Positions 1 to 34,451 of a stretch of 34,451 nucleotides of DNA are shown here, piece by piece. The position numbers were made by a program, and so were the translations under genes. Below the pieces are notes generated by a model. That model saw nothing but the letters and a program-made list of their open reading frames with translations, had not been told where the DNA came from and made no database searches. Each line of letters begins with the position of its first letter. Within the stretch, counting starts at the first letter, position 1. Origin of the DNA: a virus; IMG/VR virus record IMGVR_UViG_3300035689_000050, positions 1 to 34,451 of that record; one strand, 5' to 3'.

Positions 1-30
1 TTGCCGTTACACTACTTGAGAATGTAGCTG
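1..30. repeat. Terminal redundancy, left copy (identical to 34422-34451)
   Basis: These 30 bases are identical to the last 30 of the window. Because the tail-fibre reading frame is exactly preserved when one copy is removed, this is best read as an assembly overlap of a circular or permuted genome, not as a biological end repeat. Confidence 0.9.
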
Positions 31-1663
31 CTCCTGTTACTTGTAATCTTGAACCATTACTACTTGTTCCCCCAACCAAAAGATTTCCCGAAGCATCCAA
101 GGTCATAGCTTGTGTAAAGGTTATGGCATTACCTGCTGTGCCTGAGGGGGCATTGTACCATTGATGTTGTCCGCTTGTTTGTAAATATAAAGTAGCAAAA
201 TCACTATTGATATAAATACTACCACTTTCGTATCTATAATTTGCAGATAAAGCTGCTCCGTTATTATATCCATATAAAGCTGCTCTATTAACTTGCAAAA
301 CTGGGCCTACTGTATTCCACGCAGAAGGGGTTACTGAAAGTCCTAAATTACCAGAGGCATCTAGGCGCATTCTCTCGGTAGAATTTGTTCCAAAAATTAA
401 AGGTATTGATTGCGTTGTAACTATACCCATTGAAGTAGCATCGGTTGCAATGTAGCCATATCTTGTGCTTTGCGCATTATTCCAAAACTCCATTTGACCA
501 ACATTATCAGATGCTCGACCTCTTAATCTTAAATTAATTGCAGTTGAATTGCTAGCAACAACATCTAATGGAGAACTTGGGGAAGAAGTGCCTATTCCCA
601 AGCCAGTAGAGGTAAGACGCATACCTTCAGCATTATTGATGCCAAACCACATTGGAGTATTACTTACATTTTTTATATAAGTTTCAGTAGCATTAACCGC
701 CATTTCATACAAACCAGTAGCCCCTGTATTTCTTAATCTTATTGCACCACCAGTAGTATTATTTATTTCTAATACACTATAATTTGCATATGTTTGAGGT
801 GTTATTGTACCTATACCAATACTATTACCGCTTTCATAAATAACACTATTACCTATTGCACTAGAACTTGTAAACTTAGGGATATAATTGGTAGTACCCG
901 AAATAGATGAAGAACTTGCCCCACCGATATCGGATAAAACCTCAGCACCAGTACGATATTTAATAACCCCACTATCGCTAACTAAAAACTTATCAGTATC
1001 AACAGTAGCATTTGCAATGGTTGTAATTGATAAATCGCCACCTAACTCTAACCTTCCCGCTTGTGTGAATTGCGATGACCAAGTACCATTCGTTACAGTC
1101 ATAACAAAAGCACCACCACTACTAACAAATAAAGCATTTCCACTTGTTGAATTTAATTCCAACGCTCTTTGAGAAGTAGTAGAAATAATCATCTTAACAT
1201 TTGGCAAAGTACCACTCGTTCCTAAAAACACAGTAGTACCATTGTCTATAAGCTGACTATTTCCTATCGTAGTACTGCCAGTAAATTTAGGTAGATAGTT
1301 AGTTGTTCCCGTTCCAGTTATAGGATTAGTTAAAGCAGCTTGACCGCCAATATCAGCTAAAACTTCCGCTCCAGTTCTGTAATTAACAACATTACTTCCA
1401 TTTAAGGTCAAGAACTTTGTTTGAGTAGTAGCTGCATTAGCCACACTCGTTAATGTCAAATTATTACTAAAGGTCTTTGCACCGCTAATTGTTTGTGTAG
1501 TAGATAACGTAACAAAGCCATCAGCGATATCGGTTTCAATGATTGTCGCTAATGCCGTTACAGTCGCTTTATAGGAATAACCAGAAGAAGGGTCTCCAAC
1601 TAAAATTAAGTCGCTTAAACTTGGGGTTCGGGTTACGAGTTCGTTTATCTTACGATTTGCCAT
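1..1663 (-). CDS. Tail fibre / tail spike, N-terminal part (gene continues across the circular join)
   Basis: This is the first 554 codons of a 971-aa receptor-binding-type fibre. It starts with ATG at 1663 (MANRKINELVTRTPSL) and stays open to base 1. Joined to the other contig end through the shared 30 bases it continues in frame to the stop at 33169. The N-terminus resembles the virion-attachment region common in Bacteroidota phage fibres. The shaft carries recurring units: TGAEVLxDIGG twice, GTTNYxPKFT twice, and GIGTxxPS-type blocks, with ERMRL and MTLDASGNL repeats typical of S74-chaperoned trimeric fibres. It follows the terminator-like gene 1690-2142 in the late strand. It is read as a structural protein acting outside the cell. 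Glycan specificity cannot be told from sequence. Confidence 0.85.
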   Translation of the reverse strand, partial: MANRKINELVTRTPSLSDLILVGDPSSGYSYKATVTALATIIETDIADGFVTLSTTQTISGAKTFSNNLTLTSVANAATTQTKFLTLNGSNVVNYRTGAEVLADIGGQAALTNPITGTGTTNYLPKFTGSTTIGNSQLIDNGTTVFLGTSGTLPNVKMIISTTSQRALELNSTSGNALFVSSGGAFVMTVTNGTWSSQFTQAGRLELGGDLSITTIANATVDTDKFLVSDSGVIKYRTGAEVLSDIGGASSSSISGTTNYIPKFTSSSAIGNSVIYESGNSIGIGTITPQTYANYSVLEINNTTGGAIRLRNTGATGLYEMAVNATETYIKNVSNTPMWFGINNAEGMRLTSTGLGIGTSSPSSPLDVVASNSTAINLRLRGRASDNVGQMEFWNNAQSTRYGYIATDATSMGIVTTQSIPLIFGTNSTERMRLDASGNLGLSVTPSAWNTVGPVLQVNRAALYGYNNGAALSANYRYESGSIYINSDFATLYLQTSGQHQWYNAPSGTAGNAITFTQAMTLDASGNLLVGGTSSNGSRLQVTGAATFSSSVTA

Positions 1664-1689
1664 TGTATTCTTTTATCTATATAGAAATA

Positions 1690-2142
1690 TTAACTAGGAT
1701 ATGCATAGGTGGTGGGAATCTGACATCTATTAGCCGTATAAGGCAATTCAATAGAAATATCCGCTCTAACTCCCGCAAGTAAATCCGGAGTATCCTCGGT
1801 AAAGAAAGTCAAAGAAGCACTTAAACCTTCATCAAAATCAAAGTTATTGTACCTTAATTGTGCGATAATATCTTGACAGATTTCTAATTGGTCACTCAAC
1901 ACTTCCGTTTCGTTAGTGTCCTCTGGTAGCATTCTATCAAAGAAATATAAAGAGAAATTCAACGTAACATCTCTCTCGCCTACTGAACCACCGGTTAAAT
2001 CAAAGAACAATGAAGGATAAATATTCTCCGTTCCCCTTGATAGGTAATCCGACAAGTCACCGAAGTAAACGCTTTTTATCTGCTTGTGTGCGTTCCCTAG
2101 ATTTGTTATCTGCGTCACCACTTGGTTTAATGTCAGTGCCAT
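1690..2142 (-). CDS. Probable tail terminator / tail-completion protein
   Basis: A 150-aa soluble protein between the connector gene and the tail fibre. The pattern is an N-terminal helix (MALTLNQVVTQITNLGNAHKQIK), then a strand-rich centre (SLFFDLTGGSV, LNFSLYFFDRM), then a helix (LSDQLEICQDIIAQL) and final strands. This mixed alpha/beta order and the size fit the ring-forming tail terminator or tail-completion families (lambda gpU / SPP1 gp17 type), and its place after the portal and connector supports a head-tail joining job. No catalytic motif is seen. The fold assignment is inference from size, predicted secondary structure and synteny. The next gene starts after a 26-bp gap. Confidence 0.5.
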   Translation of the reverse strand: MALTLNQVVTQITNLGNAHKQIKSVYFGDLSDYLSRGTENIYPSLFFDLTGGSVGERDVTLNFSLYFFDRMLPEDTNETEVLSDQLEICQDIIAQLRYNNFDFDEGLSASLTFFTEDTPDLLAGVRADISIELPYTANRCQIPTTYAYPS

Positions 2143-2198
2143 TTTCTTGTTTTTGTAAGTAAAGCCGTAGCTTTTTTTGATTTTTTAAAGAATAGGTT

Positions 2199-2789
2199 TT
2201 ATTCGCCACAACAACGATTTATGTTACCTTGATATTTTTCTTCAAAACTTTTGCCTCTACAACAATCCGAGTCATCCAACCAAATAGAAGTAGTATAGGC
2301 TTGTCTTTCGGGAATCATTGTATCGTAGGTAGAACCAGGGTTATTGTATTCTGGGAAAGTATTAAAGCCACTTCTATCAATTAAATACTTAACCATTCTT
2401 TGTTTATAAAACTCGGCTCTTGCCCTATACCTATCCGCTACATCAATAATCTCCGCAGCAGATGGATTCTCTTGCCCTTCTCCACTCTTACGAACCATCC
2501 CTTTATTGTAGAATTGGTAACTCAATCCCATTGGTAGTTCGCTCATTACATAATAAACCAACGTAGGTGTTATGTAAGTATCTAAAAGGCTTGTTTCAAT
2601 TTGTGTTAGATTGTTATTCGCAACCCCATCTTGCAACCTTTCGTATAAAGCCGTTCCGAGAGCCGGAAGGATATACATATCTTGAGCGGTTAAGATTTCG
2701 GGATTAATTAGCTTCTCATCTGTATTAGAGTGAAGTCCTGTTCTGTCTTTAATAGTATCTACTGAAATAAAAAGTATGTTCCTGCTCAT
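2199..2789 (-). CDS. Head-tail connector-like protein
   Basis: A 196-aa mostly helical protein starting 3 bp after the portal stop, so clearly co-translated with it. The segment LTAQDMYILPALGTALYERLQ and the following helices resemble the gp6-like adaptor family found after portals in Bacteroidota phages (I believe close to DUF6712). Unusual features are two Cys-Cys pairs near the C-terminus (DDSDCCRGK and NRCCGE), which could form disulfides in the virion or bind metal. The role proposed is the ring under the portal that receives the tail. Function is inferred from synteny and a family impression, not from an alignment. Confidence 0.6.
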   Translation of the reverse strand: MSRNILFISVDTIKDRTGLHSNTDEKLINPEILTAQDMYILPALGTALYERLQDGVANNNLTQIETSLLDTYITPTLVYYVMSELPMGLSYQFYNKGMVRKSGEGQENPSAAEIIDVADRYRARAEFYKQRMVKYLIDRSGFNTFPEYNNPGSTYDTMIPERQAYTTSIWLDDSDCCRGKSFEEKYQGNINRCCGE

Positions 2790-2792
2790 TTC

Positions 2793-4769
2793 TTATTTTT
2801 TAACAACTACAACTGCGTTCCAAGTATGTCTGCATTTAGGGGAATGAATATTCGTGTCGGGAATTGTCCACCAACCACCAGCGAGAGCAAATACATCATA
2901 TCCTAATCTTGCACTAATTGATTGAATCTCGCCTCTTGTATATAGCTTATCCATTGCCATCAACTTTTGACAAAAAGGTCTTGATGTACTTTTATTCCTA
3001 TCCGCTTGGGTTGTTCTTAAATAATCCCACGTATATTCATAACGAACCAAAAAACTTGTCTTTAATGGCTTGTCCAAAATTTCATTTAAAGGCTTTAAAA
3101 GTTTAGGGATTTGTGTATCCACATTATACTCTAAAATCTCAAGAGCCACTAACTTTTGGATTCTATCCATTACATCTCCTTCTTTAATCTCTAAAGCCTT
3201 GGCAATATCCTTAGGTAAGATATTCTTGTTTTTAGCGATTGTGTCAAGGATTTTCTTGTCAATAGTGTCATCTATCGCTTCATCTCTAAAAGCCAATTCT
3301 TGAGCCTCTAAATCGCCCTGGAATACCTTTCTACGAGCCACAACACTAAAATCTTGAGAAGAAACTCCGTATTCGTTAAAAACCGAAATAACAGAATCTT
3401 CATCACTAAACCTTTGCTCGTAAGTTTCATCCCCTAACCACGTGCTAATAGCTTCATCATCTAATCCGTAGCCACTCTTTAACATTTGAACGGCTTGTTC
3501 CCGACTAATATTTCCTTTGTTGTAATTACGGATTATACGTTGGAAGTTCTGCCACTCCCTACCCTTCATACCTTTCAAATTCTCATTTATCAAGGCTTGT
3601 GTTGGCTCTGTAGTAACTGTTTCGTATTTTGTAGGGTCTATGCCAATCTTTTCTAATATCCACTCCTTAGGAGCAAATTGAGAAATAATATTTTCGCTAA
3701 ACTCAAAGTTAATAGGCTCTACCGGCTTAATATAAAGTTCAGTAGTTATGCCATTGATTTCAGCTAATGAATTAAAGATAGCCTCTAAATACTGCTGCTT
3801 ATCGTTTACATAAGTATTCTTGAAAACTTCGTAGCCATCTCTAATCTCTGAACGAGTACCCAAAGAACCTTCAACCAAAATACCAAACAAAGATGGAGTA
3901 GTTATCTGATGACCTGCAAAGATATTTTGCTGAATCATTGTATCTACTCTTCCGAAATCTTCTTTTGTTAAATCACTCGCACCTAAGTCATCCACCGCAG
4001 GCTTCTTTGCAATATCTTGTACGAAAGAAAGTATAAACTTCTTTCCATCACTACCACTAAATCTCTCGGTAAATCTTCTTTCAATGTTTCTCTTTTCATC
4101 GGGTGTTGGCTCTCCATTAGGCAAAGTAATTAGCTTACTTGCAGAAAAGCCAGTTTGAGCATTACCTAAAACGTGCTTAGAAACCTCTACATCACTTTCA
4201 ATGTAATTTAACGCACCTATGTATCCGGGTAAAGAATAAGTATCTAACCCCGGTCTGTATTCCTTAATGTAAAGAATTTGTTTGCCTTCTCTTAAATCTT
4301 TATTGTAACCTAATACAACTTCCGCTTCGGCTTTTCTATCGCTCCAATCTTTAATCCAATATTGGGTGTTATCCTTGTTAGAACGTACTTTGGTGTAATC
4401 TATATGACAAATAGAAGCGATTTGACCGCCTATTTTACTCCAAACAATCTCCAAGTAAGCACCACCGAAAACCTCAATATCAATTGAAACTTTGCGTGTA
4501 ACATCATTTAGAGATTCGTAAGGATTGGCATTCTTAATGAACTCTTCGGCTTTAACATCTTCCTCTTTTGTTGCCCATCCGTTACCGGTAATATAATTGA
4601 CCTTACCTTTTACAATAGCGTTATGTTTCGCACTCTTATTGTAAAGGCTTAAAAGGTAATTGGGATAATCGTTCTTATCTCCGAACTCAATATATCCCAC
4701 CCCTTTCTTTTCCCGATATTCGGGTTGCTTTGCTTCCGCAAATGTTAATATCACTAAATTATCCATCAT
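2793..4769 (-). CDS. Portal protein with C-terminal MuF-like head-morphogenesis region
   Basis: A 658-aa protein. Residues ~1-400 have portal character: GDKNDYPNYLLSLYNKS near the start, HNAIVKGKVNYITGNGW, and a long central part with NAQTGFSASKLI and GSLGTRSEIRDGYEVF. Residues ~505-555 look like a winged helix (KNILPKDIAKALEIKEGDV). The last ~62 residues contain RPFCQKL (Cys600) and HSPKCRHTW (Cys646), a pattern seen at the C-terminus of Mu gpF / SPP1 gp7 minor head proteins. That makes it a probable fusion of portal and minor head protein, and no separate MuF gene is seen. Its ATG overlaps the stop of the 125-aa gene by 4 bp. The portal call is firm; the fusion is inference. Confidence 0.82.
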   Translation of the reverse strand: MMDNLVILTFAEAKQPEYREKKGVGYIEFGDKNDYPNYLLSLYNKSAKHNAIVKGKVNYITGNGWATKEEDVKAEEFIKNANPYESLNDVTRKVSIDIEVFGGAYLEIVWSKIGGQIASICHIDYTKVRSNKDNTQYWIKDWSDRKAEAEVVLGYNKDLREGKQILYIKEYRPGLDTYSLPGYIGALNYIESDVEVSKHVLGNAQTGFSASKLITLPNGEPTPDEKRNIERRFTERFSGSDGKKFILSFVQDIAKKPAVDDLGASDLTKEDFGRVDTMIQQNIFAGHQITTPSLFGILVEGSLGTRSEIRDGYEVFKNTYVNDKQQYLEAIFNSLAEINGITTELYIKPVEPINFEFSENIISQFAPKEWILEKIGIDPTKYETVTTEPTQALINENLKGMKGREWQNFQRIIRNYNKGNISREQAVQMLKSGYGLDDEAISTWLGDETYEQRFSDEDSVISVFNEYGVSSQDFSVVARRKVFQGDLEAQELAFRDEAIDDTIDKKILDTIAKNKNILPKDIAKALEIKEGDVMDRIQKLVALEILEYNVDTQIPKLLKPLNEILDKPLKTSFLVRYEYTWDYLRTTQADRNKSTSRPFCQKLMAMDKLYTRGEIQSISARLGYDVFALAGGWWTIPDTNIHSPKCRHTWNAVVVVKK

Positions 4770-5143
4770 CGTACTATAAATGTGTTATTTGGTTGGTGTT
4801 TCGTATATGTAAAAGAAGTAGATTCATTAAGCCTCATTATACCAGTTTCCACTAATCCGGTAGCTAGCGTAGGGTTGGTATTCGTTGTAGAAGTTTGCTC
4901 GTAGATTTGATATTCCCACTCTCCAGAATCTTGCGTTCCGAAATAAGTATTTGTAACTATCGAAAATTGGTTAAATCTATCTTTAAAACTAGAAGTATCG
5001 GCTGCATTTAGAATCACAAATTTGACCTCTATATTGCTTCCCCTATGCGTAAAAACGAATAAATAATTAGGTGCTGATAAGGTCTGCTTCTCCTTTAATG
5101 TAAGGATAATCTGACTTGTCGAACCCTTTGTTAAATATATCAT
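4766..5143 (-). CDS. Conserved virion-cluster protein of unknown function
   Basis: A 125-aa predicted all-beta protein with the look of a small Ig-like or fibre-decoration domain (LTKGSTSQIILTLKEKQTL, YLFVFTHRG, GEWEYQIYEQTSTTN, GLVETGIMRL). Proteins of this style are recurrent in Bacteroidota phages and prophages next to capsid and portal genes, but I know no assigned function. It is the first gene after the terminator at 5181-5207 and overlaps the portal start by 4 bp, so it opens the portal transcript. The octamer TCTATTTA lies 5 bases before its ATG. It could be a head decoration or a connector accessory. No enzyme motif is seen. Confidence 0.7.
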   Translation of the reverse strand: MIYLTKGSTSQIILTLKEKQTLSAPNYLFVFTHRGSNIEVKFVILNAADTSSFKDRFNQFSIVTNTYFGTQDSGEWEYQIYEQTSTTNTNPTLATGLVETGIMRLNESTSFTYTKHQPNNTFIVR

Positions 5144-5148
5144 ACTAC

Positions 5149-5156
5149 TAAATAGA
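5149..5156 (-). promoter_or_regulatory. TCTATTTA element before the 125-aa gene
   Basis: Octamer TCTATTTA (minus strand), exactly 5 bases before the ATG at 5143. The same octamer with the same spacing precedes the genes starting at 8332 and 15030. It is either a late-promoter element or a translation-initiation signal; which is not decidable by eye. Confidence 0.45.
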
Positions 5157-5180
5157 TAAATCTTGGATTTTTACAATAAA

Positions 5181-5207
5181 GAAAAAGCCACCCCCAAAGG
5201 GATGGCT
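5181..5207 (-). terminator. Rho-independent terminator after the 170-aa gene
   Basis: On the minus strand AGCCA/TGGCT (5 bp) and GGG/CCC (3 bp), separated by one mismatch, close on a four-base loop, and a T-run (TTTTTC) follows. It sits 33 bases after the stop of the tube-like gene and just before the portal segment. Confidence 0.8.
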
Positions 5208-5239
5208 AATCTACCTACCTATAACGAACCACGAAAGCC

Positions 5240-5752
5240 TTATGCGGTAAGACCTGCGATAATACCACTTGCAACCTCTGGAGCAAGTTGTTTTTCGCCA
5301 CCAGTGAAAGTTAGTGTATAACCATTACGGTCTCCTTGAGCAGTTCCCGTAGCAGCAGTTCCACCAGTTACATCTAATCCAGAAACGCGACCTAACAACC
5401 AATATTTATCGTTAGCATCTTGTACTACTGCCATCAGAGTAGCTTGAGCGAGAAGCAATATCTCATTGCGAGTATTTGCTTGGAGTTTGTTTAGAACAAC
5501 AGAAAGTTCTTGAGCATAAAACACAGTTCCGTTCTCTACGGAAGCGGTAACTGTTTCAGTCAAAGAACCTGTATTCTTAACTAACTCATATTTGTAGAAT
5601 ACTTTATTCGATGCTTTAGTAATAGCAGAAACGATACCAGAAGCCTCTGTAACCGCAGTTACGTTTGCGTGATTGATTAACCACACAGCTTTGATACCGC
5701 CTAAACTATCTTTGCAATCGAGTGTGTACCCTTGAGTTAAAGCACAAGGCAT
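5240..5752 (-). CDS. Probable major tail (tube)-like structural protein
   Basis: A 170-aa beta-rich protein starting 57 bp after the capsid stop. Features: MPCALTQGYTLDCKDSLGGIK at the start, a middle helix (QANTRNEILLLAQATLMAVVQ), and a glycine/threonine-rich end (GTAQGDRNGYTLTFTGGEK). This arrangement is common just after the major capsid gene in Bacteroidota phages. I read it as a likely tail-tube or other abundant virion protein because no other tube candidate is present in the tail block. Alternatively it is a capsid decoration protein. A hairpin precedes it and a strong terminator follows, so it can be made from the same message as the capsid in large amounts. Confidence 0.55.
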   Translation of the reverse strand: MPCALTQGYTLDCKDSLGGIKAVWLINHANVTAVTEASGIVSAITKASNKVFYKYELVKNTGSLTETVTASVENGTVFYAQELSVVLNKLQANTRNEILLLAQATLMAVVQDANDKYWLLGRVSGLDVTGGTAATGTAQGDRNGYTLTFTGGEKQLAPEVASGIIAGLTA

Positions 5753-5775
5753 TTTATTAAGTTTTAAAAGTTAAT

Positions 5776-5802
5776 GGTGGGTAACCCTTAAAGCTACCCA
5801 CC
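5776..5802. terminator. Hairpin between capsid and tube-like gene (partial terminator or RNA stabiliser)
   Basis: GGTGGGTA / TACCCACC pairs perfectly (8 bp) with an 11-base loop, 6 bases after the capsid stop. On the capsid-coding strand no clean T-run follows, whereas on the + strand TTTTAATT follows. It could cause partial termination or protect the 3' end of the capsid message. Confidence 0.55.
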
Positions 5803-5808
5803 TTTTAA

Positions 5809-6750
5809 TTAGATAATGAAAGAAGCAATCTCATCCAAGAAGGCTACGTTCACACCCATCTTGAATTCGCTTACGAAACGAACTTGGTCAGCCTCTTTGG
5901 CATAGAAAAGTTCGAAACGCTCTTCCTCATTCAGAAGGTCTGTACCGAGGAACATATTGCTCAAACGGATAGCATAAATCTTATTTGTTCCGTTCAAACC
6001 TGTAGTAGCTACAACTTTGATTGGAGTACCGGGTAAGAAGAACTCGCTATCAGCCTTACCATCGAAAGCATAGTTGAACATATTAGCGTTCTTCAATGCG
6101 ATTGTGTAAGTACGGAATACATCTTGACCGCACCAGATAGTCATATCATCTTTTGCAACAACAGTTGCAGGGATTGCTTTGTAAAGAGCATCAAAAATCG
6201 CTACTACGTTAGCAGTTGTGATTGCAGTTGCAGTACCACCATAATAAGTTGCGTTGTTAGCTTCTACGGCAGAAGTACCAATCAAGGTAGTCAAACCTTG
6301 GAACTTATTCAAGTTTACGTTAGCACTTCCAGTTGAACCTTGCCAGATAGCAGTTTCAAGTTGTGAAGCGATACGAGCAGCTTTCTTGTCTGTGTAATCA
6401 GAAGCGAAAGCGATTGAATCGTAACGGCTTCCCTCTGGTAAAGCCTTCTGCAAATATTTTGCTTCTAGGTCTTTAGGGCAAAGAGATTCGTTTACTTTAA
6501 TTTTACCAACAGTTACAGTACGCTGAGTGAAAGTAGTTGAACCACTTGCGTTGAATCCGCAAGAGCCACCCGCTTGGAAGATAGCGTCAGTATCCATAAT
6601 GTTGATTGTCTCGGCAGATTTTACACCTACCATTACGTTTCCTTGACTCTTAATCAAAGAAGCGGTTTTGCTTCCGAGTACGGAAGAAGTTACCAATAGA
6701 GCTTGATTCTCTTTGGTATAATTTGCTAATGCTGAAACATCAAAAGCCAT
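5809..6750 (-). CDS. Major capsid protein (HK97-fold type)
   Basis: A 313-aa protein with no coiled-coil part. The N-terminal segment (ALANYTKENQALLVTSSVLG), the central SAETINIMDTDAIFQAGG, the GFNASGSTTFTQRTVTVGK strand and the KVNESLCPKDLEAKY segment match the style of major capsid proteins of Bacteroidota siphoviruses. It lies directly after protease and scaffold, the usual order for a cleaved-scaffold HK97 capsid. No delta domain is seen at the N-terminus, which fits a separate scaffold protein. The hairpin after the stop and the terminators on both sides suggest a transcript of its own at high level. Whether cross-linking occurs is unknown. Confidence 0.85.
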   Translation of the reverse strand: MAFDVSALANYTKENQALLVTSSVLGSKTASLIKSQGNVMVGVKSAETINIMDTDAIFQAGGSCGFNASGSTTFTQRTVTVGKIKVNESLCPKDLEAKYLQKALPEGSRYDSIAFASDYTDKKAARIASQLETAIWQGSTGSANVNLNKFQGLTTLIGTSAVEANNATYYGGTATAITTANVVAIFDALYKAIPATVVAKDDMTIWCGQDVFRTYTIALKNANMFNYAFDGKADSEFFLPGTPIKVVATTGLNGTNKIYAIRLSNMFLGTDLLNEEERFELFYAKEADQVRFVSEFKMGVNVAFLDEIASFII

Positions 6751-6778
6751 TGTTATTAAATTTTAAGTTTTTAAAAAT

Positions 6779-7363
6779 TTATTTTGCGTAATTAGAAAGA
6801 AAACGAGAGATTTTATCGTTTTTAGATTCAAAATGCTTTGTGAATTGCTTAGGTTGTGTAGGAGCAACTGAAGGAGTTTTAGTAAGTTCGATAACTACAT
6901 CAGTAAGTTCAGAGATAGCCTTAGAAAACTTATCGTTCATTTGAGCAATGTTCTCGCTCATTTTAACTTCAGCCTCTTTCTTGTAACTCTTCAACTCTTC
7001 GATTTGTGCTTCCATTTCAGCGACCTTTTTCTTCATTAATTCAACTTCTGATTCGGGTGCTTCGATTTCAACTTCAACTTCTGGTACTTTAATCTCAAGG
7101 ATTGTGCCTGTCTCATCTAAAACGATAACAGAACCATCAGCAAGAGTATGCTCTCCGACAGGAGCAGGAACTTCGTTCCCAGCCTCATCTAAAAGAGTAA
7201 CCTTACCGCCAACCTCAAGTTTATCAACCATAACTTTTACACCACTCGCTAAAACGTATTCAGCGAAATTGGCTACGGCAACCTCTGGAGCAGCTTGTGC
7301 TTCAGCGAACATTGCCTTAATTTTTAATAATGCTTCTTGTGGAGACATAAAGAATTTACCCAT
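6779..7363 (-). CDS. Capsid scaffolding protein
   Basis: About 194 aa from the ATG at 7363; the ATG at 7348 (MSPQEALLKIKAMF) would give 189 aa and is equally possible. A longer reading to 7432 is unlikely because it would be translated through the terminator hairpin 7397-7425. Residues: a short N-terminal helix, a Gly/Val strand segment (GEHTLADGSVIVLDE), then a strongly acidic run (PEVEVEIEAPESEVEL), a long coiled coil (KKKVAEMEAQIEELKSYKKEAE) and a basic helical C-terminus (DKISRFLSNYAK) as used for capsid binding. The placement between protease and capsid supports scaffolding. No catalytic residues are visible. Confidence 0.75.
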   Translation of the reverse strand: MGKFFMSPQEALLKIKAMFAEAQAAPEVAVANFAEYVLASGVKVMVDKLEVGGKVTLLDEAGNEVPAPVGEHTLADGSVIVLDETGTILEIKVPEVEVEIEAPESEVELMKKKVAEMEAQIEELKSYKKEAEVKMSENIAQMNDKFSKAISELTDVVIELTKTPSVAPTQPKQFTKHFESKNDKISRFLSNYAK

Positions 7364-7373
7364 AAATAGTAAA

Positions 7374-7387
7374 CACTTACGTAAGTG
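7374..7387. promoter_or_regulatory. 14-bp perfect palindrome upstream of scaffold-capsid genes
   Basis: CACTTACGTAAGTG is a perfect inverted repeat between the terminator 7397-7425 and the scaffold start. It could be a dimeric-protein operator or a 5' UTR hairpin of the capsid transcript. Function is inferred only from its position. Confidence 0.4.
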
Positions 7388-7396
7388 ACCAAATAG

Positions 7397-7425
7397 AAAA
7401 AGGGGAGTGTAGAAACACCCCCCTT
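7397..7425 (-). terminator. Rho-independent terminator between protease and scaffold
   Basis: On the minus strand a 10-bp stem (AAGGGG with CCCCTT and GTGT with ACAC, one mismatch) closes on a 4-base loop and is followed directly by TTTTT. It separates the XkdF-like protease message from the scaffold-capsid message. Confidence 0.85.
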
Positions 7426-7447
7426 CAAACAAAACTATGAAAACTAA

Positions 7448-8332
7448 CTATGAAACCTCTTTTAGAATATTGATAATGTCTTGCATCATCTTTTCTTCTT
7501 TGGTATCGGTTTTGTAATTAAATATCCCTTCAACCGAAAACCCTTGTACTTTGCCATCCTTAATCATTTCCCAAACCTCATCATTCTCCACCTTAAAAGA
7601 ACCAAACCAAGAGCCATCCTTAACATCTTCAAAACCTTTCATCGGATGAATACCCCTCTTTTCATCTACTATCCAACTCTCAAACATTGTTACCCCATCC
7701 ATCACTTGACCGGAATCGTGCATCAAATTTACGTTATTTTGGTAACCTTTCTTGAAATATTTTTGAGCAATCTTTTTGATAGTGTCTTTAGTAAATACAA
7801 CATAATATTCGCCATTGGAATCATTACGATAAATAGGAGTATCGGCTAACATCAAAGGACCAGAAACAATCCTTTCTTCTTCATCTTGAATCGCAAACTT
7901 CTTTTTCTCAATTGAATTAATCTTACTCTCTGCCCAACCTAAAGCGGTCTTTCCACCCCACGCATCGTACATCAACTTGCCACAACCATCTTCATAGCCT
8001 TTAGAGTTTTCTAAATCTACTAAATGCCTTGAAAGGTAAGAGTACATTCTTTTAATTGTCTCAAAAGAAATAGGCTCTCCGTTGGCTAACTGATTTGCTC
8101 TTTGCTTACCTACTGGAGTTCCGCAATCCCCCCATCCGTTTTCCTCTGTCCAATCCAAAACTCTTTTAGCGTTGTTTTTAACGGAATCCGGATAATCAGA
8201 ATACGAATCTTGAAAGGCTAAAAATGATTTCTCAATTGCAGGTCTATCAACTAAGGCTACAAAATCAACTTCGACATTCGAATCTAAATCCTCTACTATA
8301 TCTAATCGGTATATTGGTAATTGCTTTTCCAT
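7448..8332 (-). CDS. Prohead protease, XkdF-like (peptidase S78_2 family), with inserted domain
   Basis: A 294-aa maturation protease that would cut the scaffold and capsid during assembly. The family N-terminus is visible (VDFVALVDRPAIEKSFLAFQ). The catalytic His is probably His205 in NLMHDS and the catalytic Ser Ser266 in GFSVEG, the usual spacing for S78-type phage proteases. Residues ~45-138 form an extra block (YPDSVKNNAKRVLDWTEENG, GDCGTPVGKQRANQLANGE, IKRMYSYLSRH, CGKLMYDAWGG) seen fused to various phage proteins and probably a separate folded module. It follows tape measure by 15 bp and carries TCTATTTA 5 bases before its ATG. A terminator follows the stop. Confidence 0.78.
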   Translation of the reverse strand: MEKQLPIYRLDIVEDLDSNVEVDFVALVDRPAIEKSFLAFQDSYSDYPDSVKNNAKRVLDWTEENGWGDCGTPVGKQRANQLANGEPISFETIKRMYSYLSRHLVDLENSKGYEDGCGKLMYDAWGGKTALGWAESKINSIEKKKFAIQDEEERIVSGPLMLADTPIYRNDSNGEYYVVFTKDTIKKIAQKYFKKGYQNNVNLMHDSGQVMDGVTMFESWIVDEKRGIHPMKGFEDVKDGSWFGSFKVENDEVWEMIKDGKVQGFSVEGIFNYKTDTKEEKMMQDIINILKEVS

Positions 8333-8337
8333 AACTA

Positions 8338-8345
8338 TAAATAGA
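8338..8345 (-). promoter_or_regulatory. TCTATTTA element before the prohead protease
   Basis: Same octamer and same 5-base distance to the ATG (8332) as at 5149 and 15036. It occupies most of the 15-bp gap after the tape-measure gene. Confidence 0.45.
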
Positions 8346-8347
8346 TT

Positions 8348-10243
8348 TTAACTTAATCTTGCAGCCCTATTGATTCTTCGGATTCTTTCTTGTGAGTTAG
8401 TAACATCACTTTCAAGCACATAGGAACGACTTGTTGCCGAACCTAATTGCTGAATAGAAGTAGAATCTAATTGAGTACGAGTATTAACCAATGGTGCAGA
8501 AGGTATAATAGGAGCAGAACCAGATAAAGAAGAAACTGTAGGGGATTTTACACCAGCACCGCCACCACCTGGAACTTCAACGGCAGTAATTGCTCTTACT
8601 GTCTTAATACCGGTAGCAACAATAGCTGCAACGTTAGCCACCTTTGCAATAACATCAAACGGAGATGGTAAAGTAGATTTTTGTTTTAACGCTTCTGAAG
8701 CACCTTGATAAGTATTAATTAAAGCCGTTGCGATACCCAATGCTTTACCCGCAGCAGTTTCTTTACCTGCAATAGCAGAGAGATTTTGCAAGGCATTGCC
8801 TACTTCATCAAGTTGTTGCTTTTTAAATTGCGATTCATACTCGGCTATCTGAACCTTAGCTTTTGAAGCTTTTTCTTCTGCTTCTACTTCCGCTAATAAA
8901 TTATTAGTAATAGCATCCAATTCATCTTGTGAAGCCTTTATTTTAGCATCACTTGCTTCTTGCTCGGCTTGGACTTCAGCAAATAATTTGTTTGTTAATA
9001 TATCTACTTCTTCCGCAGCTCTTTGTTGTTGTAATTCTTTTCTTTGTAAATCGTATTGAGTTTGTAAAAGTAATAAGGCTTCATTTTTAGCAGCTTGTGT
9101 ACCTACACTATTTTCAATATCTTTTTTGGCTCTTTCAAATTCTAATGCTAATTTAACTTCTTCTTTTTCTCTTTCATCTTCAATTTCAGATAAAAAGATT
9201 TCGTCGCTGATTTTTATAGCTTGTTCACGAAGTTGTTTATCAGCATCTTGTATTTCTTTATTCCTTGCCTTTCTATCTTCTACAACTTTTGAGTTTTCTT
9301 CTTGTCTTTTCTTTGTTTCATCTTCAGCATCTTTGTTAATACGATTAGATTCTTGAATATCTAAAACCTCTTTATCGGTTTTAAGTTTTTTAAATTGTGC
9401 TAATTCTTCTTCGTTAAGTTTACCTGTTGTTTTTAACTTATTACGAAGAACATTAAGTTCATTTTCGTTTTGCCGTAATCTTAAATTATAAATCTCTCTT
9501 TCTTTGCCACCTAATGCCGATAAAACAGATATTTGATTACCGATATCTTGATTCATCGTTTTAGTTGATTCAGCTAATTTGTTTTGTGCCTTTTCCGCTT
9601 CAGAAGCAGAGTTTGCCCAATCCATAATTTTACTAACCAACACACCAATACCAATTGTTAAAGCACCTATTCCTGTCGCAAGAATAGCACCTCTCAAGGC
9701 TCTAAATGCTACACCAGTACCAGCAACCGCAACACCGAAAGCACGTTGAATAGCAGTAGCAGCAATAGTGGCTAATTGATAAGCTTTCTGAAATAATGTT
9801 ACACTTTGAATAACCGCTGCTAATCTTTGGAAATCTTTTACCGAATCAGTAATTGTACTTAAACCTTGTGATAAGGCTAAAGCACTTTGAACTTTTAATA
9901 AACTTTTTTCTACGTTTTCACTTTCAACACCAATTAAACCTAATGCTCCTTGAAAGGCAGTTATTCCTCCAGCGGTTGCGTTTAATGCTCCGGCAAATGC
10001 TTGAAACTTTCTTCCTGGGTCAAACAATTGTGCCGTTTCTCCAGCCTCTTGTAATGTATCTTTTAATGTTGCTACTTTTTTTGCAGCATTTACGGCTTCT
10101 TGAGAATACTCCCCAAAATTTTGTTGTGCAGCTAATAATTCAAAGTTTGCATCTTTAATTAGTTGTTTCATTTCGCCAAGCGACTGAACAACTCTTTCTT
10201 GTCCGTTAATTTCTATTTTAAAACCTACAATTTCTTGTGCCAT
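8348..10243 (-). CDS. Tail tape measure protein
   Basis: A 631-aa protein with long charged coiled coils (about residues 230-480, rich in K, E, Q: EEVKLALEFERAKKDIE, QRAAEEVDILTNKLFAEVQ). A hydrophobic region at ~150-215 (ATIAATAIQRAFG, ILATGIGALTIGIGVLVSK) could insert into the host membrane during DNA entry. There is an internal near-repeat: LFAEVQAEQEASDAKIKASQ and LLAEVEAEEKASKAKVQIAE. The C-terminal part is Ala/Gly/Ser-rich. By the usual 0.15 nm per residue rule the tail would be roughly 95 nm. It overlaps the preceding baseplate gene by one base (TAATG). A tape measure placed after the baseplate-like genes is unusual order; the call rests on composition and length. Confidence 0.75.
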   Translation of the reverse strand: MAQEIVGFKIEINGQERVVQSLGEMKQLIKDANFELLAAQQNFGEYSQEAVNAAKKVATLKDTLQEAGETAQLFDPGRKFQAFAGALNATAGGITAFQGALGLIGVESENVEKSLLKVQSALALSQGLSTITDSVKDFQRLAAVIQSVTLFQKAYQLATIAATAIQRAFGVAVAGTGVAFRALRGAILATGIGALTIGIGVLVSKIMDWANSASEAEKAQNKLAESTKTMNQDIGNQISVLSALGGKEREIYNLRLRQNENELNVLRNKLKTTGKLNEEELAQFKKLKTDKEVLDIQESNRINKDAEDETKKRQEENSKVVEDRKARNKEIQDADKQLREQAIKISDEIFLSEIEDEREKEEVKLALEFERAKKDIENSVGTQAAKNEALLLLQTQYDLQRKELQQQRAAEEVDILTNKLFAEVQAEQEASDAKIKASQDELDAITNNLLAEVEAEEKASKAKVQIAEYESQFKKQQLDEVGNALQNLSAIAGKETAAGKALGIATALINTYQGASEALKQKSTLPSPFDVIAKVANVAAIVATGIKTVRAITAVEVPGGGGAGVKSPTVSSLSGSAPIIPSAPLVNTRTQLDSTSIQQLGSATSRSYVLESDVTNSQERIRRINRAARLS

Positions 10244-12420
10244 TATTCGTATGTTAATTCAATTACTCGTAAAAATTCACATTTAGTACTTTCGGGGTTC
10301 GTAGGGTTGTAGTCAATAACTTTATTCAATCTCCACAAAGCACCATCAATATAAATTAGCTTTGAGAAATCTAAACCATAGATATCGGTTAACTTTAAAT
10401 AGACATTGCAAGTTAAAAGTTTAGAATCCTTGTCCGTAATCTCCGCAACGTAATCACTCCAGAATCCGTTGAATAAATTAGCCGAAGGATAACTAACAAT
10501 CAAAGAAAAGTAAAGTTCTTTTGGTACACCGAAGTTAATATCAGCCGTTGGTACATCGGGGTCATCTAAATGCCCACCATATCCGTAGTAAGTTAAGTTA
10601 TTAACAAGGTTTCCGGTATCGCCTTTCAAATCCCAGTTAGAAACCCCAGTAATCTTACGCACTTGCATTATTCGAATGTTATGGTCTATTTGGTCCTCGG
10701 AAGGACTTGCAGATGAAGTATTAGATAACTTAAAAATAGTAGGGTAAACCTTATCATCGTTTGCATAACTCAATAAAGGAGTAGCCGAAAATATTACTTG
10801 AGATGTTTGAATGTCATTTGCAAATTCGTAACCGGTGTCCTCAATATGGTCACCATAACCTTGTGCATAATGTTTTTGATATTCTTCATTGTAATTATCA
10901 ACATCCGGTTTATACTTAAATTCAAAGAACCTTCCATTTAGTTCACTCATTGGTTTAATCTTGAAGGCTTTGCTTCTATCAACCTTATTTGACCAATCTA
11001 AATGTGTTGCGGAATAATCATCCAATAATAGAAGGTCTACATCATCTACAAGTAATTCTTCTTCTAGGTCATTTACTTGCAAGAAGTTAGCCGTTGTGGT
11101 ATAGAAATCTATGTAAGGAATAATCTTTAAATGCTTATCCTTCATTGTATCTTCTATAATATAAAGATTGAACATCTTAACAATAGAAGCAAGAAAATCC
11201 TTTTGGTATATACCTCTTGGAATACTACTATTGACAAATATTAAATTTCCATAAGCTAACGGAGATGCAGTAGCTACAATAGTTGTAGAAGTCAAATAAC
11301 TATCTGGATAAATATAACAAGTAGAAGCACCAGATAAGTTAAATAGTTCATATTGTATAGAAAAATAATCATTGGTATTTAAAGCAATATCATAAGTTAA
11401 TGTTGTATTAAAATCAATTCTACCGGAAGGGTCTCCAACAACTACTGTTTGTGTATTTACAATAGAACCATTTTTAAATATATTTATTCTTAATGAGCCA
11501 GTTCCACCTTGTGGAATTTCTAAACTACCCGATGTATATATCGTTAACTTAGGGGTAAAATTACTTCCCAACCAATACAAAGTATCATAGCCACCAACTC
11601 CAAATTCATATCCAATAATTACAGAAGGATTTGGATATTCTGCACTTGCGGTACTTGATATTACACTATTGATAGTTATTGAATCAATATTTCCAGTAAA
11701 TTGATTATTTGTGTAATTACTTAAAAACTTTTGGTTATTAGGGATTACTAATCTCTTAAATAAGTTCGTATCAAAGAAAGGTGCTTCGTAAGTATAACCA
11801 CTTCCGGTTATAATCTTATCTAAATACTCCCTAACAAATAAAGCCGGTCTAAACGCTTTGTATGACCAGTGCTTTTTGTTTGTGGCTACTTGTCCGTAAT
11901 CAATCAACGGATAGTAATAACCCATTCCCGAAGCCGTAGTTCCCGATGCTTGTTCCCAAGAGTTTAAAATGTTTTGATATGTCCATTGATGGTCATATGC
12001 CGAGAAATCTAAATCCTCTAACTTATCATTATTTAAAGCCGTAATAAACCCGCCTAACTCTCCAAATACAACACATTCGTATTCTATGCTCCCCCTATCA
12101 ATAGTTATTTCTAAAAGGCGAATGATACCTTTGAATACTTGAATCTTGTCTACATATATAACACAACTTGCTGCTTTGGATGCGTTAAAGTTGTAACCCA
12201 CGTTATCGGCTGAAGGGTTATAGAAGTTGCTTGATGTGAACTCAAATATGTGACCGAATAATTTGTTGTTGACTGCATTACCGGGTAGGATTATTGTTTT
12301 TGAAAAGTTAGTATTTCGTGAAGCAAAATCTTGTATATCATCAATTGCATACGTGAACTCCGATGACAAATCTTTGCTTAAATCTAACCTATTATCTTCA
12401 ATGTAGATTTCAGTTATCAT
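10243..12420 (-). CDS. Baseplate / tail-tip structural protein (large)
   Basis: A 725-aa protein of a type I recognise as widespread in Bacteroidota siphoviruses. It begins with a beta domain (MITEIYIEDNRLDLSKDLSS, FTYAIDDIQDFASRNTNFSK, TIILPGNAVNNKLFGHIFEF). A middle region is rich in aromatic and Asn residues. The end is LKLTDIYGLDFSKLIYIDGA, like hub proteins that hold the tail tip. It probably corresponds to the Dit/Tal or gp27-like hub layer. No lytic or lyase motif is seen. It overlaps the upstream 400-aa gene by 4 bp (ATGA). An internal chance copy of TCTATTTA occurs at 10396-10403. Hub assignment is inference. Confidence 0.6.
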   Translation of the reverse strand: MITEIYIEDNRLDLSKDLSSEFTYAIDDIQDFASRNTNFSKTIILPGNAVNNKLFGHIFEFTSSNFYNPSADNVGYNFNASKAASCVIYVDKIQVFKGIIRLLEITIDRGSIEYECVVFGELGGFITALNNDKLEDLDFSAYDHQWTYQNILNSWEQASGTTASGMGYYYPLIDYGQVATNKKHWSYKAFRPALFVREYLDKIITGSGYTYEAPFFDTNLFKRLVIPNNQKFLSNYTNNQFTGNIDSITINSVISSTASAEYPNPSVIIGYEFGVGGYDTLYWLGSNFTPKLTIYTSGSLEIPQGGTGSLRINIFKNGSIVNTQTVVVGDPSGRIDFNTTLTYDIALNTNDYFSIQYELFNLSGASTCYIYPDSYLTSTTIVATASPLAYGNLIFVNSSIPRGIYQKDFLASIVKMFNLYIIEDTMKDKHLKIIPYIDFYTTTANFLQVNDLEEELLVDDVDLLLLDDYSATHLDWSNKVDRSKAFKIKPMSELNGRFFEFKYKPDVDNYNEEYQKHYAQGYGDHIEDTGYEFANDIQTSQVIFSATPLLSYANDDKVYPTIFKLSNTSSASPSEDQIDHNIRIMQVRKITGVSNWDLKGDTGNLVNNLTYYGYGGHLDDPDVPTADINFGVPKELYFSLIVSYPSANLFNGFWSDYVAEITDKDSKLLTCNVYLKLTDIYGLDFSKLIYIDGALWRLNKVIDYNPTNPESTKCEFLRVIELTYE

Positions 12421-13619
12421 CTGAATTGAGAGTTTATATTATTCGCTATTGAGATATCTAATTCTAAATTATAGGTCTTATCTGCGTAACGCTTTTTCTC
12501 TGTCCAAGTATTTGTACCAACTTGAACTGGAATGAAGTTATTGCCCCTTTCTAAATATATTTCCGCAGAACCAATTAGTTCTTTAATTGCTAAATAATCA
12601 ATATAACTTAACCAATCAGAAATCAATCTATAAGTTAGTTTTTGTCTTGTTGCAAATTGATTACTACCGCCATACAATACACCATAAGAATTTGCTCGGT
12701 TCATTGCATTACTTGAATATTCCCATTCAATACCTTCGAATGAACTCTTTTCTATATTTCTCGTTTGTCTGTTTACTGCGGTAAAATCCATTGTATCGTA
12801 ACCACCGAGAGCATTTAAGTAATGTAAAGTAACTACATCGTTTTGCGTACAATTCAAATATACCCTTGCGGTGTTTCTTAGATTACCCGCAATCTTTATT
12901 TTAACATCATAGTAAACAGTAGTAGAAGATATCGCAGTTGTAGCGAGATAAGCATTTATTGCTCTTGGCGAAATATCTAATAAAGCAAAATCCTTAAAGT
13001 TTACATTTGCTCCTGTGTAGTTTGTTGTTGTACTTCCGTTATAAACTGATATATCAAGAGAATGGTTTTTAGGTGTATTCTCTGCATCCGATAAAAACGA
13101 AAGGAATAAATAACCGGTTTGTAATCTCTCTTTGTTAAAGTAGATGTTTGCGTAATCTCTATTTGAAATAAAATTACCTTGGTATTGTGTTTCGTACTCT
13201 AACGGAGTAAGATACATCGGACTTGTCGGAGTATAAAGATAATCTTGAATGTAATTGTATCCGAACTTACTTGTGGTTGTTAAATCCAAATAAGTTGTAC
13301 CTCCGTACTCTTCGCCAAACTTTAATTCGTAATCTACATAAATATCCGAGCCGGTATAAGAGAAAGCAGAGGGCGTTACAACATTGGGTTTAAAATACGA
13401 TGCCCAATAGTTACGAACTATCGGAGCAACATTGAAAATACCTTTAGAAGATACAGGTTGTGGGAAACTCTTTAACCTTGCTATCAAGTCACCGCCTACA
13501 TAAACATCGCAAACATATTTAAAGTTTGTTTGTGCGGTATTCGTAGAACTCAACACGAACCACAAGGGAGCGTGAATACTTGAATAAATATCTGGGGAAC
13601 TATTGATTGTTATTGCCAT
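12417..13619 (-). CDS. Putative distal-tail / baseplate protein
   Basis: A 400-aa Tyr/Asn/Thr-rich, mostly beta protein without signal peptide or enzyme motif. It starts MAITINSSPDIYSSIHAPLWF, contains LTPLEYETQYQGNFISNRDY and RNIEKSSFEGIEWEYSSN, and closes with KKRYADKTYNLELDISIANN. This style of C-terminus is common in Bacteroidota phage proteins next to the large hub gene. It is read as a baseplate component, possibly the distal tail protein. It overlaps the gp10-like gene by 20 bp and the hub gene by 4 bp, implying tightly coupled translation and equal supply. Carbohydrate binding is possible but not shown. Confidence 0.55.
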   Translation of the reverse strand: MAITINSSPDIYSSIHAPLWFVLSSTNTAQTNFKYVCDVYVGGDLIARLKSFPQPVSSKGIFNVAPIVRNYWASYFKPNVVTPSAFSYTGSDIYVDYELKFGEEYGGTTYLDLTTTSKFGYNYIQDYLYTPTSPMYLTPLEYETQYQGNFISNRDYANIYFNKERLQTGYLFLSFLSDAENTPKNHSLDISVYNGSTTTNYTGANVNFKDFALLDISPRAINAYLATTAISSTTVYYDVKIKIAGNLRNTARVYLNCTQNDVVTLHYLNALGGYDTMDFTAVNRQTRNIEKSSFEGIEWEYSSNAMNRANSYGVLYGGSNQFATRQKLTYRLISDWLSYIDYLAIKELIGSAEIYLERGNNFIPVQVGTNTWTEKKRYADKTYNLELDISIANNINSQFR

Positions 13620-14283
13620 TTTGTCGAATTATTACTTTTATATCTTGTCCTATTACTTTTGCTATACCAGAAGTGAAGTCATTACCGAAATAAGAATCTA
13701 TTGCATTATCAAAGAATCCTGTTTTTCTTAATCCTTTTTTCTTAATGCCTACCGCCACCGCATAAGCTAAACTTTTCCTTCTTGTGCTTTCGTTTATCGA
13801 ATTAGATAGCGATTGCCTTCTTGCTTGTCTCCTCGTTATTGCTACTTCGTTTGTTCGTATTCCGTTTCTATCTACCCACGATTTAATATTTTGTAACATC
13901 GCCCTACCTACTCGAATATTCTTAAATGCATAAGGAGAATTTGGTGTTCCACTTTTAACACCTTTAACTCCTTTATTTACAAAGTCATAATATTTAGCAG
14001 CTTTTGAACCACTTGGATATCCTACCTCAATTGAGTAGCCATTTGATTCTTTTACGAGTTCTCCAGAACTAATATCATCGCTTAAAGCACCGGTATCAGA
14101 AATTCCCAAAACTTCGATATTCTCTTTTACCTTTAAAATAAAGTTAGAGGCAGAAAGAATAATATATTGTTCAAGAATTGGCAATTGATTCAATTCAGCA
14201 AAATTTGTTCTACTAGAAGCTAACCTATCTAATAGCCCACTAGATAGCAGTTCATCTTGTAATTGTTTAATGCTTTTTGGCAT
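13600..14283 (-). CDS. HK97 gp10-like tail-completion / minor tail protein
   Basis: A 227-aa protein. The middle (ISDTGALSDDISSGELV, then SNGYSIEVGYPSGSKAAKYYDFVNKGVKG) matches the pattern of HK97 gp10 / lambda gpZ-like head-tail joining proteins: a short helix, a Gly-bounded strand pair and an Asn/Gly turn. The C-terminal third is very basic (ITRRQARRQSLSNSINESTRRK), suggesting contact with DNA or an acidic partner. The ATG at 14283 overlaps the end of the -1-frame tail-chaperone extension by 17 bp. Role in completing the tail is inferred from family resemblance. Confidence 0.55.
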   Translation of the reverse strand: MPKSIKQLQDELLSSGLLDRLASSRTNFAELNQLPILEQYIILSASNFILKVKENIEVLGISDTGALSDDISSGELVKESNGYSIEVGYPSGSKAAKYYDFVNKGVKGVKSGTPNSPYAFKNIRVGRAMLQNIKSWVDRNGIRTNEVAITRRQARRQSLSNSINESTRRKSLAYAVAVGIKKKGLRKTGFFDNAIDSYFGNDFTSGIAKVIGQDIKVIIRQNGNNNQ

Positions 14284-14551
14284 ACGCTTGTTTTAACTGC
14301 TCTGCTTCGTATTCGCTTTTCGATTTAAGATATGCCAAGTTATTAAGGAATTGGAGCGTAGGTAACTCATAAGCCTCTTCAAGCGTGATTCTTTCGAATG
14401 CAGCAACCAGTTCGGTTTGGTATATCCATCCATAATACTGCATAAAGATTGATGAACCGCCTCGGCTTGATACCTCGTTAGCTTGTTCTCCATCATCTCC
14501 CGAATTAAATAATCCTTCGAACTCTTTATCCAATTTCTGTAAACTTGATAA
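14267..14551 (-). CDS. -1 frame extension of the tail assembly chaperone (gpGT-like part)
   Basis: Starting where a ribosome would resume after slipping back one base on T TTT TTT, this frame gives 94 residues. They open with LSSLQKLDKEFEGLFNSGDD and include YYGWIYQTELVAAFERITLE and LPTLQFLNNLAYLKSKSEYE, ending in LKQAYAKKH. This is protein-like and similar in style to C-terminal parts of Bacteroidota phage tail chaperones. The fusion to residues 1-160 of the zero frame would be 254 aa. The first possible independent start is a TTG at 14533, with no convincing initiation signal, so I favour frameshift expression. An assembly indel in the nine-base homopolymer would give the same picture. Confidence 0.65.
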   Translation of the reverse strand, partial: LSSLQKLDKEFEGLFNSGDDGEQANEVSSRGGSSIFMQYYGWIYQTELVAAFERITLEEAYELPTLQFLNNLAYLKSKSEYEAEQLKQAYAKKH

Positions 14552-15030
14552 AAAAAAACCACGCTTCCGAGGACTTGCGTTATAGGTGCTTCTAAAATAT
14601 CTTGCGAGTATTGTTCGTGCTTACTTGCATCGTACTTAATGACTTTCCAACCGAATAAAGTTTTCTTCATCGGCATAACCATACAAGCTGCTATCCTGTG
14701 AAGGTTAGCATTGACATCTTTTCCGAAGTGTTTAGTTTCTATGTAACGAGCAGCGGGAATCTTGCGTACATCGTAAATACACTTGTAACGCTTTCCTTTG
14801 AGTTTTATGAACCTTTCGGGTTGCGGCTTGATTTCTTCGTGGATAAAAGAAATAGCCTTCAAAAGAGGCTGCAAATCGCTTACAGGCAAGGAATCAATTT
14901 CGTGTTCCGTTAATCCGGTACAAATAGAAGCAGCACTTATTGCTAAATCTAAATCGGTAGCATCTTTACTTTTTAGGAAAAGGTCATTTAGTTGCTGCCA
15001 TTGAAATACGTTAAGGTCTTTCCAAGTCAT
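14293..15030 (-). CDS. Tail assembly chaperone-like protein, zero-frame product (gpG-like)
   Basis: A 245-aa reading frame from the ATG at 15030 (MTWKDLNVFQWQQL). Residues 1-157 look like a real protein: a helical start, ICTGLTEHEIDSLPVSD, KRYKCIYDVRKIPAARYIE. After Val158-Phe159-Phe160 the composition changes to an odd, basic sequence (RLKRLMSYLRSNSL, LNRKANTKQSS) that resembles out-of-frame translation. The convincing continuation is in the -1 frame (14267-14551). Tail chaperones in siphoviruses are usually two proteins made by such slippage just before the tape-measure region. The gene follows TerL by 30 bp, with TCTATTTA 5 bases before the ATG. The unshifted form may or may not be made. 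Confidence 0.65.
   Translation of the reverse strand: MTWKDLNVFQWQQLNDLFLKSKDATDLDLAISAASICTGLTEHEIDSLPVSDLQPLLKAISFIHEEIKPQPERFIKLKGKRYKCIYDVRKIPAARYIETKHFGKDVNANLHRIAACMVMPMKKTLFGWKVIKYDASKHEQYSQDILEAPITQVLGSVVFFYQVYRNWIKSSKDYLIREMMENKLTRYQAEAVHQSLCSIMDGYTKPNWLLHSKESRLKRLMSYLRSNSLITWHILNRKANTKQSS
14551..14557 (-). promoter_or_regulatory. Candidate -1 ribosomal slippery heptamer T TTT TTT
   Basis: In the zero frame the codons are GTT TTT TTT TAT (codons 158-161). The heptamer T TTT TTT allows both tRNAs to re-pair one base back, and the -1 frame is open for 95 codons from here. The nine-T run spans 14550-14558. Confidence 0.6.
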
Positions 15031-15035
15031 ACCCT

Positions 15036-15043
15036 TAAATAGA
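15036..15043 (-). promoter_or_regulatory. TCTATTTA element before the tail chaperone gene
   Basis: Third exact copy of the octamer at 5 bases from an ATG (15030). It is preceded by GGGTTTTT on the same strand, in the 30-bp gap after TerL. Confidence 0.45.
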
Positions 15044-15060
15044 AAAACCCTTCAGTTTGT

Positions 15061-16212
15061 TCAAGCGAATGAATACTTGCCTTGTACTGAATTTCGTGTG
15101 TAGTGTTGCCAAGCCAATCCCAAAGCTATTACGCAGTCATCGTGAAAGCCTTGCGGTGCTGAATACCTTACCCCAGTAGCGGTGTATTGATATTCAAAGA
15201 TTTCCAATTCCTCGGTTATGTGTCCTTGTGGGAATGTTATCTTTCTTTGTTGGATAGCCGAAGCCAACCCTTCCATTAGTTGCTGCTTTGATGTAGAACT
15301 AAACTTAAACCCCGATACATTTAAACCATCCCTTTGTAAGTCCTCAAAGATTGGGTCTCCAGCACCAGTAGAATCTATTAGCATCGGTATTTTGGGTAGG
15401 TTGTTAATAACTTGCTTTGTCTGTCTCCAATCCTTTTGGAAACGCTCAAAGTAACAAACCGAGCCGTTTTTATCTAGTCCTATGATTACAGTAAAGTCAA
15501 CCGACTTGGCTAAATCAATCCCAAACGCAATAGGAGACTCATAGCTGAGTTCAAACGTGCATTGCTTGATATAACTACTCCCAAAAGGATTAGCCGCATT
15601 TTCAGCCGGATTTGCCATATACTCTTGTTCGAATACAACTTCAGGTAACTGAAGCCTAGCATCATCTATTTCGGTTTTGTCAATATGTGGGTTATCGTAA
15701 GTGGTAAACTTAAAAGATTGCCAATCGGGTTCTCCAGATTTAAGAAATAAAGAGTAAAAGAAGTTCTTGCCTTTTGGGGTGGAGATAAACAAGGCTCTTC
15801 CTTTGTAGTCGGTTAGGGTAGGTCGGATAGAGTTGAGCCATCCGTTTTCTAGGTCTGGGATAAACGAAGCCTCATCTATAACTCCGAAGTGAAACTTCCT
15901 TCCACGAAGGTTATCTAATCTTTCTCCAGTAAAGAAGTAAACCGCTCCCCCATTTGGGAACTTAATTGATAGTTCTGATTTGTTAGCTTCAAAGGGTACG
16001 GCTTTTGCTAATTGGTCAAAGAATACTCTTGCTAGATTGTAAGTTGGGGTAACATAAAATACTTGTTTGCCTTGTAAAGCATTGACAATGATTTCTATTT
16101 GCGAAAGTTCCGACTTTCCAAACCTTCGCCCTGCCATTACAACTCTAAACCTACTTGTGCTATCAAGTATTGCTTGTTGGTTAATATGTGGAGTTGGTAA
16201 CTCAATTCTCAT
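15061..16212 (-). CDS. terL: Terminase large subunit
   Basis: The 383-aa packaging motor. ATPase part: Walker A in MAGRRFGKS (residues 26-34), Walker B in VIDEAS (111-116), coupling motif near ALFISTPKGKNF (140-151). Nuclease part (RNase H-like fold): FGIDLAKSVDF (Asp233), LIDSTGAGDP around 287, and GFHDDCVIALGLA (Asp358/Asp359) near the C-terminus. These are the acidic residues expected for DNA cleavage. Length is compact but both domains are complete. Its ATG overlaps the TerS-like stop by 4 bp. It forms the packaging complex with TerS and the portal. The headful or cos mechanism cannot be decided from this sequence. Confidence 0.95.
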   Translation of the reverse strand: MRIELPTPHINQQAILDSTSRFRVVMAGRRFGKSELSQIEIIVNALQGKQVFYVTPTYNLARVFFDQLAKAVPFEANKSELSIKFPNGGAVYFFTGERLDNLRGRKFHFGVIDEASFIPDLENGWLNSIRPTLTDYKGRALFISTPKGKNFFYSLFLKSGEPDWQSFKFTTYDNPHIDKTEIDDARLQLPEVVFEQEYMANPAENAANPFGSSYIKQCTFELSYESPIAFGIDLAKSVDFTVIIGLDKNGSVCYFERFQKDWRQTKQVINNLPKIPMLIDSTGAGDPIFEDLQRDGLNVSGFKFSSTSKQQLMEGLASAIQQRKITFPQGHITEELEIFEYQYTATGVRYSAPQGFHDDCVIALGLAWQHYTRNSVQGKYSFA

Positions 16213-16574
16213 AGAATTGTTTTGCCATTTACGAATACAACTTCAATCCTTGAATCGGTGCTAACTTGTTGAACCTCTTTCGGTTTTCCATACACACGAG
16301 TTAATAAAGTTTCAACCGAATACAACGAACCCTTCTCCAAACTCTTCCTCATAGCATTTGCGATTGTCTTTTCTAGGATTGTAGCCTTAGGATTATCCCA
16401 AACCTCTTTTAAATCATCCAAATCCATCTGAAGCATAACTTGGATAGTATCGTTAATCTCGGATAGCTTATATCCTTGCTCTCTTAAAAGGGTAACATAC
16501 TTCTTCGGTCTGCCGTTAGGGTTTGCTACCTCGCCTTTTTTAAACTGATGTTGTATAATATCCTTTGCTGCCAT
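16209..16574 (-). CDS. Probable terminase small subunit
   Basis: A 121-aa protein directly before TerL (4-bp ATGA overlap). The N-terminus contains FKKGEVANPNGRPKKY, the GNPNGRPKK-type signature of the DUF5681-like proteins often found as the DNA-recognition partner next to terminases. The rest is helical (LQMDLDDLKEVWDNPKATIL, TIANAMRKSLEKGSLYSVET), consistent with oligomerisation, and the end is a short strand (RIEVVFVNGKTIL). No classic helix-turn-helix is obvious. The position makes the TerS role likely; family membership is from the motif. Confidence 0.72.
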   Translation of the reverse strand: MAAKDIIQHQFKKGEVANPNGRPKKYVTLLREQGYKLSEINDTIQVMLQMDLDDLKEVWDNPKATILEKTIANAMRKSLEKGSLYSVETLLTRVYGKPKEVQQVSTDSRIEVVFVNGKTIL

Positions 16575-16577
16575 TGT

Positions 16578-16599
16578 GCTATTATTCTGCTATTATTCT
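16578..16599 (-). repeat. Tandem 11-bp duplication before TerS
   Basis: AGAATAATAGC occurs twice in direct tandem on the minus strand (16599-16589 and 16588-16578), ending 4 bases before the TerS ATG. The upstream copy includes the methyltransferase stop. It could be a protein or ribosome contact site or just a replication slip. Confidence 0.5.
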
Positions 16600-17735
16600 A
16601 AAGGTAACCCATTCCTTTTGATTATTAACGAAGGGTCTAGCTTTTTCATTCTGTCAATTATTACTTGACAATACTTTGGGTCTAACTCCATCCCGTAGCA
16701 CTTTCTTTTAAGCTGATGTGCAGCAACCATTGTAGAACCAGAACCGAGAAATCCATCGAATATTAAACTACCTTTTATTTGGTCATTGATAATGTCAGAT
16801 AATACTTTTATTGGCTTTTGAGTAGGATGAACTCTTTTATCTTTTTCTCCCTCTCTTATCATTCCATTCCAAATCTGTTTATAGATTCTTACTCTTGTTT
16901 CAAAACTACACCAAGCCATTTCGCCATCTGCGAAATTGTTGCTGTTCATATCTCCTCTCTTATCCCATATTATCCAACTCGAACTGAATGGAAGGAAATC
17001 AGTAAAATAGTTTCCTCCCCAAATAATAAAGTTTTCAAATCCTAAACTTATACAAGTTTGATAAAATTCTTTTGCAGTATCTGTTGTGTCATCAGCAATC
17101 ACCTTGCTATAAACTCCATTTTTAGCTTTATTACCTCCTCCTACTTTTCCATTATTTCCAACAATATCTATTCCATAAGGAGGGTCAGTAAATACCATAT
17201 CAGCCTTTTGACCATTCATTAGCTTTGCTACTTGGTCGCTATCTGTACTATCCCCACAAAGCAAACGATGCTCTCCTATCTCAAATAAATCTCCAATTAC
17301 AATATCCGTTTCTATTCCACCATCTGGTGCTGCGAAGTTATCTTCTTCGGCTTCTAAAACCTCTGCTTCAAAACCTGGAATATCTAAACCCCACTCTTCA
17401 AGTTTATCCGAATCCCAATTATTTGCCAAATCGTTCCAATCCCATTCCCCGAAGCCTACGTTGTCTTTGATTATAAATTCTTTTTGTTGTTCTTCGGTTA
17501 GCTCGGATGCTTTTATAATGTGAACTTCTTTTAATCCAGCTTCTTGACAAGCCTTTAAACGCATATTCCCACCCAAGACAATCATTTCTTCATTTACAAC
17601 GATAGGTCTAATCTCAAGCATTTGCGGAAACTCTTGGATTGACTTAATGAGTTTCTTAAACTTTTCATCCTTAATAATTCTTGGATTATTAGGATTGGCT
17701 TTTACTTTCGAGATTGGTATTAATTCAGATTTCAT
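16593..17735 (-). CDS. ParB-like domain fused to beta-class DNA methyltransferase
   Basis: A 380-aa two-domain protein. Residues 1-100 are ParB/Srx-like (ISKVKANPNNPR, then LGGNMRLKACQEAG). Residues ~143-365 are an amino-methyltransferase with TDPPYG (183-188, catalytic DPPY) before FLGSGST (329-335, SAM binding), the order of the beta group, plus RVHPTQKP. It probably methylates adenine N6 or cytosine N4 in phage DNA; no partner endonuclease is seen, so protection against host restriction is the likely use. I start at the ATG at 17735 because an upstream extension to 17807 lies inside the glycosyltransferase gene; overlap is then only 11 bp. The target site is unknown. Confidence 0.88.
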   Translation of the reverse strand: MKSELIPISKVKANPNNPRIIKDEKFKKLIKSIQEFPQMLEIRPIVVNEEMIVLGGNMRLKACQEAGLKEVHIIKASELTEEQQKEFIIKDNVGFGEWDWNDLANNWDSDKLEEWGLDIPGFEAEVLEAEEDNFAAPDGGIETDIVIGDLFEIGEHRLLCGDSTDSDQVAKLMNGQKADMVFTDPPYGIDIVGNNGKVGGGNKAKNGVYSKVIADDTTDTAKEFYQTCISLGFENFIIWGGNYFTDFLPFSSSWIIWDKRGDMNSNNFADGEMAWCSFETRVRIYKQIWNGMIREGEKDKRVHPTQKPIKVLSDIINDQIKGSLIFDGFLGSGSTMVAAHQLKRKCYGMELDPKYCQVIIDRMKKLDPSLIIKRNGLPLE

Positions 17736-18366
17736 ATTCGGATTGGAAGATAGTATAATCGTTGTTGTCTTGGTATTTTTGTGTTTCTCTTGCCCATAAG
17801 TAATCACACTTACTCAATCCTTCATCTTTCATCTTTCTGTATGGAGTGTCTTGACAGACATCGTGTCCTATGTGTTCAGACCTTAAATCGTGCAAATAGT
17901 AGTTTATGTGACCAGTCATCTTTAACCGATAGGCATAATCCGAATCTTGCATTCCGTAGGGGTCGTAAGCCTCATTAAAATAACCAATCTTTTCTATTGC
18001 CGACATCGGTATTAATACATTTCCAAAGGAAGCATCTTGGGGGTGTATTTGGATTCCGTTTATTGTTTGTAAAGGATTAATTCCTTCTACGCAATGTATT
18101 CCGCACATCCCAGTATTTGGGATATTTAAAGCTGCTTCTACCATTCTTAAAAGCCAATTGTCTGGCATTAAAATATCGTTTGCCATTGTTACCACCGCAT
18201 CAAAGGCTTTGCTTCTTGATATTCCGTAGTTCAATGCTCTTGATATCCCTTTCATTCCAACTTGAGTAAAAGAAAAATCATACCCTGCGTTAGAGAAGTT
18301 TTTGTTCTTTACTTGCTCTGTAAAGGTGTGCCTTTCGTAATCTAAAAAGATAATATTAACGAGCAT
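17725..18366 (-). CDS. Glycosyltransferase, GT2-like (GT-A fold)
   Basis: A 213-aa protein resembling family 2 glycosyltransferases but short. GISRALNYGISRSKAFDAVV is the typical helix before the metal site; TMANDILMPDNW carries the acidic NDI in place of DxD. FGNVLIPMSAIEKIGYFNEA and DPYGMQDSDYAYRLK match the acceptor-side signature in which the QDSD acidic pair is often catalytic. The N-terminal beta-alpha-beta part is reduced. It probably transfers a sugar to phage DNA, virion or host surface. It belongs to a four-gene set ahead of the packaging genes. Its ATG overlaps the acyltransferase stop by 11 bp. Substrate unknown. Confidence 0.75.
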   Translation of the reverse strand: MLVNIIFLDYERHTFTEQVKNKNFSNAGYDFSFTQVGMKGISRALNYGISRSKAFDAVVTMANDILMPDNWLLRMVEAALNIPNTGMCGIHCVEGINPLQTINGIQIHPQDASFGNVLIPMSAIEKIGYFNEAYDPYGMQDSDYAYRLKMTGHINYYLHDLRSEHIGHDVCQDTPYRKMKDEGLSKCDYLWARETQKYQDNNDYTIFQSEYEI

Positions 18367-18832
18367 TGATTCCTAATTCTTTAACCGGAACTCCGGCATA
18401 TTTATAATATGGTTTCAATATAGATTTCTTTCCTACAAAAGCCGAAGCACCAATCATACAACCTTCTGGTATTCTTACCTTTTGGTGTATGACCGCATTT
18501 AATCCTATGTTACAAAACTTTTCAATAATAGAGTGACCGCCTATTTTAGCACCGCAACTTATGGTTACACCTTCAGCAAGGATAGCATCGTGACCAACGT
18601 GAGAATGTTTCATCAAATAGCAATCCTTACCTATAACAGTTCTTTTGTCCGTTCCCGAATCAACAGTTACTAATCCGGTTAATCTTGCTCCCGACATTAT
18701 CAAAACCAATCCTTCACAATCCTCTCTGCCTTTCCATTCAGCAGGCGCACCTATAATACAATAAGCACCGATATAAACATTCGGCTCTATTATAACTCCA
18801 GGATAGATTATTGCGGTTTCGTGTATAAACAT
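18356..18832 (-). CDS. LpxA/NeuD-like hexapeptide-repeat acyltransferase
   Basis: A 158-aa left-handed beta-helix protein made of imperfect hexapeptide repeats (IYPGVIIEPNVYIGAYCIIG, VTISCGAKIGGHSIIEKF, VIHQKVRIPEGCMIGASAFV). KHSHVGHDA (His76, His78, His81) resembles the catalytic His region of LpxA-like acyltransferases, and the end KYAGVPVKELG resembles the usual GNPAK-type finish. It would acylate a sugar, possibly a nucleotide sugar used by the neighbouring glycosyltransferases. The gene is overlapped at its 3' end by the GT2-like gene, so the products are made together. Exact donor and acceptor cannot be told. Confidence 0.8.
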   Translation of the reverse strand: MFIHETAIIYPGVIIEPNVYIGAYCIIGAPAEWKGREDCEGLVLIMSGARLTGLVTVDSGTDKRTVIGKDCYLMKHSHVGHDAILAEGVTISCGAKIGGHSIIEKFCNIGLNAVIHQKVRIPEGCMIGASAFVGKKSILKPYYKYAGVPVKELGINAR

Positions 18833-18853
18833 TAGTTTGCTACTTTGAGATAA

Positions 18854-18976
18854 TTAAGCTCTTCCTTGCCCACGATAGTTACGTTCCTTTCTATTATGTT
18901 TATTATGTCCTTTATGAGCCTTTCCTTTTCTTCGCTTTCCGAAAGTTGTCTTTCCAATAGTTCCTGATTTAGCCAT
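18854..18976 (-). CDS. 40-aa highly basic protein
   Basis: A short gene between the two larger sugar-modification genes. It starts at ATG 18976 and ends at TAA 18854. The product MAKSGTIGKTTFGKRRKGKA is followed by a His/Asn/Lys-rich half ending in NYRGQGRA. Nearly half of the residues are Lys, Arg or His and there are almost no acidic ones (one Glu). Similar tiny GTIGKTTFGKRR-type proteins seem familiar from Bacteroidota phages, but I know no function. A nucleic-acid-binding or DNA-condensing role is a guess from charge. It is separated from the GT-B gene by 3 bp, so it is in the same message. Confidence 0.65.
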   Translation of the reverse strand: MAKSGTIGKTTFGKRRKGKAHKGHNKHNRKERNYRGQGRA

Positions 18977-18979
18977 AAC

Positions 18980-19987
18980 TCAATTACCATTCATTGATTG
19001 ATATAATTGTTTTCTTTTCTCGTTTACTTTAAATAAACTAAAGTTTGCAACTGCCCATTCGAATAGTTCCAAACCTTTCTCCTGTCTATAAATAGCATCT
19101 TGCGTGACTTTTTTAATCTCCTTGTACCAATCCCCTTGCTGATTAATCTGAATCATTGGCGAGTTTAAATAAGGTTCAACGTGACTACCAATAACAGGAA
19201 TCTTCTTTGAAGCTGCTTCTAATAGTTTTAGATTGGATTTCATTGAATTAAATTTCGTTGCTCTTAAGGGAACAATAGAACAATCCGCATCGTTATAGAA
19301 GTTCATATACTCCGTAACTGGAAGGAATCTACGAGTACCGCCTAACTTTAAACCACAAGTAAAGTTTGAAATCATCCTATGCCAAATAGCAGCAGAGCCT
19401 TCCCCAGAATCATCAAAGCCACAAAGTTGAAAGTACACTTTACTTTTTAAATAAGAGTCGGAAGCTACTTTCTTAAAAGGGAACTGAATTAACTTAATAT
19501 CCTCTTCGTGTGTTATTGAGCCAGTATAAACAAACTTAACTTTATCGGTGTACTCTCTAACATCTGTAAATTGGTCATTACCATACGGAAGTGCATTCGG
19601 TAGAATAGCCACATTTGAGTTTATAGGTCTAATCTCGTTCCATAGTTTTTCGTTAGTACAAGTAACTAAATCTGCTGCTTTTATATGATTAATAATTTCT
19701 TGTGTTGGATAAACGCTTTCCAATATGTGAGACCTATCTAAAATCCAATAGTCATCAATATCGCAAATCATTTTAAAGCCATACTTGTTTCTTTTTTCTA
19801 AAAGAGTTTCAAGTGGTGTGCCAGGTATAAACCTATTAAATAAAACAATATCAAAGTTTTCTTTTAATACCTCATCGGTTAAGGTATCGGTAAAGAAAGC
19901 ATAAGTTTTCTCTAAATAGTAAACCGGTAGCATTAATCGGTGGTAACCAACACCGCTACCTTGTGATGTTAAAACAAGTATTCTCAT
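18980..19987 (-). CDS. Glycosyltransferase, GT-B fold (GT4-like)
   Basis: A 335-aa protein of the two-Rossmann GT-B kind. The N-terminal domain starts MRILVLTSQGSGVGYHRLML with the Gly-rich acceptor loop, then FKMICDIDDYWIL, and NSNVAILPNALPYG links the domains. The C-terminal domain has KVKFVYTGSITHEEDI and SNLKLLEAASKKIPVIGSHV, where KLLEAAS is the usual donor-nucleotide region (E-x7-E-like, partly degenerate). It is comparable to enzymes that build surface polysaccharide. Together with the LbH acyltransferase and the GT2-like protein it suggests sugar modification of phage or host. It overlaps the AT-hook gene by 4 bp. Confidence 0.82.
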   Translation of the reverse strand: MRILVLTSQGSGVGYHRLMLPVYYLEKTYAFFTDTLTDEVLKENFDIVLFNRFIPGTPLETLLEKRNKYGFKMICDIDDYWILDRSHILESVYPTQEIINHIKAADLVTCTNEKLWNEIRPINSNVAILPNALPYGNDQFTDVREYTDKVKFVYTGSITHEEDIKLIQFPFKKVASDSYLKSKVYFQLCGFDDSGEGSAAIWHRMISNFTCGLKLGGTRRFLPVTEYMNFYNDADCSIVPLRATKFNSMKSNLKLLEAASKKIPVIGSHVEPYLNSPMIQINQQGDWYKEIKKVTQDAIYRQEKGLELFEWAVANFSLFKVNEKRKQLYQSMNGN

Positions 19988-20283
19988 TTTTTAGGTCTGC
20001 CTCTTTTCTTTGTTGGTAAACTTACTTCTTGACTTTGCGGTTGTTCACTTATTACTTGACTTTGCACATTCGATTGTTCAAAAAGAACGATTAATCTTTT
20101 AAGCATATCGAATACACACTCCCCACACCAATAGGTTAAATGAAATTGACCATCTAAATATTCACGATACATTCTTTCGTATTCTCCAAGAACATCAAAG
20201 GGAATGTTACGAGTAAATCCGAGTTTTACCGATTCAAAGTTTATTATGTGTTGCTTACAGTAATCAATGTCTTTTTGATTCAT
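19984..20283 (-). CDS. Small protein with CxxC and C-terminal AT-hook-like tail
   Basis: A 99-aa protein of unknown family. Residues ~1-65 are helical and contain WCGECVFDMLKRL, a CxxC that could bind metal. After a Gln/Ser linker the C-terminus is LPTKKRGRPKK, a classical AT-hook (core RGRP) able to sit in the minor groove of AT-rich DNA such as this genome. It lies between the membrane protein gene and the GT-B gene with overlaps at both ends (20 and 4 bp). A chromatin-like or regulatory role is possible. I do not know a homologue with a function. Confidence 0.7.
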   Translation of the reverse strand: MNQKDIDYCKQHIINFESVKLGFTRNIPFDVLGEYERMYREYLDGQFHLTYWCGECVFDMLKRLIVLFEQSNVQSQVISEQPQSQEVSLPTKKRGRPKK

Positions 20284-20521
20284 ACAAATTATTTAAAAAG
20301 TTTTTAAAGAATGGCGATACTACTCCCGCTCCAAACATTACAATAGTCATATCCGTAACCCAATTAGGTAACCAATACAAAGCTAATGCAGTCCAAGCGG
20401 TTAAGCATAATGTACAGTTGAATGGTTTGAAATCTAAATTCCATTTAAAGGGAAAACGATTTTGAGAAATAAAGTAAAAAGTAAAAAAGTTAGCTGCTAA
20501 AATAATTTCAATCAAGTTCAT
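20264..20521 (-). CDS. Small inner-membrane protein, DUF1360-like
   Basis: An 85-aa protein with two or three hydrophobic segments (IIEILAANFFTFYFIS near the start, LTAWTALALYWLP, MTIVMFGAGVVSPFF). The motif FNCTLCLTAW carries a CxxC in a membrane setting, the mark of the DUF1360-type phage/bacterial proteins. It overlaps both neighbours (14 bp with the sigma-like gene, 20 bp with the AT-hook gene). Function unknown; superinfection exclusion or envelope remodelling are possibilities only. The basic C-terminus (YESKRH) probably stays in the cytoplasm. Confidence 0.65.
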   Translation of the reverse strand: MNLIEIILAANFFTFYFISQNRFPFKWNLDFKPFNCTLCLTAWTALALYWLPNWVTDMTIVMFGAGVVSPFFKNFLNNLYESKRH

Positions 20522-21029
20522 TGTTTCTGATTTTATATTTTAAAAGTGTCTTGGCTTTGCGAATTGTTTTAAGTAAAGAGCGGTAGGGAATCTTTGTTTC
20601 TCTTGAAATTGCTAAAAGGTTTTTATTATGCGAATAGAGTTTTAAAAGTTCCGCTTCGTACCAATGCAAAACATCCATTCCTTGTTCTAGTTTGATAACT
20701 AGAGATTCATCATAATCTTCTTTTGGCGATTCGTAGGTAATAGGAATTTCCTGATACACTTGTCTAAACTTACGATAGAAGTTACTTCGGTCTGACTTAG
20801 CCATATTGAGGATAGTGCGGACAATAAAATACTTTAAATACCCTTGTTCGTACATCATAAAAAGTTTATCCGTATCCATTTCGCAAAGGACAAGAAAAAC
20901 CTCTTGTTTAAGTTCATCTTGGAGTTCTACCGGTTGCATTTTACCGATAGCCTCATTGATGTCTTTTGAGTTATAAAGTTCCGTTATGATGTTTTCTCTA
21001 TTCAGAAAATAACGTTTTTCTTTCCCCAA
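20508..21029 (-). CDS. Sigma-70-family-like protein (probable late transcription regulator)
   Basis: A 173-aa protein at the head of the whole minus-strand block. Residues ~36-90 resemble sigma region 2 (ELQDELKQEVFLVLCEMD, YLKYFIVRTILNMAKSDRS), and ~122-165 resemble region 4, a helix-turn-helix (EAELLKLYSHNKNLLAISRE, IPYRSLLKTIRKAKTLLK). Such phage sigma-like proteins are known in Bacteroidota phages. The start is a TTG at 21029: an in-frame stop lies eight codons upstream with no ATG between, while the first ATG (20939) would remove 30 good residues. It could direct host RNA polymerase to late promoters. Region 2 is divergent, so the sigma role is inference. Confidence 0.62.
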   Translation of the reverse strand: MGKEKRYFLNRENIITELYNSKDINEAIGKMQPVELQDELKQEVFLVLCEMDTDKLFMMYEQGYLKYFIVRTILNMAKSDRSNFYRKFRQVYQEIPITYESPKEDYDESLVIKLEQGMDVLHWYEAELLKLYSHNKNLLAISRETKIPYRSLLKTIRKAKTLLKYKIRNNELD

Positions 21030-21282
21030 TATAGTATACTTATTCTTATTCTTTTACTTATACTTCTTCTTCTTCTTTATCTTATAGCCTATCCAGTAGA
21101 GTATGGCATACCTACCCAATACCTATCAAATGGGCATTTTAGGCTAAAATAATACCCATCCTAACTAATTGATTTCCAAAGGATACCAATGTTTTTAAAA
21201 AAAAGTTTAAAAAAAGTGAAAGAAATATTTGGTATGTATCGAAGAAGTGTATAATTTAGCATTATCAAACAAAACAAAAACA
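21030..21282. promoter_or_regulatory. Divergent early/late control region
   Basis: The 253-bp gap between the minus-strand arm and the plus-strand arm, the longest non-coding stretch. It holds a GAA-repeat purine tract on the minus strand (21062-21076), a 7-bp inverted repeat TAGCCTA/TAGGCTA (21085-21091 and 21140-21146), and five GGTAT/ATACC sites (about 21109, 21119, 21152, 21183, 21231). It also contains a plus-strand promoter-like pair and a run of A's at 21197-21215. It is a good candidate for the genetic switch and possibly the origin. Confidence 0.6.
21228..21259 (+). promoter_or_regulatory. Bacteroidota-type promoter for the early arm
   Basis: TTTG (21228-21231) and TAATTTAG (21252-21259, one mismatch to TAnnTTTG) are 20 bases apart, the spacing of the Bacteroidota -33/-7 promoter. 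TATAAT also overlaps the downstream box (21250-21255). The expected start site is about 21266, just before the 27-aa gene. Confidence 0.55.
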
Positions 21283-21366
21283 ATGAAACCACAAGCAAAA
21301 CTCGCAATCGTTCTACTAATTGTAATGTATTTAGTAGGTTTACTTCAAGACATTCATTCACTTTAA
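21283..21366 (+). CDS. 27-aa membrane micro-protein
   Basis: The first open frame after the promoter: MKPQAKL, then a continuous hydrophobic helix (AIVLLIVMYLVGLL), then QDIHSL. One membrane pass with a Lys-positive N-terminus. The A-rich leader (CAAAACAAAAACA) in front of the ATG is typical of start sites in this genome. Function unknown. Its ending resembles the segment after the membrane helix in the 41-aa protein at 21763 (EVHSL), suggesting relatedness. Confidence 0.55.
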   Translation: MKPQAKLAIVLLIVMYLVGLLQDIHSL

Positions 21367-21378
21367 AAACTAACCAAA

Positions 21379-21624
21379 ATGAAAATCAGAATCCACACCT
21401 CCGCAGAAGCAGCAGAATTTTTATTACAAGAAAACAGATTATTCTCTGCACAATTCCATTCAGCAAGTAACGAAGGGAAAATTGCTATTGATGTAATGTT
21501 CCCACCTTCCGCAGATTCAGAAAGTATAGCAATGGCTTTCTTTTTAGCAGGACAGACCTTTAATATGAAACAAGTAAAAAAAATATTTATCAATGAAAAC
21601 AGTTTACCCAAAGAACCCGCCTAA
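21379..21624 (+). CDS. Early protein of unknown function
   Basis: An 81-aa soluble protein (MKIRIHTSAEAAEFLLQENR) with alternating strand/helix pattern and a small alpha/beta look. It has no motif I recognise. The start is preceded by TAAAAACTAACCAAA, 12 bp after the micro-protein stop. The opposite strand is also open here (21363-21611) but lacks such a leader and would run against the early transcript. It is followed by a structured non-coding stretch. Confidence 0.6.
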   Translation: MKIRIHTSAEAAEFLLQENRLFSAQFHSASNEGKIAIDVMFPPSADSESIAMAFFLAGQTFNMKQVKKIFINENSLPKEPA

Positions 21625-21631
21625 AGATTTT

Positions 21632-21688
21632 AACGAGTGGATAAATTATATCTACTCACTACTGAAAAGTCCATCTCGTTGAGGACTT
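21632..21688 (+). promoter_or_regulatory. RNA region with mutually exclusive hairpins
   Basis: Form A: GAGTGGATA (21635-21643) pairs with TATCTACTC (21649-21657, one G-U), and AAGTCC (21667-21672) pairs with GGACTT (21683-21688). Form B: AACGAGTGG (21632-21640) pairs with CCA-T-CTCGTT (21671-21680). Both cannot exist together. It lies 8 bases after the 81-aa gene and before the terminator-like hairpin at 21704. Confidence 0.45.
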
Positions 21689-21703
21689 TAATCTGAAACG
21701 AAA

Positions 21704-21750
21704 AGGGGGGTAATAATCTGGGTTTTGGTCAAAATGCCCCCCTAATTTTT
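21704..21750 (+). terminator. Terminator- or attenuator-like hairpin
   Basis: AGGGGGG (21704-21710) pairs with CCCCCCT (21737-21743), with a 26-base loop that contains its own small TTTT/AAAA hairpin. TAATTTTT follows. It stands between the 81-aa gene and the rest of the early operon, so partial termination is likely. Confidence 0.55.
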
Positions 21751-21762
21751 AAAAATACTATT

Positions 21763-21888
21763 ATGAATCTAAAAGATAAAATAATTCACTATCTCGTTTA
21801 CGGAACTCTTTGCCTGATAGTTTACATTTCCGTATGTGTATTTTTTGAAGTACATTCACTCTATAAAAAATTTAAACAATGGAACTAA
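21763..21888 (+). CDS. 41-aa membrane micro-protein
   Basis: Starts at ATG 21763 and ends at TAA 21886-21888, overlapping the next start by 10 bp. The product MNLKDKIIHYLVYGTL is followed by a hydrophobic helix (CLIVYISVCVFF) and EVHSLYKKF: one membrane pass with a basic cytoplasmic-type end. The overlap suggests coupled translation with the 217-aa gene. Function unknown. It shares the acidic-Val/Ile-His-Ser-Leu ending with the 27-aa protein at 21283. Confidence 0.5.
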   Translation: MNLKDKIIHYLVYGTLCLIVYISVCVFFEVHSLYKKFKQWN

Positions 21889-22532
21889 CCAAACCAAACG
21901 AAGCACTACAAGTTGCTTCTACCCTTCAAACCTTTGTAACAGAGCGAAAACTAACCGCCAACATTCAAGGAAAGAACTACCCACTTGTAGAGGCTTGGCA
22001 ATTTGCCGGTAGCCAATTAGGACTAATCCCAGTTGTTAGAGAAGTAAAGAATCTTTCTACCGATACCGAATTAAAGTACGAAGCAATGGTTGAAGTTATT
22101 CGCCTTACCGATTCGGTAGTACTTTCCAGAGGCTATGCGGTTTGCTCTAACAAAGAAAACTCCAAGAGAAGATTCGATGAATACGCAATTGCATCAATGG
22201 CTCAAACCAGAGCAGTAGGTAAAGCATACCGAAACATTCTCGCTTGGCTAATGAAAGCAGCAGGATTTGAAGCAACCCCTGCCGAAGAAATGGATTTTAT
22301 TAAAGATGAAGTTGGGGATGAAGGAAGGGATTTCTTGTTAAATCTTTTAGATACCTCTTCTTATGAAGGGAAGGTTCGGGAGAAGTTGTATATTCGTATT
22401 ACTGGAATCTTAACAAACGAAGATTATGAAAAGGCTAAAAAAGATTTATTATCGAATCAAGTTGGGATTGATGCTATATCAAATCCGAGCCAAAAGGATA
22501 TTAACAGACATCTTAAAAACACAATAAAATGA
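21879..22532 (+). CDS. Possible phage recombination / single-strand annealing-type protein
   Basis: A 217-aa protein. The central part is distinctive: YPLVEAWQFAGSQLGLIPVV, then a strand-rich section, then EYAIASMAQTRAVGKAYRNI and LMKAAGFEATPAEEM. An Ala-rich helix with SMAQTRA..KAYR followed by GFE..PAEE is the kind of pattern found in phage ERF/Rad52-like annealing proteins and in related uncharacterised phage families. The C-terminal third (from ~145) is charged and helical. Its neighbours (SSB-like, NinG, nuclease) favour a recombination role. I cannot align it to a named family by eye, so the call stays tentative. Confidence 0.45.
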   Translation: MELTKPNEALQVASTLQTFVTERKLTANIQGKNYPLVEAWQFAGSQLGLIPVVREVKNLSTDTELKYEAMVEVIRLTDSVVLSRGYAVCSNKENSKRRFDEYAIASMAQTRAVGKAYRNILAWLMKAAGFEATPAEEMDFIKDEVGDEGRDFLLNLLDTSSYEGKVREKLYIRITGILTNEDYEKAKKDLLSNQVGIDAISNPSQKDINRHLKNTIK

Positions 22533-22759
22533 CCAGAACCGAAAACATTACTTTAACTGTCTTTAATCCAGAGACCGAAGAATACGAAGATATTCGGGCA
22601 AGAGTTGAATTTAGTTTGTATGTTGGTAGGATAGAACCTTTTGAGGCTGATGAATACGATTGGAATATTTTATGGATTGAAGGCTCTGATTGGGTAGATG
22701 AACAAATAGTAGATAAAGCAATTGAAACAGATTTCGATATAAGAAGCATCTTTTACTAA
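22529..22759 (+). CDS. Small acidic protein, unknown function
   Basis: A 76-aa acidic protein (MTRTENITLTVFNPETEEYE) with many Asp/Glu and Trp residues near the C-terminus (DWNILWIEGSDWVDE). The start overlaps the previous stop by 4 bp (ATGA). An acidic, DNA-mimic-like composition is noted, but no family is recognised. It belongs to the recombination-replication message. Confidence 0.65.
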   Translation: MTRTENITLTVFNPETEEYEDIRARVEFSLYVGRIEPFEADEYDWNILWIEGSDWVDEQIVDKAIETDFDIRSIFY

Positions 22760-22770
22760 ACCCCTGTTAT

Positions 22771-22911
22771 ATGAAAGCAAAAAACCCTTCCAACATTCAG
22801 AGAGAAGGAAATTCGTACAGAGTACGAGTTCAATCCAACGGAATCCGAGTAAGTAAAAACTTTACTTCGCTCCGTAAGGCTTTGCAATTTAGAAAGCAAA
22901 TGCAAGGCTAA
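22771..22911 (+). CDS. 46-aa AP2/integrase-arm-like DNA-binding peptide
   Basis: A short gene from ATG 22771 to TAA 22909-22911. The product MKAKNPSNIQREGNSYRVRV continues with QSNGIRVSKNFTSLRKALQFRKQM. The three-strand-plus-helix pattern (GNSYRVRV, NGIRVSKNF, then a helix with ALQFRKQ) is that of the AP2-like / arm-type DNA-binding domain at the N-terminus of tyrosine integrases, here standing alone. The charge is strongly positive. It could bind phage DNA as an accessory or regulatory factor. There is no integrase gene nearby to which it could belong. Confidence 0.6.
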   Translation: MKAKNPSNIQREGNSYRVRVQSNGIRVSKNFTSLRKALQFRKQMQG

Positions 22912-22917
22912 AAGGAA

Positions 22918-22985
22918 AGTCGGTTGGTGTAATTGGTAACACCTTTGCTTTGGCAGAGAATGAGAGTTCGAATCTCTTACCGACT
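22918..22985 (+). tRNA. Shrunken tRNA-like gene, probably tRNA-Gln (UUG)
   Basis: A 68-base cloverleaf: acceptor AGTCGGT/ACCGACT (7 bp), D stem GTGT/ACAC, anticodon stem CTTTG/CAGAG (5 bp, one G-U), T arm GAGAG-TTCGAAT-CTCTT. The anticodon loop CTTTGG has only 6 bases and reads UUG (Gln) at 22950-22952. Base 26 is missing and the variable loop is 3 bases (AAT). The D arm resembles that of Bacteroidota tRNA-Gln. An alternative 7-base loop reading UGG (Pro) needs a mismatched stem. CCA is not encoded. It lies between two + strand genes with no gap problem. Confidence 0.65.
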
Positions 22986-23004
22986 TCGAATCAAATTTAA
23001 AACT

Positions 23005-23214
23005 ATGAAACTAAAAATTTACCGAGAAGTTACCCTTCAGCACAAAATGTACTGCGTTTATGAAGTCAAAGAGGAATTTGAAAGTTACATCAAAGCATTC
23101 CCTTTTGAATTAGAAAACGAGGATGCAGTTTACAAAAAAGCACTTACATTCGCTAAACACATTGAAGAAGAAGGATTACCCGACAAAAAAGAATTAATTT
23201 ACGAAACAATCTAA
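23005..23214 (+). CDS. Small protein of unknown function
   Basis: A 69-aa protein from the ATG at 23005 (MKLKIYREVTLQHKMYCVYE). An upstream extension to 22933 would run through the tRNA-like gene and is rejected. The pattern is strand-strand-helix (YCVYEVKEEF, then AVYKKALTFAKHIEE), acidic overall. No family is recognised. It lies 19 bp after the tRNA-like gene and 5 bp before the SSB-like gene. Confidence 0.65.
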   Translation: MKLKIYREVTLQHKMYCVYEVKEEFESYIKAFPFELENEDAVYKKALTFAKHIEEEGLPDKKELIYETI

Positions 23215-23219
23215 ACACA

Positions 23220-23501
23220 ATGGAAAAACAACCAAAAATCTACTGCGGAAGCGGTAAGAAAAAATCAGACACTTGGCTACAAGCCTCTATTAACTTGGAC
23301 AAAATAAAAGAACATATCCAAGAGTATAAGGGTAGCCGTTTTATCAAAGTAAACATTAACGTAAAGGCAGAGCCAGACCAATACGGCAAAGATGTTTCAA
23401 TTTCAATTGATACGTGGAAGCCAGAGGAATCTGAATTTAAGCAAAAGCCGAACACGAAATTTACCCACGATAACACTCCACCAAACGACCTTCCGTTCTA
23501 A
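23220..23501 (+). CDS. Small ssDNA-binding-like protein with an SSB-type C-terminal tip
   Basis: A 93-aa protein. The body (IYCGSGKKKSDTWLQASINL, RFIKVNINVKAEPDQYGKDV) is beta-rich with basic patches, as in small OB-fold proteins. After a low-complexity linker it ends in NDLPF, which mimics the acidic DDDIPF tip by which bacterial SSB recruits replication and repair proteins. Placement just before NinG and the nuclease supports a role on single-stranded phage DNA. It is much shorter than host SSB. The OB-fold is inference; the tip is directly visible. Its stop overlaps the NinG start by one base. Confidence 0.55.
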   Translation: MEKQPKIYCGSGKKKSDTWLQASINLDKIKEHIQEYKGSRFIKVNINVKAEPDQYGKDVSISIDTWKPEESEFKQKPNTKFTHDNTPPNDLPF

Positions 23502-23875
23502 TGGCTAAACTAATTCCCCTTCCAAAATTACTCAAGAAGGCTCAAGACAAATTCAACGCTCATATCCGAGAGCGAGACAAAGAACTTGGTTGTATAAGTT
23601 GTGGAGCAGAAGTACAACAAGCAGGACATTACTTTTCACAAGGGCAACACTCTGCTTTGCGATTTGCTTTACCACACGATATAGGTTATTTTAACACCAA
23701 CGGACAATGTATTCGCTGCAATATGTATCTATCTGGTAACTTAATTAAATACCGGCAAGGATTGGTTAAAAGGTATGGCGAAGAATTTGTTTTGAGATTG
23801 GAAGCAGAAGCCGAACAACGAACAAAGAAATGGTCAAGGGATGAATTAGAAATCATAATAGAAACCTACAAATGA
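23501..23875 (+). CDS. ninG: NinG-like recombination nuclease
   Basis: A 124-aa protein of the lambda NinG/Rap type, which acts on branched DNA during phage recombination. Zinc-site residues are visible: CISCG (Cys31, Cys34), AGHYF (His43) and CIRCN (Cys70, Cys73), in the order expected for the HNH-like treble-clef core, with NTNGQCIRCN as the family signature. A basic helical N-terminus (KLLKKAQDKFNAHIRERDKE) would contact DNA. It is shorter than lambda NinG but the core is complete. Start and stop overlap its neighbours by 1-4 bp. Confidence 0.85.
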   Translation: MAKLIPLPKLLKKAQDKFNAHIRERDKELGCISCGAEVQQAGHYFSQGQHSALRFALPHDIGYFNTNGQCIRCNMYLSGNLIKYRQGLVKRYGEEFVLRLEAEAEQRTKKWSRDELEIIIETYK

Positions 23876-24225
23876 AATACTCTAACTCCTTTTACTACGA
23901 TTTAGATTTTGGAGAGAAAGCCGAAGATTGGGTAAAACAAGTATTCTCCGATGGCACAAAGGTCGAAGTAAAGTTTGACAGAATGGCTCACTTAACAGGA
24001 AATTTATTTATCGAAGTTTACTCAAGAGGCAAAGCATCGGGAATATCTACCACTCAAGCAAACTATTGGATATTTTTAATTAAAGAAAAATCCTACTCTC
24101 TCATTGTTAATACGGAAAAATTAAAAGAACTTTGTAGCATCGTTTATCAAATAGAAGGCTTCGTTAAAGGTGGCGATAATAATACATCCTATGGAGTTTT
24201 AATACCAATCAAAATAATACTATGA
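23872..24225 (+). CDS. PD-(D/E)XK nuclease-like protein
   Basis: A 117-aa protein. The centre has KVEVKFDRMAHLTGNLFIEV: an E-x-K core (VEVK) followed by a Gly-Asn turn and a strand with another Glu, plus SRGKASGISTTQANYWIF, as in small resolvase-like PD-(D/E)XK nucleases of phages. An N-terminal acidic residue (Asp12 region, DLDFGEKAEDW) could complete the metal site. Job: probably cleavage of branched or damaged DNA alongside NinG, next to the replication genes. It overlaps NinG by 4 bp and the DnaA-like gene by 4 bp. Substrate unknown. Confidence 0.6.
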   Translation: MKYSNSFYYDLDFGEKAEDWVKQVFSDGTKVEVKFDRMAHLTGNLFIEVYSRGKASGISTTQANYWIFLIKEKSYSLIVNTEKLKELCSIVYQIEGFVKGGDNNTSYGVLIPIKIIL

Positions 24226-24677
24226 ACAAACACGAACAAGCAACACAACTAATTGAAATGATTTGTGAGGAATACGGAATCACAATGAAAGATTTGAAGA
24301 AAAAGAAATCTGGCTTTCCTAATAGGTCAGTATCAAGAAAAGGCAAAGATGTTAGCCTAGCTTCAATAAGACAAGCACTTTCTTATTTTATCTTTATGCA
24401 CTTTCCATTAAGAATAAAAGAAGTAGCCTCAATGGTTGGCTATTCTGACCACTCTCCTTTATCTAGCCAACGCAAAACAATTGAATACTACATTAAAACA
24501 AAGGACTTTTATTTTTATCCTTACTATGAAAAAGTAAAAGAATATGCTAAACAAATTAATATCAATACTGATGTTAAAAGGTTAATTTTACACGAAGTAC
24601 CCTTTGTAAGATACGAGAGCGATATTGATTTTTTAAGCAATTTAAAATACTATGAAAATGCCAAAACGATTCGTTGA
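24222..24677 (+). CDS. DnaA domain IV-like DNA-binding protein
   Basis: A 151-aa protein. Residues ~45-90 (VSLASIRQALSYFIFMHFPL, IKEVASMVGYSDHSPLSSQR, KTIEYY) match the helix-turn-helix of DnaA domain IV: a long helix beginning IRQ, then a helix with the (D)HS signature (Asp76-His77-Ser78), followed by a helix that closes the domain. No AAA+ motor is present, so it binds DNA but cannot melt it alone. It may recognise the phage origin and hand it to the replisome-organiser-like protein whose gene overlaps its end by 26 bp. The C-terminal part is a helical extension of unknown role. Confidence 0.62.
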   Translation: MNKHEQATQLIEMICEEYGITMKDLKKKKSGFPNRSVSRKGKDVSLASIRQALSYFIFMHFPLRIKEVASMVGYSDHSPLSSQRKTIEYYIKTKDFYFYPYYEKVKEYAKQININTDVKRLILHEVPFVRYESDIDFLSNLKYYENAKTIR

Positions 24678-25272
24678 TACAGATATCTGGGAGAAAGAAT
24701 GGTTTATGTCTTGCACTCCAACAGAGAAGTGTTTGGTTAAATATGTTAGGGATAAATGCGATTTAGCTGGTATCTGGAAGCCTAACTTTACTCTAGCAAC
24801 TTATGTAATCGGAAGTAAAGTAGATGAAGAAATGCTTTTAAATGTAGATAACGGAAATCAGTTTGAGCGGTTATCAGATGGTAAAATATTATGCATTGAC
24901 TTCGTAAAATTCCAATACGGAACAGAGTTAAATCCATCAAGTCCTATTCATAGAAAAGTTATAGATTTGCTTTCCAAGTACGATGTAGATTATCAAACCA
25001 AAGAAGTACAAGGTAAAGGATTTAATAAGCCAACAGAAGAGCAAGTAAAGGAAGAGATGTTAAATAAGTGGGATGAAAAAACCGCCTCTTATCAAGCCAA
25101 ACGATTTATTGATTACTACGAAAGTGTTGGATGGTTTGTAGGTAAAAACAAAATGAAATCCTGGAGGCACTCTGTAAGCGGATGGATAGCACGAACAAAA
25201 ATAGAGCCTTCAAAGGAATCAATCAAACAAAAACTTTCTATCTTAGGAAACAAAAAACTATCTGAACTATGA
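24652..25272 (+). CDS. Replisome-organiser-like replication protein
   Basis: A 206-aa protein (start ATG 24652, or 24658). The N-terminal part (MPKRFVDTDIWEKEWFMSC, KCLVKYVRDKCDLAGIWKPN, IGSKVDEEMLLNV) is a winged-helix-like start typical of phage replication initiators (lambda O / DnaD-like). A linker (LNPSSPIHRKVIDLLSKY) follows. The C-terminal part ends in FIDYYESVGWFVGKNKMKSW and RHSVSGWIARTK, a helical module common in phage replisome organisers where it contacts the helicase loader or SSB. No helicase or primase domain is present, so host replication enzymes must be recruited. It overlaps both neighbours. Confidence 0.72.
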   Translation: MKMPKRFVDTDIWEKEWFMSCTPTEKCLVKYVRDKCDLAGIWKPNFTLATYVIGSKVDEEMLLNVDNGNQFERLSDGKILCIDFVKFQYGTELNPSSPIHRKVIDLLSKYDVDYQTKEVQGKGFNKPTEEQVKEEMLNKWDEKTASYQAKRFIDYYESVGWFVGKNKMKSWRHSVSGWIARTKIEPSKESIKQKLSILGNKKLSEL

Positions 25273-25811
25273 ACAATCCCGCATTTGAGTATTTAAGACA
25301 ATTCAAAAAAGTATCCGATGAATCGGAAGAACTTGTAATGAAGGTTGTAAAAAAGCGTTACCCAGAAATATCTTTGAACGAACTTGTCAATATCTTTGAA
25401 CAAGGTATTACTGGGGATTTCGGTAAAGTATATTCAGCAGACCCTGAAACACTTTTGGATTGGGTTCGTACTTACACGAATAGAAAAGGCAATCAACGCT
25501 CCTATTACGAAACTCCGATACTTACTCCAGATGTTACAATATATGACCAACGATATCCAGAGAAACAAGAAGATTGGAATAAGGAAGTAAACAAAGGCTA
25601 TACCGCTTATTTAAATGGAGTATCTACAAAAGAAATGCACCCCCATATCTACGATAGATTAATGGTGGATGGCAAAATACAAATGAATGCCTATCTTAAA
25701 TACTATCAAGATAAAGTAGATGAAGCGAAGCAAATGATTCTAAACGATTACTTCCAGGAGCAAAAGAAAAAAGGTTTTAGTTATATTTATTTTATAAAGA
25801 ACGAAAAATGA
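25269..25811 (+). CDS. Replication-cluster protein, function unknown
   Basis: A 180-aa protein overlapping the replisome-organiser stop and the next start by 4 bp each. Highly charged helical composition: FEYLRQFKKVSDESEELVMK, a central ISLNELVNIFEQGITGDFG with DPETLLDWVRTY, and a basic C-terminus (QEQKKKGFSYIYFIKNEK). No Walker or DnaC signature is present, so it is not a visible helicase loader, although its position suits a loader or partner protein. Family not recognised. Confidence 0.65.
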   Translation: MNNPAFEYLRQFKKVSDESEELVMKVVKKRYPEISLNELVNIFEQGITGDFGKVYSADPETLLDWVRTYTNRKGNQRSYYETPILTPDVTIYDQRYPEKQEDWNKEVNKGYTAYLNGVSTKEMHPHIYDRLMVDGKIQMNAYLKYYQDKVDEAKQMILNDYFQEQKKKGFSYIYFIKNEK

Positions 25812-26134
25812 CTTGGAAAGACCTATCAGCTAAAGACCGCCTTGATGTATTCAATGAAATAGTTAATAACTCTTTTGTGGAGTTAAGTTTAACCTATGCT
25901 AGAGAGTACGAAAAGAATCCTCGCAACTTTATTAATTGTTATGTAAAGCACAAAGGAATCAGAATGTGTTGCAATTGGATTGTTTACACCTATAAATACA
26001 TTGGTGCGTTTGATGAATGTTTATTATTAGGAAAGGACTTTACCGAATGGGCAAATAGGCAAAACGTAAAAGATGACCAGAAGAAACCACTTGCTGAACT
26101 TATGTTAGTAATATATTCAATATTAAAGAAATGA
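25808..26134 (+). CDS. Hypothetical protein in the replication cluster
   Basis: A 108-aa helical protein (MTWKDLSAKDRLDVFNEIVN). Three Cys occur in CYVKHKGIRMCC with one more in DECLLL. Overlaps of 4 bp at both ends place it firmly in the same message between the unknown 180-aa protein and the PAPS-reductase-like protein. I see no recognisable domain. Confidence 0.65.
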   Translation: MTWKDLSAKDRLDVFNEIVNNSFVELSLTYAREYEKNPRNFINCYVKHKGIRMCCNWIVYTYKYIGAFDECLLLGKDFTEWANRQNVKDDQKKPLAELMLVIYSILKK

Positions 26135-26898
26135 AAAGATATATTTCTTTTTCTGGCGGTGTTGAATCAACTACAATGTGTTTATTATATGGGAAAGGAG
26201 CATCAGCTATTTGGGTAGATACTGGAGCAGAACATAAAGAAATGTATGAGCGAATTGATTACACAGAGCAAAAACTAAAAGAGTATCATAAAGGAGATTT
26301 TGAATTAATAAGGTTAAAAGCGGAAGCCAAATATAAAGGCGAGTATTATGATAGTTTAGAAGATTATATTATTGCCATTAAGTTTATGCCTTCCCAACAA
26401 AGAAGATTCTGTACCATTGAATTTAAAATTAAGCCAATAGACAATTTTCTAAAAGATGATTGTGAATTGTTAATCGGGTTTAATTATGATGAACAAGGGA
26501 GAACAGGAAATTTGGAACAAAAGACCAATATTAAATATAGATACCCTTTAATTGAAGATGGATTAACCAGAGATGATTGCGAAGATATTTTAAAGGTAAA
26601 TAACTTGCACCCCAAGTTTCCTGTTTATATGTTAAGGGGTGGGTGCAGAATGTGTTTCTTTAAATCAGAAAAAGAGTACAGAGCAATGTATCATTTAAAT
26701 AGAGATGAATTTGAAGAAGTAATGAAATTCGAAGAAACGATACAAGACCAAAGGCAAAAGTTCTATTCAATTATGGGGAATGGGAAAAGCCTTCGCCAAT
26801 TATCCGAAGAATGTAAAAATGAATTATTTGAAACTAAAACTTTATATGATGACTATAAAAAAGAAGGAAAATCTTGTGGAGCATTTTGCCGAAGATAA
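26131..26898 (+). CDS. PAPS-reductase / DndC-like adenine nucleotide alpha hydrolase
   Basis: A 255-aa protein of the N-type ATP pyrophosphatase fold. The P-loop is SGGVEST (residues 8-14); WVDTGAEHKEMYE resembles the family strand-loop. RRFCTIEFKIKPI (Cys94) is the CT..xK motif seen in DndC and PAPS reductase relatives. Further Cys pairs are GGCRMCFFK (172, 175) and SCGAFC (249, 253), which could hold an iron-sulfur cluster or zinc. Possible roles: sulfur transfer, nucleotide salvage, or a base or backbone modification to evade restriction. No DndA/B/D/E genes are seen, so phosphorothioation alone is unlikely. It begins with a 4-bp overlap with the 108-aa gene. Confidence 0.8.
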   Translation: MKRYISFSGGVESTTMCLLYGKGASAIWVDTGAEHKEMYERIDYTEQKLKEYHKGDFELIRLKAEAKYKGEYYDSLEDYIIAIKFMPSQQRRFCTIEFKIKPIDNFLKDDCELLIGFNYDEQGRTGNLEQKTNIKYRYPLIEDGLTRDDCEDILKVNNLHPKFPVYMLRGGCRMCFFKSEKEYRAMYHLNRDEFEEVMKFEETIQDQRQKFYSIMGNGKSLRQLSEECKNELFETKTLYDDYKKEGKSCGAFCRR

Positions 26899-27031
26899 AG
26901 AAAAACAACCTGCAAAAAAGCAAACTAATATTTATTTAAACCCAGAAAGTTTCTATAACTTGTTTATAGGTAGAGAAAATTGGAAAGATATTTATTTCAA
27001 GAAAACTATTGTATCAAGGAAATCATTTTAA
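26849..27031 (+). CDS. Possible small protein overlapping the PAPS-reductase end
   Basis: About 60 aa from one of two adjacent ATGs (26846, 26849), overlapping the upstream gene by about 50 bp. It includes LVEHFAEDKEKQPAKKQTNI and LNPESFYNLFIGRENWKDIY. The part beyond 26898 reads like a real short protein and is followed by an A-rich gap. No motif is recognised; gene status is uncertain. It otherwise explains the 140-bp gap before 27042. Confidence 0.4.
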   Translation: MTIKKKENLVEHFAEDKEKQPAKKQTNIYLNPESFYNLFIGRENWKDIYFKKTIVSRKSF

Positions 27032-27041
27032 AACAAATAAT

Positions 27042-27131
27042 ATGAAAGAAGAATTAATAATTCATCTACTCTTTTCCACGATAGCATTTTGGATTGGATA
27101 TTTTTTAGGAAAACTACATAAAAACAAATGA
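27042..27131 (+). CDS. 29-aa membrane micro-protein
   Basis: From ATG 27042 to TGA 27129-27131: MKEELIIHLLFSTIAF, then WIGYFLGKLHKNK. One membrane helix with a basic C-terminal end. It is preceded by a close variant of the repeated A-rich leader (AAAACAAATAATATG). Unknown function; third tiny membrane protein of the early arm. Confidence 0.5.
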   Translation: MKEELIIHLLFSTIAFWIGYFLGKLHKNK

Positions 27132-27134
27132 CAT

Positions 27135-27228
27135 TACATACCAACCTCAAGTACCCATACAGCGTTGAGATGGGCTAAGTAAGATACAATTCCTCGTAGC
27201 TGGGAGTAGAATGCTTGAAGGGTATGTA
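27135..27228 (+). ncRNA. Structured RNA-like element
   Basis: A 94-base stretch that folds as a branched unit: TACATACC (27135-27142) pairs perfectly with GGTATGTA (27221-27228), then TCAAG (27147-27151) with CTTGA (27214-27218). Two hairpins lie inside: CCCAT/ATGGG (27154-27174) and ATTC-CTC / GAG-TA-GAAT (27189-27212), linked by CTAAGTAAGATACA. It does not match a ribozyme or riboswitch I know. It stands just before the 35-bp repeat and could be a regulatory RNA or 5' leader of the next gene. Confidence 0.4.
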
Positions 27229-27238
27229 TTAAATAATT

Positions 27239-27273
27239 ATTAAAACCTTATGGTGTATAGGTTAACCAAATAA
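27239..27273 (+). repeat. 35-bp leader repeat, copy 1
   Basis: It matches 28244-28278 with one mismatch (T/C). The core is CCTTATGGTGTATAGGT followed by (T/C)AACCAAATAA. Both copies lie immediately before start codons, so a regulatory role is likely. Confidence 0.8.
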
Positions 27274-27278
27274 ATAAT

Positions 27279-27662
27279 ATGACACCTTACAAACTAACAG
27301 AACAAACTAGACAAATTGATGGTATATTATTACATCGTATTGAATTAACAGAAGATTGCGAATGGGGTAAAAAAGGAGATGTAGGAGGATGGATACAAAA
27401 AACAACTAATTTAACAGAAGATGCTTGGGTCAGTGGTGATGCTTGGGAACAATCTCCTTTACAAATACAAGGGTCAAAACATTTTTTTAATGAGTCTAAA
27501 AAAGGGTATTTAAAAATAGGTTGCATAGAAAAATCATTTACAGAATGGCAAGAGCAATTTGAAGAAATAGGAAAAGAACACGGATACACAGACGAGCAAA
27601 TAAAAGAATACGGTTTATATATAAATCTTGCTATACAATTATCTAATATTAAAAACAAATAA
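27279..27662 (+). CDS. Short beta-helix (GDAW-type) phage protein
   Basis: A 127-aa protein of a common phage family that usually carries many copies of a VSGDAW/VYGDAW-type repeat forming a left-handed beta-helix. Here only one or two copies are left: VGGWIQKTTNL and AWVSGDAWEQS. Family flanks are intact: an N-terminal LLHRIELTEDCEWGKKGD and a C-terminal KGYLKIGCIEKSFTEWQEQF, EHGYTDEQIKEYGLYINLAI. It is therefore a repeat-contracted member. Function of the family is not known to me. The start follows the 35-bp repeat and an AAATAATATG leader. Confidence 0.65.
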   Translation: MTPYKLTEQTRQIDGILLHRIELTEDCEWGKKGDVGGWIQKTTNLTEDAWVSGDAWEQSPLQIQGSKHFFNESKKGYLKIGCIEKSFTEWQEQFEEIGKEHGYTDEQIKEYGLYINLAIQLSNIKNK

Positions 27663-27669
27663 TATGACA
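27648..27669 (+). promoter_or_regulatory. 22-bp start-site leader repeat, copy 1
   Basis: ATTAAAAACAAATAATATG plus ACA, exactly repeated at 27989 and 29262, each time placing its ATG at a gene start (here 27664). It probably acts as an A-rich translation-initiation element. Confidence 0.65.
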
Positions 27670-27987
27670 GCATTTAAAACATATAGAAAAACAGCAACAG
27701 TTCAAGCTAAACTATTTGAAGAAGGAGATGAAGATGGATTTATAAGTAGGTATTACAACGATGAAGATGTTGATGAGGATGGTTGCATACACACTTCTGG
27801 TCTTATTGGTGAACACGAAATCAAAGTACCATATGTATCTACACTTGAAAATCAAAGACATATGAGTCACGGTTTTGGTAGAGAATATCTATGTGTTGGA
27901 GTTAAAGGTGAAAGATGGTTGGTAGAAAAAGAAATATTTGAGTCAACTTATGAGATTGTGCAGGGAAGTCCTGACATCTTCCCCTAA
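27664..27987 (+). CDS. Acidic phage protein resembling the PGDYG-type family
   Basis: A 107-aa protein from the leader-associated ATG at 27664. It starts MTAFKTYRKTATVQAKLFEE with a GDEDGFISRYY segment, then IKVPYVSTLENQRHMS, GREYLCVGVKGERWLVEK and EIFESTYEIV. This order (beta start, acidic linker, GERWLVK.DIF) is shared by small phage proteins whose usual motif is PGDYG. I know no biochemical function. An earlier in-frame start at 27628 would overlap the beta-helix gene end and lacks the leader. Confidence 0.6.
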   Translation: MTAFKTYRKTATVQAKLFEEGDEDGFISRYYNDEDVDEDGCIHTSGLIGEHEIKVPYVSTLENQRHMSHGFGREYLCVGVKGERWLVEKEIFESTYEIVQGSPDIFP

Positions 27988-27988
27988 C

Positions 27989-28010
27989 ATTAAAAACAAA
28001 TAATATGACA
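27989..28010 (+). promoter_or_regulatory. 22-bp start-site leader repeat, copy 2
   Basis: Exact second copy of the leader; its ATG at 28005 starts the 78-aa gene. It begins 2 bases after the previous stop. Confidence 0.65.
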
Positions 28011-28241
28011 CCAAAAGAAAAAGCAATAGACTTAATAACAACATTTGCAGAAGCATTACCTCATAAGTCATTTGGAGTGATTATTGAGAGGGATTGGGAA
28101 ACAGCCAAAAAATGTGCTATGATTGCGATAAATGAAAGAATAGAAGAAATGCATTCATTACTTCCACAAATAGGGGATAGCTGGGAGGTAAAAAAAGTTG
28201 AATACTTGAATAAAGTTAGAAATGGAATAGAAAAGTTTTAA
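28005..28241 (+). CDS. Small conserved phage protein
   Basis: A 78-aa helical protein: MTPKEKAIDLITTFAEAL, then ETAKKCAMIAINERIEEMHS and a basic end (EYLNKVRNGIEKF). Tiny proteins of this style (TPKEKA at the start, AKKCAxIAxxE in the middle, then Leu-rich and a VK-rich tail) recur in early regions of Bacteroidota phages. Function unknown. It uses leader copy 2. Confidence 0.65.
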   Translation: MTPKEKAIDLITTFAEALPHKSFGVIIERDWETAKKCAMIAINERIEEMHSLLPQIGDSWEVKKVEYLNKVRNGIEKF

Positions 28242-28243
28242 CC

Positions 28244-28278
28244 ATTAAAACCTTATGGTGTATAGGTCAACCAAATAA
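28244..28278 (+). repeat. 35-bp leader repeat, copy 2
   Basis: Second copy of the element at 27239-27273 (one mismatch), beginning 2 bases after the 78-aa gene stop and ending 5 bases before the ATG at 28284. Confidence 0.8.
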
Positions 28279-28283
28279 TTAGA

Positions 28284-28463
28284 ATGAAAACACAAACAAA
28301 AACAGTAGAAGAGATTACTAATGGGGCAGAATGCCCATTCCCAATTGGTGTAATTCCAAATAATATGGGAATCAATCTTGTCAGTGTAGATAGCATAACT
28401 TGGACTAAACAAGATGATGGTCAATTAGTAAACGTAACAATCAATTTTAAACCAACAAAATAA
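28284..28463 (+). CDS. 59-aa hypothetical protein
   Basis: Short gene behind repeat copy 2: MKTQTKTVEEITNGAECPFP, then IGVIPNNMGINLVS, SITWTKQDDGQLVNVTINF and PTK. A beta-rich, mildly acidic little protein without known motif. The stop at 28461-28463 is followed 5 bases later by the next start. Confidence 0.55.
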   Translation: MKTQTKTVEEITNGAECPFPIGVIPNNMGINLVSVDSITWTKQDDGQLVNVTINFKPTK

Positions 28464-28468
28464 ATAAA

Positions 28469-28612
28469 ATGGAAAAAGAAGTATTAATCACAAAACTTGA
28501 CGAGCAATTAGAGATTATTGCAGGCAGAATTTATGAATTAGAAATGGCTCTCGAAAAGGAAAGAAAAGAGTTTGTAGTAGTTCGTGAATGTCAAGATTAT
28601 TTAAAAGCTTAA
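28469..28612 (+). CDS. 47-aa coiled-coil protein
   Basis: From ATG 28469 to TAA 28610-28612: MEKEVLITKLDEQLEIIAGR, then IYELEMALEKERKEF, ending VVVRECQDYLKA. Leu/Ile heptads suggest a short helical coil. Unknown function. It lies just before a hairpin at 28621. Confidence 0.5.
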   Translation: MEKEVLITKLDEQLEIIAGRIYELEMALEKERKEFVVVRECQDYLKA

Positions 28613-28620
28613 TTCTAAAC

Positions 28621-28643
28621 GGGAAGCTGTGACAGAGCTTCCC
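28621..28643 (+). terminator. Perfect 8-bp hairpin between early genes
   Basis: GGGAAGCT (28621-28628) pairs with AGCTTCCC (28636-28643), with a 7-base loop GTGACAG. No T-run follows (ATTAAACTTAAAC), so it is more likely an RNA-stabilising or processing element than a complete terminator. Confidence 0.45.
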
Positions 28644-28657
28644 ATTAAACTTAAACT

Positions 28658-29026
28658 ATGAAAACATTAAAAGTTATTAAACTCATTACAGATGTTGTAC
28701 TTATACTTGTAATAATATTTACAGGTGTACAGTTATACGAGTATTTTGCTATTAAGAATATCAATGACAGACACGAAGAGTTTTTGAAATCTCCGCAGTT
28801 TCATAAAATGATGGAGTTGAAAGAGATTTTAAAAGACTACAAGAGTGGGGATGATGAGACATACATTAAAAAACTCATCAAAGAAATAATAGTAGACCAC
28901 GGATATGAACCATTCCAATTAGCCGGATACTTATGTGATTATGCACCAAACTATAAAAAAACTGCTATAAGTTGGGTAACTCCGTATAGACAGTATAGTC
29001 AATATGAAGAATATCGAAATCGTTAA
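28658..29026 (+). CDS. N-terminally anchored membrane protein
   Basis: A 122-aa protein. Residues 1-8 are basic (MKTLKVIK), ~9-32 form one hydrophobic helix (LITDVVLILVIIFTGVQLYE), and the rest is a charged soluble part (ILKDYKSGDDETYIKKLIKE). It ends in an aromatic-rich stretch (WVTPYRQYSQYEEYRNR). It could stay in the inner membrane with the large part in the periplasm or cytoplasm; orientation is unclear. No family is recognised. Confidence 0.65.
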   Translation: MKTLKVIKLITDVVLILVIIFTGVQLYEYFAIKNINDRHEEFLKSPQFHKMMELKEILKDYKSGDDETYIKKLIKEIIVDHGYEPFQLAGYLCDYAPNYKKTAISWVTPYRQYSQYEEYRNR

Positions 29027-29046
29027 TAAACATTAAAACATATAGT

Positions 29047-29262
29047 ATGAAAAAAGATAAAGAATACCTTGAAAGAGTAGACAAATATTCAGATGATATA
29101 TTAAAAAATGTATTTAGCAAAGGAGAAAATGAAGAGATTTCAAAAGATGATGAAAACCAAATAGAAGAAAATTGTAAATGTAATATTTTAGGTTTTGTTT
29201 TATTAGCCATATCATCGTATATCGTAGTAAACCTTGTCATTCACGTATTTACTTTACTTTAA
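29047..29262 (+). CDS. C-tail-anchored small membrane protein
   Basis: A 71-aa protein with an acidic N-terminal half (KGENEEISKDDENQIEENCK) and a C-terminal membrane helix (ILGFVLLAISSYIVVNLVIH). It is the mirror-image layout of the preceding N-anchored gene and starts 20 bp after it. Function unknown; host-membrane interference is possible. The stop overlaps leader copy 3 by one base. Confidence 0.62.
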   Translation: MKKDKEYLERVDKYSDDILKNVFSKGENEEISKDDENQIEENCKCNILGFVLLAISSYIVVNLVIHVFTLL

Positions 29263-29283
29263 TTAAAAACAAATAATATGACA
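29262..29283 (+). promoter_or_regulatory. 22-bp start-site leader repeat, copy 3
   Basis: Third exact copy. Its ATG at 29278 begins the last gene of the rightward arm. Confidence 0.65.
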
Positions 29284-29523
29284 GCAGTAGACTATTTAAT
29301 TTCTTCTATTGAAGAACAGATATATAGAATAAAAGATAATAGAATTGAAATATCTATATCAGGAGATGATTTTAATACATTAAAAGAAGAATCTTATAAA
29401 AAAGAGAAAGAGCAAATAATAGATGCTCACATAGAAGGGCAACGAGTTTTTGATAAACACAACCATACACAGTGGACAAATGACCAAGCAGAGCAATACT
29501 ACAACGAAACCTATAAGAAATAA
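29278..29523 (+). CDS. Small phage protein, last gene of the early arm
   Basis: An 81-aa protein: MTAVDYLISSIEEQIYRIKD, then basic helix KEESYKKEKEQIIDAHIEGQ and the end DQAEQYYNETYKK. This MTAVDYLI... QIIDA... AEQYYNET pattern recurs in Bacteroidota phages, but I know no function. It uses leader copy 3. Its TAA (29521-29523) directly abuts the stop of the opposing gene at 29524. Confidence 0.7.
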   Translation: MTAVDYLISSIEEQIYRIKDNRIEISISGDDFNTLKEESYKKEKEQIIDAHIEGQRVFDKHNHTQWTNDQAEQYYNETYKK

Positions 29524-29775
29524 TTATTTTAACTCTACCAATCGGAATCCCATTTGCCATAAGAAACGAGCCGTAACGCTGGATTCTTTTCTAACCTTTG
29601 TTTCCGACCAATCCGGATGCTTTAAATGAAAGTGTTCGTGTAGTAAATAAAGGAGATACCTATACCCTCGCAAACGAGAATCAATTTCCATTTTATTTTC
29701 TTCGGTGTAGGCAATACCATAAGCTTGTTCTTTTCCGAGCTTACGATGCACTACTTGATGTATCTTCTTCTCCAT
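29524..29775 (-). CDS. Tiny HExxH metallopeptidase-like protein
   Basis: An 83-aa protein. LLYLLHEHFHLKHPDW contains HEHFH (His46, Glu47, His50), a perfect HExxH zinc signature on a helix, followed by His53 as a possible third ligand and SETKVRKESSVTARFLWQ. Proteins of this size with LLHE..H..HP.WSE..V are seen in several phage groups; the function is not established to my knowledge. It is the last gene of the minus-strand arm, overlapped 35 bp by the preceding 77-aa gene. Confidence 0.65.
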   Translation of the reverse strand: MEKKIHQVVHRKLGKEQAYGIAYTEENKMEIDSRLRGYRYLLYLLHEHFHLKHPDWSETKVRKESSVTARFLWQMGFRLVELK

Positions 29776-29974
29776 AAAAATTAGCCGTATAAATTTCTTT
29801 AACTCCGATATGAATAATATACAAAGACATTAATTTAATTTGCCTAACAATTTCTTTTTCTTCATCGTCTAACATTCCTACATCGTATTCCGAAATAGAA
29901 TTCAACGCATTAGTACACGCAGCGATATCTTCGTGTGGTGTTAAACTTAATGGTAAATCAACTGTTTCTTCCAT
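29741..29974 (-). CDS. Hypothetical acidic protein
   Basis: A 77-aa acidic protein (MEETVDLPLSLTPHEDIAAC, then MLDDEEKEIVRQIKLMSLYI). It ends EEDTSSSAS. It overlaps the HExxH gene by 35 bp and the preceding 64-aa gene by one base (TAATG). No domain is recognised. It may be a partner of the metallopeptidase-like protein because the two are so tightly coupled. Confidence 0.55.
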   Translation of the reverse strand: MEETVDLPLSLTPHEDIAACTNALNSISEYDVGMLDDEEKEIVRQIKLMSLYIIHIGVKEIYTANFYGEEDTSSSAS

Positions 29975-30168
29975 TAGTAATCTGTTTTAATTCTTGGTAT
30001 TCCTTTCCTACGAGAAAACTCAATAATATCTTTTTCCACTTCCGCTCTTGATTGCTTTCGGTATTTATCACAAAGGGGTTCGAGTAACTGAAGCCTCTCC
30101 ACCGGTGTTAATACTTTCACTAATTCTTGAATTTGCTTCTTGATAATCGGGAAATCTTTGTGTGTCAT
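29974..30168 (-). CDS. Small basic helical protein
   Basis: A 64-aa protein (MTHKDFPIIKKQIQELVKVL, then TPVERLQLLEPLCDKYRKQS and EFSRRKGIPRIKTDY), helical and basic. Its first 101 bp overlap the 3' end of the MazG-like gene in another frame, which is unusually long. It lacks a known motif. Confidence 0.5.
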   Translation of the reverse strand: MTHKDFPIIKKQIQELVKVLTPVERLQLLEPLCDKYRKQSRAEVEKDIIEFSRRKGIPRIKTDY

Positions 30169-30343
30169 ATAAGTTTTGAATTTTTTGTAAATATACTAAA
30201 CCATCTAGTAATTCCTCTTTAAAATGTTGTAACCATTCATCAAAAGATAGGTCTGTCCTATCCATCGAAGTTCCGTACTTACGAAGTCCTCGTTCTTCTC
30301 GGCTTTGAAACTCCGAAATAAGTTGGTCAAGTAGTTTACTCAT
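30068..30343 (-). CDS. MazG-like nucleotide pyrophosphohydrolase (short)
   Basis: A 91-aa protein. REERGLRKYGTSMDRTDLSF and DEWLQHFKEELLDGLVYLQK carry the all-alpha NTP-PPase pattern (E..E.. followed later by EE..D) used to bind Mg and cleave unwanted NTPs. In phages such enzymes are thought to clean the dNTP pool or interfere with (p)ppGpp-like signals. The last ~30 residues overlap the 64-aa gene and look non-conserved. Its ATG overlaps the exonuclease stop by 4 bp. The enzyme is only about half of full-length MazG but fits the small phage type. Confidence 0.68.
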   Translation of the reverse strand: MSKLLDQLISEFQSREERGLRKYGTSMDRTDLSFDEWLQHFKEELLDGLVYLQKIQNLYDTQRFPDYQEANSRISESINTGGEASVTRTPL

Positions 30344-31065
30344 TTTATTGTTTTATCGTGATATCTTCCGCAATCGGTACACTTGTATTGAGCCTTCTTT
30401 AAACCAGAAGCCATTATCCTTATCCTCTGGCGGTTTATTTTATGGCTACCACATTCCGGGCAAGAACCTCTATCATCGTTTTTAACCACTCCAAAATGCG
30501 TTTTAATCGTATCGTGAGCCTTTAACTTCTGATGCACCTTCTCAAGAATCAACACATCTTGCATACAATAGCGAATCATTTTCTTCATAGCAGTTTCGCA
30601 ATTCTTTAAAAGGATATCCTTCCAAAGAGAATAATCCGTTTTAATCTTTGCACCTACCCCTAGAAACTTGGCTATGTAATCAAGTTTATTGGAATTGAAT
30701 TTAAACTTATTCTTTGAGATTTTAAAAGTATCAATAGTTGTATATGTCGGGAACATATCAATATTGTGGAAAAGACACCTTGTACGAATCCAAGGTAGGT
30801 CGAACATATCGGAGTTATGCCCTACAAGTTCGTGAGCATCGTTAGCGACTTTAATAAACTCTTGTAGGAGTTTTTTGTCGCATTGGTTTTTATCCCATCT
30901 TAAAAAGTGAACTTTCTTTTCTCCTTCCCATTTGTAGCAAATACAAATGATTGCTCGTTCTTTGATAATATTTTCTGGTCCGATATTTAGTTTATATCCG
31001 GATTCCCAAAACATTCCGATATTTGCTGATACCTCAATATCGAAGTAAAGACGCTTTCGTTTCAT
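30340..31065 (-). CDS. DnaQ/PolB-type 3'-5' exonuclease with C-terminal zinc ribbon
   Basis: A 241-aa protein. Exo I: YFDIEVS (Asp9, Glu11). Exo II: HNSDMFDLPW (Asn84, Asp89). Exo III: YCMQD (Tyr166, Asp170). This is the complete DEDD set, YxxxD-type, of the polymerase-B-like ribonuclease-H-fold exonucleases. The C-terminus is a separate zinc ribbon: CPECG (202-206) and CTDCG (229-233). It could trim DNA or RNA ends during replication or degrade host DNA. No polymerase domain is present. It sits between the endolysin and MazG-like genes, 22 bp after the former. Confidence 0.85.
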   Translation of the reverse strand: MKRKRLYFDIEVSANIGMFWESGYKLNIGPENIIKERAIICICYKWEGEKKVHFLRWDKNQCDKKLLQEFIKVANDAHELVGHNSDMFDLPWIRTRCLFHNIDMFPTYTTIDTFKISKNKFKFNSNKLDYIAKFLGVGAKIKTDYSLWKDILLKNCETAMKKMIRYCMQDVLILEKVHQKLKAHDTIKTHFGVVKNDDRGSCPECGSHKINRQRIRIMASGLKKAQYKCTDCGRYHDKTIK

Positions 31066-31087
31066 ATAAGTAGGTAGATTGGTAGCG

Positions 31088-31558
31088 TTATTTTACAAGC
31101 TCGAAATGCATTGCATCTTTGTTTAAGATTTTTCCATAATTCTCAAAGCCATACTTCTCAAATATTTCAAGCATTGGTTCGTATTCGGGTTTAGAAAATT
31201 GACTATTTACCCAATTTGTTTTTAATCCGTTTCGTGCCGGGTCAAGGTCTATCGCAATTCCCCATGCATGTCTTGACCATCTGGTTTTCGAACCTCGCAT
31301 TGTTCTTACGTTCACACAACCACCAAAGATATCAATGTTCAACCTTTGGAGTTCAGCCAAGCCGTAATGAGTTAGTAAATCATTAAATACAGATAGGAAA
31401 CGATGTTCAGCAAGTTCGTGGCATTGCATTTTATGTACTTGGGTTTTTAAATCCCAAGCTATCCGCATTGGATAGGGTAATTGAATTATAGTGAAATTGT
31501 CGGGATTCCCCGGCTGACCAAAGGCTTTGATTATTTGAGCATCGGTGAGAAATGCCAT
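31088..31558 (-). CDS. M15 peptidase endolysin (L-Ala-D-Glu-type)
   Basis: A 156-aa peptidoglycan hydrolase. SRHAWGIAIDLDP gives His97 and Asp104, and DAMHFELVK gives His151, the zinc ligands of the M15 (VanY/PhiX-type) family that cuts the peptide stem. The middle part (CVNVRTMRGSKTRWSRHAWG) matches the usual R..S.H..G.A.D pattern. No signal peptide or cell-wall binding domain is present, so it needs a holin to reach the wall. Its ATG overlaps the u-spanin end by 28 bp. Lysis function is well supported by the neighbouring membrane proteins. Confidence 0.88.
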   Translation of the reverse strand: MAFLTDAQIIKAFGQPGNPDNFTIIQLPYPMRIAWDLKTQVHKMQCHELAEHRFLSVFNDLLTHYGLAELQRLNIDIFGGCVNVRTMRGSKTRWSRHAWGIAIDLDPARNGLKTNWVNSQFSKPEYEPMLEIFEKYGFENYGKILNKDAMHFELVK

Positions 31559-32010
31559 AAAATAAATTTCTTTATAGGTTTGTAGAGTATTCTAACACAA
31601 ATTGCAATTAGAAGCAATACGAGCCATTTTAAGCGACTATTAGCCTTAGCCTTGTATTCTTCTGTCTTTTCAGTTTGAAGGGCTAATTTCGCCTCTAATT
31701 GCCTAATACGAGCATTGTCAATTACTACCTTTTGGATAGTGTCTGTTATTCTAATGGTTTTTACTAATGTCTTAGTAAAGGAAAGCCTTAATGTATCGGT
31801 TCTAAGAATGTTCCGAATAATATCATTCTTTTCGTAAATAGTATCGTAGGTTATTAAAGTATCACTTTTGGATTGGATTATAGTATCGTTTGCACAATAC
31901 CCCGAACTAATAACGTATTCAGCGACTTTATCTAACTTTTCTTTATCTCGTAAAACCTGCTTTACAGGATTACAAGCTAAAAGAAAAATACTAATTAGAA
32001 GATATTTCAT
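31531..32010 (-). CDS. Probable unimolecular spanin (lipoprotein + C-terminal membrane helix)
   Basis: A 159-aa protein from the ATG at 32010 (MKYLLISIFLLACNP): a lipoprotein signal with LLAC and lipid Cys at residue 13, then a periplasmic stretch rich in strand-type Thr/Ile (DTIIQSKSDTLITYD, DTLRLSFTKTLVKTIRITDT), a short coil (RQLEAKLALQTEKTEEYK), a membrane helix (LKWLVLLLIAICVRIL, about residues 127-143) and a basic cytoplasmic tail. Linking the outer and inner membrane in one chain is the layout of phage T1 gp11-type u-spanins, which fuse the membranes at lysis. A start at 32049 would hide the signal and is rejected. Overlaps: holin-like gene 20 bp, endolysin 28 bp. Confidence 0.75.
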   Translation of the reverse strand: MKYLLISIFLLACNPVKQVLRDKEKLDKVAEYVISSGYCANDTIIQSKSDTLITYDTIYEKNDIIRNILRTDTLRLSFTKTLVKTIRITDTIQKVVIDNARIRQLEAKLALQTEKTEEYKAKANSRLKWLVLLLIAICVRILYKPIKKFILWHFSPMLK

Positions 32011-32194
32011 CGGAAAAGAAGTTTGATATAAACTTTCCGAGAACCGCAATAACCATAATAATAGTACCTACTTTGGGTTCGCCATTCAAAATAACAATAC
32101 TTGCTCCGAATGTACCGGCAGCAGCAAGAGAATCCCCAAACATTCTGATTCGCTTTGGAGTAGGTTTGAAATATTCCTTTAACCCGAACTTCAT
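31991..32194 (-). CDS. Probable holin, two membrane helices
   Basis: A 67-aa protein: basic N-terminus (MKFGLKEYFKPTPKRIRMFG), helix 1 (DSLAAAGTFGASIVIL, 21-36), a short turn NGEPK, helix 2 (TIIMVIAVLGKFISNFF, 44-60), acidic tail SDEISSN. The small size, two hydrophobic segments, basic start and position before u-spanin and endolysin are as in class II holins. It overlaps the 72-aa gene by 4 bp and the u-spanin start by 20 bp. Timing of lysis by this protein is inference. Confidence 0.7.
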   Translation of the reverse strand: MKFGLKEYFKPTPKRIRMFGDSLAAAGTFGASIVILNGEPKVGTIIMVIAVLGKFISNFFSDEISSN

Positions 32195-32409
32195 TCTCTG
32201 TCTTGTTTATTTTGTAATTGAATGGATAAAGCATTTAGTTGATTAGCGATAGTATCCAACTTTCTTGATATCTGGTCATCTTGTTTTTCTACTACCGATA
32301 CACGAATCTCCAACTCTTTGAGTTTAAGAGAAACCTTTACATAAATACTTATTAAGCCTACTAAAATGGCTATTGCTTGTCCTACGAGAAATAAAACTAA
32401 ATCGGTCAT
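32191..32409 (-). CDS. Small membrane protein with coiled coil (lysis cassette)
   Basis: A 72-aa protein: N-terminal membrane helix (LVLFLVGQAIAILVGLISIY, residues 4-23), then a coiled coil with regular Leu/Ile/Val (LKLKELEIRVSVVEKQDDQI, LDTIANQLNALSIQLQNK). The layout is reverse of XhlA (coil first, helix last). It could be an antiholin or a holin regulator because it is translated with the holin (4-bp overlap). It also overlaps the 136-aa gene by 4 bp. No direct evidence for function. Confidence 0.6.
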   Translation of the reverse strand: MTDLVLFLVGQAIAILVGLISIYVKVSLKLKELEIRVSVVEKQDDQISRKLDTIANQLNALSIQLQNKQDRE

Positions 32410-32816
32410 TTTGAATCTATGAGCGTAAATAATGCCGGGTAAAATTCATCAGTTTCAATACTCTCCAAATGCTCTAACTTTAAATCCGCTCCCCATAGTT
32501 CGGAAACATTTATTTCCTTTTCTGCGGTTAGCAAATCTTGAAGTTCTTTGTTAAAGTCGGAAACCTTATCGGAAGGAATTTCAATCATCCCATCCTTTTC
32601 ATCTCCCCACTTTTTCCAAAGTTCTTGCTTTGCCTCTTCGTAAAGTTTAACCTCTTCGCTGACTACTTTGTTTAGTCGCTGAAGGTAAACCTTTGTCTTT
32701 AGAGACATTTTCTGTTTGAGCATTCCTTGAGTAATAACTTCTGCTTCTTGCCCTTGTTTGGTTACTCCGTTAAGTTCGTAATAGAGAGATAGTACTTCGT
32801 GCAGTTTTAAATTCAT
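32406..32816 (-). CDS. Charged helical protein, Bacteroidota-phage conserved, unknown role
   Basis: A 136-aa soluble protein of alternating charge (MNLKLHEVLSLYYELNGVTK, KQKMSLKTKVYLQRLNKVVS, EEVKLYEEAKQELWKKWGDE) with a middle strand segment. It ends LEHLESIETDEFYPALFTLI. Proteins of this design often sit between tail fibre and lysis genes of Bacteroidota phages; the role is unknown to me. TCTATTTA lies 13 bases before the ATG, and the stop overlaps the 72-aa gene by 4 bp. It may be a tail-fibre partner or a lysis helper. Confidence 0.65.
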   Translation of the reverse strand: MNLKLHEVLSLYYELNGVTKQGQEAEVITQGMLKQKMSLKTKVYLQRLNKVVSEEVKLYEEAKQELWKKWGDEKDGMIEIPSDKVSDFNKELQDLLTAEKEINVSELWGADLKLEHLESIETDEFYPALFTLIDSK

Positions 32817-32829
32817 ATAGGTTTTATTT

Positions 32830-32837
32830 TAAATAGA
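32830..32837 (-). promoter_or_regulatory. TCTATTTA element between DUF7936-like and 136-aa genes
   Basis: Fourth intergenic copy, immediately after the 109-aa gene stop (32838) and 13 bases before the next ATG. The larger spacing differs from the 5-base copies. Confidence 0.4.
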
Positions 32838-33167
32838 TTATTGATTGCTATTTTCACTCCAAGGCAAAGGTAGGTTTACTATGGGTGGATTTTTCAAGTT
32901 TTCGATTTGAGTTTCGATGTTTGTTTGCATAGCATCAACATCTAACCCAACCTCTAACCAACCGATAACATCTGCTTCAGTTAAATCGGGATAAGCCGTA
33001 AAGTCGCTTTGAGAAGGTTCGCCACAAGAATACGTTCCGTAAGTTTCTGCTTGATAATCGCCATCAATACCTTTGTAGCGATAGTGTACTGTTTTTACAA
33101 CATCTATTAACCCTTCGCTTTGCGGAGCGGTGTCAAGTTGTGAAATTGTCCAAGAAAATTGTGTCAT
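32838..33167 (-). CDS. DUF7936-like small phage protein
   Basis: A 109-aa protein: FSWTISQLDTAPQSEGLIDV, TVHYRYKGIDGDYQAETYGT, PYPDLTEADVIGW-type middle (here AYPDLTEADVIGWLEVGLDV), and NPPIVNLPLPW at the end. This strand-rich N-terminus and L-W-rich helix are the pattern of a small family frequent near tail-fibre genes of marine and Bacteroidota phages (I believe DUF7936). Function unknown; it may assist fibre assembly because it follows the fibre stop by one base. The start lies behind AAAAAACAAATAAA, close to the early leader. Confidence 0.6.
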   Translation of the reverse strand: MTQFSWTISQLDTAPQSEGLIDVVKTVHYRYKGIDGDYQAETYGTYSCGEPSQSDFTAYPDLTEADVIGWLEVGLDVDAMQTNIETQIENLKNPPIVNLPLPWSENSNQ

Positions 33168-33168
33168 T

Positions 33169-34451
33169 TTATTTGTTTTTTAAATTTTCGATTTCTATTT
33201 GTTGCTCTTGTATTGCTTTAACCAAAAGAGGGATAAGATTTTGATAAGCAACATTTAAATATTCTGGTCCTTGTTTTACAATACCATTTAAATAATTTTT
33301 GTCTTTTAATAACTCTTGAAGGTCTTGAGCAATAAATCCAGTTTGAATAGAATCATCTGTTGAATAAGATTCTTTGTAAGTATAAGTAACTGGCTTCATT
33401 TTTTTAACTAATTCAAGGCTATTATCTAATGGAAGGATATTTTGTTTTAAAGCTATATCCGAACCATTGACATAAGCACCAGCACCCCAAACTCCAGTAC
33501 CATTGACTTGTAAGTTATAAGCACCTTGGTCAGTTGTTCCAGCTATGTAAACCTCACCACCACTTGTTATTCTCATTCTCTCCGCACTATTGGTTACATC
33601 ATAAAATCTTAATCCACTTGAAATAGCATTACCTGTTTGAATTAACCAATTTCCATCAGCGGCAGTTTTTACACCAAGAGCAGTATTTGCTCCTGAACCT
33701 GATGATGTAGTTTGTACTATTGCTTTTACATCTCCTGTTCCTGAAATATCTAATTTTTCGCTTGGGGAAGTTGTGCCTATACCTACGTTGCCAGAGCCAG
33801 TAATTCTCATCCTCTCGGAACTGTTAGTATATAGAATTATATTTGAACTACTACCGGGAGCGCTTAACATCACATTTGCTCCATTTCCAACAGATTCAAT
33901 TTGAATATCACTAATTGTTCCTGATGCTTTTATTTTAGGAGTGTAAGCAGTTGTAAGGTCAAAGAAAATTCCACTATTAGTAGCTTGTGCGTGAAATACA
34001 CCGCTTGGCGAAGTTGTACCTATACCTACGTTGCCAGAACCTTTAATTGTCATTACTCTTGTAGTAGTTCCACCGGGAACAAAATAAATATCTGTTTCAG
34101 AAGTTATTGATGGTGTATAATCAGTACCAGTTCCAGTAGCCCTATTATATGGATAAAAACCACCTCTATATGCAGATGCTTCAAAAATTTGAAAAACTCC
34201 ATCCGTTACTCTAATGGTTCCTCCTGAAACATCTAATTTAGCACCCGGCGCACTCGTTCCAATTCCTACGTTGCCTGCACTTGTTATTCTCATTCTCTCG
34301 GTTGTAAAATCATTAGTCCAAAAAGCTATTGGGGTTGAACCTTTTGAAGATATTGCTAGACCACTGTTATCTACTCCCAATACACCACCATTAGTACCAC
34401 TACTGGTAATTGTTAAACCACTTGCCGTTACACTACTTGAGAATGTAGCTG
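33169..34451 (-). CDS. Tail fibre, C-terminal part with peptidase S74 intramolecular chaperone
   Basis: This is the 3' part of the 971-aa fibre that begins at 1663. Three near-identical shaft units (GNVGIGTxxPS followed by LDxSG or similar) are visible, each preceded by a SERMRIT-type segment. The last ~97 residues form the S74 chaperone: SDIALKQNI carries the Ser (about residue 875) and Lys (about 880) of the self-cleaving dyad. They are followed by KMKPVTYTY, GFIAQDLQELL and a terminal coiled coil that normally trimerises the fibre before being released. It ends one base before the start of the 109-aa gene at 33167. Any smaller ORF beginning at the TTG at 34380 is an artefact of the contig break. 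The domain call is firm; whether cleavage occurs is inference. Confidence 0.88.
   Translation of the reverse strand, partial: ATFSSSVTASGLTITSSGTNGGVLGVDNSGLAISSKGSTPIAFWTNDFTTERMRITSAGNVGIGTSAPGAKLDVSGGTIRVTDGVFQIFEASAYRGGFYPYNRATGTGTDYTPSITSETDIYFVPGGTTTRVMTIKGSGNVGIGTTSPSGVFHAQATNSGIFFDLTTAYTPKIKASGTISDIQIESVGNGANVMLSAPGSSSNIILYTNSSERMRITGSGNVGIGTTSPSEKLDISGTGDVKAIVQTTSSGSGANTALGVKTAADGNWLIQTGNAISSGLRFYDVTNSAERMRITSGGEVYIAGTTDQGAYNLQVNGTGVWGAGAYVNGSDIALKQNILPLDNSLELVKKMKPVTYTYKESYSTDDSIQTGFIAQDLQELLKDKNYLNGIVKQGPEYLNVAYQNLIPLLVKAIQEQQIEIENLKNK
34422..34451. repeat. Terminal redundancy, right copy (identical to 1-30)
   Basis: Second copy of the 30-base overlap. Deleting it gives a unique circle of 34,421 bp. 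Both copies lie inside the fibre gene, where a packaging terminus would be unexpected. Confidence 0.9.

Follow-up and report, generated by a model that had tools for sequence, protein, structure and literature searches.

Frameshifting in the genes of tail assembly chaperones is textbook knowledge. Chaperones of the gpG/gpGT type bind the tape measure and tail tube proteins, are absent from the virion, and are needed in a set ratio. In phage lambda a single start yields two products, with a -1 frame change on G GGA AAG giving access to a second domain encoded in the -1 frame. Five zero-frame codons follow the lambda slip site and gpGT holds nearly all of gpG; the genes stand among tail genes in the order V-G-T-H. 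Phage P2 likewise makes two chaperone products, gpE and gpE+E', by a -1 change on a T-rich heptamer (T TTT TTG), here with six T's and a G, and has six zero-frame codons past the heptamer. The frameshifts of tail chaperones in the literature cited here are taken to be ribosomal, and the zero frames of lambda and P2 stop within 5-6 codons of the slip.

We analyzed a gene on the minus strand of an IMG/VR virus entry of 34,451 bases, referred to in full as the window. It resembles the lambda pair in its single start, two products related by a -1 change, a second domain in the -1 frame and neighbouring tail genes. Unlike lambda, it slips on a run of nine T's (T9), after which the zero frame runs on for up to 85 codons, some 45 of them under selection. 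Our main reading, to which we assign a probability of about 0.82, is that a chaperone-like gene undergoes a programmed -1 frame change with two products; the figure holds for slippage by either polymerase or ribosome. The new elements are a T9 that is invariant across a clade and a selected double-coding overlap of 45 codons.

Slip site and reading frames

The chaperone-like open reading frame runs from 15030 to 14293, with T9 at 14558-14550. Codons 158-161 read GTT TTT TTT TAT, and the heptamer T TTT TTT sits in the zero-frame phase of an X XXY YYZ site, as it does in all 188 relatives. Without a shift, 85 codons follow the slip up to a stop at 14293 and the product has 245 amino acids. With a -1 shift at T9, 94 further codons lead to a stop at 14267 and a chain of 254 amino acids. 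Re-reading of the frame bore out the original prediction as to the position of T9, its placement at codons 158-160, the frame lengths and the 85 open zero-frame codons. The features of the locus are as follows.

14551..15030, minus strand: shared N-terminal part of both products, 160 codons, putative chaperone-like domain (dN/dS 0.07)
14550..14558, minus strand: T9 slip site with heptamer T TTT TTT (nine T's in 188 of 188 relatives)
14293..14550, minus strand: zero-frame extension of the 245-aa product, 85 codons and stop (47-85 codons open in each of 32 representatives)
14419..14550, minus strand: conserved dual-coding stretch, about 44 codons, a helical extension in the zero frame and a helix plus linker in the -1 frame (zero-frame dN/dS 0.31; conserved motif; predicted helices)
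14267..14551, minus strand: -1 continuation, 94 codons and stop, giving the 254-aa fusion (offset kept in 187 of 188 relatives; dN/dS 0.20 beyond codon 44)
14465..14518, minus strand: predicted disordered acidic linker of the -1 product (pLDDT <50; -1 frame dN/dS 1.6)
14273..14449, minus strand: T-like helical domain of the -1 product (confidently predicted helices; invariant GW, L, N, Y and K)

We propose that this is a tail-chaperone-like gene of a Bacteroidota-type phage, in which one start would give two proteins through a -1 change at an obligatory run of at least nine T's. In the unshifted, G-like product of 245 amino acids, the 160 shared residues would be followed by about 42 residues of folded helical extension and by an unselected tail. 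The shifted, GT-like protein of 254 amino acids would have, in place of the helical extension, a short helix, then a flexible linker and then the helical T-like domain. Synthesis of both products is what we infer from the conservation described below.

Conservation of the T run and of the frame offset

The two parts of the gene were first compared with related loci by tblastn, and wider searches brought the set to 188 distinct sequences, the most distant at about 27% identity. None of them departs from T at any of the nine positions. The -1 part starts at the same base where the N part ends in 103 of 103 testable relatives in the first comparison and in 187 of 188 later. These figures strongly support the programmed -1 frame change that had been predicted from the window.

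On a tree of 184 of the sequences, the third bases of the two TTT codons at the slip showed no parsimony changes, while 11 comparable two-fold pyrimidine columns showed 18-38 third-base changes each. Since phenylalanine is encoded elsewhere in the gene by TTT in 53% and by TTC in 47% of cases, the T run is not a by-product of codon bias, and chance conservation by this route was rejected on both counts. In DNA this rich in A and T such runs are not rare by chance: a first-order Markov model gives 5.4 A or T runs of at least nine bases as expected per window, and T9 is the sole one in this window. The alignments thus indicate that the conservation of T9, unlike the mere presence of such a run, is far beyond chance.

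A homologue with the full chain in one frame had been named in advance as evidence against a frame change. One such case was seen (L220), in which a tandem duplication of about 56 bases across the T9 site puts both parts in one frame; the other 187 relatives keep the -1 offset. The direct duplication (L220:2649-2770) occurs in a single contig and could be either an assembly error or a natural variant with constitutive fusion. In another relative the chaperone frame carries two stop codons (L056:1649-2371), possibly as a degenerate copy or again as an assembly error.

Polymerase or ribosome

Two kinds of slippage could produce the frame change. RNA polymerase slipping on T9 would yield mRNAs with one extra U, and bacterial RNA polymerase is known to slip efficiently on runs of 9 A/T (PMC5009743), with Tn where n>8 listed as a substrate (PMC3711429). 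The alternative is a ribosomal slip of the lambda G/GT or P2 E/E+E' kind, by tandem movement of tRNA-Phe on U UUU UUU; the extra T's would then be incidental. The two explanations differ in this molecular step alone.

In 176 of 184 sequences a T-to-C change at the last base of the heptamer would alter neither encoded protein, and it never occurs. This speaks against the ribosome alone, given that U_UU.C is no less slippery than U_UU.U in Escherichia coli and that the heptamer U_UU.U_UU.C is used by IS elements (PMC4066793). The run of at least nine T's is kept against silent interruption, with 0 changes compared to 18-38 at the comparable columns. Homologues have T9, T10 or T12 only, and runs of 7 or 8 T's were never seen among them, a further point against ribosomal slippage as the sole mechanism. 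Alignment of homologues differing in run length had been suggested as a check on the original prediction, and in all such homologues the -1 product is retained.

Neither of the two usual ribosomal stimulators, a hairpin or pseudoknot downstream or a Shine-Dalgarno-like site upstream, was found. The mean folding z-score was about 0 over five downstream segments in 32 representatives, using plain folding, which has pseudoknots outside its reach, and a downstream stem-loop was rejected on these grounds. Upstream codons vary across the 188 relatives and contain no conserved Shine-Dalgarno-like site.

Other observations fit the ribosome well. The heptamer is in the right phase, U_UU.U_UU.U is among the motifs that shift at more than 0.1% without a stimulator in E. 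coli (PMC4066793), and the two outer T's are explicable by hydrophobic codons. Lambda and P2 are themselves precedents for ribosomal slippage in chaperone genes. By a published heuristic, a constant -1 direction marks ribosomal frameshifting and a direction that varies among orthologues marks transcriptional realignment (PMC3711429). The direction in our set is always -1, and the variation associated with realignment was not seen.

Because the T run is kept where a T-to-C change would be silent in both frames, and because no RNA stimulator was found, slippage of RNA polymerase on T9 seems to us more likely than tandem slippage of the ribosome on U UUU UUU by itself, although both may contribute. 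As a reading of sequence conservation we consider polymerase slippage slightly better than an even bet, while purely ribosomal slippage seems to us a serious alternative with somewhat less than even odds. The assumption of ribosomal slippage in the original prediction is in any case not supported as such, since the conservation pattern fits RNA polymerase slippage at least as well. The closest parallels to polymerase slippage at T9 are the T9/A9 realignment sites of Thermus dnaX and Shigella mxiE (PMC3711429, PMC5009743), which have in common with it an unbroken coding A/T run of at least nine bases with frozen length. The phage gene differs from them in shifting always by -1. The T9 clade could serve as a natural test of polymerase versus ribosome slippage in Bacteroidota phages.

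Putative chaperone identity

The name tail assembly chaperone given to this gene beforehand rests on the two-product architecture together with Pfam matches below cut-off and weak fold matches. The family Phage_TAC_7, described as chaperones of the E/41/14 type (the P2 E type), was matched below the Pfam cut-off in 7 of 25 members with a best E-value of 2.3e-4, and in the window's own record with an E-value of 1.9e-4, also below cut-off. The HK97 gp13 structure 2ob9 aligned weakly to residues 1-69 (Z 3.0 over 64 residues, rank 47). A Foldseek search of the PDB gave nothing significant, and HHalign gave no match to lambda gpG. Related UniProt entries carry no function name. The genes around the slip site that bear on identity are listed below.

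15061..16212, minus strand: terminase large subunit (TerL), directly upstream (phrog_2, E 8e-49; Terminase_6N, E 3.8e-15)
13600..14283, minus strand: following gene, sharing 17 bases with the end of the -1 frame (weak match to the HK97-gp10-like PF04883, E 0.004, below cut-off)
8348..10243, minus strand: probable tape measure gene (631 aa), lying four genes downstream (phrog_9483, E 3.6e-5; phrog_3336, E 2.1e-4)

The assignment of the last of these is also consistent with its long, helical-looking sequence with a hydrophobic block. Tail chaperone genes of the known types may be expected directly upstream of the tape measure gene, as E+E' is in P2. The gene studied here is placed directly after TerL instead, with the probable tape measure gene four genes on, and the arrangement also differs from V-G-T-H in lambda. 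The order on the minus strand at 2793-16574 is unusual, running from a TerS-like gene through TerL, the chaperone-like gene, tail genes and the tape measure gene to protease, capsid and portal, so that tail genes sit between the terminase and head genes.

The position after TerL, the sub-threshold Pfam match and PHROG matches that are mostly of unknown function would all be compatible with some other head or tail assembly factor that uses the same two-product device. We consider this unlikely. Phage_TAC_7 is the only Pfam family with a phage role matched by several members, gpG/gpGT is typified by a -1 two-product architecture of this kind whose second domain is helical, and the HK97 chaperone aligns to the N-terminal residues, though only at the low score given above. 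By analogy, the gene probably works like a gpG/gpGT chaperone pair, and this role is inferred with sequence-family membership below threshold. We file it as a chaperone-like variant and not as a proven family member, because many codons separate the slip from the end of the first frame and the tape measure gene is not adjacent.

Occurrence in divergent phages

No close relatives were found among 50,697 phage records, either by DNA match or by tblastn with the N part. Weak matches of a distant member to sequenced phages turned out to be unrelated proteins. One relative is in a contig binned as Chitinophagaceae, and Foldseek pointed to gp38 of the marine flavobacterial Nonlabens (Persicivirga) phage P12024S as a distant homologue; a Bacteroidota host is therefore likely.

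The homology to gp38 was confirmed by HHalign (95%, E 2e-8), with an alignment that stops at the same Phe-Phe. The P12024S gene pair gp38/gp39 is also directly after TerL, has T9 in the same codon phase, and has a T-like -1 part of 83 residues. Its -1 frame (FFLSFRERL...WYHTFN...ILYWLAYQSD) is laid out like the T-like part in the window, and HHalign of this short single sequence against the T-like part was weak. The pair differs in being annotated as two hypothetical proteins, an example of how gene callers miss the long product, and in its zero frame, which ends 25 codons past the slip, so that the overlap is short.

The TerL of P12024S-type phages shares about 22% identity with the window's TerL. 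A TerL-guided search starting from P12024S added some 15 divergent contigs, whose TerL is as little as 38% identical to that of P12024S. These have T9, T10 or T12 at the equivalent place and a -1 product of 81-94 residues, many with the motif WGWY. None has 7 or 8 T's, where the run scan required at least 8 T's and the absence of shorter runs rests on a separate check of TerL loci and a motif check. Among the 80 TerL loci, most of those below about 47% identity to P12024S TerL had no recognisable adjoining chaperone and were uninformative. The longer runs are T12 (L395:4845) and T10 (L389:3146); with T12 the protein gains one Phe and the frames stay as they are, which would fit a requirement for a minimum length only.

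In Flavobacterium phage 6H, which matches weakly by fold, the run is T6 and a -1 stop comes directly after it; this phage lacks the device. A T-like open reading frame nevertheless stands behind in the -1 frame (L377:10352-10927), separated from T6 by the stop, and would need another route to expression.

Overlapping frames and predicted folds

The zero frame past the slip was originally dismissed as unlikely basic sequence. It is open for 47-85 codons in 32 of 32 representatives, against an expectation of 12-28 codons on average when the -1 frame is recoded synonymously. Its first 45 or so residues are conserved (YQVYRNWI..S.DYLI.EMM...QAE...Q.LC..MDG) in relatives with N-part identity down to about 40%. 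Along the gene, the codon-position profile first shows zero-frame coding with a variable third base, then flattens where both frames are constrained, and finally shows -1 coding, with the variation on the second base of the zero frame.

Past the slip, zero-frame dN/dS is 0.31 in codons 0-44 and 0.90 further on, compared with 0.07 in the N part. For the -1 frame the values are 0.35 (codons 0-20), 1.6 (codons 20-35, where the linker lies) and 0.20 (after codon 44). Misreading the N part in the wrong frame, as a control, gives 2.4. Simple dN/dS is biased for overlapping genes, and the contrast between frames is nonetheless clear. Since the first 45 or so zero-frame codons are conserved, under purifying selection and predicted to be helical, this stretch is a dual-coding overlap. 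The sequences show selection on both frames over about 45 codons after T9, as they show the conserved frame change and the conserved run of nine T's. The last 40 or so zero-frame codons look like an unselected basic tail. The earlier dismissal thus stands for these last codons and fails for the first 45.

The two parts of the fusion were modelled separately with AlphaFold. The shared N-terminal part has pLDDT mostly of 80-94. In the zero-frame product, helices are predicted at 150-170, spanning the slip, 172-181 and 186-202 (pLDDT about 70-86), and most of 201-245 is of low confidence. In the -1 part, residues 14-31 are predicted to be disordered, with helices at 37-55, 59-63 and 67-95 (pLDDT about 85-93); the invariant GW, L, N, Y and K are found in this part among relatives.

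Because zero-frame helices are predicted over the stretch where the -1 part is a disordered linker, the models indicate that the two products swap a folded extension for a linker plus a T-like domain, with the DNA of the extension overlying that of the linker. The long product would lack the folded part of the short one, as up to 85 zero-frame codons follow T9 and about 45 of them are selected. If true, the switch exchanges one domain for another rather than merely adding one. A wider scenario, in which polymerase stuttering on an obligatory T9, and not the ribosome, sets the chaperone dose ratio in a wide group of Bacteroidota phages and one branch has overprinted the linker with a folded subdomain of the short product, is tentative and in our estimate falls just short of an even chance.

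A TTG-started open reading frame of 88 amino acids in the -1 frame (14533-14267), together with selection on that frame, could suggest an internally started C-terminal protein made separately from the 245-aa product, with no fusion. This is very improbable, given that conserved -1 coding (FFLS..LD) starts already at the slip base, upstream of the TTG, and that the silent bases of the T run are frozen. A sequencing or assembly indel in an error-prone homopolymer, with one continuous 254-aa frame as the true gene, would be conceivable for one contig by itself and can be dismissed, since the same run and offset occur in 188 distinct sequences from many assemblies and in the cultured phages P12024S and P12024L, and the zero frame past the run is itself conserved and selected.

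Genes near the packaging genes

Two further regions of the minus strand attracted our attention. At 16593-17807 there is a protein of 404 amino acids in which a ParB-like domain is fused to a DNA methyltransferase domain. By the packaging genes, the region 17725-19987 encodes a glycosyltransferase (phrog_7162, E 5e-59), a hexapeptide-repeat acyltransferase-like protein and a small glycosyltransferase-like open reading frame.
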